DNA of 64,000 bases from an uncultured Roseobacter sp. GTDB taxonomy: Bacteria; Pseudomonadota; Alphaproteobacteria; Rhodobacterales; Rhodobacteraceae. The stretch lies in the NCBI RefSeq assembly GCF_947492555.1, contig NZ_CANLNE010000001.1, forward strand, positions 1,178,001-1,242,000. The letters run 5' to 3'. The position numbers were made by a program, and so were the translations under genes. Positions 1 through 64,000 of this stretch are shown piece after piece (position 1 is the first letter of the stretch; each line of letters opens with the position of its first letter). The notes below the pieces were generated by a model. It was not told the origin of the DNA, made no database searches, and saw nothing but the letters and a program-made list of their open reading frames with translations.

Positions 1-642
1 CGTCCGCTCTTCGGGTGGCAACACGGGGCCCAGCGCAGGGTTCGCCTTGCAGCGCAGGTAGATATAGAGAATGAACGCCGCCGCCATCATCAGCCCGGGC
101 ACAACACCAGCCAGCCACAATTGCCCCACCGGCTGCCGGGCAATCATCGCGTAGAGTACCAGCACCACCGAGGGCGGCACCAAAATACCCAAACTCGACC
201 CCGCCTGAATGACCCCTGTCACCATGCGTTTGTCATAACCGCGCCGCAGCAGTTCCGGCAGCGCGATGGTCGCCCCGATGGCCATGCCCGCGACACTCAA
301 TCCGTTCATGGCGGAGACCAGCACCATCAGCCCGATGGTCCCAATGGCCAGCCCACCCGAGACCGGCCCCATCCAGACATGAAACATCTTGTAGAGGTCA
401 TCCGCGATCTTCGATTCCGACAGCACGTAGCCCATGAAAATGAACATCGGCAGCGTCAGCAGCGGATACCATTTCATCAGCTTCATGGCGGAGGAAAACG
501 GGATGTTAACCCCGCCCGGCGTCCAGAGCAGCACCGCTGCAATCGCCGCCACGCCGCCGATGGCACCGAACACCCGCTGACCGGTCATCAGCATCAGCAT
601 CATCGAGGCGAACATCAGGATCGCGATCATCTCATACGACAT
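1..642 (-). CDS. dctM: TRAP transporter large permease, DctM subunit (3' part cut by window edge)
   Basis: This gene encodes the 12-helix transport subunit of a TRAP carrier, a sodium-driven importer of small organic acids in the inner membrane. About 213 N-terminal residues are present, beginning MSYEMIAILMFASMM. They contain long hydrophobic helices and the DctM-type stretches GYVLSESKIADDLYKM and SSLGILVPPSVVLVLYAM. The ATG at 642 overlaps the end of dctQ by 11 bases, so the two are translationally coupled. The substrate-binding DctP gene is not visible and may lie beyond the left edge. The substrate cannot be read from the sequence. Family assignment is confident. Confidence 0.9.
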   Translation of the reverse strand, partial: MSYEMIAILMFASMMLMLMTGQRVFGAIGGVAAIAAVLLWTPGGVNIPFSSAMKLMKWYPLLTLPMFIFMGYVLSESKIADDLYKMFHVWMGPVSGGLAIGTIGLMVLVSAMNGLSVAGMAIGATIALPELLRRGYDKRMVTGVIQAGSSLGILVPPSVVLVLYAMIARQPVGQLWLAGVVPGLMMAAAFILYIYLRCKANPALGPVLPPEERT

Positions 643-1210
643 CGAGATCAACCTCGCGCAATGTCGCAATATCCTTGATCAGCTCGGAGATCGCCTGCAG
701 CAGCATCAGGAAGAACCCCGCGATCATGACCGCCTTGATCGGCCAGATATAGGGTCGCCACGCGGTGCTGGAGCGCTCCAACCGTCCGACCTCCTCCGAC
801 CCGGTCAGAAGTCCGGCGAAGTAGGTCAGCGGCTCCTGCCCCCAATACCCCAGCGAATAGGCGGTCGACCCCAGCGCGCCATAGAGCAGGATGCCCAGAT
901 AAAAGATCAGCAGCAGCACGGTGAAGGCGTCGAACCACGCTTTCTTCGCCACCGACCAGTTGTGATAGAAGAGATCCATGCGCACATTGGCGCCCAGCTG
1001 CATCGCGTAAGGCCCACCGGTGATGTAATAGGCCACCATCGCAAATTGCGCCATTTCCAGCGTCCAGAGGGTCGGCAGAAAGAAGGTCTTGGAGATCGAC
1101 GACCACAGCAGGATCGCCATCATGACAAAGATACCGTACATCATGATGCGCCCGATCCGGTAGTTCACCGCATCCACCCAGCGGACATAGAAAGCGGCCA
1201 CGCGCCTCAT
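632..1210 (-). CDS. dctQ: TRAP transporter small permease, DctQ subunit
   Basis: This is the four-helix small membrane subunit that partners DctM. The 192-residue protein starts MRRVAAFYVRWVDAVNYRIG and shows helices near residues 25-45, 55-75, 95-120 and 160-185, the usual DctQ layout and length. The start at 1210 was chosen because its ATG overlaps the stop of the upstream gene by four bases (ATGA); longer in-frame starts would run into that gene. It belongs to one transcript with the amidohydrolase-like gene and dctM. Confidence 0.88.
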   Translation of the reverse strand: MRRVAAFYVRWVDAVNYRIGRIMMYGIFVMMAILLWSSISKTFFLPTLWTLEMAQFAMVAYYITGGPYAMQLGANVRMDLFYHNWSVAKKAWFDAFTVLLLIFYLGILLYGALGSTAYSLGYWGQEPLTYFAGLLTGSEEVGRLERSSTAWRPYIWPIKAVMIAGFFLMLLQAISELIKDIATLREVDLDVV

Positions 1211-1971
1211 GCTGCCGCCTCCAGTGCCGCAAGCGCCTGGGCGACCCAACCGGCAAGCATTTCCGCCACGTCCTGCTGCTGTTGCGTGGTGGCGATCAGA
1301 TCATTCCGGATCTCAAGCATCACATTGGGGATGCCGCGGCTCTGCCCGTGCAGTTTCAGCGTATGCGTTACGCCGTCCTCGGGTCCATAGGGCGCATTCC
1401 GCTGGACGTGCAGCGCCGTGTGCCGGATCGCTGTGCTGAGCATGGCGTCCGCAAGCCGCGTGTCGCTGTCATGCAGGATACCGATTTCCACGTCGCGGGT
1501 TTGCCTCATGAAAATCGGCGTGAAACTGTGTACGGTTACCAGAACCCGCGCGTTCGCTGCATCCATGGTGTCGCGCACCGCGGCCTCGAACGGCAGATAA
1601 TAACGCACAACACGGTCCGCCCGGTCCGCCCCGCTCAACCCGATGTTGCCCGGAATGTCGCGGCCCTCGCTCTGGTCCAGAATGGCGGAGGCGGCTTCAG
1701 GCGGACGGTTGCAATCATAGATCAGCCGCGACACTGCGCCTGCCACAAGAGGCGCATCAAGGCGTTCCGACATCCTGCGCGCAACCGCCAGTGCGCCGGG
1801 ATCCCAAGCTGCGTGGCCCTTTTGCATGTCAGGCGGCAGCCCCAGCGCGTTCAGTTCCGGCGGGAAGAAGGCGCTGGCGTGTTCGCAGACCAATACGGTA
1901 CCGGACGCACCATCTGCATGTAGTACATGCACCGGTACATCCTCCTGTTGCGCTGCGCCTGGTTTCGTCAT
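1207..1971 (-). CDS. N-formylglutamate amidohydrolase-like protein
   Basis: The 254-residue product resembles the N-formylglutamate amidohydrolase (FGase) family of zinc-dependent amidases, which release glutamate from N-formylglutamate in histidine degradation. Supporting stretches are VLVCEHAS near the N-terminus, WDPGALAVARRMSERL, SRLIYDCNRPP, VTVHSFTP and a C-terminal LEIRNDLI, all typical of the family. The start at 1971 is preceded by a GGGGG run seven bases upstream; a longer form could start at 2019. It is the first gene of the TRAP operon, so its substrate may be what the TRAP carrier imports, for example an N-acylated amino acid. That link is inference. Confidence 0.75.
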   Translation of the reverse strand: MTKPGAAQQEDVPVHVLHADGASGTVLVCEHASAFFPPELNALGLPPDMQKGHAAWDPGALAVARRMSERLDAPLVAGAVSRLIYDCNRPPEAASAILDQSEGRDIPGNIGLSGADRADRVVRYYLPFEAAVRDTMDAANARVLVTVHSFTPIFMRQTRDVEIGILHDSDTRLADAMLSTAIRHTALHVQRNAPYGPEDGVTHTLKLHGQSRGIPNVMLEIRNDLIATTQQQQDVAEMLAGWVAQALAALEAAA

Positions 1972-2020
1972 TCGACCCCCGTTTCGCATAAACTTCTTGC
2001 CGGATCGGGATTCTGTCAAC

Positions 2021-2039
2021 AGAATAATGAAACTATTCT
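2021..2039. promoter_or_regulatory. Inverted repeat between the TRAP operon and the RpiR gene
   Basis: The divergent intergenic region holds AGAATA, seven bases, TATTCT in a visibly AT-rich stretch. RpiR-family regulators usually act from such symmetric sites between themselves and a divergent target operon. The site lies about 50 bases from each start codon. Its role as operator is inferred from position only. Confidence 0.4.
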
Positions 2040-2090
2040 TTCAGTTCTCTATGATCTGTAAAAAAATCCATCAAAAAGAAGGCACCCGAT

Positions 2091-2963
2091 TTGGATGACG
2101 CCAATCTCACCATCGCAGACCGCATTCAGGCCCGGCTTGAAACCCTGACCCGTGCCGAGCGACAGCTGGCCCATGCGATCCTGGAAAACTACCCTGCCTC
2201 AGGGCTTGGCCCGATTGCGACCCTGGCCAAGGATGCCGATGTCTCGACCCCGACCGTGGCGCGGATGGTGCAGAAGCTGGGGTTCAAAGGGTATCCGGAG
2301 TTTCAGGCCGATCTGCGCGAGGAATTGAAGGCGAAGGTCAGCGGCCCCATCGCCAAACATGACACCTGGGCCGAGGGTGCGCCGGAAGGCCACATGCTGA
2401 ACCGTTTTACCGAGGCGGTAACCCAGAACATCCGCCATTCGCTGGCCCAGATCGACACCAATGACTTCGATGCAGCCTGCGCACAACTGGCCGACACCAG
2501 TTCGCGGCTGCACATCGTCGGCGGACGGATCACCCACACGCTGGCGGAATATCTCTTTCTGCACATGCAGATGATCCGCCCGGAGGTGATCCATATCCAG
2601 TCCACCTCCAACGCCTGGCCGCATTACCTGCTGGACGTGAAGGAGGGCGACACTTTCGCGATCTTCGACGTGCGTCGGTACGAGAGCAATACCCTCAAGC
2701 TGGCGGAAATTGCCCGGGCACGGGGGGCGCGGATCATTCTCTTTACCGATCAGTGGCGGTCCCCCATCCACAGCCTCGCCGATATCTGTTTCTCCAGCCG
2801 GATCGTTGTGCCCTCGGCCTGGGATTCCGCCGCCACCACATTGCTGTTGGTCGAGACGGTCATCGCGGCGGTGCAGGACCTGTCCTGGGCCGATACCAAG
2901 GACCGGATGCAAACGCTGGAAGACATGTTTGACCAAACCAAACTCTTCCGTAAATTCACCTAG
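2091..2963 (+). CDS. MurR/RpiR family transcriptional regulator
   Basis: This 290-residue protein has an N-terminal RpiR-type helix-turn-helix domain (about residues 5-80, including [20 protein letters not shown]) and a SIS sugar-phosphate-binding domain (about 125-255, with [10 protein letters not shown] and a hydrophobic [20 protein letters not shown] segment). The start is a TTG, supported by AGAAGG about eight bases upstream and by the absence of a better ATG. It is divergent from the TRAP operon and 22 bases ahead of the acyl-CoA synthetase gene, so it probably controls one or both. The effector is unknown. Confidence 0.85.
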
Positions 2964-2985
2964 AGATGCGTCGGGAGGCACAGAT

Positions 2986-4680
2986 ATGAGCAGGCACAAT
3001 CGACGACCGCGCAAGGGGATGTCCCATGTGATCGGCGACACATCCGCGCCTCTTCTGAACATGACCTTGCCTGATATGCTGGCGCAAACGACCGCGCGGC
3101 TCCCGGACCATCCCGCGGCCATCTTCCGCGCTCAGGAGATCCGATGGAGCTATAGTGATCTCAACCGAGAGGTAGACCGTTGTGCCGCCGGGCTGCTTGA
3201 TCTGGGGATCAGCCAGGGCGACCGCGTCGGCATCTGGTCGCCAAACCGCTATGAATGGCTGCTCACCCAATTCGCCACCGCCCGCATCGGGGCCGTGCTG
3301 GTGTGCATCAATCCTGCTTACCGCCTGTCGGAGCTCGAGTTCGCCCTGAACAAGGTCGGCTGCCGGGCGTTGATCACGGCCCGCGCCTTCAAATCCTCGG
3401 ACTACACCGGCATGCTGCAAAAGCTTGCCCCTGAACTGGGCCAGACCACGGGTCTCCTGCGCGCCGCCAAGCTGCCGCATCTGCGCCATGTCATCGTGAT
3501 GGGGCAGGACATCCCGGAAGGGATGCACAGTTTTAACGCGCTGTGCAGAGCAGACAATGCCAGCACAGCCGACCTCGACGCCATAAGTGCCCGTCTCGAC
3601 CCGCAGGATGTCATCAACATTCAGTTCACCTCCGGCACCACCGGCAGTCCAAAAGGCGCCAGCCTCACGCATCATAACATCGTCAACAACGCGCATTTCG
3701 TCACGCAAACCCTCGCGCTGACGGAACGCGACAAGCTCTGCATCCCCGTGCCGTTTTATCACTGCTTTGGCATGGTGATGGGCACCTTGGGCTGCGTCAC
3801 CAAAGGCGCCACCATCGTGGTCCCCGGCGAGGGCTTTGATGCGAGGGAAACTCTGCAAGCCGTCTCGGAGGAAGGCTGCACGGCCCTCTTCGGCGTGCCC
3901 ACGATGTTTGTGAACGAACTCGCCCTGCCCGACTTCGACCGCTACGATCTCAGCACCCTGCGGACGGGCATCATGGCCGGCGCGCCCTGCCCGCGCGAAA
4001 TTATGAAACAGGTACAATCGCAGATGCATATGACCGGCGTGACCATCGCCTATGGCATGACCGAAACCTCCCCTGTTTCCTTCCAAAGCAACGTGGACGA
4101 TCCGCTGGACAAGCGGGTCTCCTCGGTGGGCCGCATCCATCCGCATGTCGAGGTCCGCCTCGTCGATGCAGAAGGCCACACAGTGCCCACCGGACATCAG
4201 GGAGAGCTATTGACCCGCGGCTATTCGGTGATGAAAGGCTATTGGGGAGAGGATGAAAAAACCTCTCAGAGCATCGATGCCGAGGGCTGGATGCATACCG
4301 GAGACCTCGCCACTCTGGATGCGGAGGGCTATTGCAGCATCACCGGTCGCGTCAAGGACATGATCCTGCGCGGGGGCGAAAACATCTACCCACGGGAAAT
4401 AGAGGAATTCCTCTACACGCATCCGGATATCGCTCAAGCGCAGGTTTTCGGCATCCCCGATGACACCTTGGGGGAAATCGTCTGCGCCTGGGTGGTCCTG
4501 CACGGAGGTGCCACGGCGTCACCGAAAACGATACGGGACTTCTGCAAGGAAAACATCGCCCACTTCAAAACACCCACGCATATCCGCGTCAGATCCGAGC
4601 TGCCGATGACGGTCACCGGCAAGCCGCAAAAGTTCATCATGCGGGATCAGATGGTGGCTGAGCTCTCTGGTGAGGCATGA
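2986..4680 (+). CDS. AMP-binding acyl-CoA synthetase
   Basis: The 564-residue enzyme belongs to the ANL superfamily, which activates a carboxylic acid with ATP and transfers it to coenzyme A. The AMP-binding loop [12 protein letters not shown] is at about residues 214-225, followed by [16 protein letters not shown], the hinge [16 protein letters not shown] and a C-terminal TGKPQKF with the expected catalytic lysine. The ATG at 2986 has GGGAGG seven bases upstream; MSHVIGD at 3019 is an alternative. The sequence most resembles medium- or long-chain fatty acyl-CoA synthetases, but the acid is not determined. It is probably co-transcribed with the RpiR gene. Confidence 0.88.
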
Positions 4681-4771
4681 AAGGCGACGCGAAGTGCCAA
4701 CACCGGGCCAATCCGCTCAGGATTTGCCCGGGATATGTCTTGCGGCGCCAGCCGCGCCTTTCCCCAAAAGT

Positions 4772-4803
4772 ACGGTTCTGACCAATCGCCCGATCAGAAC
4801 CGT
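4772..4803. terminator. Hairpin between convergent genes, likely bidirectional terminator
   Basis: ACGGTTCTGA and its exact reverse complement TCAGAACCGT flank a 12-base loop between the convergent acyl-CoA synthetase and peroxiredoxin genes. Reading leftward the hairpin is followed by ACTTTT, so termination of the peroxiredoxin message is the better supported role. Confidence 0.5.
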
Positions 4804-4809
4804 CATCTG

Positions 4810-5346
4810 TCAGACCGCGCCGGCGTATTCGCCCCGCGCCGGATAGTCATTGCTTATTGCAAAGTCCAACGCACCCACCAGTTCCGAGAAATGCGGGCGC
4901 ACAAATGGCATCGTCTGCACCGACCCGTAGTAAAGCGTCTGCTGCGGTGTCACCATGAACAGCCCCGGCTCGGAAAAAAGCGCGGGCTCTTCGATCCCGA
5001 TCGACGTTTTACCGCGCGAAGTAGAGATGTAGAGCCCCCATTCCTTGGCCTTGCTCAGTGACAGATCATAGCCGAACCGCAGCTCTTTCGCCTCGATCTT
5101 TTCCGCCATTGCCTGTGTGCGCTCTTCACCATCGCTGCTGATCGCGATCGTCTTCACGCCACGTTCCGCAAATTCCGGCGTTCGTTTTTCCAGCTCTTTC
5201 AGATAGGTCGCGCAGAGCGGGCAATGCAGCCCCCGGTAAAAACAGACAACCGTGCCCCGTTCAGAGGCCTCTTCTGACAGGTTGAATGTGCCCCCACCAA
5301 GAATGGGGAGCTCAAGGTCGGGGGTTTTCTGGCGTGGCATCAGCAT
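4810..5346 (-). CDS. Peroxiredoxin-like AhpC/TSA family protein
   Basis: The 178-residue product has a thioredoxin fold and is probably a thiol peroxidase or redoxin. It carries TVVCFYRGLHCPLCATYLKE, in which CPLC occupies the place of the usual peroxidatic or CxxC cysteines, followed by VKTIAISSDGEERTQAMAEK. The start at 5346 has GGAGAAG about seven bases upstream; a second ATG lies six bases later. It stands alone and converges with the acyl-CoA synthetase gene. A disulfide or peroxide-reducing role is inferred from the family. Confidence 0.8.
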   Translation of the reverse strand: MLMPRQKTPDLELPILGGGTFNLSEEASERGTVVCFYRGLHCPLCATYLKELEKRTPEFAERGVKTIAISSDGEERTQAMAEKIEAKELRFGYDLSLSKAKEWGLYISTSRGKTSIGIEEPALFSEPGLFMVTPQQTLYYGSVQTMPFVRPHFSELVGALDFAISNDYPARGEYAGAV

Positions 5347-5525
5347 GGGGCACTTCTCCGTTCTATAGTTCGTGATTCCCACTGCTCTCATGGATACTCG
5401 CGCAAGGCCATAGGCGAGTGTTCACGTTGCCTTGTGCGCAAGAGCATGGAAACGACGTCGCGGGGAAGTGGCTTTCACCCGCCTCAGTTTCGTCAAACCG
5501 CCTTGGCGGCACCGACGACATCCCC

Positions 5526-6320
5526 CTAACTGCGCCAATTTAACACGCGCTTTTCGATGGCGCCGATGACGGCGCTGACCAGAACACCCAAAACCGAAAG
5601 GATCACAACGCCTGCAAAAAGCCGTTCCAGATCATAGAGCGACCCCGCCTCAAGAATATAGGCACCGATCCCATATTCCGCGCCCAGCATCTCCGCCGCA
5701 ACCAGCAGGATGATCGCAATCGCCAGCGAAATCCGGAGCCCCGCAAGAATGCCTGGCATGGCACCGGGGAGGACAATCTTGCGCACGATACTGAGCCAAC
5801 TCAGCCCAAAACTCTGTCCCATACGGATGAGCATCCGGTCCACGTTATCCACAGCCGCATATGTGGCCACGACGGTCGGGGTGAAGGTACCAAAGGCGAT
5901 CAACGCATATTTACTGCCTTCGTCGATCCCGAACCAGATCACAAAGAGCGGCAGCAGGGCAATCTTGGGAATCGGGAAGATTGCAGCCACCAAAGGCACC
6001 AATCCGGCGCGGATGAAAGAGAACAATCCCATCAAAAGACCCACACCAATCCCCAAAGACGCACCCAGGGCGGCACCGACCGCCAGCCGGGACAGAGAGG
6101 GCAAGAGGTGCTGGAACAAGAGCCCCGAGCTGTAAAGCTCTGCAAATGTTTGCAAAACATCGCTTGGCTTGGGTAGCGTAAGCGGCGAGATCACCCCGGT
6201 GCGCGTGCCCCATTCAACAGCCAGCAACAGGACCAGAAACACTGTGAATCCGACCCAACGGCGCGTCACCGGCGCAAAACCTCCCCCCCTAAATACGACT
6301 TTTTTGACCGGGTTATCCAC
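5526..6320 (-). CDS. ABC transporter permease, nitrate/sulfonate/taurine type
   Basis: This 264-residue inner-membrane protein resembles SsuC/TauC permeases. It has about six helices and the EAA-type loop GQSFGLSWLSIVRKIVLPGA that contacts the ATPase. Its start overlaps the end of the ATPase gene by eight bases, making it the last gene of a binding protein, ATPase, permease operon. Family placement is clear; the transported compound is not. Confidence 0.88.
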   Translation of the reverse strand: MDNPVKKVVFRGGGFAPVTRRWVGFTVFLVLLLAVEWGTRTGVISPLTLPKPSDVLQTFAELYSSGLLFQHLLPSLSRLAVGAALGASLGIGVGLLMGLFSFIRAGLVPLVAAIFPIPKIALLPLFVIWFGIDEGSKYALIAFGTFTPTVVATYAAVDNVDRMLIRMGQSFGLSWLSIVRKIVLPGAMPGILAGLRISLAIAIILLVAAEMLGAEYGIGAYILEAGSLYDLERLFAGVVILSVLGVLVSAVIGAIEKRVLNWRS

Positions 6321-7080
6321 CGATCAGTTCCGCATCTGCAGCAGCTGCTTCCGCCCGCATCAATTCCCAGAGGTGTTTCTGCTGTACCTCCAGATCTGCG
6401 TCGCCATAGGCGCGAGCCTCAAGCGGTTTATCCAACGTGACCACCTCTCGAACCTCACCGGGGCGGCGCGACAGCACCACGATCCGGTGCCCCAATCTGA
6501 CGGCTTCGGCCAGATTGTGTGTCACATAAACTGCTGTAAAAGGGGTCCTTATCCACAGACTGATCAGATCATCCATCAGCAATTCGCGTGTCTGGCTATC
6601 CAGCGCGGAGAGCGGCTCGTCCATCAGCATCACGGCTGGATTGACGACCAGCGCGCGCGCAATCGCCACCCGCTGTTTCATCCCACCTGAAAGCTGCCGC
6701 GGCAATGCCCCCGCGAACTCGGTAAGGCGGGTGCGCCCCAGCACATTTTCGATTCTCTCGCGAGCATCTGCCCGGCTGATCCCATGGTCTTCCAGCACGA
6801 GAGAGACGTTCCCGGCAACTGTTCGCCAGGGCAGCAAGGCAAAGTCCTGAAAGATGTACGTCAGCGGGTTGAGGCACTGCTTCGGGGCCTCGCCCACCTG
6901 CAACACCTCGCCCTCGTCGGGTTCTTCCAACCCGCCCATCATCCTCAGCAACGTGGATTTGCCGCAGCCCGACGGGCCCACAATGCAAACGATTTGACCT
7001 GCCGGGATGTCGAGATCAATGCCGCGCAGCACTGCGCGGGCACCATAGCTGTGACCAACCCCGCGCAGGCGCAGTTCCAT
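6313..7080 (-). CDS. ABC transporter ATP-binding protein, nitrate/sulfonate/taurine type
   Basis: The 255-residue ATPase has Walker A GPSGCGKST, signature LSGGMKQR, Walker B VMLMDEPLSALD and the H-loop VYVTHNLAEAV, and matches SsuB/TauB in length. The start at 7080 begins MELRLRGVGHSYG; upstream in-frame sequence reads into the neighbouring gene and is not protein-like. It lies five bases after the binding-protein stop and overlaps the permease gene. Confidence 0.9.
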   Translation of the reverse strand: MELRLRGVGHSYGARAVLRGIDLDIPAGQIVCIVGPSGCGKSTLLRMMGGLEEPDEGEVLQVGEAPKQCLNPLTYIFQDFALLPWRTVAGNVSLVLEDHGISRADARERIENVLGRTRLTEFAGALPRQLSGGMKQRVAIARALVVNPAVMLMDEPLSALDSQTRELLMDDLISLWIRTPFTAVYVTHNLAEAVRLGHRIVVLSRRPGEVREVVTLDKPLEARAYGDADLEVQQKHLWELMRAEAAAADAELIGG

Positions 7081-7085
7081 CTGCC

Positions 7086-8105
7086 CTAGCTGCCTACTGT
7101 CTCGACAAAGGAGGTATCCAGCAGGGTATCCAGAGTGATATCTGCATCCACCAGCCCTTCGGACTGGAACCATTCCAGCTGATCGCGTACGGAGGCCACG
7201 TTCAACGCTGCCCCTTCGTTCAGACGCATGGTGCCATTGATGATCGACGGTGCCGCCTTTTCCCGCGGGCGGTCGGTGTAGACGTATTTGTGGATCAGGT
7301 CGACCATGCCATCAATACCGTCCTGACCGCTCTCTTTGGCAATCATGGTGGCATTGTACTCTGCCACGCCTTTGGAATAGGCGGCCAGATAGTCCTGTGT
7401 CATCTCGCGCTCATCCGCTGCATTGCTGGCCGAGGTGAAGACGGTGGTAACTTGATAATTCGGCAGGTAATCCGCGATGTTGCCGATGATGTGGACCGCG
7501 CCCGACCCGGCGAGCGGCTTGGCAATATGCGGCACGATGGACCAGGCATCAATCTGCCCGGATTTCAGCGCGCCGATGATCGCACCAACCTTTTGCAGCG
7601 GTTTGAAGGACATGGACACGCCCTCCGCCGCCGCAACTTTGGCGCCCATATAGTGAAAGGACGAGCCCGCCGTAGACATGCCAAAGCTCTTGCCGTCCAG
7701 CGCCGCGGGAGAGGTCAGCCCGGCCTGAAAGGCGGCATCGCTGGCCAGGATCTTCTGCCCGTCGATCCCCGGCTCTTCCGACAGCGCGCCGCCAATCACC
7801 TTGATCGCACCCTTGTCAGCCAAGGACACAAGACCACCGGAAATCGCGGTGACCGCGTAGTCCACATCTCCGCTCGCAATGGCGACGGCCATTGGTTGCG
7901 CCGCCTGAAAGAACTTCAGCTCCACATCCAGACCCGCATCGGCAAAGTAGTTGCGTTCATAGGCGATGAAGCTGCCTGAATGGCTGGTAAACCGCAGCGC
8001 GCCAACGGTAATCTTGCGGCCCGCGGCATAGGCCGGTGCCGCCAGACCAACGGCCGTGGCCGCCCCCAGGACGCCCATAGCGTCGCGACGATTGAAATTC
8101 GGCAT
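7086..8105 (-). CDS. ABC transporter substrate-binding protein (NMT1/SsuA-like) with Tat-type signal
   Basis: The 339-residue periplasmic binding protein begins MPNFNRRDAMGVLGAATAVG, where a twin-arginine motif precedes a hydrophobic stretch ending AAPAYA, so export by the Tat route is likely. The body shows SsuA/NMT1 features: GALRFTSHSGSFIAYERNYF, DVELKFFQAAQPMAVAIASG, and SIVPHIAKPLA. GGGAGG lies about six bases before the ATG. It leads the importer operon. The ligand could be a sulfonate, a nitrate-like ion or a pyrimidine precursor; nothing here decides it. Confidence 0.85.
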   Translation of the reverse strand: MPNFNRRDAMGVLGAATAVGLAAPAYAAGRKITVGALRFTSHSGSFIAYERNYFADAGLDVELKFFQAAQPMAVAIASGDVDYAVTAISGGLVSLADKGAIKVIGGALSEEPGIDGQKILASDAAFQAGLTSPAALDGKSFGMSTAGSSFHYMGAKVAAAEGVSMSFKPLQKVGAIIGALKSGQIDAWSIVPHIAKPLAGSGAVHIIGNIADYLPNYQVTTVFTSASNAADEREMTQDYLAAYSKGVAEYNATMIAKESGQDGIDGMVDLIHKYVYTDRPREKAAPSIINGTMRLNEGAALNVASVRDQLEWFQSEGLVDADITLDTLLDTSFVETVGS

Positions 8106-8258
8106 CTGATCCTCCCTGGAATTCAAACGGCCCACCGGCCCTTTGACCAACAATTACCTGACACCGCCCCGGCTGCAAGCACCGAACGCTCTTGCTTCGC
8201 GCCCGTCCGCCCCGGTATAGCGCGCATGTCCCTTCCCGATGCAAAAGGTGCCGCACTC

Positions 8259-8948
8259 ATGTCTTTCGACCGATCCATCAAAATTGCCCCGTCGATCCTT
8301 GCTGCGGATTTTGCCAATTTCGGGGCGGAATGCGAAGCCATCGAAGAGCAGGGCGCCGATTGGGTACATGTAGACGTGATGGACGGGCATTTCGTGCCCA
8401 ATATCACCTTTGGCCCGGCCACCTGCGCCGCGATCCGCCCACACATCAAAGGCGTGATGGACGTGCATCTGATGATCGCGCCGGTTGACCCTTACATCGA
8501 CGCTTTTGCTCAGGCGGGCGCGGATGTGATCACCGCCCATGTCGAGGCGGGTCCTCACATTCACCGTACGCTGCAGGCCATTCGCGGGGCGGGGGCCAAG
8601 GCGGGTGTGGCGCTGAACCCCGGCACACCGGCAAGCGCGGTGTCAGAGCTTCTCGACAGTGTGGATCTGATCTGCGTAATGACCGTGAACCCCGGCTTTG
8701 GCGGGCAGAAATTCATCGACATGTCGGACAAGATCCGCGCATTGCGCCGCATGATCGGGGATCGCCCGGTACATATCGAGATCGATGGCGGTGTTGACCC
8801 GAGCACGGCACCTCTGGTGGCAAAGGCCGGGGCGGATGTGCTGGTTGCGGGCTCTGCCGTGTTTCGTGGTGGATCGGTCAACGATCCGGCACCTTACGGT
8901 GAGAACATCCGCGCCATTCGTGAGGCGGCCAGCGGCACTTACGTGTAA
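8259..8948 (+). CDS. rpe: Ribulose-phosphate 3-epimerase
   Basis: Rpe interconverts ribulose 5-phosphate and xylulose 5-phosphate in the pentose phosphate and Calvin pathways. The 229-residue TIM barrel opens with SIKIAPSILAADFANFG and contains HVDVMDGHFVPNITFGP with the metal ligands, MTVNPGFGGQKFI, and EIDGGVDPSTAPLVAKAGAD. Length and motifs match the family closely. The ATG at 8259 has AAAGG upstream; another ATG at 8226 lacks a ribosome binding site. It converges with the beta-oxidation gene, with only 14 bases between stops. Confidence 0.96.
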   Translation: MSFDRSIKIAPSILAADFANFGAECEAIEEQGADWVHVDVMDGHFVPNITFGPATCAAIRPHIKGVMDVHLMIAPVDPYIDAFAQAGADVITAHVEAGPHIHRTLQAIRGAGAKAGVALNPGTPASAVSELLDSVDLICVMTVNPGFGGQKFIDMSDKIRALRRMIGDRPVHIEIDGGVDPSTAPLVAKAGADVLVAGSAVFRGGSVNDPAPYGENIRAIREAASGTYV

Positions 8949-8962
8949 CTGCGTCTTCGGCC

Positions 8963-11053
8963 TCAGCCAGTCTTGTTCAAATCCTCGAATGTCCGACCTT
9001 CGGCCACCAGTTTCTGCAAGAGCGGTGCAGGTCGCCAAAAGAAGTCATCCTCGCGCGCAAACCTGTCGATATCCGCCAGCAAAGCATCCAATCCCTGAAG
9101 ATCGGCCCATTTCAGCGGCCCGCCGTAGTAGCGCGGAAATCCATAACCAAAGAGAAGTACCATATCGACGTCAAGCGGACGGCGGGCGATGCCTTCGCCT
9201 ACAATCCGCGCGGCCTCATTGACCATGGCCGCCATGTAGCGGCGCTGGATCTCCTCTGCGGTAAAGCTGCGCGGGGTGATGTCACGGTCGGCGCGTTCCG
9301 CCGCGATCAGGTCGAGCACCTCGGGGTTGGGCGTTCTGCCCCTTTGGTTCGCATCATAGAGGTAAAACCCTTTGCCTGATTTCCGCCCGAAGTGTCCCGC
9401 TTCACAAAGCTTGTCCGGATAGCGCCCCACCCGTTCACGCGGGTCACGGGTGGCGGCCAGACGCTTGCGCATGGCCCAGGCAATGTCGAGCCCGGCGAGA
9501 TCGGACACCGCAAACGGCCCCATGGCAAAGCCGAAATCGGTCAGCGCCGTGTCGATCTCGAAGGGGGTCGCGCCCTCCAGCACCATGTGATCCGCCGCCA
9601 TCCGGTAGGCGCGCATGATGCGGTTGCCGATGAAGCCATCGCAAACGCCCGATCGCACGGCGATCTTGCCCAGCTTCTTGCCCAGTGCGAAACCAGTGGC
9701 CACCACATCCACAGAGGTCTGCTCCGGCACCACCACCTCCAGCAGCTTCATGACATGCGCGGGCGAAAAGAAATGCAGGCCAATCACGTCACCGGGCCGC
9801 GAGGTGCTGGCGGCAATCTCGTCGATGTCCAGATAGGACGTATTGGTCGCCAGCACCGCACCGGGTTTACAGACGGCGTCAAGCTGCCCGAAAACAGATT
9901 TCTTGACCGCCATGTCTTCAAAAACGGCCTCGATCACCAGATCCGCATCACTCAGCGCATCATATTGGGTAGCAATATGAAGACGGTCGCTCAGAAGGCT
10001 GTCATGTGCCTCTGCCGTGATCTTGCCGCGCTTCAGCGCACCGGCGAGGTTCCCCGCAATCCTGTCCCGCGCCGCCTCCGCCGCCGCCTGCGCCATCTCG
10101 ATCAACGTTACAGACAGGCCGCTCAACAGACCCGCCGTCGCGATGCCTGCGCCCATGGTGCCGCCGCCGATCACGCCGATTTTCTCAAGGCGGCGGGGAT
10201 CGATACCCTTTAGCTCCGGCAGGTTGCTCACGGCGCGTTCAGAGAAAAAGGCGTGGATCATGCCCTGCCGCTGATCCGTTTCCATCAGATCGCGGAACAT
10301 CTGACGCTCGGTTTGCAGCCCTTCGGCAAAGGGCTGCTCGGCACTGGCCTGCACCGCGCGCACCGCCTGTGCGGGGGAAAGCTGGCCACGACCTTTCTTT
10401 AAAACCGCAGAATAGGTGGCATCCCAGTCGATGGCATCCGGGGCGGGCATTTCACTGACGGGCCGCCTCTCTGCCCCGGAGGCCAGCAACGACCCTGCAT
10501 AGGCCAGACCCACGGTTTGTGGATCACCTTCCTCAACCTGGTCGATGATACCAAGCGCTGCAGCCTCTTTCGCCGGGATATGACGCCCGGTGGTGATGGC
10601 CTCGATGGCGGCCTCTGCTCCGGTCAATCGCGGCAGGCGCTGGGTGCCACCTGCACCGGGGATCAACCCCAGATGCACCTCCGGCAACCCCACGCGGGCG
10701 CCCGGTTGGGCGATACGGTAGTGGGCCGAGAGCGCCACCTCCAACCCACCCCCAAGGCTGACCCCGTGCAGGGAGGCGACCACCAGCAGCGGCGATGCCT
10801 CGATCCGGTTGCACAGATCGGGCAGATGCGGCTCAAGCGGCGGCTTGCCGAACTCCTTGATGTCGGCCCCGGCGATGAAGGCCCGCCCCGCCCCGACCAG
10901 CAGTACCGCACGCACCTCTGGATCACTTTCGGCCTTGTCCATGCAGTACATCAACCCGCTGCGCACGGCGTGGCTTAGCGCATTGACCGGCGGGTTTTGG
11001 AGGCGCAGAACGGCTATATTGCCGTGGCGTTCGTAGGCGATCATATCTGTCAT
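8963..11053 (-). CDS. Bifunctional enoyl-CoA hydratase / 3-hydroxyacyl-CoA dehydrogenase
   Basis: This 696-residue multifunctional beta-oxidation enzyme hydrates enoyl-CoA and oxidises the 3-hydroxyacyl-CoA with NAD. The N-terminal crotonase domain (about 1-190) has the oxyanion-hole segment GAGRAFIAGADIKEF, GGGLEVALSAHYRIA and VHLGLIPGAGGTQRLPRLTG. The dehydrogenase part starts near residue 300 with IGVIGGGTMGAGIA and continues with the family ending FGYGFPRYYGGPL. The start at 11053 has GGAAAG upstream. It is FadJ-like rather than certainly FadB; no thiolase gene is adjacent. Confidence 0.92.
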   Translation of the reverse strand: MTDMIAYERHGNIAVLRLQNPPVNALSHAVRSGLMYCMDKAESDPEVRAVLLVGAGRAFIAGADIKEFGKPPLEPHLPDLCNRIEASPLLVVASLHGVSLGGGLEVALSAHYRIAQPGARVGLPEVHLGLIPGAGGTQRLPRLTGAEAAIEAITTGRHIPAKEAAALGIIDQVEEGDPQTVGLAYAGSLLASGAERRPVSEMPAPDAIDWDATYSAVLKKGRGQLSPAQAVRAVQASAEQPFAEGLQTERQMFRDLMETDQRQGMIHAFFSERAVSNLPELKGIDPRRLEKIGVIGGGTMGAGIATAGLLSGLSVTLIEMAQAAAEAARDRIAGNLAGALKRGKITAEAHDSLLSDRLHIATQYDALSDADLVIEAVFEDMAVKKSVFGQLDAVCKPGAVLATNTSYLDIDEIAASTSRPGDVIGLHFFSPAHVMKLLEVVVPEQTSVDVVATGFALGKKLGKIAVRSGVCDGFIGNRIMRAYRMAADHMVLEGATPFEIDTALTDFGFAMGPFAVSDLAGLDIAWAMRKRLAATRDPRERVGRYPDKLCEAGHFGRKSGKGFYLYDANQRGRTPNPEVLDLIAAERADRDITPRSFTAEEIQRRYMAAMVNEAARIVGEGIARRPLDVDMVLLFGYGFPRYYGGPLKWADLQGLDALLADIDRFAREDDFFWRPAPLLQKLVAEGRTFEDLNKTG

Positions 11054-11158
11054 GGCGCGCTTTCCGGCTGCGAAGGGAGGGCGCGGCACAGGACCCTCAT
11101 GCCGCGCGTCGGCGTCAGGGTTTCGCAGAAACCGGCGAAGCGCAAGGCCCCTTGCGGC

Positions 11159-11644
11159 TCACCTTTGATAGATGAAACACCGTCCCGGCACCGCATCCGG
11201 TGGCAAGGCAATCTCCTGCAGGTCATCGAAATACATCCGGTCGCTGGATACCATCAACCCGTCGGGGGCCAGCAGCGGCGCGACAACAGGGGAGAGCTTG
11301 CGCGCGAATGTATCGTTCTTCTCCGCATTGTGCCCCCCCAGATCGGCGTGGATCAGACGCGCGGTTGGACCAAACCGCGCGAGCGCTTGGGGCAGCGTGT
11401 CAAAGACATCGCCCAGAAAAACCTGCGCATCCGGCGGCGTGCTGTCCGGGTGAGAGGCCACCGCCCGTTCGAACACATAGATATCCTGCGCAGGCAGGAT
11501 GCTGCACATGTGATGATACGTCCGCCCATTGCCCAACCCCAACTCGTAAACCGGCCCCGCCATGTGTTGCGTCAACGCGGCGGCGTGGTTCAGGCAGGCG
11601 CGTTGCGACACCATACGGTCGATGAAGAGGTCGAGGCGGCTCAT
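11159..11644 (-). CDS. Small SAM-dependent methyltransferase-like protein (paralogue of 30921-31400)
   Basis: The 161-residue product begins MSRLDLFIDRM and has the SAM-binding motif I PVYELGLGNGRTYHHM, then AHPDSTPPDAQVFLGD, HADLGGHNAEKNDTFARKLS, and a short FIYQR end. It is shorter than most class I methyltransferases and resembles the roughly 160-residue alphaproteobacterial group that I recall as Methyltransf_17. A clear relative with the same length and motif order sits at the end of the glycan operon 19 kb away. AAGGGAGA precedes the chosen ATG. It is divergent from the peptide ABC operon. The substrate is unknown. Confidence 0.7.
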   Translation of the reverse strand: MSRLDLFIDRMVSQRACLNHAAALTQHMAGPVYELGLGNGRTYHHMCSILPAQDIYVFERAVASHPDSTPPDAQVFLGDVFDTLPQALARFGPTARLIHADLGGHNAEKNDTFARKLSPVVAPLLAPDGLMVSSDRMYFDDLQEIALPPDAVPGRCFIYQR

Positions 11645-11816
11645 GAGGTCTCCCTTTGCAGAAATGTCATGTTCAAATGCCTCTTTTCCATCAAAATTGG
11701 TAGTAGAAAGGCACTCAAACATCTGTGTGCTGGACGCGAGGCGGGAAATCGCGTTGACTGACTGAACTGGACGACGGGTTTTAGGGACGAATGCGTAACA
11801 AGGAAGAGACAAGGAC

Positions 11817-13589
11817 GTGGTAACGCCCCTGCTGGATGTGCGCGATCTGAGCATCGGCTTCGGGTCGGCGGATGCGGTTGTGCGCGACGTCAGCTTTCAG
11901 GTGATGCCCGGCGAGACACTGGCGCTTGTGGGCGAAAGCGGGTCTGGCAAGACGATCACCTGCCGGTCCGTTCTGCGCATCCTGCCCCAGGCGGCACAAA
12001 TCCGCAGCGGTGTCATCAACTACAGCGCCGGTGGCAAGACCTGCAACCTGCTGACCGAGTCGCGCCGCACCATGCGCTCGATCCGCGGCAATCAAATCTC
12101 GATGATCTTTCAGGAACCGATGCGGTCGCTATCGCCGCTGCACCGTCTGGGGGATCAGGTCGGCGAAGTGTTGCGGCTGCACCGGGACATGCGCCCCGGC
12201 GAGGCGAAAAAGACGGTTCTGGACACATTCGAACGGGTTGGTTTCCCCGATCCCACGCGGGTCTGGCGCTCCTATCCGTTTGAGATGTCAGGCGGCATGC
12301 GGCAGCGCGCGATGATCGCCATGGCGATGGTGGCCAAGCCGGAACTGCTGATCGCGGATGAACCCACGACGGCGCTGGACGTGACCACGCAAGCGCAGGT
12401 CTTGGGGCTGATCAAGGAGTTGCAGCAGGAAACCGGCATGGCGGTGATCCTGGTCACCCATGATCTGGGTGTGGTGGCCAACATGGCAGAGACCGTTGTG
12501 GTCATGAACAAGGGCCGGGTGATGGAACGCGGCCCGGCGCCTGCCGTGCTGGGATCCCCCGCGCATGGCTACACCAAGAAACTTTTTGCCGCAGCGCCCA
12601 TGATCCCCGAGGTGGCAGCACCCGCCCGGGCGGAAACGAGCGACGATCTCATTCTCGATCTGCGCAATGTCTCGAAGACCTACACCATGCGGGCGGGCGG
12701 CTGGCGCAAACCGGTGACCATAACTGCCTGTCACGAGGTGAACCTTTCACTGCAACGCGGTAAAACGCTGGCCGTTGTGGGGGAGAGCGGGTCCGGCAAA
12801 ACCACCTGTGCGCGGATCGCATTGGGCGCAGAGCTGCCCGACCCCGGTGGCGAGGTCCTGTTCCGCCCGACCAAAGATGCGGATCAGGTGAAAATCAACG
12901 CGATGTCGCAGCTAGAACGTATCCATTTTCAGCGCCAGGCGCAGATGGTGTTCCAGGACCCCTATTCATCGCTGTCGCCGCGTATGCGGGTGCAACAGGC
13001 CCTGACCGAACCCATGGAAATCCACCAGTTGGGCACCCGCGCCGAACGCCGCGAGAAAGCCGCAGAGATGTTGCGCTGGGTCGGACTCGATGCGTCCATG
13101 CTCAGCCGCTATCCGCATGCCTTCTCCGGCGGGCAGCGTCAGCGGCTGTCGATTGCCCGCGCGCTGACGCTCGATCCGGTTCTGCTTGTCTGCGACGAGC
13201 CCACATCGGCGCTGGACGTCTCGGTGCAGGAACAGATTCTCTGCCTGCTTGAGGACATACGCGACCGTGTGGGGCTAAGCTATCTCTTCATCAGTCACGA
13301 TCTGGCGGTGGTCGCCCGTATCGCCGACGAGGTGGCCGTGATGCGCCAGGGCGTGATCGTTGAGCAGGCGCCACCCGACACGCTCTTTTACAACCCGCGC
13401 CATCCCTACACCTGCGCACTGATCGCGGCACAACCCGAGCCGGATGTGAACCGGCCCATCGACCTCGGGCTGGTGTCGCAGGGTGCTGGCAAACCGTCAA
13501 GCTGGCCCGAAGCCTTCCGGTTTGAAGGGGTCGCCGCGCCTGCGTTGACGGAACTGGAACCCGGTCACAAGGTACGCTGCCATGTCTAG
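11817..13589 (+). CDS. Peptide-type ABC transporter, fused double ATP-binding protein
   Basis: The 590-residue protein carries two complete nucleotide-binding domains, as in YejF or fused DppD-DppF proteins. The first half has [43 protein letters not shown] and [11 protein letters not shown]. The second has [36 protein letters not shown] and [11 protein letters not shown]. Translation appears to start at a GTG with AGGAAG upstream. It heads a four-gene operon whose members overlap by 4-8 bases. The likely role is ATP-driven uptake of peptides or similar compounds. Confidence 0.92.
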
Positions 13590-15501
13590 AGCCTTTGCCA
13601 TTCTCCTGCTGACCCTTCTTGCTCTTACTGCGCGGGCGGAACAACCAATCATGGTCGAAAGCAGCTTTTGGCAAAGCGAAGTGAAAAACGGCATCCTGCC
13701 ACCGGTGACCCAGCGCATGCCGACAGAACCGCTTGTCGTTGATCTGGAGGCAAAGGGGCGCAGCTTTGGCGAACATGGCGGCACATTGCGCACGCTGGTG
13801 TCCCGCTCTAAGGACGTGCGTCAGATGGTTGTCTACGGCTACGCCCGTTTGATGGGCTACGACCAGAACTACGAGCTTTACCCCGACATCCTGCGCGATA
13901 TTGAGGTCGAGGAAGGACGCAAGTTCACCCTGCACCTGCGCAAAGGCCATCGCTGGTCCGATGGTCACCCCTTCACCTCCGCCGATTTCGAATACTACTG
14001 GAAACACGTGGCGCTGAACGAGGAGCTCAGCCCCGCGGGCCCGCCGCAAAACCTGATCGTCGATGGGGTGCTGGCGGAGATGAGTTTCCCCGACGCCCAT
14101 ACGGTGGTGATCGAATGGCCCACGCCGAACCCGCAATTCCTCCAGCTTCTGGCCCAGGCCAGCCCGTTTTTCATTTACCGCCCCGCGCATTATCTCAAGC
14201 AGTTTCATGCGGAATTCACCGACGCCAAGACCCTGAGAAGAAAGATCAAAAAGGCGCGGGTGAGGGCCTGGGCCCCGCTGCACAATGACCGCGACAACAT
14301 GTTCAAATTCGATAATCCGGACCTGCCGACACTGCAGCCCTGGATGAATGCCTCCGGCACCAAGTCGAGCCGCCATGTCTTTGTGCGCAACCCCTACTAT
14401 CACCGCGTGGATTCGCGGGGGCTGCAACTGCCCTACATCGACGTGGTGGAGATGACGATCGTCGGCGGCGGATTGATCGCCGCCAAGGCCAATGCTGGCG
14501 AGGTCGATCTGCAGGCACGCGGCCTCGATTTCCCGGATATCTCGATCCTGAAGAAGGGCGAGACGGATGGCGCGGGCTATCGCACATTGCTCTGGGCCAA
14601 TGGGGCGGCGAACCAGATCGCCATCTACCCCAACCTCAATTTCGCCGACCCGGTCTGGCGTGAGGTGATCCGCGATGTGCGCTTCCGCCGGGCGCTGTCG
14701 ATGGGCATCGACCGCCGCATGATCAACCGGGCGCTGTACTTCGGGCTGGCCAAGGAGGGCGGCATGACCGCGCTGGCCAAAAGCCCGTTTTTCGATCCGG
14801 CAAACCTCTTCAAATGGTCGATTTATTATCCGGCCAAATCCAATGCGCTTTTGGATGAGATGGGCCTGACCGAGCGCACGCCTGACGGGATCCGCAAGCT
14901 GCCCGACGGACGCCCGATGGAATTCGTGATCGAGACGGCAGGGGAACGGCAGGAGGTCGAGAACGCTCTCGCCATCGTCACCGACACCTGGCGCGAGATC
15001 GGGATCAAGCTGGTGATGCGCCCGCTGGATCGGGATATTCTGCGCAACCGGGTCTATTCCGGCCTCAGCATGTCCGCGGTCTGGTTCGGTTGGGACAACG
15101 GGCTGCCGCAGACCTATACGCCGCCGGAATACCTCGCGCCGACGCATCAGGAGTTCTTTGCCTGGCCGAAATGGGGCCAATACTACCAGACCGGCGGCGA
15201 GGTCGGCGAGGCGCCGGACATGCCCGCAGCGGAACGGCTGATGCAGCTGAGCTGGGATTGGGACCACACCGAAGACACCGACGCGCGGGCACGCATCTGG
15301 CGAGAGATGCTGGCCATTCACGCGGAAAACCAGTTCGGCATCGGCATTCTGGCCGAAGCCCCGCAACCGATTGTGGTCTCGAACCGGCTGCGCAACGTGC
15401 CCGAACAGGCGAAATGGGCCTGGGACCCCGGCGCTCATTTTGGTATCCACCGGGTGGATGAATTCTATTACGACGAACCGTTCCAGCAGCTCATCCAATG
15501 A
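13582..15501 (+). CDS. Peptide-type ABC transporter substrate-binding protein (SBP_bac_5)
   Basis: This 639-residue protein is the periplasmic receptor of the importer. It begins with a cleavable signal ([19 protein letters not shown], then EQP). The family 5 binding-protein segments LRKGHRWSDGHPFTSADFEY, FVRNPYYHRVDSRG, and VRFRRALSMGIDRRMINRAL are all visible. It is longer than DppA (about 535 residues) and nearer YejA-like proteins. The start overlaps the ATPase gene by eight bases and the stop overlaps the next gene by four. Confidence 0.92.
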   Translation: MSRAFAILLLTLLALTARAEQPIMVESSFWQSEVKNGILPPVTQRMPTEPLVVDLEAKGRSFGEHGGTLRTLVSRSKDVRQMVVYGYARLMGYDQNYELYPDILRDIEVEEGRKFTLHLRKGHRWSDGHPFTSADFEYYWKHVALNEELSPAGPPQNLIVDGVLAEMSFPDAHTVVIEWPTPNPQFLQLLAQASPFFIYRPAHYLKQFHAEFTDAKTLRRKIKKARVRAWAPLHNDRDNMFKFDNPDLPTLQPWMNASGTKSSRHVFVRNPYYHRVDSRGLQLPYIDVVEMTIVGGGLIAAKANAGEVDLQARGLDFPDISILKKGETDGAGYRTLLWANGAANQIAIYPNLNFADPVWREVIRDVRFRRALSMGIDRRMINRALYFGLAKEGGMTALAKSPFFDPANLFKWSIYYPAKSNALLDEMGLTERTPDGIRKLPDGRPMEFVIETAGERQEVENALAIVTDTWREIGIKLVMRPLDRDILRNRVYSGLSMSAVWFGWDNGLPQTYTPPEYLAPTHQEFFAWPKWGQYYQTGGEVGEAPDMPAAERLMQLSWDWDHTEDTDARARIWREMLAIHAENQFGIGILAEAPQPIVVSNRLRNVPEQAKWAWDPGAHFGIHRVDEFYYDEPFQQLIQ

Positions 15502-16526
15502 TGTTTCTGCGCTATGCCATCTATCGGTTCATCACGATGCTGCTCACCCTCTGGGTGGTCTCGATCCTGATCTTCGTGATCATCAACCTGCCCCCCGGTG
15601 ACTATCTCTCCAACCAGATTGCCGAACTGCGCGCCACAGGTCAGGCCGAAGGGGTGGCCAAGGCCGAGTTCCTGCGCACCGAATACGCACTCGACCGTCC
15701 AATCTGGGAGCAATACCTGATCTGGGTCGGCATGGCGCCGGGACCACAGGGCTGGTACGGGCTGATCCAGGGCAATTTCGGCTGGTCTTTCGAGTTCGAC
15801 CGTCCCGTCAGCGAAGTCGTCGGCGACGCGCTCTGGCTGACGGTGCTGGTGAACCTCGCCGCCGTGCTCTTTGTCTATATGGTCGCCCTGCCCCTTGGCG
15901 TGATCGCCGCCGCCAAGTCCGAAACCTGGGTCGATTACACCGCCGCCTTTGTCGGCTATCTTGGGCTGGCCACGCCGAACTTCCTGCTCGCGCTGATGCT
16001 GTTTTACTATGGCAACAAGTATTTCGATCTGCCCATCGGCGGGCTGATGGCGCCCGAATTCGAGGGCGCGCCGATGTCCTGGGAGAAAGTCAGATCCATC
16101 CTCGTGCATCTGATCGTGCCGACCTTCGTGATCGGCACCTCGGGGGCAGCGGCGATGATGCAGCGTCTGCGCGCCAATATGCTCGATGAGTTGTCGAAGC
16201 CCTACGTGGAGACCGCCAAGGCCAAGGGTCTCGGCCCCTCGAAACTGCTGGCCAAATACCCGCTGCGCATGGCTTTCAACCCCTTCGTGGCCGACATTGG
16301 CAATCTGCTGCCCGCGATGGTCTCGGGCTCGGTGCTGGTCTCCGTGGTGTTGGGCCTGCAGACCATCGGTCCCTCGCTGCTCACAGCCCTCAAGTCGCAG
16401 GACCAGTTCCTCGCAGGCTTCGTGCTGATGTTCGTGGCCCTGCTCACGCTGATCGGCACCATGATCTCTGACCTTCTGCTGGTCCTGCTTGATCCGCGCA
16501 TCCGCTACGGGGCGCGCGGCTCATGA
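15498..16526 (+). CDS. Peptide-type ABC transporter permease 1 (DppB/YejB-like)
   Basis: The 342-residue inner-membrane permease starts MMFLRYAIYRFITMLLTLWV, the typical DppB opening, followed by a periplasmic loop and five further helices. The cytoplasmic coupling loop includes LSKPYVETAKAKGLGPSKLL. ATGA overlaps at both ends tie it to the binding protein and second permease. Confidence 0.92.
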   Translation: MMFLRYAIYRFITMLLTLWVVSILIFVIINLPPGDYLSNQIAELRATGQAEGVAKAEFLRTEYALDRPIWEQYLIWVGMAPGPQGWYGLIQGNFGWSFEFDRPVSEVVGDALWLTVLVNLAAVLFVYMVALPLGVIAAAKSETWVDYTAAFVGYLGLATPNFLLALMLFYYGNKYFDLPIGGLMAPEFEGAPMSWEKVRSILVHLIVPTFVIGTSGAAAMMQRLRANMLDELSKPYVETAKAKGLGPSKLLAKYPLRMAFNPFVADIGNLLPAMVSGSVLVSVVLGLQTIGPSLLTALKSQDQFLAGFVLMFVALLTLIGTMISDLLLVLLDPRIRYGARGS

Positions 16527-17677
16527 AGAAACTGCCCGATGGCCGCTATGTGGACGAGGCGCCCTGGTCCGACGACCAGGACCTTTCGGCGCTTGAGCGC
16601 TCAGACATGGACGCGCCAAACTGGGTGCTTGTCTGGCGCAAGTTCAAGCGGCACCGCCTCGGCCTGATCTCAGGCATCTTCCTGCTGCTGAGCTACCTGA
16701 TGCTACCCATCGCAGGCTTCATCGCGCCCTACACGCCGAACGAACGCAGCGCCGAGTATCTCTATGCGCCGCCGCAATCCATCAACTTCTGGCACGAGGG
16801 CGACTTCATCGGGCCCTATGTCTACCCGACCACGGCGACCGCCGATCTGGTCAACTACCGCTGGACCTACGAGACCGACACGACGCGGCCAATGCCGCTG
16901 CAGTTCTTCTGCGAAGGCGATCGCTACAACCTTTTTGGGTTCATCCCGTCTGATACCCATCTCTTCTGCGCCCCCGAAGGCGCCACCGTCTTTCTCTGGG
17001 GCTCCGACCGGCTGGGCCGCGATGTGTTCAGCCGCATTCTCTACGGCGCGCAACTGTCGCTGACTGTGGGCCTGATCGGCATCACGGTTTCCTTTGCTTT
17101 GGGCATCTTCTTTGGCTCCATCGCCGGGTACTTCGGCGGCAAGACCGACTGGATCATCAACCGCGCCATTGAAATCCTACGCTCGCTGCCGGAACTGCCG
17201 CTCTGGCTCGCCCTTTCCGCTGCTGTGCCCTCGAATTGGGGGCCGGTCGCCGTCTTCTTCATCATCTCGATCATCCTCGGTATCCTTGACTGGCCGGGGC
17301 TCGCGCGGGCTGTTCGAAGTAAATTCCTCTCGCTGAGAGAGGAGGAATATGTCCGCGCTGCTGAGATGATGGGGGCCAAGCCGGGCCGGGTGATCCGGCG
17401 CCACCTGCTGCCCAACTTCATGTCGCACCTCATCGCCTCAGCGACGCTGTCGATCCCCGCCATGATCCTCGGCGAGACCGCACTCAGCTTTCTTGGCCTT
17501 GGTCTCCGCGCACCGGCGGTCAGCTGGGGCGTGATGCTGAACGATGCCCAGAACCTCGCCTCCATCGAAATCTACCCTTGGACGGCGATCCCGATGCTGC
17601 CGATCATCTTTGTGGTGCTGGCGTTCAACTTTCTTGGCGACGGGCTGCGCGCCTCGCTCGATCCTTACAAAAGCTGA
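16523..17677 (+). CDS. Peptide-type ABC transporter permease 2 (DppC/YejE-like) with large periplasmic insert
   Basis: The 384-residue permease is longer than DppC (about 300). After the first helix (about residues 48-72) comes a periplasmic insert of roughly 100 residues containing two cysteines (FFCEGD and LFCAPEG), then the core helices from LSLTVGLIGITVSF onward. The coupling loop LREEEYVRAAEMMGAKPGRV and ETALSFLGLGLRAPAVSWG are standard. A similar insert is found in YejE-type permeases. It is the last gene of the operon. Confidence 0.9.
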   Translation: MKKLPDGRYVDEAPWSDDQDLSALERSDMDAPNWVLVWRKFKRHRLGLISGIFLLLSYLMLPIAGFIAPYTPNERSAEYLYAPPQSINFWHEGDFIGPYVYPTTATADLVNYRWTYETDTTRPMPLQFFCEGDRYNLFGFIPSDTHLFCAPEGATVFLWGSDRLGRDVFSRILYGAQLSLTVGLIGITVSFALGIFFGSIAGYFGGKTDWIINRAIEILRSLPELPLWLALSAAVPSNWGPVAVFFIISIILGILDWPGLARAVRSKFLSLREEEYVRAAEMMGAKPGRVIRRHLLPNFMSHLIASATLSIPAMILGETALSFLGLGLRAPAVSWGVMLNDAQNLASIEIYPWTAIPMLPIIFVVLAFNFLGDGLRASLDPYKS

Positions 17678-17821
17678 AGCTTTACCCAACCTTGGACGTA
17701 GGTTCTTCAGCCCGAAGCTGAAGCAGTGGCCGAGTTTTTGCGTTTCGGCCTCATTCTGTCGTTGCGCTCTCCGCGTTGGTCGGTGAGGTAGAGCAGGTCC
17801 CTGCACGAGCGGTCTTTGATC

Positions 17822-18997
17822 ATGTTGAATGCCAAATACACAGCGCTTCTTACATTTCTGACCCTGCTGTTCTGCGGCACGCTGTGCAGTGCGATGATCA
17901 TACCCTTCATGGGCTTCTTTCTGGTCGAAGGCCTGGGGTACGAACCCTGGATCATCAGTGTCTATTCTGTCCTCGCGATCAGTCTGACGCTGACTGCCAA
18001 CAGACAATTCGCCCACCGCATTGATCGCGGTGACCGGGTCTTTCCGCTGGTCGGTCTGGCGGCCCTGGGATATGCGGTGGCATCTTCCGCGCTTGCTGTC
18101 TCCCCCGCGCTTTGGACGGTCCTGACCTTTGGCGTTATCGGATTTGGCATCAGCTCAAGCGCGGTCTCGACGATGTTCAGCCTCGGCGGCAGCCTTGCAG
18201 AGCGGCGCCACATCGAGCGCAGTCGCTTCAACGCCTATATGCGCGCGACTTCCTCCACCGCCTGGATGCTGGGCCCGGCCGCGACCTTCCTCATCGCGGA
18301 TCTTATCACTACCGAGGCAGTGTTTGTCGCTACTCTCGGCACGTCGATGATCTGGATCGCCCTTTGGTGGTTGACGCTGCCGCGCGACATCACGGCAGAA
18401 GCAAAGCCCAAACAGCAAGAGGCGGGCAGCGTCATAGGCGCATCGCGCCGTCTCTGGCTGGCAGCGATATTTATCTTTTGCTTGTCATCGGCGCATTCGC
18501 TGACATTCTCCGCACTGCCGATTTTTTATGTACAGGAAGTCGGCTTGCCGGGCTACGCGCCCGGTGTCGCGTTCAGCGTCAAAACATTTGTCGAAGTCAT
18601 CGCGATCTTCTGCACGCCGATGATCATCGCCCGGTTCGGCATACGCCGCGCGCTCTTGGCCACCGCCTGTCTCGCCGTGGTGACGATCCAGTTGCTGGCC
18701 TCGGTGCAATCCCTGCCGCAGATGCTGGCCGGCGCGGCGCTGGAAGGCCTCTACTACGGATTCTACGCCAGCCTTGGCATCAGCTACGTGCAGTCCTTTG
18801 CCAAGGATCGCCCCGCCGGCGCTACAGCACTCTATTGGAACACGCTCATGGTCAGCGGTTTGCTGGCCGGCCCGGTGGTCGGTCTTGTGGCACAAGCTTA
18901 TGATTTTCAAACCGTCGTGCGCCTCGCATCCGGCGTTGCTCTGCTCGCCTGCGCCGTGCTGCTGTTCAGCCGACCGCGTGCGGAGGTCGCAACGTAG
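17822..18997 (+). CDS. MFS transporter, sugar-efflux-like
   Basis: The 391-residue protein has about twelve hydrophobic helices in two halves joined by a charged loop near residues 190-205 (PRDITAEAKPKQQEAG). The overall pattern, including MIIPFMGFFLVEGLGYEPW and LEGLYYGFYASLGISYVQS, is closest to the SET sugar-efflux branch of the major facilitator superfamily. No strong ribosome binding site is visible before the ATG at 17822, and an in-frame TTG lies six bases earlier. It stands alone after the peptide transporter. The substrate is not predictable. Confidence 0.75.
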   Translation: MLNAKYTALLTFLTLLFCGTLCSAMIIPFMGFFLVEGLGYEPWIISVYSVLAISLTLTANRQFAHRIDRGDRVFPLVGLAALGYAVASSALAVSPALWTVLTFGVIGFGISSSAVSTMFSLGGSLAERRHIERSRFNAYMRATSSTAWMLGPAATFLIADLITTEAVFVATLGTSMIWIALWWLTLPRDITAEAKPKQQEAGSVIGASRRLWLAAIFIFCLSSAHSLTFSALPIFYVQEVGLPGYAPGVAFSVKTFVEVIAIFCTPMIIARFGIRRALLATACLAVVTIQLLASVQSLPQMLAGAALEGLYYGFYASLGISYVQSFAKDRPAGATALYWNTLMVSGLLAGPVVGLVAQAYDFQTVVRLASGVALLACAVLLFSRPRAEVAT

Positions 18998-19034
18998 CGC
19001 ACCAAGATCCTGTGTCCGGCGTCTGCAATGACGG

Positions 19035-19508
19035 TCAGGACGTCTCCAGGCGGTACTTGCGAAATGGCTCACCGTCATATTCGATCTCGCCAACGAAAAC
19101 GGCCCCCAGTCGATGAAGCCCGCCGAGGTGTTCGCGAGACGGAGGCAACAGAAAGGTCACGAAAGGGATGCGCTCATCCGCAGTGGCGAAGGTCATCGCC
19201 CTTCTTGAGATGGGCAGCCCCAGCCCAAAGGCGTCCGGTTTCAAGACCAGACCGTAGTCCCATTCATCACCCTCTTTCTGAAAGCCGCCCCACCCAACGT
19301 ACCGGTTGCCGGACAGGAAGGCCCAATGCCCAAGTCCATCCCGCGCCCAATACGCTTCCTTGTTGGCAATGAACTCACGCGCAGCCTTGGCATCCCACGT
19401 AGAGGTCAGCAACGGCATGTGTTCCGCAACCCGCCGGTCAGACATATGCGCCGCAATTTCTTGCGGGTCGACCTCGGATAATCGCGCAAATTTAATCTCG
19501 TGTTTCAA
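19035..19508 (-). CDS. GNAT family N-acetyltransferase (RimJ/RimL-like)
   Basis: The 157-residue protein has the GNAT order of RimL-like acetyltransferases: FARLSEVDPQEIAAHMSDRR near the N-terminus, GLGHWAFLSGNRYVGWGGFQ as the central strands, and a weakly conserved acetyl-CoA-binding segment followed by HRLGAVFVGEIEYDG. It converges with the MFS gene. The acceptor substrate is unknown; protein N-termini or small amines are the family norm. Confidence 0.7.
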   Translation of the reverse strand: MKHEIKFARLSEVDPQEIAAHMSDRRVAEHMPLLTSTWDAKAAREFIANKEAYWARDGLGHWAFLSGNRYVGWGGFQKEGDEWDYGLVLKPDAFGLGLPISRRAMTFATADERIPFVTFLLPPSREHLGGLHRLGAVFVGEIEYDGEPFRKYRLETS

Positions 19509-19664
19509 ACCAACCTCCAGCCACGCTCAAGCTTCAAGGCGAGATTTGGCCACTTTGCAAGCACGCACTGCCAAGAAACCGGAACGATTTAGCCGCGTGG
19601 CGTCCGGCGCTACGCGGATGCGCAAAGCCGGGATGACGCCCGACTTGGGTCTCGGATGTCGAAA

Positions 19665-20555
19665 CTATCCCTGCGCCTCACGCTCCATGCGCGACGCCCA
19701 GGCGTCCGCCAGATCAATCAGAACGGTCTTGAATTGTTGTCTGGCGATCAGGGTAAACAGCCATCTGGTCAGGATGTTGCCCTTTGGCTTTGCAATGATC
19801 TCGATGCTGAATTCCGATCCGTCCCGGACCGGTTTGACCAGCCATTTGCCGGATAACTCCGATATGGGATAGGGATAGTCTTCGACCTCGGTGTGGATGC
19901 GAAATCCAAAGGCACGTCCCGGCACGAAAAGATCGCATGTCTCCTCCCAACTCTCGCCTTTTGGACCGTGACAGCGTCGCTTCATGCCCATCCCCTGGCC
20001 AGATAACACCTCGACCTTGGTGATATTGTCGGCGACGTCAGCATAGCCAGGATGATCGGTCATAACGTCCCAGACGGTTTCGGTTGGCGCCTTCACCTCC
20101 CGTCTGACCGTCGCGATGAGGGTTCCGTTCTTTGACCTGACATCCGCGACAGGGATTGGTTTCACGATTTTTGCCGCTCCCGCAAATTGCGCAGTTGCAA
20201 AAAATGCGACGGCCATGGCGACAACGGTGATCAGGGAAATGCCGGCCGTCGTCAGCAACGGGCCGAAGAAGGCGATGATGACGACGCTGGCAATCACCCA
20301 CAGCACGTCCAGTAGGACGATCTCGTTCACCGATCGCCTGCTGACAAATCGGTTCTTCGCCAACAAAAAGAGGAGCGCTGCGAAACCGAGCAGCCCGACA
20401 CCCAAAACACGAAGGCCAATTGGTGCCCAGTCTGGCGGCTGCGTAAAAATCAATGGCGACAAAGCGCCAGCAGCGGCCAGCAAGGCAAGACCGCAAAGCG
20501 CCGAATACTGGCTGTTGAGTTTCAGGAACAGGCGCGCGGTTGCCGAATGGGTCAT
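19665..20555 (-). CDS. Membrane protein with C-terminal SRPBCC (polyketide cyclase-like) domain
   Basis: The 296-residue product combines an N-terminal membrane part of about four helices (residues 15-145) with a soluble SRPBCC domain (about 155-290) that begins ATVRREVKAPTETVWDVMTD. Such domains bind hydrophobic ligands in a helix-grip cavity. The ATG at 20555 has GAAGGA eight bases upstream. It is divergent from an XRE regulator, separated by 111 bases with two palindromes, so the regulator probably controls it. The fusion of a membrane part to SRPBCC is less common than free SRPBCC proteins. No function is assigned. Confidence 0.75.
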   Translation of the reverse strand: MTHSATARLFLKLNSQYSALCGLALLAAAGALSPLIFTQPPDWAPIGLRVLGVGLLGFAALLFLLAKNRFVSRRSVNEIVLLDVLWVIASVVIIAFFGPLLTTAGISLITVVAMAVAFFATAQFAGAAKIVKPIPVADVRSKNGTLIATVRREVKAPTETVWDVMTDHPGYADVADNITKVEVLSGQGMGMKRRCHGPKGESWEETCDLFVPGRAFGFRIHTEVEDYPYPISELSGKWLVKPVRDGSEFSIEIIAKPKGNILTRWLFTLIARQQFKTVLIDLADAWASRMEREAQG

Positions 20556-20594
20556 GACGTATCCTTCAAAAACTGAAATTCGCTGACATGGCTC

Positions 20595-20633
20595 CCATCG
20601 ATGGCGCGCGGTCTCAATTACCTCGAATGTAAT
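20595..20633. promoter_or_regulatory. Palindromes in the divergent SRPBCC/XRE intergenic region
   Basis: CCATCGATGG (20595-20604) is a perfect 10-base palindrome, and ATTAC-N7-GTAAT (20617-20633) is a second symmetric site. Both lie between divergent starts at 20555 and 20667. Autorepression by the XRE protein from one of them is plausible but inferred. Confidence 0.4.
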
Positions 20634-20666
20634 GGATCGACGGATTTTTGGATGCGATAACGGGGC

Positions 20667-21473
20667 ATGGACATCACGATAAACAGACCTCAGGGCGCTT
20701 TCGGATCCTTGCTCAGGTCGTGGCGCAACAGGCGACGCCTCAGCCAGCTTGACCTCGCCCTGGATGCGGGTCTGTCGCAGCGGCACATCAGCTTTCTGGA
20801 GACCGGCAGATCGCAGCCCAGCCGCTATGCCGTGCGCCAGATCTGTGAAGCCCTGCAAATGCCCGCAGCTGAACATGATGTGATGCTGGTGTCCGCAGGG
20901 TTTGCGCCCCAGGCCGCAGATGCCACCTGGAATGCGGATGTCCGGGCTGCGGTGCACGCTTCCATTGATCACGTCCTGGCAGGGCACGACCCATTTCCCG
21001 CCGTTGCAATTGATCGCATCTGGAACCTGCAAAAGGCGAACAAGAGTGCTGAGATCTTCTTTGCGCGCGCGGGAGGAACCGGACAAGCCAATCTGCTGCT
21101 GGAGATCATGTCTCCGGGCCTGCTGCGCGATACCATCACCAACTGGGCAGAGGTAACGCAGGCCCTGTTTCGGTTGGTCGATCTGGAGGTTACCCGCCGC
21201 CCCCATGATATGGATGGCAGGCGGCTTCTGGATCAGCTGAAATCACTGCCCGGCGTAGCGGATGCCATTGCGGACCAGCCGCGAGAACACCCCGCGCCTG
21301 TTGTTACTGTGGAGTTTCTGATCGACGGCGCAGAACTGCGCCTGTTTTCGCTTATTGCAACCATCGGGATGAGCATGGACGCAACACTGGACGATCTGCG
21401 CATCGAAACCCTGCTTCCCGCGGACGAAAAGACCCGGCGCTGGTTTGACGGTTTGCGGCGGTCGGCTTCCTAA
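20667..21473 (+). CDS. XRE family transcriptional regulator with MmyB-like ligand-binding domain
   Basis: The 268-residue regulator has an N-terminal Cro/C1 helix-turn-helix (about 10-70: LLRSWRNRRRLSQLDLALDA, GLSQRHISFLETGRSQPS) and a C-terminal domain of the MmyB type (about 95-265), including FPAVAIDRIWNLQKAN and a final LPADEKTRRWFDGLRRSAS. MmyB-like domains have been linked to fatty-acid-like ligands, and these regulators usually neighbour a single enzyme gene that they control, here the SRPBCC membrane protein. Confidence 0.85.
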   Translation: MDITINRPQGAFGSLLRSWRNRRRLSQLDLALDAGLSQRHISFLETGRSQPSRYAVRQICEALQMPAAEHDVMLVSAGFAPQAADATWNADVRAAVHASIDHVLAGHDPFPAVAIDRIWNLQKANKSAEIFFARAGGTGQANLLLEIMSPGLLRDTITNWAEVTQALFRLVDLEVTRRPHDMDGRRLLDQLKSLPGVADAIADQPREHPAPVVTVEFLIDGAELRLFSLIATIGMSMDATLDDLRIETLLPADEKTRRWFDGLRRSAS

Positions 21474-21881
21474 CAGCCCGGCTTTTGCGACAGACATCAT
21501 ATGCCTGCGCGAGCCCGTCAGAACCGGACGGAAAGGCGGTCAGGATATGCTGTCAGTGTGGATCAGGCGCAACCATCTCACGCCGGATCACCGAGCCAAG
21601 CGCGCCCTTGCCAATGGTACACGCAGACTAATGCGGCACAGCGCTGCCAGCGGACGGCGGACACCAGAAACAACAGGGCGTGCGCCGCCTTTGCGCTGAC
21701 GCAACTCGACGTCCAATTCTGTAGAGCCTGCACGTTCCTTTTGATATGCCGTGAGCTTAGTATATGACCCGTGCAGGCGTTGGGGCGGGCATCATGAGGG
21801 ATCTCCTTGCAAGACTGCCTCATAGCTAATCTGCGGCCCTACGGCCCATCAGCCTCCGAAACCGGAGGTGGACTTGCACAC
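21474..21881. other. Gene-free stretch, about 400 bases
   Basis: No protein family, tRNA or clear terminator is recognised between the XRE gene and the LysR remnant. Short open frames here have no recognisable content. Given the broken gene that follows, the stretch may be decayed coding DNA. Confidence 0.5.
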
Positions 21882-22205
21882 ATGAAAACCGGACCTGACT
21901 GGAAAGATCTCGCCTATTTCTCTGCCATTGCCCGCGCTGCCGAGACCCTGGGCGTCAGCGCAGCAACCCTCGGCCGCCGGGTGAAGGCCTTTGAGGCCGG
22001 TCTCGGGCGGCGGCTCTTCCTGCATAGATCCGACGGTTACACGCTGACCTCAGGTGGTCGGGCGCTGGTGCAACATACCCGCAGCATGGAAAAGGCCCGC
22101 GCCCAGATCGATAACTGGCCGGGACAGGTTGGACGGTCCGGTTTGTGTGTGTGCATACGCGCAGCACCCGACGCCATCGCAGGCAAACTAAAACAACGTC
22201 CCTGA
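21882..22205 (+). pseudogene. LysR-type regulator remnant (DNA-binding domain only)
   Basis: About 107 codons remain, starting MKTGPDWKDLAYFSAIARAA. The LysR winged helix-turn-helix is recognisable (TLGVSAATLGRRVKAFEAGL, GRRLFLHRSDGYTLT), but about seven residues normally found between the first helix and the recognition unit (of the type GSLTAAA) are missing. The whole effector-binding domain, some 200 residues, is absent. After residue 85 the reading frame loses similarity and ends at TGA. The sequence therefore looks like a decayed gene. It points into the mscS-type gene, with 66 bases between. Confidence 0.75.
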
Positions 22206-22271
22206 TGACGCTCTTCATTGCCAAGAAAGGGGCCGCAACGCAGATTGGTGATCTATACCGGCGCCACGGTG

Positions 22272-24626
22272 CTACCTGTCGTCCCCGCCGTCGTCGCCAT
22301 CAAGCAGCTCTTCTTCGATCTGCGCCTGCGCTGCTGCGGTGACGGCCTTCTTGTCTTCCTCAGAGAGCTCTTCGACCTTGCCGTCGGCCAGACGCACTGT
22401 CACTTCCTTATGTGCGAACTTGACCCCCTCACGCTCGAAGAGCGCGCGGATTTCTTCGTAGACCTTCTTGCGCACCAACCACTGGTCGCCCGGCTTGGTC
22501 ATGAATTTCACGCGGATGATCATCGCGGAATCCTGCATCTCGATCACGCCCTGCGATTTCAGCGGCTGGATGAAATTCTCACCGATCACCGGATCGTCCA
22601 GCAATTCAACACCCAGTTTCTTGATCAGCTTGCGCACCTTCTCCACATCTGTGTCATAGGTCACACGCAGCGGCAGTTTCATGATCACCCAGTCGCGCGA
22701 ATAGTTGGTCATCACCTGTATTTCACCAAAGGGAATGGTGTGCAGCGCGCCCAGGTGATGGCGCAGCTGGAAGGACCGCACAGAGATCTTTTCCACCGTG
22801 CCCTTCACCCCGCCGATGTCGAGGTATTCGCCCTTGCGGAAGGCATCGTCGAACAGGAAGAACCCGCCCGAGAAGATATCCCGCACCAGCGCCTGAGAGC
22901 CAAAACCAACGGCGACGCCCACCACACCGGCCCCCGCAAAGAGCGGGCCGACATTGACGCCCATTTCCAGCAGGATGATCAGCCCAATGGTCACCAGAAC
23001 AACAATCAGGATGAAATTGCGAAAGAGGGGCAGCAATGTCGCCAACCGGCTGGCACCTGTGCCACCGCCATCGCCGCCCAGGTCCTCCTCGCTCACATCA
23101 CCCTGCTCCTCAAGGATCTTGTTGTCGATCCAGATGCGGAACGCGTGATAGACAATGTACCCGATGAAGATGATCACCATGATGTCGAGCAGCTGCGTCG
23201 CGGCGCTCTCGACCATCTCGGCGGAATTGTTGTCCCAGATGTAGAAGAACGCGTAGACACCCGCGACAAAGGCCAGAATACCCGCGACCCGTCGCGCCAA
23301 CGCCTCGAAGGAGCTCAGTGCGTGGCGCGGGCGCAGTTGGCGCGCTTCCTCCGCCAGTTCCGCGGTCTCCTCAGGCGTCAGATTGTCTTCTGCCTGCGCC
23401 TCGTTCAACTCCCGCAGGGCGCGGGCGCGCTGAAAACTGCGCTCAATCATGTAGTTGATGACGCCGTAGACCACGATGATCGACATCAGGATCATATACG
23501 CCCCGCCGATCAGCGGGATCGACGAGGGGTTGCCCAGCACCAGATCATAGGTCAGTTCGAACCACGCGAAGATCACGTAGAAGACCACCACAGGTGCCCA
23601 GATCGTGGTGAGCAGTTTGATGGTCCAGCTCAACTCGCCCACCGGTGTGCCGTTGCGCATGGCCTTGGAAATGGCCTGGCGGTTGACCAGGACCATGAGG
23701 ATGTTGAGCAGCACGACCACCGCCGACATCACCGAGGACAGGAAGGCGTAAACGTCGTAGTTCAGCCCCAGCTCACCGATCCAGACGCCGAAGAGGATCG
23801 CGGTGACATCCACCGTCGCCAGCACCCACAGCCAGAAATAGAGGCGCTTGGCATCCCGGGTGGACATCACCGGAATGCGGTATTGCTCCAGGTAGGGCGA
23901 CAGGACCATACGCCAGAGGTTCGCCACCAGACGACAGACAAAGTACCCGGTGTTGATCACGCTGACGGTGAACTGCATCGCCTTGTCTTCGAGCGGGCCA
24001 AAGATGAGCGCGCCAAGGATATAGGCGACCAGCATGGAGATAAGAATGCCTATCACGCCCATGAAAAAGCGGAAAACGAGGAAGGGCATCTTTTCCGAAT
24101 ACCCCACCGGCTTTTCACGAATGCGGGAGACCACGAAGTTCTTCACGATCCGCTTGCCATAGACCTGGCTTTCAAACACCATCCCGATGGCGAACAGCAA
24201 AAGAGAGACCAGCAACGCCTTGGTAAAGGCCCAGATCGTGCCATCCGGGCTGGTGGCGCGCAGGATATAGAGCACTTCGTTAAAGGCATTCGGCAGGTCG
24301 AGCACCCGCTCTACCAGTGCTGCGCGGAAATCAACAAGCGCATCCTGCGCTTTCATCAGGTTGGAGCCCTCGGAGCTTTCGGCATCCGGCACCGCCTCAG
24401 GTGTGGGTGTTGTCAGGACCTGCCCATCGCTGTCTATGACCACCACGCCGACCCCATTCTCGGCTGCCTGCTTCATGATTTCCGATATCTGGTCGCCGCT
24501 TTCGGCAGCCGCGTCAGAACCGCCGCTGAACAAGGATCCGACACCCTGCGCATGCAGCGGAGCGATAAAGAGCACTGTTGCCAGCAAAAAACAGCAAACC
24601 AAGGACAGGAAATCTGAAACGCGCAT
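22272..24626 (-). CDS. Large MscS-family mechanosensitive ion channel
   Basis: The 784-residue protein is a long MscS-type channel that would release solutes under membrane tension. It begins with a signal-like hydrophobic segment ending LFIAPLHAQG, has a periplasmic part, roughly ten helices, and the conserved MscS core near residues 580-650 (GVVGVAVGFGSQALVRDIFS, GGFFLFDDAFRKGEYLDIGG). The cytoplasmic vestibule follows, with an acidic tail LLDGDDGGDDR. The ATG at 24626 was preferred to a GTG at 24695 because it directly precedes the signal-like segment, although no strong ribosome binding site is seen. It is divergent from the glycan operon. Confidence 0.88.
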   Translation of the reverse strand: MRVSDFLSLVCCFLLATVLFIAPLHAQGVGSLFSGGSDAAAESGDQISEIMKQAAENGVGVVVIDSDGQVLTTPTPEAVPDAESSEGSNLMKAQDALVDFRAALVERVLDLPNAFNEVLYILRATSPDGTIWAFTKALLVSLLLFAIGMVFESQVYGKRIVKNFVVSRIREKPVGYSEKMPFLVFRFFMGVIGILISMLVAYILGALIFGPLEDKAMQFTVSVINTGYFVCRLVANLWRMVLSPYLEQYRIPVMSTRDAKRLYFWLWVLATVDVTAILFGVWIGELGLNYDVYAFLSSVMSAVVVLLNILMVLVNRQAISKAMRNGTPVGELSWTIKLLTTIWAPVVVFYVIFAWFELTYDLVLGNPSSIPLIGGAYMILMSIIVVYGVINYMIERSFQRARALRELNEAQAEDNLTPEETAELAEEARQLRPRHALSSFEALARRVAGILAFVAGVYAFFYIWDNNSAEMVESAATQLLDIMVIIFIGYIVYHAFRIWIDNKILEEQGDVSEEDLGGDGGGTGASRLATLLPLFRNFILIVVLVTIGLIILLEMGVNVGPLFAGAGVVGVAVGFGSQALVRDIFSGGFFLFDDAFRKGEYLDIGGVKGTVEKISVRSFQLRHHLGALHTIPFGEIQVMTNYSRDWVIMKLPLRVTYDTDVEKVRKLIKKLGVELLDDPVIGENFIQPLKSQGVIEMQDSAMIIRVKFMTKPGDQWLVRKKVYEEIRALFEREGVKFAHKEVTVRLADGKVEELSEEDKKAVTAAAQAQIEEELLDGDDGGDDR

Positions 24627-24903
24627 AAAAACGGCCCGAAACGTTAACAATTGGGAATGAACGGTAGGGGAGGCGAAGGACCATTGCAATTGCACATCAT
24701 CGCAAACTCTGGCGATCAGTCGTGTTTTGCACCTGAATAACTTTTATGCCAAAGAGGGAAAGACCGTGGGCAACGCCCCAGCAAAGACGCAAGGACTGGC
24801 CGATGCGGCTGACACTCCCTCTGTTCACCGCGGCCGGTGACACGCAGGCACCCACCCTTCTAAACGGCGCGCTGATGTGGCGTGTTCCGCAAGGGTGCGC
24901 CAC

Positions 24904-26136
24904 ATGAATGTCCTGAACGCCATGGGTACGGGTGACGACTCCGCGCCCAAGCCTGAAGGTGCGGAGCAGGAGCCCCCCCAACGGGTGATGCTCTACAGTC
25001 ACGACACCTTTGGCCTCGGCCATCTGCGGCGATCGCGCGCGTTGGCCTCTGCCCTTACCGCCTATAACCCCAATGCCTCCGCCATCATCCTCACGGGATC
25101 ACCCGTTGCCGGACGCTTTACCTTTCCCGAGAAGGTCGACCACGTGCGCCTGCCCGGCGTCACAAAACTGCCTGATGGCACATATATCAGCCAGACGCTC
25201 GGGCTGGACATCGACCAGACCACCAGCCTGCGGTCCGGGCTGATCCAGACGGCGGTGGAGCAATACGAGCCCGACCTGCTGATCGTCGATAAGGAACCCA
25301 CAGGGTTTCGCGGCGAGCTGCTGCCCACCCTTGAATGGCTGTCTGATCGCGGAACAACGCGCTGCGTGCTTGGGCTGCGTGACGTATTGGATGAACCCAC
25401 GGTTCTGGCCGCGGAATGGGAGCGCAAAGGAGCGACGATCGCAACGGAGCGGTTCTATGACCAGATCTGGGTCTACGGCCCCCGCTCCATCTACGACCCG
25501 ACGCAAGGCTTGCCCCTATCGCAGGAAACCCGCGCGCGGATTCATTGGACCGGGTACCTGCGCCGCGAGGTCACGGATGTCGCTGAAACGCCGGATACGC
25601 CCTACGTGCTGATCACCCCAGGTGGTGGCGGTGACGGACAGGCGATGGTTGATCTGGTTCTGGAAGCCTACGAGCTTGATCCAACTCTGCGACCCAATGC
25701 CGTGCTTGTGTACGGGCCATTTCTGTCCGGTGAAACCCGCGAAGGCTTCGAAGCGCGGGTCGCCAAACTTGACGGTCGCGTGACCGCCGTCGGCTTTGAA
25801 TCGCGTATCGAGTCGCTTTTCGCCGGGGCCGAGGGTGTCGTCTGCATGGGCGGGTACAACACCTTCTGCGAGGTGTTGTCCTTTGACAAACGCGCAGTCA
25901 TCGTGCCGCGTACCATTCCCCGTCTGGAACAGTGGATCCGCGCATCGCGCGCCGAGGAGCTGGGTCTTGTGCGCATGTTGGACGAGGACCGGGACGGCAT
26001 GACCCCGCAAACGATGGTCGATTTCATCCGCGCGTTGCCAACGCAGAAGAAACCGTCACAAGCCGGGGCCAATGGATTGTTGGACGGGCTGGATGTGGTC
26101 GTGGCCCGCGCAGCCGCTCTGATGGCCGAGAAATGA
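24904..26136 (+). CDS. GT-B glycosyltransferase, MurG-like (first gene of the glycan operon)
   Basis: The 410-residue protein resembles the predicted glycosyltransferase group COG4671. It has the N-terminal SHDTFGLGHLRRSRALASAL, a glycine-rich ITPGGGGDGQAM turn at mid-length, and a C-terminal nucleotide-sugar site CMGGYNTFCEVLSFDKRAV like the GGxxT...E region of MurG. Translation probably starts at the ATG at 24904, with AAGGG upstream. Its stop overlaps the next start (ATGA). Neither donor nor acceptor can be deduced. It leads seven genes joined by overlaps of 4-11 bases. Confidence 0.85.
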   Translation: MNVLNAMGTGDDSAPKPEGAEQEPPQRVMLYSHDTFGLGHLRRSRALASALTAYNPNASAIILTGSPVAGRFTFPEKVDHVRLPGVTKLPDGTYISQTLGLDIDQTTSLRSGLIQTAVEQYEPDLLIVDKEPTGFRGELLPTLEWLSDRGTTRCVLGLRDVLDEPTVLAAEWERKGATIATERFYDQIWVYGPRSIYDPTQGLPLSQETRARIHWTGYLRREVTDVAETPDTPYVLITPGGGGDGQAMVDLVLEAYELDPTLRPNAVLVYGPFLSGETREGFEARVAKLDGRVTAVGFESRIESLFAGAEGVVCMGGYNTFCEVLSFDKRAVIVPRTIPRLEQWIRASRAEELGLVRMLDEDRDGMTPQTMVDFIRALPTQKKPSQAGANGLLDGLDVVVARAAALMAEK

Positions 26137-27380
26137 CACCAAGGCGGGGCCGGTTGGCGGTAGTGTTAAAAGGGTGGCCACGGCTGTCTGAAACCTTCAT
26201 TGCACAGGAGCTTGTGGCGCTCGAAGAAGCCGGGATCGACTTCGAGATCTGGTCGCTGCGACACCCTACAGACCCCAAGACACATCCACTGCATGACCGG
26301 TTGCGCGCCCGGGTGCACTACCTGCCGGAATACCTCAAGGACGAACCGCTGCGGGTTTTGCGCGGTGTTCTGAGCGCGTTGCACCGTCCGGGGTTTGCGG
26401 CTGCATGGCGGGTCTTCCGCGCAGATTATGCTCGTGACCGGACACCAAACCGCCTGCGCCGCTTTGGACAAGCCTGCGTTCTCGCACGGGAACTGCCGCC
26501 GGGCAGCCTGGGCCTCTACGCGCACTTCCTGCACACCCCCTCTTCGGTTGCACGCTACACGGCCATCCTGCGCGGGCTGCCCTGGTCCTTTTCGGCACAT
26601 GCCAAGGACATCTGGACCTCGCCGGAATGGGAACTCCGCGAAAAGCTGCACCCCGACAGTCATGGGGCCACCTTCGGGGCGACCTGCACCGGGTTTGGCG
26701 CAGCGCATCTGCAATCCCTGGCAGATCGGCCCGACCGGGTAGATCTGGTCTACCACGGGCTTGATCTGGCGCGGTTCCCGGCACCGCCTGAACGGGACAT
26801 GCGGAACCCAATGGCACCCTTGCATCTGATGTCCGTTGGTCGGCTGGTTGAAAAGAAGGGTTTTGACCGCCTGATCGAGGCCTTGGCGCTCCTGCCCCAC
26901 ACCATCGACTGGCATTGGACCCATATCGGCGGCGGCGCGCTGGGAAAAGACCTGAAGGTCATGGCGCAGGCCAAGGGCGTGGCCGAGAGGATCACGTGGC
27001 GCGGCCCTTGCGACCAACCCGAAGTGATCGAGACGATGCGTGCTGCCGATCTCTTTGTCCTGCCAAGCCGGGTTGCCGAGGATGGCGACCGCGACGGCCT
27101 GCCCAATGTGCTGATGGAGGCCGCCAGCCAGAAGCTTGCCATCCTTTCCACGCCGGTTTCGGCCATTCCGGAATTCATCGACACCGGCGTGCATGGCGTG
27201 CTGAGCGATGATGCCCCCGCCAGCCTTTCCCACGCCATCGAAACACTTGCAAACGATCCCGCCGCCGCGGCGCATATGGCGGATGCCGCCTACACCCGTC
27301 TGATCACGGAGTTCCGCATGGCCCCGGGGATCACACAACTGTCCCGCCGCCTGCGCGCGATGATGGGGCCAACGAAATGA
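26133..27380 (+). CDS. Glycosyltransferase family 4 protein
   Basis: The 415-residue GT-B enzyme opens with LAVVLKGWPRLSETFIAQEL, typical of GT4 exopolysaccharide enzymes. It contains FSAHAKDIWTSPEW, MSVGRLVEKKGFDRLIEALA and the donor-site region EDGDRDGLPNVLMEA, which carries the two acidic residues of the EX7E motif. The start was set by the ATGA overlap with the preceding gene. A retaining sugar transfer in the cytoplasm is the family expectation. Confidence 0.88.
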   Translation: MTPRRGRLAVVLKGWPRLSETFIAQELVALEEAGIDFEIWSLRHPTDPKTHPLHDRLRARVHYLPEYLKDEPLRVLRGVLSALHRPGFAAAWRVFRADYARDRTPNRLRRFGQACVLARELPPGSLGLYAHFLHTPSSVARYTAILRGLPWSFSAHAKDIWTSPEWELREKLHPDSHGATFGATCTGFGAAHLQSLADRPDRVDLVYHGLDLARFPAPPERDMRNPMAPLHLMSVGRLVEKKGFDRLIEALALLPHTIDWHWTHIGGGALGKDLKVMAQAKGVAERITWRGPCDQPEVIETMRAADLFVLPSRVAEDGDRDGLPNVLMEAASQKLAILSTPVSAIPEFIDTGVHGVLSDDAPASLSHAIETLANDPAAAAHMADAAYTRLITEFRMAPGITQLSRRLRAMMGPTK

Positions 27381-28450
27381 GCACGGTCGCCTTCTATGCC
27401 CCGATGAAGCCGCCGTTTCATCCGGTGCCCTCTGGGGACAGGACCATGGCGCGCGCGCTTCTCATGGCACTGGATCACGGGGGGCTTTCTTGGGAACTGG
27501 TTTCGACCCTGCAGACCCGCGACAAGGCCGGAGACACGGATGTTCAGGCGCGGCTTTTTGCACAGGCAGAGGTGGAAATCGCCCGCCTGATCACGCAAGG
27601 ACGGTATGCCAACTGGCGCATCTGGGTCACCTACCACAGCTATTACAAGGTTCCCGATTTGCTGGGCCCCACCGTCGCGGCAGCCCTGAACATTCCTTAT
27701 TTCCAGATCGAGGCCACGCGCGCGCGCAAGAGGCTGAAGGGTCCATGGGCAGCCTTCGCGCAGGCGGCAGAGGCTGCGAGCGACGCGGCGCACGCCATTT
27801 TTCACCTGACCCACCGCGATGGGGAATCCTTGCTGGCCTATGCGCCCCAGAAGCAGAAGATCATCCATCTGCGTCCTTTTCTGGCCCGAACCGAATTGCC
27901 GCCACTGGGCCCGCGAAACGGTTCGATGCTAAGTGTCGGGATGCTGCGCCACGGGGACAAGTTCGCGTCCTATCAACTGATTGCAGACGCGCTGCATGTG
28001 CTGAAAACACCAGACTGGAAACTTGTTGTCGCCGGGGACGGGCCAGCGCTCGATGCGGTTGCCTCAATGATGCACCCCTTTGGGGCGCGGGTCGAGTTGC
28101 GTGGGTCATTGGATCAGGCATCGTTGCAGGACGTTTATGCCTCCTCAAGCCTGCTGTTCTGGCCCGGCGTGAACGAAGCCTTCGGCATGACCTTTCTGGA
28201 AGCGCAGGCCGCCGGCTTACCCGTCGTGGCGCAGCGTCGCCCGGGCGTCTGTGATGTGCTTGCACCGGACAGCTACCCCGCCCCCGAAGACGGTCCCGAA
28301 GCGCTCGCCACGAAAATCGACGCGCTGCTGAGCGATGAATGCGCGCGCCTCACTGCTGGCGATCGCGCCAGGGACTACACAGGCGAACATCACTTGCTGC
28401 CAACGGCCAGCCGTACCCTCTGCGACGCGATTGCGGAGGCGGTGGCATGA
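27377..28450 (+). CDS. Glycosyltransferase family 4 protein
   Basis: The 357-residue product has a GT-B layout with a short, divergent N-terminal domain (FYAPMKPPFHPVPSGDRTMA) and a clear GT4 C-terminal domain: VGMLRHGDKFASYQLIADAL, LVVAGDGPALDAV and the EX7E region NEAFGMTFLEAQAAGLPVVA. It overlaps both neighbours by four bases. The N-terminal half differs strongly from the preceding GT4 gene, so the two are not a recent duplication. Confidence 0.85.
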   Translation: MSTVAFYAPMKPPFHPVPSGDRTMARALLMALDHGGLSWELVSTLQTRDKAGDTDVQARLFAQAEVEIARLITQGRYANWRIWVTYHSYYKVPDLLGPTVAAALNIPYFQIEATRARKRLKGPWAAFAQAAEAASDAAHAIFHLTHRDGESLLAYAPQKQKIIHLRPFLARTELPPLGPRNGSMLSVGMLRHGDKFASYQLIADALHVLKTPDWKLVVAGDGPALDAVASMMHPFGARVELRGSLDQASLQDVYASSSLLFWPGVNEAFGMTFLEAQAAGLPVVAQRRPGVCDVLAPDSYPAPEDGPEALATKIDALLSDECARLTAGDRARDYTGEHHLLPTASRTLCDAIAEAVA

Positions 28451-29031
28451 TCCAACTGGCTCTCTTGCGCCACGGGCGCACATCATGGAACCGCGCCGGG
28501 CGTATTCAGGGCCGCACGGATATCGCACTTGATGCGGAGGCCGAGGCAGACCTGGCCGCCCTGACCCTTCCCGCCCCGTGGCTGTCGGCCGACCTCTGGT
28601 CCAGCCCACTGATCCGCGCGCGGCACACAGCCGAATTGCTTGCTGGCAGAGCGCCCCGAACAGACCCGGCACTGACGGAAATGGACTGGGGCGAATGGGA
28701 AGGTCTGAAAGGTATCGATCTGCGTGCGGACCCGGACAGCGGATACCGCGACATCGAGGACTGGGGCTGGGCGTACCGCCCGCCGGGCGGAGAGAGCCCT
28801 GCGGATTTGCGCGCGCGCCTGCGACCATGGATCGACGGGTTGCAACGAGACAGTCTCGCCGTTTGCCACATCGGGATCATGCGCGTGCTCATGGCGCAGG
28901 CGACGGGATGGGATTTCGACGGCCCCGCTCCGTTCCAGATCAAGCGCAACCGGCTCTACATCCTCACGATTGAAGGCGGAGACTGGCACGCGGCACCTAC
29001 CCCTGTCAGGCTGGAGGTACGCCAGACATGA
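28447..29031 (+). CDS. Histidine phosphatase family protein
   Basis: The 194-residue protein carries the phosphoglycerate-mutase-like signature LLRHGRTSWNRAGRIQGRTD, with the nucleophilic histidine at residue 9, plus SSPLIRARHTAELL, EMDWGEWEG and the second catalytic histidine in CHIGIMRVL. The family dephosphorylates varied small molecules. Inside a glycosyltransferase operon it may remove phosphate from a sugar or glycan intermediate; that is inference. The start comes from the ATGA overlap. Confidence 0.88.
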   Translation: MIQLALLRHGRTSWNRAGRIQGRTDIALDAEAEADLAALTLPAPWLSADLWSSPLIRARHTAELLAGRAPRTDPALTEMDWGEWEGLKGIDLRADPDSGYRDIEDWGWAYRPPGGESPADLRARLRPWIDGLQRDSLAVCHIGIMRVLMAQATGWDFDGPAPFQIKRNRLYILTIEGGDWHAAPTPVRLEVRQT

Positions 29032-30173
29032 AGGTTGTGATCCTCGTGACGCATCTGCTGGGCACCGGACATCTTGCGCGGGCACTGACGCTCGCGCGTG
29101 CGTTTTCGATGGCGGGGCATGAGGCGACCGTCCTGTCAGGCGGCATGCCGGCGCAGCAACTTGATAGTGCCGGCATCCGGCTCGTGCAACTGCCCCCCCT
29201 GCAGTCTGATGGCGTAAATTTCACCAGATTGCTTGATGCCGATGGGGGTGAGGCCCGCGAAGATCTGATGCAGAGGCGCGCAACGCGCCTGCGCGACACC
29301 CTCCAATCCATTGCACCGGATGTGGTGATCACAGAGCTTTTCCCCTTTGGCAGGCGTGTGTTGCGCACGGAGTTTCTGGGAGCTGTGGAGACAGCCATTT
29401 CACTACCGCGGCGACCGCTGATCTGTGCCTCCGTGCGGGATATCCTTGCGCCGCCCTCCAAACCGGCCAAGGCCGCAATGACGGAGGATACCATCACCCG
29501 CTTCTATGATGCGGTTCTTGTGCATTCCGATGCCGATGTGACTCCGCTGGAGGTCAGTTGGCCTGTCACAAAAACGCTGGCCCCGTATCTTCATTACACA
29601 GGATTTGTCGCCCCCCCGCCCGCGCCACCGCATCCGGATGGAGCAGGCACAGGCGAAGTCCTGGTCAGCGCCGGTGGTGGGAACGTAGGCAGCAATGTCT
29701 TTGACGCCGCACTGCAAGCGGCACAACAGGATTCAGGCCGACGCTGGCGACTGCTGATCGGGGGCAACACGGCCGCTGACCGAATTGTCGCACTCCGCCA
29801 GGATGCACCGCCGAACGCCATGCTCGAACCTGCACGTCCGGATTTCCGGCAGATGCTACACCATGCAGCAGTCTCCGTTTCCATGGCCGGATACAACACC
29901 GCGCTTGACCTGCTGCAAACACAAACGCCCGCCGTGCTGGTGCCCTTCGATGCCGGTGACGAGACCGAACAGAGCCTGCGCGCCGCGGCTCTTGAGCGCC
30001 TGCCTGGCATAGAGGTGCTGACCAGCGCTGCGCTCAACGGTCAGATGCTTTTGGAACGGGTACAACAGGCGATCAGCGCGCCACAGCGCGCGGCACGTGC
30101 CACAGGCCTCGACGGTGCGCAAAATTCGGTACGCATCGTGCAAGAACTGGCGAACAAACACCATGCAGGTTGA
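29028..30173 (+). CDS. GT-B glycosyltransferase, MurG-like (second copy type)
   Basis: The 381-residue protein is a distant relative of the first operon gene. It has VTHLLGTGHLARALTLARAF at the N-terminus, VLVSAGGGNVGSNVFD at mid-length, and the C-terminal donor-site stretch VSMAGYNTALDLLQTQTPAV. The shared GLGH/GTGH and GGYNT/AGYNT motifs suggest two members of one family working in the same pathway. It overlaps the upstream gene by four bases and the downstream gene by eleven. Confidence 0.82.
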   Translation: MKVVILVTHLLGTGHLARALTLARAFSMAGHEATVLSGGMPAQQLDSAGIRLVQLPPLQSDGVNFTRLLDADGGEAREDLMQRRATRLRDTLQSIAPDVVITELFPFGRRVLRTEFLGAVETAISLPRRPLICASVRDILAPPSKPAKAAMTEDTITRFYDAVLVHSDADVTPLEVSWPVTKTLAPYLHYTGFVAPPPAPPHPDGAGTGEVLVSAGGGNVGSNVFDAALQAAQQDSGRRWRLLIGGNTAADRIVALRQDAPPNAMLEPARPDFRQMLHHAAVSVSMAGYNTALDLLQTQTPAVLVPFDAGDETEQSLRAAALERLPGIEVLTSAALNGQMLLERVQQAISAPQRAARATGLDGAQNSVRIVQELANKHHAG

Positions 30174-30924
30174 CTGGTCCCCCCTGCGCGCGGAACTGGC
30201 GCTGTGGCGCGCCGAGAACAGGGTCCTGCCCATCTGGTGGCGGGACGATGACGCCGTCGACACGACACCTGCGCTTGATGAGCTGTCTCAGCTGGCAACG
30301 GACCTCGACATGCCGGTCCATCTGGCCGTTATCCCGGCCTTCGCGCAACAGGCCTTAGCGGACTGCATAACCCAACAGCCTCTTCTGGTACCCACTGTGC
30401 ATGGTTGGGCCCATGAGAACCGCGCACCAGAAGGCCAGAAGAAAGCCGAGTTTGGGCAGGTTTATGCGCATACCTCCGAACAACTGACGCACGGGCTGTC
30501 CCGCCTGAGGGACCTCTTTGGCGAGCGCCTTGTGCCTGCCCTCGTTGCACCGTGGAATCGGCTGCATCCCGATGTATTGCCGCTGCTTTTGCAGGCCTCT
30601 TACAAGGTGGTTTCCACCTTCACGCCGCGCGTGAATCAATATCCGGTTCCGGGGCTGCTTCAGGTCAACACTCACATTGATCCGATTAACTGGCGCGGCA
30701 CCCGCGATCTGGTCAGCCCTGACAACATCATTGCCCAAACTGTTCAGCACCTAGAGGCCCGGAGGCAAGGCGCGGAAGATGCGACAGAACCCCTCGGATA
30801 CCTTACCCATCACCTTGTCCACACGCCGGACATCTGGTCCTTTTCCCGGGTCTTTCTCAGCGAATTGCTGGCGGGCGGCGCGGTAAGCAAACCCTTGACC
30901 CAATCCCTGAAGGAGGCACCATGA
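30163..30924 (+). CDS. Polysaccharide deacetylase-like protein
   Basis: The 253-residue protein looks like a divergent NodB-fold (CE4) deacetylase. It has IWWRDDDAVDTTPALDELSQ with the usual aspartate pair, LAVIPAF, the metal-binding-type HGWAHENRAPEGQKKAEF and LVAPWNRLHPD. No signal peptide is seen, so it would act in the cytoplasm, which is unusual for polysaccharide deacetylases and fits action on a lipid- or nucleotide-linked intermediate. The start at 30163 overlaps the upstream stop by eleven bases. Confidence 0.8.
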   Translation: MQVDWSPLRAELALWRAENRVLPIWWRDDDAVDTTPALDELSQLATDLDMPVHLAVIPAFAQQALADCITQQPLLVPTVHGWAHENRAPEGQKKAEFGQVYAHTSEQLTHGLSRLRDLFGERLVPALVAPWNRLHPDVLPLLLQASYKVVSTFTPRVNQYPVPGLLQVNTHIDPINWRGTRDLVSPDNIIAQTVQHLEARRQGAEDATEPLGYLTHHLVHTPDIWSFSRVFLSELLAGGAVSKPLTQSLKEAP

Positions 30925-31400
30925 GCCGGCTGGAATCCATGCGCCGCAGACTTTCTGCGCAGATCGACGGGCTCGATTGGGCCGCGTCCCAGATTGCCCA
31001 AGTTGACGGGGATGTGCTCGAATTGGGTCTTGGGAACGGGCGCACCTATGATCACCTGCGCGAACGCCTGCCGGACCGCCGGATTTGGGTGATCGACCGG
31101 GTTTTGCAACCTCACCCGTCCTGCATTCCGCCCGCAGATTGCTTTGTGATGGGCGAAGCAGAAGATGCGTTGACCCGTCTCGCCGACGCGACCACCAAGA
31201 TCGCTCTTGCCCACTACGATTTTGGTCATGGGGTCAAGGAAAAAGACGTAGAGGAAGGCGCGCGCCTGTCGCCGTTCATCGCGCCATTGATGGTGCCCGG
31301 CGGGCTGATCGTTAGCCAACAACCGCTCACCGGGTTCGAGCAGATTACCGGACCGGACACCATTGATCCGGACCGCTATCTCTTTTACCGCGCGGCCTGA
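30921..31400 (+). CDS. Small SAM-dependent methyltransferase-like protein (last gene of the glycan operon)
   Basis: The 159-residue protein has SAM motif I VLELGLGNGRTYDHLRERLP, then HPSCIPPADCFVMGEAED, LAHYDFGHGVKEKDVEEGAR, and the end DRYLFYRAA. It parallels the product of 11159-11644 in length and motif order. It overlaps the deacetylase gene by four bases. It could methylate the sugar product or a lipid carrier, but nothing in the sequence defines the substrate. Confidence 0.72.
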   Translation: MSRLESMRRRLSAQIDGLDWAASQIAQVDGDVLELGLGNGRTYDHLRERLPDRRIWVIDRVLQPHPSCIPPADCFVMGEAEDALTRLADATTKIALAHYDFGHGVKEKDVEEGARLSPFIAPLMVPGGLIVSQQPLTGFEQITGPDTIDPDRYLFYRAA

Positions 31401-31410
31401 AAAATCTTTC

Positions 31411-31436
31411 GGAACCATCTAACGGAATGGCGCGTT
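31411..31436 (+). promoter_or_regulatory. EcfG-type (general stress) promoter match before entericidin gene 1
   Basis: GGAAC and CGTT are separated by exactly 17 bases, the consensus described for the alphaproteobacterial general-stress sigma factor EcfG. The start codon lies 28 bases after CGTT, a normal leader length. Whether this organism has EcfG is unknown, so the match is suggestive. Confidence 0.5.
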
Positions 31437-31464
31437 CTTTCCCAGAACAAAGGAAGGATACACC

Positions 31465-31584
31465 ATGCTAAGAATTATTGCTGCAATCACGGTTTTGACA
31501 GCCCTCGCCGCTTGCGAGACCACAAAGGGCGTAGGCCGCGACGTAGAAGACGCCGGTGAGGCAATTCAGGATGCGGCGACCTAA
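31465..31584 (+). CDS. Entericidin A/B family lipopeptide (copy 1)
   Basis: A 39-residue lipoprotein is encoded: MLRIIAAITVLTALAAC forms a signal with an LAAC lipobox, and the mature part CETTKGVGRDVEDAGEAIQD is the entericidin signature. In other bacteria entericidins are small outer-envelope lipoproteins linked to stress or stationary phase. AAGGAAGGA lies just upstream. A perfect terminator follows 25 bases after the stop, so this is a single-gene unit. Confidence 0.9.
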   Translation: MLRIIAAITVLTALAACETTKGVGRDVEDAGEAIQDAAT

Positions 31585-31609
31585 GCCAAGCCAATCAGAC
31601 AAGAATTCC

Positions 31610-31637
31610 GAGGTGGCCTTGTGCCACCTCTTTTTTT
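31610..31637 (+). terminator. Rho-independent terminator of entericidin gene 1
   Basis: GAGGTGGC, a five-base loop and GCCACCTC form a perfect 8-bp stem followed immediately by seven T. Confidence 0.92.
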
Positions 31638-31702
31638 GCGTGAACTGGTCGCGCAAATCGGTATATCTAAACGGGACAACATCCAGATGAAGGACCGTTA
31701 CT

Positions 31703-31819
31703 ATGATCAGACTCGCCTTTGCTCTTGCCGCCATTCTCGCCTTGACGGCCTGTGAAACCACCAAAGGCATAGGCCGCGACGTGACCAACGCGGGTCAGGC
31801 GCTCGACGACGCCATCTGA
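31703..31819 (+). CDS. Entericidin A/B family lipopeptide (copy 2)
   Basis: A second entericidin of 38 residues: MIRLAFALAAILALTAC is a signal with LTAC lipobox, followed by CETTKGIGRDVTNAGQALDD. It is highly similar to copy 1 in the mature part. AAGGA lies about eight bases upstream. The terminator between the copies implies separate control of the two genes; no EcfG-type match is seen before this one. Confidence 0.88.
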   Translation: MIRLAFALAAILALTACETTKGIGRDVTNAGQALDDAI

Positions 31820-31825
31820 TCCGGG

Positions 31826-32005
31826 TCAGGCGGAGATACGCGCCGCGATCATCCAGGAGACGGGCAGCGCCAGCACCGCGCCCGTTCCAGCAGCGATCAG
31901 GATGGGCATCACAGCCGTATACCCCATGCTCAGCACGGTGATCACCCCGATGCCAGCCATGGTCGCGGCGACGAAACAGTAAAGAATTGCGGTCAAACGT
32001 AGCAT
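31826..32005 (-). CDS. Small two-helix membrane protein
   Basis: This 59-residue protein begins MLRLTAILYCFVAATMAGIG and has two hydrophobic helices (about 5-28 and 32-52). Similar proteins are common in Rhodobacterales and are often labelled CTP synthetase, but nothing this small can be that enzyme. AGGAGGG precedes the ATG. It lies eleven bases after a DksA-like gene on the same strand. Its function is unknown. Confidence 0.75.
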   Translation of the reverse strand: MLRLTAILYCFVAATMAGIGVITVLSMGYTAVMPILIAAGTGAVLALPVSWMIAARISA

Positions 32006-32016
32006 GGGAAACCCTC

Positions 32017-32340
32017 CTAGGCTGCCTTGGCTGCGCAGGTCTTGCACAGCGGTGTATCGGGGAGGATGGCGAGACGCGCATCAGAGATATCGTCGCTGCA
32101 CTCCAGGCAGATGCCGTAAGACCCCGCTGCGACGCGTGCCAGTGCGGCATCGATACGGCGCAACTCGTTCAACTCCGCCTGTCCAAGCGCTTCGAGCACC
32201 TCATCGCCCTGCCTTTCCGTCGAAAAATCCTCCAGATCCTTCGTCGGCGTCTCGTCAAGCTGCTGCTCTACCTCCGTCAGATGCCCGACCAACTCCGCCC
32301 GGCGGGCCAGCAGGGTCTGCTTGGCTTGCGCATCATCCAT
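32017..32340 (-). CDS. DksA/TraR-type C4 zinc-finger protein
   Basis: The 107-residue protein has an N-terminal coiled-coil region (about residues 5-70) and a four-cysteine zinc finger, C78-x2-C81 and C99-x2-C102, in YGICLECSDDI and LCKTC. This is the layout of short DksA/TraR proteins that bind RNA polymerase through the secondary channel. It is shorter than E. coli DksA (151 residues). GGAAGGAG is placed eight bases before the ATG, a strong site. Confidence 0.85.
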   Translation of the reverse strand: MDDAQAKQTLLARRAELVGHLTEVEQQLDETPTKDLEDFSTERQGDEVLEALGQAELNELRRIDAALARVAAGSYGICLECSDDISDARLAILPDTPLCKTCAAKAA

Positions 32341-33301
32341 CGCATCACTCCTTCCATTCGGACAGGGTGATCGCACGGGCACCGCCCGGATGCCTTGATA
32401 TGGGTCAATTCTTGGAGGAAACGCGGGAAAAGCCGTGCCGCAATAGCGAAAGGCGTCAGGGGATCGAACCGAGGTCCGTTCCGTGCCGAAGCACATCCTG
32501 ACGCCTTCTTGAACCTCTATATCCCCCCAGAGGGCGACAGCAGGCCCAGCTTGCGTTGAGAGCGTTACCACTCTCCGCCGAGACGACCCGTCCGAAGACC
32601 GATCCTCCCCCGCATCATCCCTGCCTGACACATCCTTGCCGACGCAACCCTTGCGAGCCTCCCCGACCTCTCCGCGCCCGACCTCCGCTGCCCTTTCGCC
32701 ACGAGGCTTTCGCCTCCACGCGACCCGACCTGCTTCCTCGTGGGGTTTGCGATGCGAACCTGACCCGAAGGCCTATCCCGTCTCGCCACCACCCCGAGGG
32801 GCCTTTGCGACCTCAGTTTCGTTCAGTGAACTCCGCTGCGGTGATTACAGATTGCGTCTTCCGGGGTGAGTCGCGCAACAGAAAAATGACGTATTGTGGA
32901 AATTTCTTGTGGATAACCTATTGAATTTACTTCGGTTTCAACTGTGGGTAACCTGGGGATAAGCCCGAATTTTCCTTTGTTTTGGCAGGTTTCCAGAGGG
33001 AAGGTGTTTTTCTGTCCGCTGTTTCTTAGGCAAGGTGCGGAGAGGTTTGCCGAAGGTGTTATAGCCCAAGCGTACTTGCGGGCAGGAATGGCGGCAAGAG
33101 CAACTGACCCGAGTACTGCTTTGGCTCAGCCGACAGAGCAGAGGTCATTCGCAGTGATTGGGCGGGGCAACTGGGGAGGCCCAGTCATCCAAGTTCGATT
33201 TATTTAAAGTATGCGGGACGCCGGTCGCTAGGATGAGGTTTCATCCCGCCCAGGCAACACGGTCGAGACAAGCGACTAGTGTGAGCTCCACCTAGTATTC
33301 G
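32341..33301. other. Gene-free stretch, about 960 bases
   Basis: No gene is recognised. The left half (32341-32870) is GC-rich with short open frames lacking recognisable content. From about 32880 the sequence becomes AT-rich and contains DnaA-box-like repeats. A short hairpin GGATGA-GGTT-TCATCC lies at 33231-33246. The stretch separates a core gene block from the unknown membrane protein. Confidence 0.6.
32895..32962 (+). repeat. Cluster of DnaA-box-like sites
   Basis: One exact DnaA box (TGTGGATAA, 32908-32916) is accompanied by TGTGGGTAA (32943-32951) and TGGGGATAA (32954-32962), each with one mismatch, and TGTGGAAAT (32895-32903) with two. All four have the same orientation within 68 bases of AT-rich, non-coding DNA. 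They could bind DnaA as part of an origin or a regulatory titration site. Neighbouring genes are not the usual origin neighbours. Confidence 0.5.
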
Positions 33302-34717
33302 TTAGGCTAAAACAAAGAACCAAAAGAACATGGACAGCAACACGGCCGACGCGCTAAAAGGAACAGTGGTATAGATTGATCGCAAAAGCTTACTCTTCGT
33401 AATAAAAGAGCGGAAAAACTCAAGAAAAAAACTGGCTGCAACAACGAAATAGAAAATCAAACTAGGTGTAATAACTCCCATGAAAATCGGTGAAACCCAG
33501 ACGAACATTGGGATCATAGAGTGAGCAGTAGTGTGGAAGTACTGATTATTTCCATAAGTGCGACCTTGCACCACTACTGTATCGTCATAACAGGTCGCAG
33601 ATCTAAATCCCTGAATTTCTGATTCCCAGAATATTCCGCCATTGTTTAGCGTACACCACTTATCGCCACTATAGGGTTGATATCCCGTTGATATACCAAA
33701 AACCTGCTCTGCAGATTTAGCAATCGCCTCATCGAGGTCAAATAGTTCATCCTCTATTGTATCTATCTCAGAGAACGCAGCTTGATAAGCACCTGATCGT
33801 AAAAAATAGTTTTGTGGCTTCCAAAGGACTTCGCTAAAGTAGCGGACTTCCGGATGAACCAAAAGCGCATTTTCTAGCCCATCGGCCGTCAAATCATCGA
33901 TTGCAAGCGGGCCTTCTCCAAGCAAAGCATGCGAAACAGTTTGAACCTCTTCAAATGGCTTAACGACGAGATCCGACGGCACTATCGCTGGGTTGCATGA
34001 ATGTAACAAGACTGAAGCTCTTGGGAATTGCTCTTCGACCAGCACTCCGTCAAGTCGCCTCTCGAAAACAACCCAGTAGCGAAAATAGCCATTGACCTCA
34101 TGGCAAGTCACGTCAGAACTTGAAAAGTCGAAGTACTTCTTTGAAACTACGATCCTCGTTGAGTTCTCAACATCTTTCGACTGCGGATTAAGGATAAATA
34201 GTCCAAAAATTGAAAAAGATAATGTCAGAACGAGCGCGTAAAGATAAAGAAAAAGGTTGGTAGACACGAGTATGTCAGATGCAATAAAGATCCATCGACT
34301 AATCCCCAGCTTTGCGCTTAGAGCTTCGAATGTAAAAATGCCAGTCTGACAAAGTGACAACCAGGCCATCCCCAAATATCCAGCATACATAACAAAGCCA
34401 AGTAACGGATGAGGGACTAGCAAGTCATATCTTACGCTGTTAAAAACAAAACCTATTATCCAAATCCAAAATACTAATAGAATTGTTGCGCAAAAAGAGG
34501 ATAGTAGTATATATCTTTTCGAGAATGGATTCTCGGTGAAGAAGCTTTTGTAAACGGCGTTATAGTAGACGGCAAGGAAGTACCTGATACTTGGTGAGGC
34601 GGCATCGGCTTCAGTATTTTTGCGGTAGCTTTTCGTGACGGCATCAAGAACGCCTCCCACTACGACGAAACCAGATAATACCTGAAGAAAATCAATAAAT
34701 TGCTTTATGTCAATCAT
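33302..34717 (-). CDS. Unknown multi-helix membrane protein, AT-rich
   Basis: The 471-residue protein is not recognised. It has an N-terminal membrane part (helices near residues 70-95, 105-135 and 155-180), a soluble middle of about 210 residues (185-395), and two C-terminal helices (about 400-430 and 445-470). The middle has scattered cysteines (DVTCHEVNG, HSCNPA, DKWCTLNNGG, SATCYDDTVV), which suggests a periplasmic, disulfide-bearing domain if the topology holds. Base composition is visibly more AT-rich than the neighbours, a sign of transfer. It starts only eleven bases after lepA, without a clear ribosome binding site. Confidence 0.7.
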   Translation of the reverse strand: MIDIKQFIDFLQVLSGFVVVGGVLDAVTKSYRKNTEADAASPSIRYFLAVYYNAVYKSFFTENPFSKRYILLSSFCATILLVFWIWIIGFVFNSVRYDLLVPHPLLGFVMYAGYLGMAWLSLCQTGIFTFEALSAKLGISRWIFIASDILVSTNLFLYLYALVLTLSFSIFGLFILNPQSKDVENSTRIVVSKKYFDFSSSDVTCHEVNGYFRYWVVFERRLDGVLVEEQFPRASVLLHSCNPAIVPSDLVVKPFEEVQTVSHALLGEGPLAIDDLTADGLENALLVHPEVRYFSEVLWKPQNYFLRSGAYQAAFSEIDTIEDELFDLDEAIAKSAEQVFGISTGYQPYSGDKWCTLNNGGIFWESEIQGFRSATCYDDTVVVQGRTYGNNQYFHTTAHSMIPMFVWVSPIFMGVITPSLIFYFVVAASFFLEFFRSFITKSKLLRSIYTTVPFSASAVLLSMFFWFFVLA

Positions 34718-34728
34718 AGACCAATAAG

Positions 34729-36528
34729 CTAGCCATCCATTTTGAGCGCCGAAATGAACGCTTCTTGAGGTATATCAACTTTCCCGAACTGGCGCATCTT
34801 CTTTTTCCCTGCCTTCTGCTTGTCCAGCAGCTTGCGTTTGCGCGTGGCATCCCCGCCATAGCACTTGGCCGTCACGTCCTTGCGCATCGCCGACAGTGTC
34901 TCGCGCGCGATCACCTTGCCGCCGATGGCCGCCTGGATCGGGATCTTGAACATGTGCCGCGGGATCAGATCTTTCAGCTTTTCGACCATCGCACGGCCCC
35001 GCTGCTCTGCCCGATCGCGGTGCACCATCGTTGACAGCGCATCCACCGGCTCGTCGTTCACCAGAATGGACATCTTCACCAGCTGGTCCTGCCGGTAGCC
35101 GATCATCGCATAATCAAACGACGCATAGCCCTTGGTGACCGACTTCAGCCGGTCGTAGAAATCGAACACCACCTCGTTCAGCGGCAGGTCATAGACCACC
35201 ATCGCCCGCGAGCCCGCATAGGTCAGGTCCAGCTGGATGCCCCGGCGGTCCTGGCACAGCTTCAGCACGTCGCCCAGATAGTCATCCGGCACCAGGATCG
35301 TCGCCTTGATGCGCGGCTCCTGCAGATGATCCACCAGCGTCAGGTCCGGCATGTCGGCGGGGTTGTGCAGCTCCATCATCTCCCCGTCCTTCATGTGGAT
35401 GTGGTAGATGACCGAGGGCGCCGTGGTGATCAGCTCGATGTCATACTCGCGCTCGATCCGGTCGCGGATGACCTCCAGATGCAAGAGCCCCAGAAACCCG
35501 CAGCGGAAGCCAAAGCCCAGTGCGGCGCTCGTCTCCATCTCGTAAGAAAACGACGCGTCATTCAGCGCCAGCTTCTCGATACTGTCGCGCAACTCCTCGA
35601 ACTCGGCTGAATCCACCGGGAAGAGCCCACAGAACACCACCGGCTGCGACGGCTGGAACCCCGGCAGTGCCTCCTCGGTGCCCTTCTTCTCGTGCGTGAT
35701 CGTGTCGCCCACGCGCGTGTCGCGCACTTGCTTGATCGAGGCCGTCAGGAATCCGATCTCCCCCGGCCCTAGTTCATCAATCACCGTCATCTCAGGCCGG
35801 AACACGCCAATGCGGTCCACGTGATGCGTCGAATTGTTCGACAGCATCCGGATGCGCTCGCCCTTCTTCAGCACGCCGTCCATGATCCGCACCAGGACGA
35901 TGACGCCGAGGTAGCTGTCGTACCAGCTGTCCACCAGCATGGCCTTGAGCGGCGCATCGCGCGTCCCCTTTGGCGCGGGCAGGTTCTGCACAATGCTCTC
36001 CAGCGTCTCCATGATGCCCTGCCCGGTTTTGGCCGAGACCTGAATGGCCCCGCTCGCATCAATCCCGATCACATCCTCGATCTGCTCTGCCACCCGGTCA
36101 CAATCGGACGCAGGCAGGTCGATCTTGTTCAGGACGGGCACGATCTCATGATCGGCGTCGATGGCGTGGTAGACATTGGCCAGCGTCTGCGCCTCGACAC
36201 CCTGCGTGCTGTCCACAACCAGCAACGAGCCCTCGACCGCGCGCATGGAACGGCTCACCTCATAGGCGAAATCGACGTGGCCCGGCGTGTCAATCAAGTT
36301 GAGCACATAATCCTCGCCATTCGCGGCGGTGTAATTGATCCGCACGGTCTGCGCCTTGATGGTGATGCCGCGTTCGCGCTCGATGTCCATGCTGTCGAGC
36401 ATCTGCTCTTTCATGTCCCGGTCGGCCACGGTGTTGGTGGACTGGATGAGCCTGTCGGCCAGCGTGGATTTCCCATGATCGATGTGCGCCACGATGGAGA
36501 AATTGCGGATATGTGAAAGCGGTGTCAT
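34729..36528 (-). CDS. lepA: Elongation factor 4 (LepA)
   Basis: The 599-residue GTPase back-translocates or remodels stalled ribosomes. It has the G1 motif [42 protein letters not shown], and the LepA-specific C-terminal region including [20 protein letters not shown] and [14 protein letters not shown]. The length matches the family. An unrelated AT-rich gene directly follows it on the same strand, so lepA may supply its transcription. Confidence 0.97.
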
Positions 36529-36626
36529 GCTGAGGATATGTAGGGGTTTTGCGGGGCGGTCAAGGTGGGTTGAATAGGCCGCATTTCGCAGTCAAAAACC
36601 CGTGACGGCGTGACTGCAAAGAATTG

Positions 36627-36758
36627 ATGCGAAGGGTCTATTTGAAACCGCATTTCACTAGACAAGTAAAGGTTGGGCAAAACAACATGGGTCAGTTTGG
36701 CAAAGCTCTCACTTCCTACTGTGCGGCAGATACCCCGGCGCAGCAAATGGACGGCTAA
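36627..36758 (+). CDS. Possible 43-residue protein ending in a terminator loop
   Basis: A short open frame (MRRVYLKPHFTRQVKVGQNN at its start) ends with TAA inside the loop of the terminator at 36746-36769. It lies opposite to both neighbours. No family is recognised and no strong ribosome binding site precedes the ATG; an internal ATG at 36687 has AGG upstream. A small RNA with this terminator, or a gene remnant, is equally possible. Confidence 0.25.
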   Translation: MRRVYLKPHFTRQVKVGQNNMGQFGKALTSYCAADTPAQQMDG

Positions 36759-36778
36759 AGCCGTCCATTAACTTTTTT
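36746..36778 (+). terminator. Rho-independent terminator on the strand opposite to both neighbours
   Basis: AATGGACGGC, a TAAA loop and GCCGTCCATT form a perfect 10-bp stem, followed by AAC and six T on the plus strand. Both flanking genes run on the minus strand, so this terminator has no obvious gene to serve. Confidence 0.75.
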
Positions 36779-36826
36779 GCAGCGCTCAGAACGATGTTTC
36801 ACTGACAGCAGAACACCAGCATCTTA

Positions 36827-37423
36827 TTAAATCGCCAGTTTCGGGTCGCCACCTTCCCAAGACCTCACCAAATCACCATCGGCGGCGCCGTGGCTCTTAA
36901 GCCGCAGAACATTATCTTTTTCAACCAAACAAAGATGCAGATCGAAAATTTTGGAAACGCACTTCGCGCTCGTAATGTTCATCGAAAGCACATGGCTTAC
37001 ATCAACACCTATGAACTTAGCTGTCTCGATAAACTTGAGGCACACAGCTGCCCTCAAGAGTTTTTCGTAGACCAGCGACATAGGTTTTTTATCATTTTCG
37101 ATCCTCGATAGGTGCGCTGGGTCTAGGTCCAGCTTGTGCGCCAAGTCTTTCGCTTTATAGCTCATACTTTTTCGCAGAAACTTGACCTCAGAGCCGTTCA
37201 GCTTCATGTCATCGCAAGCTCTAAGCACTGCGACCATAGCTATCAGCTCCATGGGGTCTTTTATGATATGCCCCTTCACCGCACCGCATTTGCCACAGTA
37301 CTTTTCGCCCACGCCTCCGTACAAAGTAACAGGAAACGGGGCACCCAGTAAATGCGATGCATCAAAGCCTACGCACTCTCTGACATGCATTTCGCTACAT
37401 TTATGTCCACTTTGATTTCCCAT
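36827..37423 (-). CDS. Zinc-ribbon/HTH regulator, antitoxin-like partner of the DUF4258-like protein
   Basis: The 198-residue protein has four N-terminal cysteines (C9, C17, and the pair C43-x2-C46 in EKYCGKCGAVKG), suggesting a metal site. A Cro/C1-type helix-turn-helix lies at about residues 80-130 (FLRKSMSYKAKDLAHKLDLD, PAHLSRIENDKKPMS). A zinc site followed by an HTH recalls the MqsA antitoxin plan. AGGTGAC precedes the ATG, and the gene begins three bases after the stop of its partner. Composition is AT-richer than the surroundings. It probably represses its own operon. Confidence 0.7.
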   Translation of the reverse strand: MGNQSGHKCSEMHVRECVGFDASHLLGAPFPVTLYGGVGEKYCGKCGAVKGHIIKDPMELIAMVAVLRACDDMKLNGSEVKFLRKSMSYKAKDLAHKLDLDPAHLSRIENDKKPMSLVYEKLLRAAVCLKFIETAKFIGVDVSHVLSMNITSAKCVSKIFDLHLCLVEKDNVLRLKSHGAADGDLVRSWEGGDPKLAI

Positions 37424-37426
37424 ATG

Positions 37427-37723
37427 TCACCTAGTTTTTTCGATAGCCACTACGCGAACCATTGACATGTCCGCATGGAAAACCCCCCTAACGATAATAT
37501 CTTTTCCATCACAGTTCCTCCCTTTTACCGTGAACTCGCAACCATTGTAGTCGCGTTCTGCGCATACAACGGTCCCGTTTCTAAGAACATCCAAAACTTC
37601 TGGCAGTGAAGTTCCGGAATGGGTCATTTGTATTTGAGCATCTAAGTCGACGTCGAGGATGCCGATGTAGTCAAAATACTCGTGCAACCATAGCTGCTCA
37701 TCTTTATATTTCGTGCGTTCCAT
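37427..37723 (-). CDS. DUF4258-like small protein, putative toxin
   Basis: The 98-residue protein has the DUF4258/MqsR-like order: IQMTHSGTSLPEVLDVLRNG, TVVCAERDYNGCEFTVKG, GKDIIVRGVF and a final MVRVVAIEKTR strand. Such proteins often form the toxin half of modules with a zinc-ribbon/HTH partner, as in MqsRA, where the toxin is an mRNA endonuclease. The ATG at 37723 has AAGGAAAG seven bases upstream. Toxicity is inferred from family and context; no catalytic residue was verified. Confidence 0.6.
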   Translation of the reverse strand: MERTKYKDEQLWLHEYFDYIGILDVDLDAQIQMTHSGTSLPEVLDVLRNGTVVCAERDYNGCEFTVKGRNCDGKDIIVRGVFHADMSMVRVVAIEKTR

Positions 37724-38310
37724 ATTTCGCTTTCCTTGCGCGAGCGATTTCAACTTTGCAGACAACTGCCCCAATAAAGTTGACTATGGATCAATTTTTC
37801 ATGTATGTCTACAAGAACTAGGCGCGATATGTAGTGTAAAGGCCTTAAGACTTTGTTGCGCAAAATCCAATGATATGAAGGATGCCCAATCTGCGATTGG
37901 GCAGCGCCCGAACCGCCCCCGTCGTGCCCAAGGCACGCCTGCGGCGTGACGCGGGCGCTTCGCGTCCACCCCTCGGTTCGAGCGCGCTGCCATACTAAAA
38001 GCATATCGTGTAGTTCTTGCTTCCCCTGGGCTCCGCCCGTGGGCGGCTAAAGAAAATCTGGACAGTGTCCAAGGCGCCGCTACCCTCCGGTTCGGACGCC
38101 TATGCCAGTCCGGAACCACATCGCACGTCGCGCGCGGTCCTGAGACGCAGCGCGCGGCGCTCAACTTAGAGACCGAATGGTCCACAATTCCGCACGTCCC
38201 CCTGTGCACCTGCGCACCTCTCTCCCCCGTTCGTGAGTTTTACATGTCGCGATACACGCGTAAAGTGTAAGCAGACGCTGCTTCGGCGCCGCTTCCCGAA
38301 AGGCATTCCC
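37724..38310. other. Gene-free stretch, about 590 bases
   Basis: No gene is recognised between the toxin-antitoxin-like module and the porin. The middle holds a REP-like GC-rich palindromic element (37884-37902 and the GC-rich bases after it). The right part should contain the porin promoter, which I could not place confidently. Confidence 0.55.
37884..37902. repeat. REP-like palindrome
   Basis: GCCCAATC-TGC-GATTGGGC is a perfect 8-bp stem with a three-base loop, followed by GC-rich sequence (CAGCGCCCGA...). No T run follows, so it is not a classic terminator. Palindromes of this look recur between genes in roseobacter genomes as far as I recall; copy number was not checked. Confidence 0.45.
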
Positions 38311-39408
38311 ATGACATGTATTCCCCGTTCCCGCATCCTCCCTGCCGCCGGGCTCCTCGCCCTTGGCCTGCCTGCAGTTGCCACCGCCCAGCAGACCGGA
38401 CCGGAGGTTGATTTCTACGGTCACATCAACCTCGGCATCATCAACGTGGACAACGGTGCCGATAGCGAAACCGCGCTCACGGATAACGACAACTCCAACA
38501 GCCGCATCGGGCTGATCTACAAGCAGGGGCTGAGCAATGGCGGCGAGTTCCGCCTGCATTTCGAGACCGCTCTGGGCTTCACCGGGTCGTCCAGCATCAA
38601 TGGGGACGACAACGGGTTGGAGCTCAACTACCGCCGGACGGAGTTGCGCAAGTTCGAGGCGATCTACCGGTCGCCCACATGGGGCACCCTGTCGTTCGGG
38701 CAAGGCAGCATTGCGACGGATGGCACGGCAGAGGCCGACTTCTCGGGCACCTCGGTGATCGCCTATTCCAGCCTTCAGGATCAAGCGGGCAGCCAGGTGT
38801 TCCAGCTTGCCGGCGGCGGCGCATCGGGGTTTGACGTGGGCGACGCTTTCAACGCCTTCGACGGCGGGCGGCGTTTCCGCATCCGCTATGACACGCCGAC
38901 CTACATGGGCTTTTCGCTGGCGGTCAGTGCGGGTGAAGAGGTTCTGACAAGCGGAAACGACGATGAGTTCTACGACATCGGCCTGAAGTATGATCAGGAC
39001 TATGGTGCCTATCAGGTGGCCGCGCGGGTCGGTCTCTCGATCCGCGATTCCGATGAGGAACTGCTGCTGGGGTCCGTTGCCGTGCTGCACAATGCCACCG
39101 GCCTGAACCTCGCCGTCGCGACCGGGCGCCAGCAGGAAGGTGATGACAGCTATGTCTACATCAAGGGCGGGATCAAGCGCGACTGGTTTGCCCTCGGAGA
39201 AACCCGCTTTTCGGTTGATTACTACTCGGGCGAGGACTTCGGCGTAACGGGGTCGGACTCCGAATCTGTCGGCATCGCCGTGGTACAGAAAGTTGATGCC
39301 TGGAACACGGAACTCTACGCCAGCTACCGGACGTTTGACTTCGACGGCACCGGCGCCAACCTGCTGGATCAGGACGTGACCTTCGTGGGGGCCCGCTGGC
39401 GGTTCTGA
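38311..39408 (+). CDS. Gram-negative porin
   Basis: The 365-residue outer-membrane protein starts with a signal peptide (AAGLLALGLPAVATAQQ) and continues as alternating beta strands, ending in GARWRF with the C-terminal phenylalanine needed for barrel assembly. Stretches such as VDFYGHINLGI, RIGLIYKQGL and WGTLSFGQGSI are typical of general porins of this order. It would allow passive entry of small hydrophilic solutes. The ATG at 38311 has AAAGG about eight bases upstream. A strong inverted repeat follows the stop. Confidence 0.9.
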   Translation: MTCIPRSRILPAAGLLALGLPAVATAQQTGPEVDFYGHINLGIINVDNGADSETALTDNDNSNSRIGLIYKQGLSNGGEFRLHFETALGFTGSSSINGDDNGLELNYRRTELRKFEAIYRSPTWGTLSFGQGSIATDGTAEADFSGTSVIAYSSLQDQAGSQVFQLAGGGASGFDVGDAFNAFDGGRRFRIRYDTPTYMGFSLAVSAGEEVLTSGNDDEFYDIGLKYDQDYGAYQVAARVGLSIRDSDEELLLGSVAVLHNATGLNLAVATGRQQEGDDSYVYIKGGIKRDWFALGETRFSVDYYSGEDFGVTGSDSESVGIAVVQKVDAWNTELYASYRTFDFDGTGANLLDQDVTFVGARWRF

Positions 39409-39454
39409 CACCGCGAATGACCGCGGGCGCACAATTGAAGTGCTCCGGAGAATA

Positions 39455-39498
39455 CGCCATAAACAGATAAATCTGGATTGAGATATCTGTTTATGGCG
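39455..39498. promoter_or_regulatory. Perfect 15-bp inverted repeat covering a start codon
   Basis: CGCCATAAACAGATA (39455-39469) and its exact complement (39484-39498) are separated by 14 bases. The right arm contains the ATG at 39493 of the lipoprotein gene. As RNA the hairpin would bury the start codon; as DNA it could be an operator. It could also end the porin message, although no T run follows. Confidence 0.65.
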
Positions 39499-39873
39499 CG
39501 TCTTTCGGTTTTCTTTTGTCTTTTGCTTGCCGTTTCCGCCTGTGGCGGGCGGGATGCGCCCCGACAACAGGCCAACGTCAGACCGCCGACACTGCCTGTT
39601 TCGGACGACGCGCCGCAGTTTGCCGCAGGTCCAATCAGTACCGCCTGTCTTGCGCACCAGCGCCCGCGCGCCACCCCGGCACGCTGTAGCTGCATCCAGG
39701 CCGCCGCCAACAACACGCTGAGCCAATCACAGCAGAAACGCAGCACGTTGTTTTTCAGCGAACCCGGCCGCCTGCAGGATGTGCGGCAATCGGATGCGCC
39801 CGCCAATGAACGGTTTTGGGAGGCATGGAAGCAGTTTGCAGAAACGGCAGAGAAACTCTGTGGGCGGGTCTGA
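39493..39873 (+). CDS. Small lipoprotein of unknown function
   Basis: The 126-residue product has a lipoprotein signal (ARLSVFFCLLLAVSAC) with a VSAC lipobox, then a conserved-looking core: GPISTACLAHQRPRATPARC, CIQAAANNTLSQSQQKRSTL and VRQSDAPANERFW. Relatives in Rhodobacterales are sometimes named arginine transporter, for which I see no support. The cysteine pattern suggests disulfides. A TTG 15 bases upstream is an alternative start; both lie in or near the inverted repeat described separately. Confidence 0.7.
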   Translation: MARLSVFFCLLLAVSACGGRDAPRQQANVRPPTLPVSDDAPQFAAGPISTACLAHQRPRATPARCSCIQAAANNTLSQSQQKRSTLFFSEPGRLQDVRQSDAPANERFWEAWKQFAETAEKLCGRV

Positions 39874-39914
39874 TACCGGCAGGTAGGTTGGGCTTCAGGC
39901 CAACTTGAGACGGA

Positions 39915-40502
39915 TCACAGGTCTCTCATCCAGAACTGCAGAGATTTGGCTATCTCTTCCGACGCACCAACATCCTTCCATGAAAAAGAGGCGATTACGC
40001 CGGGCAAAGGTTCATAGCCGCGCCGCCGCCAGAACCTGTCGAGAGGGCGGTAGTCGGCGGGACAATGGGGATGATTGGTATCTCTGATCACGGCACAAAA
40101 ACAAATCTTTCGAAATCCCAGCCGCCGCGCATGCGCTTCGCGCAAATTAAAGAAACGATGCCCTGCCCCGTGGCCACGCCAGTCTGGTAACAAGACGCTT
40201 TCGGCACAGTAAAAGACCTGTGCCAAATCGATGCCAGTCTCTTCAAAGGCCGCTGCAAAATCCGCAGCATGCTCGCTCAACGGCGCGCCGGTTGATGCCC
40301 CGACAAGACGGCCCTCGGCGAAAGCACCGACAATCAGCGCCTGATCGCTCTCTGCATAGGGTGCCAGATAGCGGCGCTCATACGCCAGATCGCCCTCATA
40401 GAGGTATGGCCAATCCCGGAAGACCTCGATCCGCAGCCGCGCCACATCATCCAGGGCGTCGGTCAGAGCGTCACCGGTCAGAACATGGAACTCCAGCGCC
40501 AC
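39915..40502 (-). CDS. GNAT family N-acetyltransferase
   Basis: The 195-residue protein has GNAT features: VARLRIEVFRDWPYLYEGDL, SDQALIVGAFAEGRLVGAST, and the acetyl-CoA-binding segment VLLPDWRGHGAGHRFFNLRE. The C-terminal PLDRFWRRRGYEPLP is typical of the last strands. It starts two bases after the NTF2-like gene and is the last member of the murA-to-GNAT block. The acceptor is unknown. Confidence 0.85.
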   Translation of the reverse strand: MALEFHVLTGDALTDALDDVARLRIEVFRDWPYLYEGDLAYERRYLAPYAESDQALIVGAFAEGRLVGASTGAPLSEHAADFAAAFEETGIDLAQVFYCAESVLLPDWRGHGAGHRFFNLREAHARRLGFRKICFCAVIRDTNHPHCPADYRPLDRFWRRRGYEPLPGVIASFSWKDVGASEEIAKSLQFWMRDL

Positions 40503-40504
40503 GA

Positions 40505-40897
40505 TCAGGAAACCTGCTTGATCCAGTCATTCAGATTGTAGCGCGTCGTGATCCGCGTGATCAGCCCGTCCGAGACATCAAAGAACGATCCGGCAGGCAG
40601 CGTGTAGCGCTGACCGTGCGCCTCGGGCAACCCCGCATCGGTCTGGAGATACCGACCGTTGACCACATATTCTGCAGCCGCCCGCCCGTGATCGGGCGCG
40701 TCGAAAATCACCATGTTCACCAGTGTCTCGTCGTAGCAGCGGCTCATATGCGCGCAGAAATCCGCAAATGCCGTCTTGCCGATGCGCACATCCCCTTCAT
40801 TCACATGGTGCGCCACATCGTCTGACAGGCAGGCCAGCATGGCCTGGATATCCTTGGCGTTGAAAGCGTCGAAGTAGATCTTAATGACATTAGACAT
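40505..40897 (-). CDS. SnoaL/NTF2-like protein (ketosteroid isomerase fold)
   Basis: The 130-residue protein has the cone-shaped NTF2-like fold signature: YFDAFNAKDIQAMLACLSDD, VRIGKTAFADFCAHMSRCY, and the closing DVSDGLITRITTRYNLNDW. Such proteins bind or isomerise small hydrophobic compounds or serve only as binding modules. It sits between a phosphatase and an acetyltransferase with gaps of nine and two bases. Confidence 0.82.
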   Translation of the reverse strand: MSNVIKIYFDAFNAKDIQAMLACLSDDVAHHVNEGDVRIGKTAFADFCAHMSRCYDETLVNMVIFDAPDHGRAAAEYVVNGRYLQTDAGLPEAHGQRYTLPAGSFFDVSDGLITRITTRYNLNDWIKQVS

Positions 40898-40906
40898 GGC
40901 AGCGCC

Positions 40907-41368
40907 TCAAATGATTTCCGTTGGGGGGCCGAACCGGTTGATCAGGCGTTCCATGATCTGATCACGCGCCTGCCGGTAGCTGGCGAGTTTCGCCTCGCGC
41001 CCTTCCCCCAGACCTGTAGGATCGAGGATCGGCCAATATTCGACCTTGAGGTGGTAAAACCGCGTCAAATCCAATGCCCGACGTTGCGAGGCGGGGCTAA
41101 GGGCGATGACAAGATCAAAGGACCCCAGATCATCGCCCCAGTTTTCCATCTCGTCGAAACTGCGGCTGCGGTGGCGGGACAGTTCGACATCCAACTCCTG
41201 GCAGACCGCGATGGAAAACCCGTCTATCTCCATATCATTGGTCACCCCGGCGGACTGCACGTAGGTGCCCGTGCCATAGAGCTTTTTCATGATCCCTTCG
41301 GCCATAGGAGAGCGCACAGCATTGTGGTCGCAACAAAACAGAACCGACCCTGGCAACTCGTCGTCCAT
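40907..41368 (-). CDS. Low-molecular-weight phosphotyrosine phosphatase family protein
   Basis: The 153-residue protein has the P-loop SVLFCCDHNAVRSPMAEG, a Cx5R motif with nucleophile C13 and R19, and a downstream DPTG that supplies the general-acid aspartate. It could act on protein phosphotyrosine or, less likely here, as an arsenate reductase. It starts directly after the UPF0262 stop. This order is typical for Rhodobacterales. Confidence 0.88.
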   Translation of the reverse strand: MDDELPGSVLFCCDHNAVRSPMAEGIMKKLYGTGTYVQSAGVTNDMEIDGFSIAVCQELDVELSRHRSRSFDEMENWGDDLGSFDLVIALSPASQRRALDLTRFYHLKVEYWPILDPTGLGEGREAKLASYRQARDQIMERLINRFGPPTEII

Positions 41369-41848
41369 TCAGCCTCCGAAATGCAGCACGCAGATCAGCG
41401 TAAAGAGACGGCGGGCGGTGTCGCTGTCCACCTCGACCTTGCCCTCCAGACGTTCCTGCAGCACCCGACTGCCTTCATTGTGGATGCCGCGCCGGGCCAT
41501 GTCGATGGTTTCAATCTGGCTCGGCGGCAGTTTCTTCACCGCCTCGAAATAGCTTTCACAAATCTGGAAGTAGTCTTTGACGACCTGCCGAAAGGGTCCG
41601 AGCGACAGATGAAATTCCGCCGCCTTTTCGGCCCCTTCGGTATTCACATCAAAGACCAGCCGCTTTTCCCGAATGGCAAGCCCCACGTGATACGGCCCGT
41701 CGGGCACCGCGCGCCCGTCGCGCTGCGGCAGCACAAAGCTGTTGTCTTCCAACAGATCGAACATCGCCACGCGACGCTCCTGTTCGATCTCGGGGGTGGC
41801 CGGGGGCAACCCGGCATCATCAAGGACGATGTGTGAAATGCGGGACAT
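41369..41848 (-). CDS. UPF0262 family protein
   Basis: The 159-residue product matches the conserved alphaproteobacterial UPF0262 family in length and in LVFDVNTEGAEKAAEFHLSL, YFEAVKKLPPSQIETIDMAR and GIHNEGSRVLQERL. No biochemical function is known to me. It is placed between hisD and the phosphatase gene, with no gap to the latter. Confidence 0.9.
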   Translation of the reverse strand: MSRISHIVLDDAGLPPATPEIEQERRVAMFDLLEDNSFVLPQRDGRAVPDGPYHVGLAIREKRLVFDVNTEGAEKAAEFHLSLGPFRQVVKDYFQICESYFEAVKKLPPSQIETIDMARRGIHNEGSRVLQERLEGKVEVDSDTARRLFTLICVLHFGG

Positions 41849-41929
41849 GATACGGATTCTTTACACGAACAAACAACTGGAGATGCTTAGCGCAGGTTCG
41901 CCGCCAAGGGCAACACGCAAGAGGCGACG

Positions 41930-43231
41930 TCAGTCATTCAGCTTCTGCAACCGCGCCGTCACCGATAACCCGTGCGCTTCAAGGCTTTCCGTCTGCGCAA
42001 GCGTTTCCGCTGCGGGACCGATGCTGCGCAGGGCGCCGGGCGTCATGCGGGCAAGCGTCGTGCGCTTCATGAAATCCAGCACCGAGAGACCGGAGGAAAA
42101 CCGGGCGGATCGGGCGGTCGGCAGCACATGGTTCGGACCACCCACGTAGTCGCCGATTGCCTCCGGTGTCCACTGACCAAGAAAAATGGCGCCCGCATGG
42201 GTGATCCGGGCACTCAATGCCTCCGGGTCCGCCACGCAAAGCTCCAGATGCTCGGGCGCGATGCGGTCGCTGAGGGAGGCCGCAGTTTCCAGATCAGGCA
42301 CCGTTATCACCGCCCCGAAATCGCGCCAGCTGGCACCTGCAATGGCACGCCGTTCCAGCGTTTCCAGCCGCGCATCCACTGCGGCCGCCACGGCCTGACC
42401 AAAAGACGCATCGGTGGTGATCAGGATCGATTGCGCGCTTTCGTCATGTTCCGCCTGGCTGAGCAGATCAAGGGCGATCCAATCAGGATCATTGTCACCA
42501 TCCGCGATCACCAGAATCTCCGAAGGCCCGGCGATCATATCGATACCGACTTTACCAAAGACGCGGCGCTTGGCAGCGGCGACAAAGGCATTGCCCGGCC
42601 CGGTGATTTTATCCACGGGCGCAATGGTTTCGGTCCCATAGGCCAGGGCCGCGACGGCCTGCGCCCCGCCGATGCGGTAAATCTCATCAACACCGGCAAG
42701 CTCTGCCGCCGCCAGCACCAGCGGGTTCAGCACGCCATCAGGCGTCGGCACCACCATGGCCAGACGCGGTACACCGGCAACCTTGGCGGGGATCGCATTC
42801 ATCAGGACCGACGATGGGTAGGATGCCAGCCCTCCCGGCACATAAAGCCCGGCAGCGGCAACCGGGGTCCACCGCCATCCGAGGGTCGCCCCGGACTCAT
42901 CCGTCCACTCCGCGTTCTCGGGACGCTGACGTTCGTGATAGGCACGGATTCGCTCTGCCGCGAGCGTCAATGCTGCCCGCTGATCGGCCGGAACACTCGC
43001 CGCAGCCTCTGTCACCTCCGCCTGCGAGATACGCAGGGTATCAGCGGTGAGTGTCAGCCGGTCGAATTTCTCGGTCAGGGCGATCACTGCGGTATCCCCG
43101 TCAGCGCGGACCTGCGCGATGATGTTCGCCACGGTGTCGTCGACGTCCGGACTGTCTTCACGCTTTGCGGTCAACAGCCTTTGAAAATCATCCTCGAAAT
43201 CGGCGTCGGTAGCGTTCAGGAACACGGGCAT
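41930..43231 (-). CDS. hisD: Histidinol dehydrogenase
   Basis: HisD catalyses the last two oxidations of histidine biosynthesis, histidinol to histidine, with NAD and zinc. The 433-residue protein shows WRWTPVAAAGLYVPGGLASY, MNAIPAKVAGVPRLAMVVPT, YRIGGAQAVAALAYGTETI, KITGPGNAFVAAAKR, AGPSEILVIAD and DLLSQAEHDESAQSIL, the full set of family landmarks. A hairpin lies just upstream. No other his genes are in the window. Confidence 0.97.
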   Translation of the reverse strand: MPVFLNATDADFEDDFQRLLTAKREDSPDVDDTVANIIAQVRADGDTAVIALTEKFDRLTLTADTLRISQAEVTEAAASVPADQRAALTLAAERIRAYHERQRPENAEWTDESGATLGWRWTPVAAAGLYVPGGLASYPSSVLMNAIPAKVAGVPRLAMVVPTPDGVLNPLVLAAAELAGVDEIYRIGGAQAVAALAYGTETIAPVDKITGPGNAFVAAAKRRVFGKVGIDMIAGPSEILVIADGDNDPDWIALDLLSQAEHDESAQSILITTDASFGQAVAAAVDARLETLERRAIAGASWRDFGAVITVPDLETAASLSDRIAPEHLELCVADPEALSARITHAGAIFLGQWTPEAIGDYVGGPNHVLPTARSARFSSGLSVLDFMKRTTLARMTPGALRSIGPAAETLAQTESLEAHGLSVTARLQKLND

Positions 43232-43253
43232 TGCAGGAACCTTTGAGGGTCAG

Positions 43254-43277
43254 GCCGAAAGCTGTTTGGCTTTCGGC
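43254..43277. other. 9-bp hairpin in the hisD leader
   Basis: GCCGAAAGC and GCTTTCGGC form a perfect stem around a six-base loop, between the DUF2948 gene and hisD. No T run follows on the coding side. It may tune read-through or RNA stability between the upstream genes and hisD. Confidence 0.5.
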
Positions 43278-43303
43278 AAATGTTTGTCTGATGTTGAAAT
43301 CCG

Positions 43304-43771
43304 TCAGGCCGGATGATCGGGCGTCTTCTTTGACGGGGCCATATAGGGTTTCGTCACATCTTTCAAAGTGACCTCCAGCGCCTCGACACTGAGACGAATG
43401 GCTCCATCGCCCGCGAGCGTGAGTTCGACATGGCCCGCCGGCGCGTCGGTTTCAGAGAACGTAACGGACAACAGCGACAAAACAGTTTCGGCATCCTTGC
43501 GGTCGATGCCGTTGCTGGCCACACCTGTGACCGTCTCGAACACCAGCAGGGATTGCACCCGTTCCGGCGCTGTCTCTCTGGCGGGTCCCTCTTCCCAGCG
43601 GAAGCGGTTCAGAAGCACCGCAAACCGGTTGGCCTGCCGGTCCCAGCGCATTTCCTGCGCCGGGAAAACCGCATCCTGGGTCAGCGCGGAAATGACCGAA
43701 AGGTCATCCACATCCATTGCGCCCAGATTGAGCGGTGCTTCGCGGCCGTCTTCAAAACGCGCGTCGGTCAT
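43304..43771 (-). CDS. DUF2948 family protein
   Basis: The 155-residue product matches the alphaproteobacterial DUF2948 family: [23 protein letters not shown]-like [29 protein letters not shown] and the C-terminal [18 protein letters not shown]. Function is unknown to me. Its start overlaps the murA stop by four bases, so it is coupled to cell-wall precursor synthesis, as usual in this order. Confidence 0.88.
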
Positions 43772-45036
43772 GTTTCTGATATCCGTTCGATGTTTGCACC
43801 CACGCCGGAGAGCTTGGCCACCACATGCTCATACCCCCGATCAAGGTGGTAGACGCGGCCAACCCGGGTTTCACCTTCAGCGGCCAGCCCCGCCAGAATG
43901 AGCGATACCGAAGCGCGCAGATCGGTCGCCATCACAGGCGCGCCCTTGAGCTTTTCCACGCCCGTGACAGTTGCCGTACCGCCGTGCACCTCGATGTCCG
44001 CACCCATGCGCATCAACTCCGGTGCGTGCATGAACCGGTTTTCAAATATCTTTTCTTCCAGAACCGATGTGCCCTTGGCCGTGCAGAGGAGTGCCATCAT
44101 CTGCGCCTGCAGATCGGTGGGAAACCCGGGGAAAGGCTCTGTCGTAACGTCAACGGCGTAAATGCCCTCCCCGCGCCTCTTGACGGACAGGCCGCCTTTT
44201 GTTTCGGTCACGTCGATCCCGGCAGCGTCGAGTTTTTCGCAAAACGCCTCGACAAGGTTGAGCCGGCCACCCAAAAGCTCCACTTCGCCGCCACAGATTG
44301 CCGGAGCCAGCATGTAGGTACCCAGTTCGATCCGGTCCGTGACCACGGTATGTGTCGCCCCGCCCAGCCGATCGACCCCTTCGATGGTGATGATGGACGT
44401 GCCTTCTCCCGCAATGCGCGCGCCCATCGCGCGCAAACACTGAGCCAGATCAACGATTTCCGGCTCCCGTGCGGCATTGTTGATCACGGTTGTACCCTTG
44501 GCCAGTGTCGCCGCCATCAGCGCGTTCTCGGTGGCGCCAACGGAGGCGAATTCGAAGTCAACTGTACCGCCTTTCAAGCCCTTGGCCGCCTTGGCGTGCA
44601 CGTACCCGTCTTTCAGTTCAAGCTCCGCCCCCATCGCCTCAAGCGCCTTGAGGTGCAGATCGACCGGCCGCGCCCCGATGGCACAGCCGCCGGGCAGCGA
44701 CACGACCGCATGGCCCATACGCGCCAGCATAGGCCCCAACACCAGGATGGAGGCGCGCATCTTGCGCACGATATCGTAATGCGCGGTGTGGTTGTTGATG
44801 TCGTGGCTGGAGAGGGCGATCACCTGCCCGCCCTGCAAGGAAGTGACCTCTGCCCCCAAAGATTGCAAGAGCTGCGTCATCGTTTGGATATCACTGAGAC
44901 GCGGCGCATTGATTAGGGTCAGTGGCTCTTCGGTCAGTAGGGTCGCGGGCATCAGGGTGAGGCAAGCGTTTTTTGCCCCTGCAATGGGGATTTGCCCGCT
45001 CAACGGGCCGCCGCCTTTAACAAGAATGGAGTCCAT
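43768..45036 (-). CDS. murA: UDP-N-acetylglucosamine 1-carboxyvinyltransferase
   Basis: MurA transfers enolpyruvate from PEP to UDP-GlcNAc, the first committed step of peptidoglycan synthesis. The 422-residue protein begins [20 protein letters not shown], then [11 protein letters not shown]. It has the catalytic-loop cysteine C118 in [17 protein letters not shown], which is the fosfomycin target in sensitive enzymes. [14 protein letters not shown] and the C-terminal [10 protein letters not shown] are also present. The start at 45036 was chosen because the longer frame adds no homologous sequence. Confidence 0.97.
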
Positions 45037-45040
45037 GCGC

Positions 45041-45220
45041 TTATGCGTCCTTTTTTGGTCCGGCCAGAGCCGAAGTGCCTGTTTTTGCCCCTTGATCCTG
45101 TGCACGGGCGCGGGCTTGTGCCTTTCGCCGGGCAAGGTTCGCCTTCAGCGCTGCCTTGAGCCGATCTGCGCGCGCTTCATTCGCTTTGGCGGATTCTTTC
45201 GGGTCTGCTTTCTGTGCCAT
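45041..45220 (-). CDS. Small basic, alanine/lysine-rich protein
   Basis: This 59-residue protein ([20 protein letters not shown]..., then [20 protein letters not shown]) is rich in Ala, Lys and Arg and would form a long basic helix. Similar short proteins are common in alphaproteobacteria next to murA. Nothing indicates its partner; nucleic acid binding is possible from charge alone. It ends four bases before the murA start and probably shares its transcript. Confidence 0.65.
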
Positions 45221-45306
45221 GGCGCCTGTCTATCGCAGGTGGCACAAAGCGTCCAGATTGGGCTTGCGCCGCTGAGGGTTTGGGTCTAATCACCCCATCG
45301 ATCGGC

Positions 45307-45354
45307 GCTGCTGTAGCTCAGAGGTAGAGCACTCCCTTGGTAATGGGTGGGTCC
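45307..45354 (+). pseudogene. Broken tRNA-Thr copy (5' part only)
   Basis: The first 37 bases match the intact tRNA-Thr downstream except at two positions, up to and including the GGT anticodon loop. After that the anticodon stem loses pairing and no T arm or acceptor 3' strand follows. It is therefore a truncated copy. Confidence 0.75.
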
Positions 45355-45404
45355 ATTCCAAAATTGAGTGCTCGAACATTGAGTTAGCGGCGTGGAGGAA
45401 AAAC

Positions 45405-45426
45405 TAGTAGGGCATTAGTAGGGCAT
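45405..45426. repeat. Tandem 11-bp direct repeat beside tRNA-Thr
   Basis: TAGTAGGGCAT occurs twice with no spacer, between the broken and the intact tRNA-Thr. Short direct repeats beside a tRNA resemble arm-type integrase binding sites of att regions. No integrase gene remains in the window. Confidence 0.6.
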
Positions 45427-45452
45427 ATGCTCGCAAGCTCGAAAAATGATAG

Positions 45453-45527
<75 letters not shown>

Positions 45528-45846
45528 TCAAGCGACCATGCCGCAGTTTTTTCACACTGAAGCTTGGTGATTATCCATCGCAATTTAGGCAGCAACCGGC
45601 GCACAGCTGCCGTTGACCTAAGGATTTCGTCGCTGCGGTGCGGCCCGCCAAACCTGCCGTTCGCTGCATTCGCGAATTCAATAGGTACTCTTGATGGTGC
45701 ACACGATCACGGCATTGCTTCGGGCCAAAGCCATGGGCCGTGGCTAGCCTGCGGTTGGACGCCCAAAGAGACAATTGCAGGTCTGTCAGTGCTAGCCACC
45801 ACCGTGATATTTGACAAACATAGCGGAATCCTCTGACGGTGATGTA
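45528..45846. other. Gene-free stretch, about 320 bases
   Basis: I recognise no gene here. Open frames of up to 90 codons exist on both strands but have no recognisable content. The position beside the tRNA scar fits leftover island DNA. Confidence 0.5.
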
Positions 45847-46923
45847 TTACTTAGCAATCAACCGCTCGACCACCCATGGGAACACAATAGTCTCCAGGCG
45901 CTCGCCGACCTCTTGGCGATGGTCTCCGACATAGAAATCCAATCGATGAGGTATGCGTTCGCTGCCGAGCAGTTGCGAAAACTCCAGCGTACCGGCTGGA
46001 ATATGCGAAAACTGGTCGCCCAGGCCGACGCCCAAGCCGAGGCCTCGAAGATCGCGGAGTGAATCGCGAGCGTCGCGCACTTGTCGCACCGGGAACGCGT
46101 CCCTGAACTGATCGAAAGCCGCGTCATCAAGAACAACCTCTCCACGCACAATATCAAAAGGAAAGCTGCCGTAGGTCGGCGGCGCATTGCGATCGGGGCT
46201 GAAGGCAGTCACAATTCCCAGGATAGCGAGCGTATAGAAATCCCGACCATCCACCAAGTCTCTAAGGTCGCCCGGTTCCGTGACCGCGAAAGCGCGCCGC
46301 CATGCTTGGTTACCAAAACCGAGGTCTTCGATTGGAGCGAGGCAACATGGGCTGAGCGCCCATACCACGGAGAAAACGCCCGATTTGCTCATTGCCAGGT
46401 TCAGGGCTCCATAGCCTCCCATAGAATGGCCAACAACGGCACGGCTTTCGGCATGTTTAAGAGTACGAAACTGCGCATCGACAAACTCAACGAGATCGTC
46501 CGCGATGTAATCCGCCCAGTTTCCGCTTGCTGGCGAATTCCGGTAGTACCCTCCTCCGTAAACGTTGCCAGCATTTGGCATCACGACGATCAGTTCAGGC
46601 AGGTTTTCATTTTCAATTAGCCGGTCGAGTATTTTTGGAACTTCGAAGTGCTCGATCCAAACATCATATTCATCGAAAATGCCGTGAAGAAGATACAAAA
46701 CCGGGAAGCTGCGATCCGGCTCCTGATCGTAGCTAGGCGGGAGATAAATCGCCGCTCTCTGAATGCTGGGAGTGTCAAGAAGGTTGCCCTTCAACGCAGG
46801 CGCGGGCACCTCTAGTTCGACGACGCGCCCGCCGTCAAATGTGCTGGGTTGAGCGACGAGATGACCGGGATTCGACGACAGTATGAGGATCGAAAGCATA
46901 CGCCAGAGAAGTGACCTGAGCAT
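45847..46923 (-). CDS. Secreted alpha/beta-hydrolase, esterase D-like
   Basis: The 358-residue enzyme has a hydrophobic N-terminal signal (SLLWRMLSILILSSNPGHLV) and an esterase fold of the Esterase/Esterase-D type. It contains FPVLYLLHGIFDEYDVWIEH for the oxyanion hole, ELIVVMPNAGNVYGGGYY, and the nucleophile elbow AVVGHSMGGYGALNLAMS. A catalytic histidine is likely in the C-terminal third (LDFYVGDHRQEVGE). The ATG at 46923 has GGAGG eight bases upstream, better than an ATG at 46938. It lies in AT-richer DNA beside the tRNA-Thr scar and may have been acquired with an element. Confidence 0.85.
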   Translation of the reverse strand: MLRSLLWRMLSILILSSNPGHLVAQPSTFDGGRVVELEVPAPALKGNLLDTPSIQRAAIYLPPSYDQEPDRSFPVLYLLHGIFDEYDVWIEHFEVPKILDRLIENENLPELIVVMPNAGNVYGGGYYRNSPASGNWADYIADDLVEFVDAQFRTLKHAESRAVVGHSMGGYGALNLAMSKSGVFSVVWALSPCCLAPIEDLGFGNQAWRRAFAVTEPGDLRDLVDGRDFYTLAILGIVTAFSPDRNAPPTYGSFPFDIVRGEVVLDDAAFDQFRDAFPVRQVRDARDSLRDLRGLGLGVGLGDQFSHIPAGTLEFSQLLGSERIPHRLDFYVGDHRQEVGERLETIVFPWVVERLIAK

Positions 46924-47431
46924 TGCACCAGCCTCCATGTAAATCTTTTTAACATATAGAGATCAATCAGCACCGACGCAAGCGATGGCCGATGGTCCAC
47001 TAAATTGGACGCCTGCTTCGTACGCCCTGCTGCGAACAAAATTTGTATAGGGTATCCCGCAATTTTTGCTTCTTCTGGTTGAAACGCAACAGACCTGATG
47101 CTTTTCGTGACAGGCGACGTCGATATCGCAAGCATATCCCCGGCAACTCGAGCCAAGCGGGCCTTGGTACCGGATCAGCAGCTTTGTGGGTCGATGACAG
47201 CGAGAAGCCGCAACCGGACGGCAAAGGCAACATTGGATCAAAGCTCGGCGTGCCACTGATCCCAACACTTCATTTGGGGCGGGTGGAGCGCTCCCGAGGT
47301 CTGGAGGCACAAGACTTGGCGCGCACGACTAACGTGGTCTATGGTCAAATCCAGCGGCGACACCAAGCCCATGGAGACGTCCAGTATTTGGGTGCCTTCC
47401 AGCGACGGGAATCTCACCTCAGGATGCGAAT
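46924..47431. other. Gene-free stretch, about 510 bases
   Basis: This divergent interval should hold promoters for the esterase and the TPR gene. Open frames on both strands (for example around 47043-47519) have no convincing ribosome binding site or recognisable family. Part may be decayed element DNA. Confidence 0.5.
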
Positions 47432-48904
47432 ATGCCAGATGGAAACGAAGAAATCGCTGCCAATGCGGATCAAAGTTCCGATCCGGCCAAGGGACCTTCG
47501 CGCAGAGAACGCATTCTGACAAATCTGGCGTTTCTAAGATCCGGGCTGCTGAGCGCGGTTGCCGTTCTGGCGGTCGTCGCCATGCTGGTTGTCGCCATTC
47601 GAGACCTGACCCGCGCGCCGATTGTTCTAGAAGAGATCGGAGTTACGACCTCCCTGAGCCAAGAGGGGTACACGGGACTTGTCGCCTCGAACATGCTTTG
47701 GGACGCCATCGAAGAGATCAGGAGCTTTACCGGCGACAGCAAGCAGAACGTACGCATCCAGACGGCATCACGCCAGCTGGACGTGGTTGAGCCGGGTTCA
47801 GGCTTGTCCCTGCAACGCATAACAAAGGTATTGCGGTCGCTTTTCAACCTGCCGCAAACGCGCATCGCCGGGGAGTTTGTCTGCCTGGAAAGCACTTGTG
47901 CCCATGACGACATGTCTCTCAGAATTCGGATTTTTTCAGGTGACGGCACGCGTGTCATCTCCGCCGGAGCCATAGATGGCCGGACAATGGAGGAATATTT
48001 CCATGACACCGCCCTGCACTTGCTGGAAGAGGAGATCGATCCTCTGGTCGCGGCGCGGTTTTACTATTTCGACACTTCGGACGACTGGAGCGCCTACGCC
48101 GTCAAAATCTCCACCGAGCTGTTGCTGCAGCGGGGGGAGACCGCTGAAGAAGCCGCAACCCTCCTGGGATTTGCCGCGCTGGACCGGCAGGAGTACGATC
48201 AGGCCCTGGCATACAGCGAAGCGGCGATTGCCGTTGGAGATGAGGCACGACAGCAGCAAGGCTTCTGGTCACGCAGAAAGGATGACTGGAAGGCAGTCAG
48301 AGCGCAGTCTCTTTTGCTGAAAGGGCAGGTCCTCTCGGAAAAAGGATACTTTTTTGAGCACGATGAGATGCAACTGCAGGCGATGGATCTCTTTGAGCAA
48401 GCGGCGGCGCTCGCGCCTGACTACGGGTTTATCCGGACGGCGCAGGCCCGCACCATGGAGGACCTCGAACAATACGACGACGCCATTGCCTTTTATCAAA
48501 TGGCCGTGGAAGTGGACAAACTCGACCCCTACGCGTGGAGCGAATTGGGCCGTGCATTGCTGGCGGCCGACGCACCGGATGAGGCGGCGGAGAATTTCAG
48601 GATCGCCAAAAGCCTTGCACCTGATGATCCATTTCTGCTGCGCTACCACGCCACGGATCAGAACATCGACGACGCCTTGGCGGACGCCAAGCTGTGGGCC
48701 AAGGATGCACCGCAGGACCCCCAAGCCTGGGGCTTCTGGTTGGATGTCCTGGATGAGAAGCTCTATTTGGACGGTGAGACTTCATGCGACCGCCCGTATG
48801 GATCGGTGGCGGAATTTCTGACAACAGCCAATGCGCTTGCGCCATTTGACATGCGTGAAGACGCAGATGCATTCGCGCAGAACGTTTGTGGTTGGACTGA
48901 TTAA
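47432..48904 (+). CDS. TPR-repeat membrane-anchored protein of unknown function
   Basis: The 490-residue protein has a short charged N-terminus, one helix at about residues 34-55 (LLSAVAVLAVVAMLVVAI), a mixed domain (about 60-200) with cysteines in FVCLESTCAHDDM, and tetratricopeptide repeats in the C-terminal half (YDQALAYSEAAIAVGDEARQ, YDDAIAFYQMAVEVDKLDPY, APDEAAENFRIAKSLAPDD-type). Topology suggests a periplasmic scaffold. AGGATG lies just before the ATG. Neighbours give no functional clue. Confidence 0.75.
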   Translation: MPDGNEEIAANADQSSDPAKGPSRRERILTNLAFLRSGLLSAVAVLAVVAMLVVAIRDLTRAPIVLEEIGVTTSLSQEGYTGLVASNMLWDAIEEIRSFTGDSKQNVRIQTASRQLDVVEPGSGLSLQRITKVLRSLFNLPQTRIAGEFVCLESTCAHDDMSLRIRIFSGDGTRVISAGAIDGRTMEEYFHDTALHLLEEEIDPLVAARFYYFDTSDDWSAYAVKISTELLLQRGETAEEAATLLGFAALDRQEYDQALAYSEAAIAVGDEARQQQGFWSRRKDDWKAVRAQSLLLKGQVLSEKGYFFEHDEMQLQAMDLFEQAAALAPDYGFIRTAQARTMEDLEQYDDAIAFYQMAVEVDKLDPYAWSELGRALLAADAPDEAAENFRIAKSLAPDDPFLLRYHATDQNIDDALADAKLWAKDAPQDPQAWGFWLDVLDEKLYLDGETSCDRPYGSVAEFLTTANALAPFDMREDADAFAQNVCGWTD

Positions 48905-49067
48905 TAGCGGCGCCCTTGTGGCAGCCCCCCTCAGCGTCACCGACAGAACCGGACGGTTTTGCTCTTGGCTCACCCCTCGCGGGAAAAGACTGGAGGAATG
49001 CAATCGACCTGTTGCCATAAGGGAAATCACCAAGATCTCCACTTCCGAGTGGGGTGTTGAAATCATG

Positions 49068-49105
49068 TATTTAACTACTTGACTAATTAACTTAGCAGTT
49101 AAATA
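49068..49105. promoter_or_regulatory. Inverted repeat before the ArsR-type gene, likely operator
   Basis: TATTTAACT (49068-49076) and its exact complement AGTTAAATA (49097-49105) flank 20 AT-rich bases ending eight bases before the ArsR start. ArsR-type repressors commonly bind AT-rich inverted repeats over their own promoter. Confidence 0.6.
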
Positions 49106-49112
49106 AAGGCCC

Positions 49113-49451
49113 ATGACCGATAGCGACCAACTCGACGCGGCATTTGCTGCATTGGCCCACCCGACGCGGCGCGCGATCCTTGCGCGGCTGGTGCAGGGCA
49201 AAGCGACGGTCAACGACCTGGCTGAACCCTTCCATATGTCTCTGCCAGCAGTCTCAAAGCACATCAAAGTGCTGGAAGAAGCGGGCCTGATCAAGCGCGG
49301 TCGGGATGCCCAGTTCCGCCCCTGCACGCTCGACACAAAGCCCCTCGAAGCTGTTTCCAGCTGGACCGATCAATACAGGCACATCTGGGAAAGGCGTTTT
49401 GACATGATGGGCAAGCTACTGAATGACTTGAAGGATACACCAAATGACTGA
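49113..49451 (+). CDS. ArsR-family regulator (SRPBCC-linked type)
   Basis: The 112-residue repressor is a winged helix protein: LDAAFAALAHPTRRAILARL, VNDLAEPFHMSLPAVSKHIK, VLEEAGLIKRGRDAQFRP. It lacks the metal-binding ELCVCDL-type motif of ArsR itself and belongs to the SdpR-like group usually paired with an SRPBCC gene. Its stop overlaps that gene by eight bases. The inverted repeat upstream suggests autorepression. Confidence 0.9.
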   Translation: MTDSDQLDAAFAALAHPTRRAILARLVQGKATVNDLAEPFHMSLPAVSKHIKVLEEAGLIKRGRDAQFRPCTLDTKPLEAVSSWTDQYRHIWERRFDMMGKLLNDLKDTPND

Positions 49452-49929
49452 TCAACAGGAATGGGTTCGTATTGAACGGGACTTTGACGCCCCGGTCGAA
49501 CAGGTCTGGCGGATGTGGACAGACCCGGAACTGTTCAAACAATGGTATGGTCCTAAAGGCATGTCCGTTCCGACCGCAGAAATGAATGTGACCCCCGGCG
49601 GCACGCGGAAAATCTGCATGGCCATGCAGAGCCCCGAGCGGTCGATGACAATGTGGTTCACCGGCGTCTACAAGGAAATCGATCCGCCCCACCGGCTCGT
49701 CTACACGGAAAGCATGTGCGACGCGGAGGGCACGATCATTCCGCCGCAAAGCATGGGCATGCCTGACACCTTTCCTGACATCACCGAAGTGATTGTGGAG
49801 TTGACGGAAATCGGTGGCAAAACCCGCATGGTCATGGTGCATGTCGGCGTCGAAGAAGGCACGGCAGGCGCGGGCGGATGGCACCAGGCCTTCGACAAGC
49901 TTGAGGATTTGATCGGCACAGCGGGCTGA
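49444..49929 (+). CDS. SRPBCC (AHSA1-like) domain protein
   Basis: The 161-residue protein is an Aha1/START-like helix-grip domain: VRIERDFDAPVEQVWRMWTD, PELFKQWYGPKGMSVPTAEM, and a C-terminal GGWHQAFDKLEDLIG. It binds hydrophobic ligands in related proteins. The gene overlaps the ArsR gene, and the pair is a very common arrangement in bacteria whose ligand is generally unknown. Confidence 0.9.
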   Translation: MTDQQEWVRIERDFDAPVEQVWRMWTDPELFKQWYGPKGMSVPTAEMNVTPGGTRKICMAMQSPERSMTMWFTGVYKEIDPPHRLVYTESMCDAEGTIIPPQSMGMPDTFPDITEVIVELTEIGGKTRMVMVHVGVEEGTAGAGGWHQAFDKLEDLIGTAG

Positions 49930-50092
49930 TCAGGGCGCACGCCTTGCGGTTCTTGTGGGGTATTCGTTTCGTTTGAGAAAATCCAAGGCCACGGCGTCCA
50001 AACGATCAACGATCTGGATGCTGCGGCGTTTCGGTCCGGGCGAGTCTGATCCGGCGTGGCATTCACGGACAAGAAACAATCAGGAGACTATC

Positions 50093-50671
50093 ATGCGTGA
50101 TCTTGCAATCTTGACTTTCGTAACGCTCGACGGGGTCATGCAGTCCCCCAGCATGGCTGAGGAAGACCCTAGCAATGGCTTTGCACATGGCGGCTGGGCC
50201 GCACCCTTTTGGGAAGAGACCATGCCGCGCGTTGCAGCGACCGCCATGGCGGCACCCTACGACATCCTGTTCGGTCGAAAAACCTATGACATCTTTGCCG
50301 GGCATTGGCCAAATGCGCCCAAATCGGATCAGTCGGACCGGCTGAACCAGGCGCAAAAGCATGTTGTGACGTCACATCTGGACCCTCTGACCTGGCAGAA
50401 CTCCCATCCGATCACGGGCAATGTCGTAGAGGCTATTCAGGAACTGAAGCGCCAAGACGGCCCGCTTTTGCAGGTGCATGGCAGCGCGCAGTTGATCCAG
50501 ACGCTGCTGGCAAATGACCTGATCGACGAGTTTCGACTATGGACGTTTCCGGTCGTCGTGGGCACAGGCAAAAGACTGTTTGAAACAGGGACAAAACCGG
50601 CGACGCTGACGCTTGTGAGTTCAGAACCCCTCAGCAACGGCGTAGTTGGGCAAACGCTGAGACGTGCTTAG
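50093..50671 (+). CDS. Dihydrofolate reductase family protein (RibD C-terminal-like)
   Basis: The 192-residue protein matches the RibD_C/dihydrofolate-reductase-like family: LAILTFVTLDGVMQSPSMAE, YDILFGRKTYDIFAGHWPN, LLQVHGSAQLIQTLLANDLI, LWTFPVVVGTGKRLFE. Such enzymes are NADPH-dependent reductases of unknown substrate in this context. AGGAG is seven bases before the ATG. It follows the ArsR-SRPBCC pair by 163 bases and often accompanies them, so co-regulation is plausible. Confidence 0.88.
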   Translation: MRDLAILTFVTLDGVMQSPSMAEEDPSNGFAHGGWAAPFWEETMPRVAATAMAAPYDILFGRKTYDIFAGHWPNAPKSDQSDRLNQAQKHVVTSHLDPLTWQNSHPITGNVVEAIQELKRQDGPLLQVHGSAQLIQTLLANDLIDEFRLWTFPVVVGTGKRLFETGTKPATLTLVSSEPLSNGVVGQTLRRA

Positions 50672-50687
50672 CGCCCCGCGCGTAGGG

Positions 50688-51197
50688 TTATGCCCGAAAC
50701 GGCTCGATCCTGTCCGCCGACAGCGCGTAGCCGATTTCAGCCAGTTGTGTGGAAACGGAGGACACGCCGAACATGCCAGTCACATTGATGGCCTCGAAGA
50801 GGCCCGCGCTTTCGTAGGGCTGCTGCGTGGTGACGAACACCAACTGATTGGCAGGCGGTGGCGGCACGTGCACGCAGGCCCCAACATAAGGCACCAGGAT
50901 GAAGGCCACGACGCCGGTTCCGCGATGTTCAATCGGAACCATGAACCCCGGCAGACGCACGATCTGACCGTTCCAATCGGTTCTGACACCGCTGGAGGCG
51001 GGTTGCTGACTGGCAAGGGGTGCTGCGTCATGATCCACAATGCCGCGCAGGAAGGTTGGAATGGCCGTTTCATTCTCGGGCAACAGATCGACCCAGTCCA
51101 GATCAACAAAATCCTCAGCCACCGCAGCCTGCGGCAGGCAGACACCGGCTGCGAGACCCGCGAGAACCGTGCGCCTTTGCAGCAGCCCCCTCACCAT
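50688..51197 (-). CDS. DUF3299 periplasmic protein (second copy of the zinc operon)
   Basis: The 169-residue protein has an N-terminal signal (QRRTVLAGLAAGVCLPQAAV) and the DUF3299 core: VRLPGFMVPIEHRGTGVVAF and VPYVGACVHVPPPPANQLV. The C-x-H pair beside the proline run is a possible metal site. It overlaps its paralogue by seven bases and ends the zinc operon. A role in periplasmic zinc handling is inferred from context only. Confidence 0.8.
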   Translation of the reverse strand: MVRGLLQRRTVLAGLAAGVCLPQAAVAEDFVDLDWVDLLPENETAIPTFLRGIVDHDAAPLASQQPASSGVRTDWNGQIVRLPGFMVPIEHRGTGVVAFILVPYVGACVHVPPPPANQLVFVTTQQPYESAGLFEAINVTGMFGVSSVSTQLAEIGYALSADRIEPFRA

Positions 51198-51691
51198 TCA
51201 TAGGCCTCCATCTCATCGGCCACGATGGCATAGCCCGTCTGCCCCAACTCAGTGGATTGCAGCTGCGTGTGCATGGTGCCCGTCACCCAGACCGCGTCCC
51301 AAAGCTGGTTCCCCGGCCAATAGCTGTCTGCATTGACCATCACCAGTTGATTGGCGGGCGGCGGCGGCGTGTGAATACAAGCCCCGACATAGGGCACCAG
51401 GATGAAATCCTTCACACCCTTGGCACTGAAATCAAGCGGGATGATGTAGCCGGGCATCCGCACATAGGCGCCATTCAGCGTCTCGTTCAGCTTTGTCGAA
51501 TTGGCGTCGTAGATCGGGTTCCACGTGTCATTGATCTCGTCGATCTCCCCCTCCCCGATGATCTCGGAATAGGGGATGCCGGGCGGGATCAGATCATCCC
51601 ACATCACCTCTCTGGGTGCGGCGGCAACCGCCGATGTCGGCACAAGGGCAGAAGCCGAGAAAAGGGTAAGGGCAGACCTGCGGCTCAGCAT
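51191..51691 (-). CDS. DUF3299 periplasmic protein (first copy of the zinc operon)
   Basis: The 166-residue protein begins MLSRRSALTLFSASALV, a signal with twin arginines, and carries the same core: VRMPGYIIPLDFSAKGVKDF and VPYVGACIHTPPPPANQLV. It lies 19 bases after the permease gene. The two copies share the core but differ at both ends, so the duplication is not recent. Confidence 0.8.
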   Translation of the reverse strand: MLSRRSALTLFSASALVPTSAVAAAPREVMWDDLIPPGIPYSEIIGEGEIDEINDTWNPIYDANSTKLNETLNGAYVRMPGYIIPLDFSAKGVKDFILVPYVGACIHTPPPPANQLVMVNADSYWPGNQLWDAVWVTGTMHTQLQSTELGQTGYAIVADEMEAYEW

Positions 51692-51710
51692 TTCAACCTC
51701 ACTTCATGCG

Positions 51711-52961
51711 TCACGATCTCACCATCATACCATCTGCCAGCGACATGCGGTAGGCGCGCAGGGCCGGAACCATGCTCACAATCGCGCCAGCACCGACAAC
51801 CACCAGTATCACCCACAGCTCCTGCAGCGACGGCGCGGTAACAGGAAGCCACAGCCCAAAGGCGCTGTCGATCATCGGTTGCGCGACGCTCAGACCCGCG
51901 TAGAGCAGCGCAAGACCAAGAAGCGCGCCAAGGGCCGCCATCAGCATCGCCTCCAGCACCAGCAACCCCAGGATCGTTGTGGGCCGCGCGCCCATCGCCC
52001 GGAAAATCGCCATCTCGCGGCGGCGTTCGTTCAGGCTGGAAAAGATCGTCGCCATCATGCCGATCAACGCCGTAACCACGACCATCGCAGAGACGGCGAG
52101 CAAGGCGGTCTCGGCAATGCCCACAATCCCCCATAGCTCCTGCAGCGCCACACCGGGCAGCACAGCCAGCAACGGTTCTTGCCGGTATTCGTTGATCGCC
52201 CGTTGCAGAGCAAAGGTCTGCAGCGGGCTTTCGACCCCCACGAGCGCGGCCGTAATGGCCTTGGGCGTCAGATCCATCTGCCGGATGACATCGACCGGGG
52301 TGACCTGACCGGGGATCTGCGCGCCGCTGCGCCAATCCACATGAATGGCCTCAATCGCTTCCACGCTGACGATCACCGTGCGGTCTACCGGCGTGCCGGT
52401 TTTGGCGAGGATGCCAGAGATGCGGAAAGGCTGATTTTTGTGCTCGGAGAAGGAGGCAAGACCATGCGCAACCACGATGGGGTCGCCGACGCTGTAGCCA
52501 AGGGTCGCTGCCACATCGGCCCCGATGACCGTGTCGAAAAGATCATCCATGATGACGCCATCCGCCGTCTCCAGCGATCTGCCCTGACGGTATTTGTAGT
52601 GGTCAAAAAAAGCCCGCGTCGTGCCCATTACCCGGAACTGCCGGTGACTGTCGCCCAGCGAGATCGGCACGATCCACTCTACATCCGGGCGCGCCGCGAT
52701 GTCCTGATAGCTTTCCCAGCTCACGTTGTTCGTCGCGTTGCCGATGCGGAACACCGAGTAGAGCAGCAGTTGCACGGATCCGGACCGGGCCCCGACGATC
52801 AGGTCGGTGCCGGAGATCGTATCGGCAAAACTTTCCTTGGCGCCGGTCCGCACCTTTTCCACGCCCAGAAAGAGGGCCACGGAAAGGGCGATCGCAAGGA
52901 TCGTCATCCCCACGGTCAGAGCCCGCGCGAAGAGCGAGGCGATGGCCAGTCGCAGAATCAT
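51711..52961 (-). CDS. ABC transporter permease, FtsX/MacB type (zinc operon)
   Basis: The 416-residue protein has one N-terminal helix, a large periplasmic domain (about 45-265) and three C-terminal helices, the FtsX/LolC/MacB layout rather than that of classical importers. The cytoplasmic loop SSLNERRREMAIFRAMGARP is characteristic. It overlaps the ATPase gene by four bases. In Vibrio a comparable ABC pair is part of the ZrgABCDE zinc system as I recall it. The mechanism, mechanotransmission or release of a binding partner, is open. Confidence 0.87.
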   Translation of the reverse strand: MILRLAIASLFARALTVGMTILAIALSVALFLGVEKVRTGAKESFADTISGTDLIVGARSGSVQLLLYSVFRIGNATNNVSWESYQDIAARPDVEWIVPISLGDSHRQFRVMGTTRAFFDHYKYRQGRSLETADGVIMDDLFDTVIGADVAATLGYSVGDPIVVAHGLASFSEHKNQPFRISGILAKTGTPVDRTVIVSVEAIEAIHVDWRSGAQIPGQVTPVDVIRQMDLTPKAITAALVGVESPLQTFALQRAINEYRQEPLLAVLPGVALQELWGIVGIAETALLAVSAMVVVTALIGMMATIFSSLNERRREMAIFRAMGARPTTILGLLVLEAMLMAALGALLGLALLYAGLSVAQPMIDSAFGLWLPVTAPSLQELWVILVVVGAGAIVSMVPALRAYRMSLADGMMVRS

Positions 52962-53653
52962 GCAGCAGCCCGATCAATGCGGGCGATATCTTCCATGCGC
53001 ACCACCCGGTCAAACCGCTCTGCCAGACGCGGATCATGGCTGACCATCAGCAGCGAAGCCTCGTTCGCGGCAGTTTGCTGAAACAGCAGATCGAGGAATG
53101 CCGCCTGGCTGTCGGCATCCAGCGCCGATGTGGGTTCATCCGCGATGATCAGCGGCGGCTGACCGATCAGCGCCCGTGCCACAGCAACGCGCTGCTGCTG
53201 CCCGACACTCAGCGTGTTGGCGCGGTGGGCGAGGATCTCTGCTGGCAAGCCGAGCGCTGTGCAGAGTGTGGCCGCAGTGGCCCTCGCATCCCCAGCCCGC
53301 TTGCGTCGCTCGGGCGCGAACCGGAGTGGCAACAGGATGTTGTCGACCACAGTACCAAACGGCAGCAGGTTGAACTGCTGAAAAATCACACCAATCTGCT
53401 CCGCCCGGAATCTGTCGCGCGCGCTGCTCGACAGCGTAGCCAAATCCTGGCCCGCAATGTTTACCCGCCCGGTATCCGACAGCATCGTGCCGCAGATCAG
53501 CGACAGGAGCGTGGATTTACCGGACCCGCTTTCGCCCAAGAGCAGCACCGTTTCGCCCGCATCCATTGCGAAATCCGGCACGGACAAGGAAAATCCCGAC
53601 CGACCGCGCCAGCGAAAATCGACAGTCGCAAGATGCAGGATGGCATCCGTCAC
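52958..53653 (-). CDS. ABC transporter ATP-binding protein (zinc operon)
   Basis: The 231-residue ATPase of the LolD/MacB class has Walker A GESGSGKST, FQQFNLLPFGTVVDNILLPL, signature LSVGQQQR and Walker [13 protein letters not shown]. Translation probably starts at a GTG one base after the ZrgA-like stop, so it is coupled to that gene. A longer frame upstream would overlap the ZrgA-like gene and shows no similarity. It pairs with the FtsX-type permease. Confidence 0.88.
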   Translation of the reverse strand: MTDAILHLATVDFRWRGRSGFSLSVPDFAMDAGETVLLLGESGSGKSTLLSLICGTMLSDTGRVNIAGQDLATLSSSARDRFRAEQIGVIFQQFNLLPFGTVVDNILLPLRFAPERRKRAGDARATAATLCTALGLPAEILAHRANTLSVGQQQRVAVARALIGQPPLIIADEPTSALDADSQAAFLDLLFQQTAANEASLLMVSHDPRLAERFDRVVRMEDIARIDRAAA

Positions 53654-53654
53654 A

Positions 53655-54287
53655 TCAAAACAGGCTCCGCAGGTCCAGTGTCGGCGCGTCGCGCTCGACC
53701 TCGAAGGCCTGCGCACCGGAACCTGCAACGATCTGCACCTCCACTTCGCGAGCGTTCTCGAAGGTGTCGAAATAGGCAAATGTGATTTCCGTCAGCGCCG
53801 TCGGATTCGCGCAGGTCAGCGTGTATTCCGCATGGAACTCCGAGTGGCCGGCCTCTTCTGCGTGTTTAGCATGATCCGAGTGCTCCGCGTGCTCCTCGTG
53901 GTCGGAATGCTCCGCGTGGTCGTCGTGATCCTTATGCGCGGCGTGTTCGTGATCATTATGGTCGTCGTGGGCGTGCTCACTTTCGAGCTCCGCGCTTGCC
54001 TGCGTCACCGAACAGGCTGCCGCGGCGGGCAAAACAAAAAGATCAAGCGGCCGGGCAAGCGTTGCGACGGCGGCATCAACGGCGGCACGATCCGCTTCGC
54101 TTTCCGCAGCATACTCAAACCCTACGATATCTGCTCCGGGCGCATGAAACTCCATCGCAACGGTTGTGCCGTCAATCGCGATGTTCAGAGCGCCGACCCC
54201 GTGTTCATGGGCGTCGAGCTGGCGCGTGTCTTCCGCCAGAGCGGGGGCGGCATTCACCGCAAGAAGCAAAAGGAGTGTCCGTTTCAT
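53655..54287 (-). CDS. ZrgA-like (DUF2796) His-rich periplasmic zinc protein
   Basis: The 210-residue protein has a signal peptide (LLLLLAVNAAPALAE), an N-terminal QLDAHEHGVGALNIAIDG that is diagnostic of DUF2796/ZrgA, and a histidine- and aspartate-rich segment at about residues 105-152 with some sixteen histidines. The C-terminal core follows (EYTLTCANPTALTEITFAYF). The His-rich loop should bind zinc in the periplasm and deliver it to the uptake machinery. It is directly behind the Zur gene. Confidence 0.88.
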   Translation of the reverse strand: MKRTLLLLLAVNAAPALAEDTRQLDAHEHGVGALNIAIDGTTVAMEFHAPGADIVGFEYAAESEADRAAVDAAVATLARPLDLFVLPAAAACSVTQASAELESEHAHDDHNDHEHAAHKDHDDHAEHSDHEEHAEHSDHAKHAEEAGHSEFHAEYTLTCANPTALTEITFAYFDTFENAREVEVQIVAGSGAQAFEVERDAPTLDLRSLF

Positions 54288-54320
54288 GTCATTCTCCGCT
54301 GTTACTGGTTTGAGAGGTGA

Positions 54321-54707
54321 TCAGATGGCACAGGTGCTGCATCGCCCGTGAATTTCAACGATGTGCCGTTCCGGATGAAAAGCGCTGGATGCGGTGAGCA
54401 CTGTCAGTTTTGGCAAGAGGTCGCTGCCGTCATGCTCTTCGACCGATCCACAGTCTTCACAGATCGCAAGCACCGGTACGCTTTCAACATGGTCGCAGCG
54501 ACAGGGCACAAATGCCTTGATGGATTCAAGGCGGTGCGCGCGCCCCTGATCTGTCAGCGCCGACAAGGTACGATACACTGTCGGCGGCGCGATGTCCGGT
54601 TCATCCGCCTGCAACGTTTCAAGGATCTGGTAGGCCGTCATTGGCTTTTCACAACCGCGCAAGACGGTGAGAACGTCATCCTGCCGCGCCGTTGCCCGCT
54701 TTCTCAT
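54321..54707 (-). CDS. zur: Fur-family regulator, Zur-like
   Basis: The 128-residue repressor has a winged helix (APPTVYRTLSALTDQGRAHR) and a metal-binding dimerisation part with two structural cysteine pairs, C83-x2-C86 (ICEDCGSV) and C123-x2-C126 (RCSTC). C69, C71 and H73 add a likely regulatory zinc site. The zinc operon behind it and the Zur-box-like palindrome in front favour Zur over Fur. The protein is shorter than many Zur proteins (about 150-170). Confidence 0.85.
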   Translation of the reverse strand: MRKRATARQDDVLTVLRGCEKPMTAYQILETLQADEPDIAPPTVYRTLSALTDQGRAHRLESIKAFVPCRCDHVESVPVLAICEDCGSVEEHDGSDLLPKLTVLTASSAFHPERHIVEIHGRCSTCAI

Positions 54708-54732
54708 CAGAACCTCTCCGGTGTTTCCAATT

Positions 54733-54754
54733 TTGTTATTTTATAAAGTAACAA
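54733..54754. promoter_or_regulatory. Zur-box-like palindrome
   Basis: A 22-base near-perfect palindrome (TTGTTA...TAACAA, one mismatched base pair) lies 26 bases before the zur start in an AT-rich pocket. Its outer half-sites match the TGTTAT...ATAACA type of Zur box known from proteobacteria. Confidence 0.75.
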
Positions 54755-54858
54755 GACGCAACGGGCAAATTCTGCGATCGGCTGATCACCGCAGACACGC
54801 CCGAAACGCCCCTGATGAACCGCCCTCCTGATGGGCCAAGGCATGCAGATATTCGACG

Positions 54859-55752
54859 TTAAACCAACCCAGCGAACCGGCTGGGCATCTGGTAGAGCTT
54901 CGTTGTTCGGGCCTTACCCCAGATGTAACTGTCGGTGTATTTCTCGCGTTGCCGCAACATGTTCGCGCGGAACTCGGGCAGTCGGATATCTTCGTCCGCA
55001 AGGGCAAATTCGTCGCGCAGGGACTGGTAGGAGGCAAGCGTTTTGTTCCGGCGGATGGTATCGATGTTATCAGGGTCCTGCGGGGCTGCGTCATCCATCA
55101 GGCCATTCTGCTGCTGCGTTCTGGCGATGATATCGGTCATGTCGCAAAACTTGAGATGCACCAGATAGAGATCATCGGACAACGTACGCAGTCCAAGGTT
55201 GTTGCGATGCCCGCCCGGACCAAAGAAAACTGGTGCGCGCACCAGAATCGGTTTGCTGTACACTCTGCTGGGATAAAAATAGCGCCGCCGTGACAAAATC
55301 GTTTCATCGCCCAGAATGGGTAGTTTTTCTTCCTCGGGCACGTGCACGATGTTCAGCCCGAGCGGGCTGATACTGGTCGGAGCCGCGGAGATATCCGGGT
55401 ACTTCTGATCGAGATAGCGGACGAGGGAGGGCGCCACATCCGGGTCCACGACCACCATCTCGTCGATGTCAGTGACCAGCATCCAATTATAGTAGTTCAG
55501 GTAGCCGCTGGCGAAATGGCTCATCATTCGCCACCTACGCGCATCGAACTTCACAATTTCCGCGTCACGCGGAACCCCGATGACATTTGCGCCCTTGGCT
55601 ATTTCATGATGCCGGGGATCGTTCCCGTGACTGAAAAGGAAAAGGTTTTCGACCCCAACCTGCGCTCCGTAGTAGTCGTACCACCGTTTCAACATGGCAT
55701 AGTCTCCAAAGACCATCCCAACGACACCCAGCGGACGTTTCGAGCTGTCCAT
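54859..55752 (-). CDS. Glycosyltransferase (GT2_4/GT92-like)
   Basis: The 297-residue protein resembles the Glyco_tranf_2_4 group: GMVFGDYAMLKRWYDYYGAQ, NLFLFSHGND, and an acidic metal-binding motif in WMLVTDIDEMVVVDPDV. It has no signal or helix, so it acts in the cytoplasm. It is 40 bases behind the sulfatase gene on the same strand. The product is probably a cell-surface or secreted glycan, given its neighbours. Confidence 0.8.
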   Translation of the reverse strand: MDSSKRPLGVVGMVFGDYAMLKRWYDYYGAQVGVENLFLFSHGNDPRHHEIAKGANVIGVPRDAEIVKFDARRWRMMSHFASGYLNYYNWMLVTDIDEMVVVDPDVAPSLVRYLDQKYPDISAAPTSISPLGLNIVHVPEEEKLPILGDETILSRRRYFYPSRVYSKPILVRAPVFFGPGGHRNNLGLRTLSDDLYLVHLKFCDMTDIIARTQQQNGLMDDAAPQDPDNIDTIRRNKTLASYQSLRDEFALADEDIRLPEFRANMLRQREKYTDSYIWGKARTTKLYQMPSRFAGLV

Positions 55753-55792
55753 ACCGATCCCTCAGGCTTTGCCGCACTGGCCGATCAGCGGC

Positions 55793-57112
55793 CTATTCCA
55801 GTTCATATTCCATCCCATACTCCGCCGTACATGAAATCCACGCGTCCTGCATTTCTGGAAACGCCGGATGCTCCGGCCCGAGATCCTTCAGGTTCCAGAT
55901 ATCATCCGTCAGATCGAAGAGTTGTGTGCTGCCGTCCATGTACCGCGCGAACCTGTAGTTGTTCTTCCGGATCGACACATTGTCATACCGAAACGTGGGA
56001 ATTGCGCGGTCTGGACCGGCCGCCCCCAGCACCTGTTCGCGCAACGATCGTCCAACCGTGTTTGTCAGCGGCGCGACACCGGCGTAATCCAGAACGGTTG
56101 GCCCCACATCGAGCAATGCGACCGGATCGTCGACAACCCTTGGCCCGTCGCTATCCGGGTCGTAAATGATCAGCGGAATACCGGCGGATTGCTCCCAAAT
56201 GGTGCTTTTGTAGAATCGGTTGCGCGCGCCGAGAAGAAAGCCGTGGTCTGTCAGAATGACGACGACCGTGTTTTCCGCAAATCTGGAGGCCTGAAGCGCA
56301 TCCCAGACCCGACCAAGATGGTAGTCTCCGTGACTGAGGCCGGAAAAGTAATTGCGCACGTTGTATCGCCACCAGTCTTCGTCTCCCGACACCAGGGCGG
56401 GCGTCTGCGGCCAGTTTTCATCCGTATAGGCGTGATCATCAAACCCATCGCGCCAAGCCTCCGGCTGGTCAAAATTGTTGACATCGTACATGTCCTTGAA
56501 ACGGGCGGGCGTAAAACGAGGGCCGTGCGGGCTAAAGAAACCGACTTCCCGGTAAAAGGGTTCGTCACCTTCAAAGGAGTGCAGAAACTCAATGGCGGCA
56601 TTGGCGGATTTGGCATCGTAGTAGATGTCGTCGTCTTTTGGGTCGGTTGTTGACCATCCGCCACGGATTCCTTGGTAGCGTCGTTTGGCGACGTCAGGTG
56701 GCAAGGAAAAATCACTGCCAAAACGTTTGCGCTCATCGGAGTACAGCACGTCATGGATAGGTTTCGGCAGCGGGCCATACCCGTGGTGCACTTTCCCGCC
56801 CGACGAGCAGAAATATCCGTTTTCCTTCAGTTTGTAGGACCAGATGTCCTTTGGGCCCACCTTTTGAAACACATCGATGTCGTTGTTGAAAAGGCCCAGT
56901 TGATGGGGGGTACGTGCGCTCATCAGGCTGGCACGGGAAGGACCACATATCGGGGCCTGACAATATGCGGATTTAAACTGCGTCGCCGCCCCGGCGATCC
57001 GGTCCAGGTTCGGAACCTGAAGTGGCTCACCAAAGACCGAGCGATAGTGATGATAGGCAAAGCAGTCGTCAAAGCTGATCAGCAGGATGTTTTTCCGCGT
57101 CGTTTGCGTCAT
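55793..57112 (-). CDS. Type I sulfatase (formylglycine-dependent)
   Basis: The 439-residue enzyme belongs to the alkaline-phosphatase-like sulfatases that hydrolyse sulfate esters. The modified cysteine motif C56-G-P-S-R60 (CGPSRASLMSART) is intact. Metal ligands appear in LLISFDDCFAY (D15, D16) and VVVILTDHGFLLGARNRFYK. No signal peptide is seen, so the enzyme is likely cytoplasmic. A formylglycine-generating enzyme is encoded 2 kb away. The layout resembles heparan or choline-sulfate type sulfatases, but the substrate cannot be fixed. Confidence 0.9.
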   Translation of the reverse strand: MTQTTRKNILLISFDDCFAYHHYRSVFGEPLQVPNLDRIAGAATQFKSAYCQAPICGPSRASLMSARTPHQLGLFNNDIDVFQKVGPKDIWSYKLKENGYFCSSGGKVHHGYGPLPKPIHDVLYSDERKRFGSDFSLPPDVAKRRYQGIRGGWSTTDPKDDDIYYDAKSANAAIEFLHSFEGDEPFYREVGFFSPHGPRFTPARFKDMYDVNNFDQPEAWRDGFDDHAYTDENWPQTPALVSGDEDWWRYNVRNYFSGLSHGDYHLGRVWDALQASRFAENTVVVILTDHGFLLGARNRFYKSTIWEQSAGIPLIIYDPDSDGPRVVDDPVALLDVGPTVLDYAGVAPLTNTVGRSLREQVLGAAGPDRAIPTFRYDNVSIRKNNYRFARYMDGSTQLFDLTDDIWNLKDLGPEHPAFPEMQDAWISCTAEYGMEYELE

Positions 57113-57185
57113 CGTAAGACAATCCAGTACCAGTGCCCAAGGCCGTATGCGAACTGCGCCGCCACAAGACTACTCCATCATCCGT

Positions 57186-57884
57186 CTAAACATAGTGACT
57201 TTGGACCACCGGCAGCGAGTCTCCCGCGCGCGCCTGCTTTTGAACCACGTAGAAGATGAACTGAGGGTTCTGATAGCGATGCTCCCCGCCCCTCGACCGG
57301 CTGGTGGGGTCTTCGATTACCCTCGGCGGCTCCCTGCCCGCACGATCAAAAGTCCAGCACCCGAGCATCTTGTACCCCATGCTCGCCACCCAGTACCGCC
57401 ACGGAATATCCGGACCAATCTGGTAGAAGCCATGGCCAAACCACCCATCAGAGCCGACGCAAGAAATGAAGATGCCGTTCTCTGCCAGCAGCTGATCCAC
57501 ATTGCGAAAGGACTGAGCGATATCGAAGACATGCTCGGTTGTGCCACCGTCATAGACCAGATCGAACCGACATTTCAGATCATCCCCGAGGGGCAGGCTC
57601 AGATCGTGAATGTATTCCGCGCCTTCGGCATCCGTGAAATCGAGGCTTTCCAATTTTGGCCAGCCAATCGTTTCCAGATAGGTTTCGCAAAAACCATCCG
57701 GCTGAAAGATATTTTCAGGGGTTGCATTGATCCCTAGCCTATCGAGGTTTCCGATCAGCCGCGGCGTCCAGCCACGCGGGTTAAAGTGCATCTTTTGCCG
57801 CCCGAGCATGACACCATTCCGGCACTCGGATAGCAGGGGCGCAATCCGGGCGAGTTGCGTGGCGATATTTATGCTGATGCCCAT
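57186..57884 (-). CDS. SAM-dependent methyltransferase-like protein
   Basis: The 232-residue protein has a compact Rossmann core: AEYIHDLSLPLGDDLKCRFD, then LVYDGGTTEHVFDIAQSF, LLAENGIFISCVGSDGWFGH, which match motifs post I to III of class I methyltransferases. The GxGxG loop itself is not evident. The ATG at 57884 was chosen; a longer form could start at 57938. It lies 73 bases upstream of the sulfatase gene on the same strand and may modify the same glycan or be a structural relative without activity. Confidence 0.65.
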   Translation of the reverse strand: MGISINIATQLARIAPLLSECRNGVMLGRQKMHFNPRGWTPRLIGNLDRLGINATPENIFQPDGFCETYLETIGWPKLESLDFTDAEGAEYIHDLSLPLGDDLKCRFDLVYDGGTTEHVFDIAQSFRNVDQLLAENGIFISCVGSDGWFGHGFYQIGPDIPWRYWVASMGYKMLGCWTFDRAGREPPRVIEDPTSRSRGGEHRYQNPQFIFYVVQKQARAGDSLPVVQSHYV

Positions 57885-58221
57885 GGCACATTCTATTCCG
57901 GTTGTTGGCGCAAAACTGGCTTCGGTCGCGCACAGCAAGGCTCATCTTGCCCTGGTGCACAAATTCTTTTCATACGGCCTGCGCCGCGCGACAAGGGCGC
58001 CCTCAAGAAAATCGCTCAACGCGGTAAAATGGCCATAGAGATCGAAAGAGCTCTGCAGCGAAGAACAAGTTGCGATCAGCTTATTGCTGATGCTAGCGTG
58101 GCGACAGAGAACCAGCCCTGCAGGAATTCAAAATGCACAGAAGTTCAAGGCCCGCATCACGTTGATCCGGTTTGCTTTTCCTGCTCTCCCTGACAGATTT
58201 TAGGCGATAGAGAGTTCTCTG

Positions 58222-59121
58222 ATGTCACTCACCTTGTTTTTCATCGTCGAGCCACCCGCTTACCAGTATCTGGCATGCTATCTGGCGGCTTCGATCCGGG
58301 AAAACATGCCACAGGATGTGAAACTGGTTGGGTACTGTCCCGCCCACCGCATGACGGAGGTCGATCCGAATGCCGTCGAAGCCTTGCGGCGGATGCGCTG
58401 TGAGGTCCGCCCCATTGATGCTGATGACCGGTTTGATCCCGCCTATCCGCATGGCAACAAGCTTCTGGCCTGTCTTGAACCTCGCGACACGGAATACTCC
58501 GGCTTTATGGATTCCGACGTTCTGATGATCCGGGAAAACAGCATCGAAAACCTCGTGAAGCCCGACCATGTATCGGCTTCGGTCGCCGCCTCTATGCACT
58601 GGGCACCACAATCCGTCTGGACGACTATTTACGGTGCGCTGGGCATGGAGCTTCCTGAGGAGCGTGTCACCATGATGCGCGACAAACGCGCCCCCGTGAT
58701 GCCCTACTACAGCTCGGGTTTTGTTTTATTTCCCGAGGCCCATCGCACCGCCGATGGTTTGAGCTTTCCGCAGGTCTGGATGGATACGGCTCAGCGGATT
58801 GACGCTATAGAGGGGTTGCACTGCAAGCGGCCTTATCTAGACCAAATGAGCCTGCCATTGGCCATTCAACGCTCTGGTCTGGCGTGGAATGAGCTCCCGG
58901 AAGAACAGCATTACATTCTGGGCGGACGATTGCGCGGCAAACCCTTTCCCAAGGAGCGCGAGATCTTCACGGTCCACTATCGCAAGTGGGAAGTGCTCAA
59001 GGAAAACGAACTGTCGGAGCGTGGCTACAAGGGGTTGCGACGGCAGGTGGGCGCCCGCCGGGTCAGCAATATTCGAGACAAGGCCCTACCAGATGGAATT
59101 ACACCGAACCCGGACTACTGA
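58222..59121 (+). CDS. Putative nucleotide-sugar glycosyltransferase
   Basis: The 299-residue protein has a GT-A-like plan: LTLFFIVEPPAYQYLACYLA at the N-terminus, HGNKLLACLEPRDTEYSGFM followed by the acidic MDSDVLMIREN motif, and a conserved YYSSGFVLFPEAHR. It ends with a basic tail (RRQVGARRVSNIRDKALPDG). No signal is seen. It is divergent from the methyltransferase-sulfatase-glycosyltransferase set and 129 bases before the formylglycine-generating enzyme. Confidence 0.72.
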   Translation: MSLTLFFIVEPPAYQYLACYLAASIRENMPQDVKLVGYCPAHRMTEVDPNAVEALRRMRCEVRPIDADDRFDPAYPHGNKLLACLEPRDTEYSGFMDSDVLMIRENSIENLVKPDHVSASVAASMHWAPQSVWTTIYGALGMELPEERVTMMRDKRAPVMPYYSSGFVLFPEAHRTADGLSFPQVWMDTAQRIDAIEGLHCKRPYLDQMSLPLAIQRSGLAWNELPEEQHYILGGRLRGKPFPKEREIFTVHYRKWEVLKENELSERGYKGLRRQVGARRVSNIRDKALPDGITPNPDY

Positions 59122-59250
59122 TCCTATAACGATGTCAGAGCTCTTGGATGGGACGGGATGCAAGCGTCATGAATAACCCCTGTCGGACAGCGCACCGATC
59201 AATCGGCTCATCGCTGCGAGTATTGTCGCCACTGATCTTGGAAGTTTGAA

Positions 59251-60225
59251 TTGACCAGCGATGCATCTTCAGCCGCCGAAAAATCCTGCTGCGCGCCGGG
59301 CAGGCAAACTGTCTCGGCACAAAGCAGCGCGCAAGCCGTCACCGCCGGAGGCGCGTCTGAGCCCTTAACAACAACACTCATGCGCAACATGGTGACCCTC
59401 AAAGGTGGGTTTTTCATGATGGGTGCGCGAAAATCGCAATACGCAGCCGACTTGGACAGCCCTCAGCGAAAGGTGAAAATTTCCGGGTTTCAACTCTCCC
59501 GCACAACGATCACAAACGCCGTATTTCAAGCTTTTGCTCAAGAGACGAGCTACGAGACCACGGCGGAGCGTGAAGGATGGTCCTATGTGTTCGAAGGTTT
59601 TCTGAATCCCAGGGAAGACTATTCCGATCATGCGGCTGGAACGCCGTGGTGGCGTCGGGTGGACGGGGCCTGCTGGTCTCACCCTGAAGGTCCGGAAAGC
59701 AATATCGCCAACCGTATGGATCATCCAGCCACCCATATCAGTTGGGATGATGCCATGGCCTTTTGCCAATACTCAGGCACCCGCCTGCCAACCGAAGCGG
59801 AATGGGAGTATGCCGCGCGCGGCGGTTTGCGCGGCGCGCGGCATCCTTGGGGAAACACCCTGGTCCCCTCTTCCGGTCATGCTCAAAACGTTTGGCAAGG
59901 AGATTTCCCTGCAACGGATCTCGCGCTTGATGGCTATTGCGGGACTGCCCCGGCAGAAACATACCAACCCAATGAATTTGGGCTTTTCAATATGACGGGC
60001 AACGTCTGGGAGTGGTGTGCCGATTGGTTTGGCGCGTTGCCCGACGGCCCCAAAGCGCGCCCCCCGCATGACCCGAAGGGTTTACCAACAGGGCCGGGCC
60101 GCGTGATCCGAGGAGGATCGTATCTTTGCCATGCGTCCTATTGCGAACGGTATTTTGTGCATTCGCGGACCTGGAATACGCCGGACAGTACCACGGGCCA
60201 TACCGGGTTCCGTGTCGCGCTTTGA
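59251..60225 (+). CDS. Formylglycine-generating enzyme (sulfatase activator)
   Basis: This 324-residue FGE-sulfatase family enzyme converts the CxPSR cysteine of sulfatases to formylglycine. It starts SSAAEKSCCAPGRQ, as in many bacterial FGEs, and has MVTLKGGFFMMGARKSQY, PATHISWDDAMAFCQYSGTR, LPTEAEWEYAARGG, FNMTGNVWEWCADWF. The copper-binding catalytic cysteines are C293 and C298 in GGSYLCHASYCERYFVHSR. The start is a TTG with GGAAG seven bases upstream. The sulfatase at 55793-57112 is its obvious client. Confidence 0.93.
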   Translation: MTSDASSAAEKSCCAPGRQTVSAQSSAQAVTAGGASEPLTTTLMRNMVTLKGGFFMMGARKSQYAADLDSPQRKVKISGFQLSRTTITNAVFQAFAQETSYETTAEREGWSYVFEGFLNPREDYSDHAAGTPWWRRVDGACWSHPEGPESNIANRMDHPATHISWDDAMAFCQYSGTRLPTEAEWEYAARGGLRGARHPWGNTLVPSSGHAQNVWQGDFPATDLALDGYCGTAPAETYQPNEFGLFNMTGNVWEWCADWFGALPDGPKARPPHDPKGLPTGPGRVIRGGSYLCHASYCERYFVHSRTWNTPDSTTGHTGFRVAL

Positions 60226-60434
60226 TCCGCAGATCCGCGTGTGTCTCTGCGTTCAATCCATGCTCAAAGTGAGACCTGTGACAAAGCATCATTCTGATCA
60301 AGCAGGCAAAAGCAGGTTGTTTTCGCTCTCCAGAACATGCGACCAGATGTACGATCAAAACCTGTGTCACCCGTCTCAAAAGGCCGGAGACCGACGGTAC
60401 CGAAACAAAAATCGAAATTCCAAGGGAGGGAAAA

Positions 60435-61385
60435 ATGAAATTTGCAACCATTCTTTTGAGCGCCGCCGTGGCTGTGACGGCGAGCTTTGCCACCGCGCAA
60501 GAGCGCGTGACCTACAAGTCGGCCAAATCAACGTCGTCCTACTACCAGATGGGCGTGCAGATTGCCGAGGCGATGAAAGAAGGCACGGACGGTGGCGTGA
60601 TCGTGACAGTCGAGGAAAGCCAAGGTTCTGTCCAGAACGTCATGGAAGTGCGCGCAAGGGGCGCGGATTATGTCTTCACCACACCCCCGGCGCTGATCGG
60701 TCTTGCGCAGCAGGGCAAGGCGATGTTCGACGGCAAGAGCGATCCGGCCTTTGACACCATTCGCGCCCTGTTTCCGATCCCCTCGCTGACCATGCATTTC
60801 GTGGTATCCGACGCGAGTGGCGTCACCGATTTCAGCGGGTTGGAAGGCAAGACCATCCTGCTTGGCAAGGGATCCTTTGGCGCGCGTGAGGGTGAAAAAT
60901 ATCTCGGGCTGTTCGGACTTGAGGGGAAGGTCGATCTTGCCGATGTGGAACTTTCCAACGCGGTCGCCGCACTCAAGAACGGTCAGATCGACGGCTTTGT
61001 GACTGCCGGGTCCTACCCCGCCCCGAATGTCATCGAAGCGGCGGCAACCACCGGTGTGACGGTCCTGTCGCTGGATGACGACCAGATCGGCCAGACAAAG
61101 CGCACCAAGCTGGTGATCCCCGCAGGCACCTACGCCGGTCAAGATGGCGACATCACCACGACCTCCCTGCCCGTGGCGGCCTTTACCACAACCGCGATGA
61201 GCGATGATGTCGCCTATCAGCTGACCAAAACCTTCTGGGAGCAGCGTGGAAAGATGGGGGAAGCCGCACCCTGGTGGAATGGTGTGAATGAAGGTCTGAT
61301 GAGCAGCATTACAAGCAAGCTCCACCCCGGTGCCATCCGCTACTATAAGGAAATCGGATACGCGCTCACCGAGGCGCAGATGTGA
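60435..61385 (+). CDS. TAXI family TRAP transporter substrate-binding protein
   Basis: The 316-residue protein has a signal peptide (TILLSAAVAVTASFATAQ) and a TAXI-type binding fold: TYKSAKSTSSYYQMGVQIAE, VTVEESQGSVQNVMEVRARG, GKTILLGKGSFGAREGEKYL. It hands its ligand to the fused TRAP permease next door. GGGAGGG lies a few bases before the ATG. Some members bind glutamate or dicarboxylates; here the ligand is unknown. Confidence 0.9.
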   Translation: MKFATILLSAAVAVTASFATAQERVTYKSAKSTSSYYQMGVQIAEAMKEGTDGGVIVTVEESQGSVQNVMEVRARGADYVFTTPPALIGLAQQGKAMFDGKSDPAFDTIRALFPIPSLTMHFVVSDASGVTDFSGLEGKTILLGKGSFGAREGEKYLGLFGLEGKVDLADVELSNAVAALKNGQIDGFVTAGSYPAPNVIEAAATTGVTVLSLDDDQIGQTKRTKLVIPAGTYAGQDGDITTTSLPVAAFTTTAMSDDVAYQLTKTFWEQRGKMGEAAPWWNGVNEGLMSSITSKLHPGAIRYYKEIGYALTEAQM

Positions 61386-61405
61386 TCCACCAGCGATGAA
61401 ACATC

Positions 61406-61440
61406 AGGGAAGCCCGGGCATGCCTGCGGCTTTCCTCTTT
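61406..61440 (+). terminator. Hairpin between TAXI binding protein and permease (attenuator-like)
   Basis: AGGGAAGCC pairs with GGCTTTCCT (9 bp, one G-U) around a loop that itself contains GGCATGCC, followed by CTTT. In binding-protein/permease operons such a hairpin often lowers permease relative to receptor expression. Confidence 0.45.
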
Positions 61441-61481
61441 AGTGCTGCGGCTCCAATCGCCTGGGCCACAAGGGTTTTGCC

Positions 61482-63239
61482 ATGCGCCTCATCATCTTTG
61501 CCGCCGCGTTCGGTCTGGTAGCATTTCACCTGGCATTAATCTTTTCCGGTCTGGTCCCGAACCTTGTCAGCCGCCCTATTCACCTGGCGTTGGCGTTGCC
61601 ATGGATACTGCTGGCTGGGGCGCAGTCCCGCATCATGCGCCTTAGCGGGGCAGCTCTCGCCATTGCAGGCGTTGGTGCGTCCCTTTGGGTGGCCTGGTCG
61701 CATGACGCGCTGTCCGATCAATACGGGTTTCTGGAGGGCAGCTTTCAGACGGTGATCGCCGTGACACTGCTGGTCGTCGTGCTGGAGGCTGCGCGGCGCG
61801 CGATTGGCTGGCCCCTGCCGATGGTTGCGCTGACCGCCCTGCTCTACGGCTTGTTTGGCCAGTACATTCCAGGCGAGTTCGGTCATTCTGGCACGCCGCT
61901 GCCCAGCTTTCTGGGCACGCTGACCATCGCAGAGGGCGGCATCTGGGGCAGCCTGACGGGCGTCTCGGTAAACGTGGTCGCGATCTTCGTGATTTTCGGC
62001 GCCGTGCTGAATGCCGGGGAGGCCGGGCAAGGGTTCATGAACGTCGCCTCTGCCGCTGCAGGCCGGCTCAAGGGCGGGGCGGCAAAAGTCTCCGTGCTCT
62101 CCTCCGCGTTTTTCGGCTCGATCTCCGGGTCCGCCTCCGCCAACGTTGCCTCCACCGGGGCGATCACCCTACCCGCGATGACACGTTTGGGATACCCCAA
62201 GCGACTGGCAGCAGCGGTTGAAGCCGTTGCGTCCTCTGGCGGACAGATCATGCCGCCCCTGATGGGCGCTGGCGCCTTTGTCATGGTCGAACTGACAGGC
62301 GTTCCCTACACTTCCATCATGGCGGCGGCGCTGCTCCCGGCCGTGCTCTACTTTCTGGCCGTCTGGGTGGGTGTGGATGCCTATGCCGCGCGCGAACACC
62401 TCTCTGGCATCGACAAAAGGGATCAACCGCCCGCACGGGATGTGATCATCACATCCGCGTTTTTTGCCGTGCCCTTCACCGTTCTGCTGGTGGGCATGTT
62501 CTGGATCAAGGTGACGCCGCAATACGCGGCAAGCCTCGCCATTCTCACGGGCGTTCTGCTGCTGTTTTTCAACACCAAAGGCCTGGGATCGTGGCCGGAA
62601 ACGCGGGACCGCATCGAAACTGCGGCCCTGAATGCCGCGCGTCAGGTGTCATTGATCGCCGCCATCATCATCTGCGCCTCTATCATCATCGGCGTTCTGT
62701 CAATCACCGGGTTGGGGGTCAAGATCACATCCCTGATCCTCTCGGGGTCAGGCGGCAGATTGTGGCCTGCACTGTTACTGACGGCGCTCGCCTGCCTGAT
62801 CCTCGGCATGGAGGTGCCCACCACCGCGGCCTACGTGATCTGCGTATCCGTTGCCGGACCGGCGCTGATCCAACTGGGGCTGGAACCGTTGCAGGCACAT
62901 CTCTTTGTCTTCTGGTTCGCGCTTCTCTCGACCATCACACCCCCGGTCTGCGGTGCAGTATTCATCGCGGCGGGCATGATCGGGGAAAACTGGCTGAAAG
63001 TGGCGCTCACGGCCATGACTCTCGGCTTTGGCCTGTACATCATCCCGCTGGCGATGATTGCAAACCCGGCGCTGATCAAACTGCAATCCGTGCCGACACA
63101 AGCACTGTTGACGGCGGTCCAGACCGGGCTTGGCCTGACGCTGATATCCTTCGCACTCATTGGCGCGCGCTCTGGCATCTTGCGCGCCTGCTCCTTACTT
63201 GGCGGAGGGCTGATCATCTTCTTTCCGCTGTTGCTCTGA
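61482..63239 (+). CDS. TRAP transporter permease, fused DctQ-DctM type
   Basis: The 585-residue membrane protein combines the small and large TRAP subunits, as is usual with TAXI receptors. The first four helices (about 1-120) form the DctQ-like part. The DctM-like part has SVNVVAIFVIFGAVLNAGEA, SAFFGSISGSASANVASTGA, VEAVASSGGQIMPPLMGAGA, and LILGMEVPTTAAYVICVSVA. AAGGG lies seven bases before the ATG. Confidence 0.92.
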   Translation: MRLIIFAAAFGLVAFHLALIFSGLVPNLVSRPIHLALALPWILLAGAQSRIMRLSGAALAIAGVGASLWVAWSHDALSDQYGFLEGSFQTVIAVTLLVVVLEAARRAIGWPLPMVALTALLYGLFGQYIPGEFGHSGTPLPSFLGTLTIAEGGIWGSLTGVSVNVVAIFVIFGAVLNAGEAGQGFMNVASAAAGRLKGGAAKVSVLSSAFFGSISGSASANVASTGAITLPAMTRLGYPKRLAAAVEAVASSGGQIMPPLMGAGAFVMVELTGVPYTSIMAAALLPAVLYFLAVWVGVDAYAAREHLSGIDKRDQPPARDVIITSAFFAVPFTVLLVGMFWIKVTPQYAASLAILTGVLLLFFNTKGLGSWPETRDRIETAALNAARQVSLIAAIIICASIIIGVLSITGLGVKITSLILSGSGGRLWPALLLTALACLILGMEVPTTAAYVICVSVAGPALIQLGLEPLQAHLFVFWFALLSTITPPVCGAVFIAAGMIGENWLKVALTAMTLGFGLYIIPLAMIANPALIKLQSVPTQALLTAVQTGLGLTLISFALIGARSGILRACSLLGGGLIIFFPLLL

Positions 63240-63396
63240 CCCCCGGTGTCATTGCTGAACAATTAGTTTCCGCAGGCCCCTTTTCGCGCCCGCAATCTCA
63301 CTGGCAGGATCAGCGTATTCTTTGGCACAGCCAAGGAATTGCCACATCCACCCGAGGTTCATACCTCCATCTCAGAAAACAGGTGGAGACAGAGAA

Positions 63397-63843
63397 ATGC
63401 ACTCAATTCCAACCCCGGCAAACGGCCCCTCACCCATTTTATCGGGAGCTCAGGCGGCTCAGGCTGTTCAAACAGCGCTCAGCAACGGTACAGCCCCCTT
63501 TGGATTGCCCGCCGCCATCATGCGCAAGCATGGCACAATGACCATGTTTTTCTACACGCCGGAGATCGAAGACCACCAGCCTGTACATGAACAGGATGAG
63601 GTCTATGTTGTAGTGCGCGGTCAGGGGCATTTCGTCATCGGGGATCATGAAAACCTGCTGCACAGATTCCCATTCAAATCAGGCGATGCAATTTTCGTTC
63701 CTGCTGGCGCAATACACCGTTTCGAGGAATTTTCGACTGACTTTGCCACATGGGTCGTCATGTTCGGTCCGGAGGGGGGCGAAGCGCAAAAAAACAGTGT
63801 GGCTGCCTTTGAGCAACAAGCGGATGCGCCGGAGGAAAGATAA
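63397..63843 (+). CDS. Cupin domain protein
   Basis: The 148-residue protein has a single cupin barrel: HQPVHEQDEVYVVVRGQGHF with motif 1 histidines and glutamate, and GDAIFVPAGAIHRFEEFSTD with the motif 2 histidine. Metal binding is therefore likely. It could be a small dioxygenase, isomerase or ligand sensor. GGAG lies about nine bases before the ATG. It follows the TAXI-TRAP genes by 157 bases and may act on the imported compound. Confidence 0.85.
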   Translation: MHSIPTPANGPSPILSGAQAAQAVQTALSNGTAPFGLPAAIMRKHGTMTMFFYTPEIEDHQPVHEQDEVYVVVRGQGHFVIGDHENLLHRFPFKSGDAIFVPAGAIHRFEEFSTDFATWVVMFGPEGGEAQKNSVAAFEQQADAPEER

Positions 63844-63879
63844 GATCATTCCTATCAATGAAATCAATGTTTTAATTTG

Positions 63880-64000
63880 TCATTGAGCCCCATGTCTGGC
63901 TGCCAGGTTCAAGAGCGCCTGCACCTGGCGCTCCAAATTTGACACGGATGATTGCTTTCCGCTGCTCAAAGCGGACAGAGAAGATATGAGAGAGCCTGAT
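63880..64000 (-). CDS. Possible 3' end of an unknown gene, cut by window edge
   Basis: About 39 codons read in from the right edge and end NLERQVQALLNLAARHGAQ before TGA at 63880. The pattern is amphipathic and protein-like, perhaps the tail of a regulator. A second frame on the same strand is open to 63874, so the call is weak. No family is recognised. Confidence 0.3.
   Translation of the reverse strand, partial: SGSLISSLSALSSGKQSSVSNLERQVQALLNLAARHGAQ

Follow-up and report, generated by a model that had tools for sequence, protein, structure and literature searches.

The NodB-fold enzyme ArnD of the undecaprenyl-phosphate-L-Ara4N branch acts on the cytosolic face before flipping, lipids and glycolipids are exported by ABC proteins of the MsbA, HepA and PglK type, and transporters of the SbmA/BacA type do without an NBD. 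In the available parts of the respective reports, SbmA/BacA (SLiPT) is described as an ABC-exporter-type membrane domain driven by the proton gradient and not by ATP (PMC13316013), the msbA2 operon of Sinorhizobium meliloti (SMb21188-SMb21191) as a set of glycosyltransferases adjoining an MsbA-type exporter and linked to an unknown polysaccharide (PMC3687685), and YejBEF-YepA as a muropeptide importer of Rhizobiales and Rhodobacterales (PMC9790009).

The operon considered here lies in a 64,000-nucleotide stretch of DNA (the window), and one of its proteins, g6, has ArnD (8t0j) among its structural matches; this fold match is nonetheless general to CE4 enzymes and wider, the operon has four glycosyltransferases, and no Arn models occur among the matches listed for its other six genes. 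Its exporter-like partner shares the transmembrane domain and overall fold of the MsbA, HepA and PglK types but differs from them in lacking a canonical Walker A (GxxGxGK[S/T]) in all 46 copies, in an altered Walker B, in extra Q-loop-like repeats and in a cyclic-nucleotide-binding (cNMP) domain, which is fused to it or encoded next to its gene. Unlike SbmA/BacA it keeps a large, altered NBD, and the comparison with those transporters is of the works-like kind only. The msbA2 operon was rejected as the same locus because its position on pSymB is about 938 kb, whereas the homologous cluster in S. meliloti occupies 824-845 kb. The Yej genes of the cluster belong to the same importer family as YejBEF-YepA, whereas the A. 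tumefaciens Yej operon (Atu0187-0190) is described without glycosyltransferase genes in the available parts of the report (PMC9790009). The initial annotation knew of no described pathway with this gene set, and none was found in the literature within reach, which lay mostly outside subscription papers and supplements.

The seven-gene operon and its proteins

Every neighbouring pair of g1-g7 overlaps (4, 4, 4, 4, 11 and 4 bases in turn; Table 1). The arrangement initially proposed, three glycosyltransferases, a phosphatase, a further glycosyltransferase, a deacetylase fold and a methyltransferase joined by overlaps of 4-11 bases, was confirmed by the coordinates, the Pfam matches and the model of g6. 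Some rows of the homologue alignments made contain translated DNA 5' of the start codon. With the window's protein present twice among the rows, 31 positions of g1 are at least 95% conserved (53 rows); conserved as well are D321 and E329 of g2, presumably a GT4 EX7E-like motif, E267 and E275 of g3 (at least 95%, 49 rows), which we take to be the EX7E motif, R8, H9, R57, E78 and H141 of g4, and, in at least 95% of 47 rows, D28-D30, H80, H84, P130-N132, D173, H216 and H217 of g6, presumably the NodB-type metal-binding Asp and two His together with the later His motif.

The closest solved sequences to g5 by profile are CalG4, MurG and YjiC. Most of its solved relatives glycosylate natural products (GT1-type enzymes) and use soluble acceptors, MurG being also among the relatives, so that the acceptor of g5 may not be a lipid. 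Neither MurG-like protein satisfies the curated MurG model, for which g5 scored 31.1 of 250.25 bits and g1 gave no match. Hydropathy indicated no membrane helix in g1-g7 (maximum 19-residue window at most 1.36), a feature that counts against a membrane-linked product, and profile searches of these seven genes returned no polymerase, Wzx-type flippase or Wzy.

The AF2 model of g6 (mean pLDDT 92.6) matched 3qbu with Z 18.6 (3.1 A, 220 aligned), 3rxz with Z 18.4 and ArnD 8t0j with Z 15.9. The fold is also common to non-deacetylases (PuuE allantoinase, Z 17.9; GH57 enzymes, Z about 15), which counts against a deacetylation step. The Pfam NodB domain PF01522 gave no match to g6 at E 0.1, the PF01522 matches of the genome being other genes, and the sub-cut-off Pfam matches were DUF2334 (E 0.009) and one other family (E 0.064). 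The initial claim of a NodB fold devoid of a signal is nevertheless upheld by the modelled CE4/NodB fold, the retained NodB-type residues and the lack of a hydrophobic helix, and g6 is a cytosolic CE4/NodB-fold protein and probably a deacetylase.

Table 1. Positions in the window, strands and assignments of the operon genes and their neighbours.
Feature	Position	Strand	Assignment	Basis or remark
g1	24904..26136	+	GT28-like (MurG/MJ1255-type) glycosyltransferase	Pfam PF04101 C-domain, 23.0 bits (cut-off 22)
g2	26133..27380	+	GT4 glycosyltransferase	PF00534, 91 bits
g3	27377..28450	+	GT4 glycosyltransferase	PF13692, 70.5 bits
g4	28447..29031	+	Histidine phosphatase (branch 1)	PF00300, 136 bits
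g5	29028..30173	+	Second GT28-like (MurG-like) glycosyltransferase	PF04101 C-domain, 35.4 bits
g6	30163..30924	+	Cytosolic NodB/CE4-fold protein, probable deacetylase	AF2 model and conserved residues
g7	30921..31400	+	Methyltransf_17 SAM methyltransferase	PF12692, 236.8 bits
MscS	22272..24695	-	MscS-type channel	Divergent neighbour of operon, conserved in genus
MT17b	11159..11725	-	Second Methyltransf_17 protein	PF12692, 229.1 bits; start approximate; divergent from Yej cluster
YejF-like	11817..13589	+	Double ATPase of peptide importer	NF011713, 532.6 bits, below cut-off 834
YejA/YepA-like	13582..15501	+	Solute-binding protein	PF00496, 171.3 bits
YejB-like	15498..16526	+	Permease	Oligopeptide permease models, below cut-offs
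YejE-like	16523..17677	+	Permease	PF00528, 113.9 bits

Conservation of the gene order and of its partners

Within the genus, 17 of 18 genomes carry all seven genes and the MscS gene on a single contig and arranged as in the window, which is more than chance would give; one of these (G011) has g6 broken into two reading frames, and in the eighteenth genome (G001) the locus is interrupted by contig ends. Conservation of the order outside the window's genome, which had been set beforehand as a point on which the initial annotation could be refuted, was found in 38 of 39 distant loci, where g1-g6 keep their order; these loci were hand-picked, with the exporter list also in view, at one to four per family from 132 g5-positive genomes, and numbered 40 before the removal of one (L215) from the window's family. 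Downstream of the operon, distant loci usually encode a PH-domain protein and an importer of peptides of the Yej type, with YejF-like relatives closely downstream of g6, and relatives of MT17b adjoin the exporter in many of them. In the window the Yej cluster precedes the operon by 7 kb, and YejF (NF011713) is the best match of its double ATPase although the curated cut-off was missed. Copies from Rhizobiaceae lack g3 and g4, which counts against the pathway proposed below; as they have three of the four glycosyltransferases, the glycan, for which about four sugars were initially suggested, probably does not always have the same number of them. The operon represents the portion of a larger alphaproteobacterial gene cluster that the Roseobacter clade carries.

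The exporter-like gene is present in 33 of the 39 distant loci, in 32 of which it is oriented divergently to the operon. Among 385 genomes of the class, 125 (about one third) carry both g5 and the exporter, 249 carry neither, 4 the exporter only and 7 g5 only, three of the latter (G104, G326 and G338) being weak matches. The 125 range from marine members of the Roseobacter group to Sinorhizobium and Rhizobium. Of the 36 genomes with the control family PF00142, 16 also have the exporter (odds ratio 1.67, p 0.19), the rarity of PF00142 relative to the exporter lowering the power of the control; significance of co-occurrence was assessed by Fisher's test, which ignores shared ancestry. The two genes lie within 15 kb of each other in 81 of the 124 genomes with both genes and their positions, a count that uses the best listed match per genome, leaves out G296 (weak g5 match, 1.8e-31, with no listed g5 position) and is probably a lower bound because assemblies are fragmented. 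Genomes assembled as a single contig, for example G188, G335 and G413, keep both genes although these lie far apart. Two exporter copies, both fused to a cNMP domain, occur in the window's genome on other contigs. As the operon is part of a larger cluster with the exporter, the absence of the latter is merely local: the initial statement that no ABC exporter is present stands for the operon itself and fails for the system, given the distant loci, the near one-to-one co-occurrence and the two copies elsewhere. A stand-alone seven-gene system was accordingly rejected, its partners being supplied in trans.

The exporter-like protein and its nucleotide site

The membrane domain is that of a type IV exporter (PF00664, 71-81 bits in three copies). 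The two copies scanned have MsbA as their best NCBIfam match (145.6 and 213.6 of 602 bits), HepA comes second for one exporter (P0001), and the model (pLDDT 79.7) has the fold of TmrAB, PCAT1 and MsbA. In the 36 copies outside the window's family, the Walker A Ser/Thr position is occupied by Asp or Glu in 34 and the Walker A Lys is retained in 18, while the Walker B Asp is Asn or Ser in 30 and retained in 3, and the Walker B Glu is retained in 20. Both replacements, Ser/Thr to Asp/Glu in Walker A and Asp to Asn/Ser in Walker B, occur jointly in 29 of the 36. The ten copies of the window's family retain the Walker B Asp in nine cases and the Glu in none. Judged by these residues, the nucleotide sites seem unsuited to hydrolysing ATP in the ordinary way; the copies of the window's genome are strongly degenerate, so that transport itself may be lost there, and since Lys, Glu and the QRQ signature are retained in many copies of other lineages, some ATP use may remain in these. 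The Walker A Ser/Thr and Walker B Asp are presumably the two Mg2+ ligands, and their joint replacement in most lineages would, on the most tentative reading given below, represent a new kind of altered P-loop. If the pathway proposed below holds, the protein would allow study of the working or regulation of an ABC-exporter fold with a rebuilt nucleotide site and an attached cyclic-nucleotide sensor.

A nucleotidyl cyclase lies near 14 of 52 cluster loci, adjoining the cNMP gene in one (L188), and near one of 10 exporter loci (L093); of 19 extended flanks, four held a cyclase scoring above 220 bits, two further matches were weaker (144 and 122 bits), and none occurs in the window. A cyclase as a fixed member of the cluster is unsupported, being found at a minority of loci.

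A candidate pathway and competing readings

We put at slightly better than even (about 0.53) the probability that g1-g7 supply the cytosolic enzymes of a glycan pathway conserved in Alphaproteobacteria, the product of which, a short membrane-linked glycan, is moved by a pseudo-ABC exporter. The four glycosyltransferases g1, g2, g3 and g5 would attach sugars one after another to a membrane carrier or a lipid at the inner leaflet, g4 would take phosphate off an intermediate, g6 may de-N-acylate an amino sugar on the inner leaflet before flipping, in the manner of ArnD, and g7 would methylate the product or a partner. The exporter-like protein would pass the glycolipid across the membrane, probably gated by cAMP or cGMP, and the Yej importer, in what is the weakest step, may take back up peptides or wall fragments connected with this process. 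In favour of the pathway are the near one-to-one co-occurrence and linkage of g5 and the exporter, the kept gene order, the fold and residues of g6, the MsbA-like fold of the exporter, its cNMP domain and the cyclases near part of the loci. The short, modified, cytoplasm-processed glycan initially suggested agrees with the four glycosyltransferases, the signal-less deacetylase fold and the conserved active sites, and has to be amended by adding an exporter. If true, the pathway would add a new glycan of the cell envelope, the enzymes that make it and an exporter that can be tested. That the product is an undescribed, widespread alphaproteobacterial glycolipid, moved by an ABC-fold flippase that has left ordinary ATP hydrolysis and whose fused or partner cNMP domain lets a cyclic nucleotide switch it, is a tentative extension that we regard as rather doubtful.

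The enzymes could instead make a soluble, small modified saccharide by the logic of mycothiol, bacillithiol or aminoglycosides, which the exporter-like protein exports or whose export it regulates. The mostly natural-product relatives of g5, the lack of membrane helices throughout g1-g7 and the weak matches of g2 and g3 to the MshA and BshA models point in this direction, as does mycothiol synthesis, in which a GT4 enzyme is followed by a phosphatase and then by a deacetylase. The best MshA and BshA scores (45.7 of 462.5 and 39.1 of 273.7 bits) fall, however, far under the cut-offs, for which reason mycothiol or bacillithiol synthesis was set aside; g6 is of the NodB fold, unlike MshB and BshB, which have another, and the nearest exporter family is MsbA, so that a soluble product appears unlikely. 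Distinctly improbable is the supply of a repeat unit or cap for LPS or a surface polysaccharide, another locus providing the polymerase and the export: a nucleotide-sugar dehydrogenase does adjoin the cluster in the Rhizobiaceae loci examined, together with a polysaccharide lyase in Sinorhizobium, and g2 resembles the EpsE and WcaL GT4s with scores below their cut-offs, but the sole recurrent exporter is the MsbA-like protein and the seven genes include neither polymerase nor Wzx-type flippase.

Pairs of a glycosyltransferase and a phosphatase make solutes such as glucosylglycerate, and the MscS-type gene, confirmed as divergent from the operon, keeps this position across the genus; synthesis of a compatible solute released through that channel is nevertheless very improbable, because a simple solute would hardly call for four glycosyltransferases and a deacetylase and the wide partners of the operon are the exporter and Yej. 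This osmolyte pathway was set aside, the MscS gene being seen in 5 of 50 annotated loci (the window included), all from the window's family, and the channel probably stands outside the glycan machinery.

Operon genes and their conservation

The initial annotation described a fully overlapping operon of seven genes (g1-g7), and this observation is sound: the genes span 24904-31400 on the + strand, with consecutive overlaps of 4, 4, 4, 4, 11 and 4 bases. While the Pfam search gave no NodB match for g6, its predicted structure has a clear NodB/CE4 fold, with structural matches to two putative deacetylases (Z 18.6 and 18.4) and to ArnD (Z 15.9), and its metal and catalytic-type residues are kept in at least 95% of 47 aligned rows. 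The fold is also common to an allantoinase (Z 17.9) and to GH57 enzymes, and therefore does not fix the reaction of g6. By hydropathy, none of the seven proteins has a hydrophobic stretch passable as a membrane helix, so that the proposed cytoplasmic processing is borne out as far as hydropathy shows. Two tandem genes of 38-39 codons, sharing an ACETTKG motif and lying just 3' of the operon, encode entericidin-like small lipoproteins.

Coordinates of the operon genes and of the other features discussed
Feature	Location	Strand	Assignment
g1	window 24904-26136	+	GT28 C-domain (Pfam)
g2	window 26133-27380	+	GT4 (Pfam)
g3	window 27377-28450	+	GT4 (Pfam)
g4	window 28447-29031	+	histidine phosphatase (Pfam)
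g5	window 29028-30173	+	GT28 C-domain (Pfam)
g6	window 30163-30924	+	NodB/CE4 fold (predicted; pLDDT 92.6)
g7	window 30921-31400	+	Methyltransf_17 (Pfam)
Tandem small genes	window 31465-31584 and 31703-31819	+	entericidin-like small lipoproteins
Yej part	window 11159-17677		Yej genes and second Methyltransf_17 gene
C2 exporter paralog	G000:C2:555107-557662
C3 exporter paralog	G000:C3:790341-792896
PF00142 matches	G000:C5:17347-18135 and 43807-44589		probably bchL and bchX
Putative membrane protein	L086 12200-13108		CAAX-type (CPBP) protease-like, by eye
Reduced cluster	L047 (G021) 6332-13643		g4-g7 and Methyltransf_17 gene
Broken g6	L048 (G011) 7073-7826		frameshift or sequencing error

Of 59 genomes, the window's own among them, 25 had g6, including all 18 same-genus relatives. 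In 17 of these 18, g1-g7 and the divergent MscS channel gene lie in the same order on a single contig, counting one genome (G011) whose g6 is broken into two frames; in the 18th the operon region is interrupted by contig ends. Nearly all of the best 80 of 571 loci in a collection scan bore names from the Rhodobacteraceae (Roseobacter, Sulfitobacter, Ruegeria including R. pomeroyi, Phaeobacter, Leisingera, Shimia, Amylibacter and others). A Roseobacter-group operon (61% to g5) also occurs in a record bearing the title Nocardioides marinus, which is probably a mislabelled or contaminated assembly.

Association with an exporter-like protein and a larger cluster

Among 385 genomes evenly drawn from the class, 132 matched the g5 profile (E ≤ 1e-20) and 129 that of an ABC-exporter-like protein (E ≤ 1e-100); 125 had both, seven only g5, four only the exporter and 249 neither (Fisher p 1e-86, uncorrected for ancestry). 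Three of the g5-only genomes rest on weak matches and the other four are 68-93% complete. Of the 36 genomes in this sample that matched the control family PF00142, 16 also had the exporter (odds ratio 1.67, p 0.19); the two PF00142 matches in the window's genome, 26 kb apart, probably belong to a photosynthesis cluster. g5 and the exporter were at most 15 kb apart in 81 of 124 genomes (median 5.7 kb), farther apart on one contig in 11 and on separate contigs in 32. Three single-contig assemblies (G188, G335, G413) retain both although the two lie far apart, and such retention would be expected of mutually needed parts. The window's genome itself holds two exporter paralogs, with a 302-aa putative membrane protein encoded directly 3' of the C2 copy. 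The earlier interpretation was partly right, and the system is larger and more interesting than had been reported; its co-occurrence with the exporter is a firm new point.

Distant relatives keep the g1-g6 order, with MscS not adjoining. On the g1 side lies a divergent exporter gene and, beyond it, a gene for a small cNMP-binding protein, frequently accompanied by one for Methyltransf_17; genes for a PH-domain protein and for an importer of the Yej type lie downstream of g6. Forty such loci were hand-picked from the g5-bearing genomes and one of the window's own family was dropped. In the remaining 39, scored by profiles at ≥100 bits, g3, g4 and g5 were each matched in all, YejF in 38, g2 in 37, g6 in 35, the PH-domain protein in 34, the exporter in 33, g1, YejA and cNMP each in 32 and Methyltransf_17 in 22; some of the missing genes may lie past a contig end or outside the 20 kb limit. 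The complete six-gene core was found in 30 and its order maintained in 38 (the exception being L188), and the exporter was divergent from the operon in 32 of the 33 loci that show it. In the window, a Yej part lies apart from the operon. One locus (L047) carries a reduced cluster divergent from a Yej cluster, with g1-g3 absent within the stretch and no exporter match at E 1e-100; its arrangement is an intermediate joining the window's operon to its Yej cluster.

Altered nucleotide-binding domain and proposed working

The membrane domain and overall fold of the exporter are those of a type IV ABC exporter (model pLDDT 79.7, pTM 0.63), and its top NCBIfam match is MsbA, far under the cut-off (145.6 and 213.6 of 602 bits). 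No canonical Walker A was found in any of 46 copies, and the altered nucleotide-binding domain is the second firm new point. Outside the window's family (36 copies), 34 have Asp or Glu in place of the Walker A Ser/Thr, 30 have Asn or Ser in place of the Walker B Asp, and 29 have both changes; the Walker A Lys persists in 18, with Arg instead in 14, while 20 copies retain the Walker B Glu and 13 the H-loop His. The sites are therefore modified rather than lost. Within the window's family, none of the 10 copies retains the Walker A Lys or the Walker B Glu, whereas nine retain the Walker B Asp. Two additional Q-loop-like repeats were seen by eye in the nucleotide-binding domain, and the C3 paralog gave no ABC_tran domain in a Pfam search at E 0.01.

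The cNMP-binding domain is fused to the exporter in both copies of the window's genome and, judging from alignments, apparently also in the other copies of its family, except in L091, where a neighbouring gene encodes it; in most distant loci it is a separate gene adjoining the exporter. Of 52 cluster loci, 14 hold a class III nucleotidyl cyclase; among 19 extended flanks, 4 hold one at >220 bits, and in G023 one lies immediately beside the exporter. Most of the DNA examined had none.

The chemistry and cargo proposed here, as well as any part played by the Yej cluster, are inferred. Sugars would be added one after another at the inner membrane face, a phosphate taken off and an amino sugar de-N-acylated, and the exporter-like protein would carry the product to the other side of the membrane. 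Characterised GT28 enzymes mostly act on membrane lipids (MurG, diglyceride glycosyltransferases), ArnD is a NodB-fold enzyme able to act on a lipid-linked sugar prior to flipping, and the exporter's nearest families transport lipids and glycolipids. The product may instead be soluble rather than membrane-linked, since the solved sequences closest to g5 are mostly natural-product glycosyltransferases, although MurG is also among them. The exporter may be driven by altered nucleotide binding or by a proton gradient, as is reported for SbmA (PMC13316013), or may work passively, with the cNMP domain acting as a switch.

Reduced sets on Rhizobiaceae plasmids

When a distant g5 served as the tblastn query against a plasmid collection, 255 records matched, the majority from Rhizobium (141) and Sinorhizobium (80). 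A reduced set (cyclase, Yej, g1, g2, g5, exporter and cNMP) occurs on S. meliloti 2011 pSymB (824-845 kb) and on one R. leguminosarum and one S. medicae plasmid, with g3 and g4 absent from the stretch examined on all three. The S. meliloti locus is not the msbA2 operon, which lies at 938 kb. A strain without pSymB was used in PMC12239276, and the set is therefore probably dispensable in S. meliloti, unless relocated. A g6-like gene, truncated by the stretch end, lies ~13 kb from the S. meliloti set.
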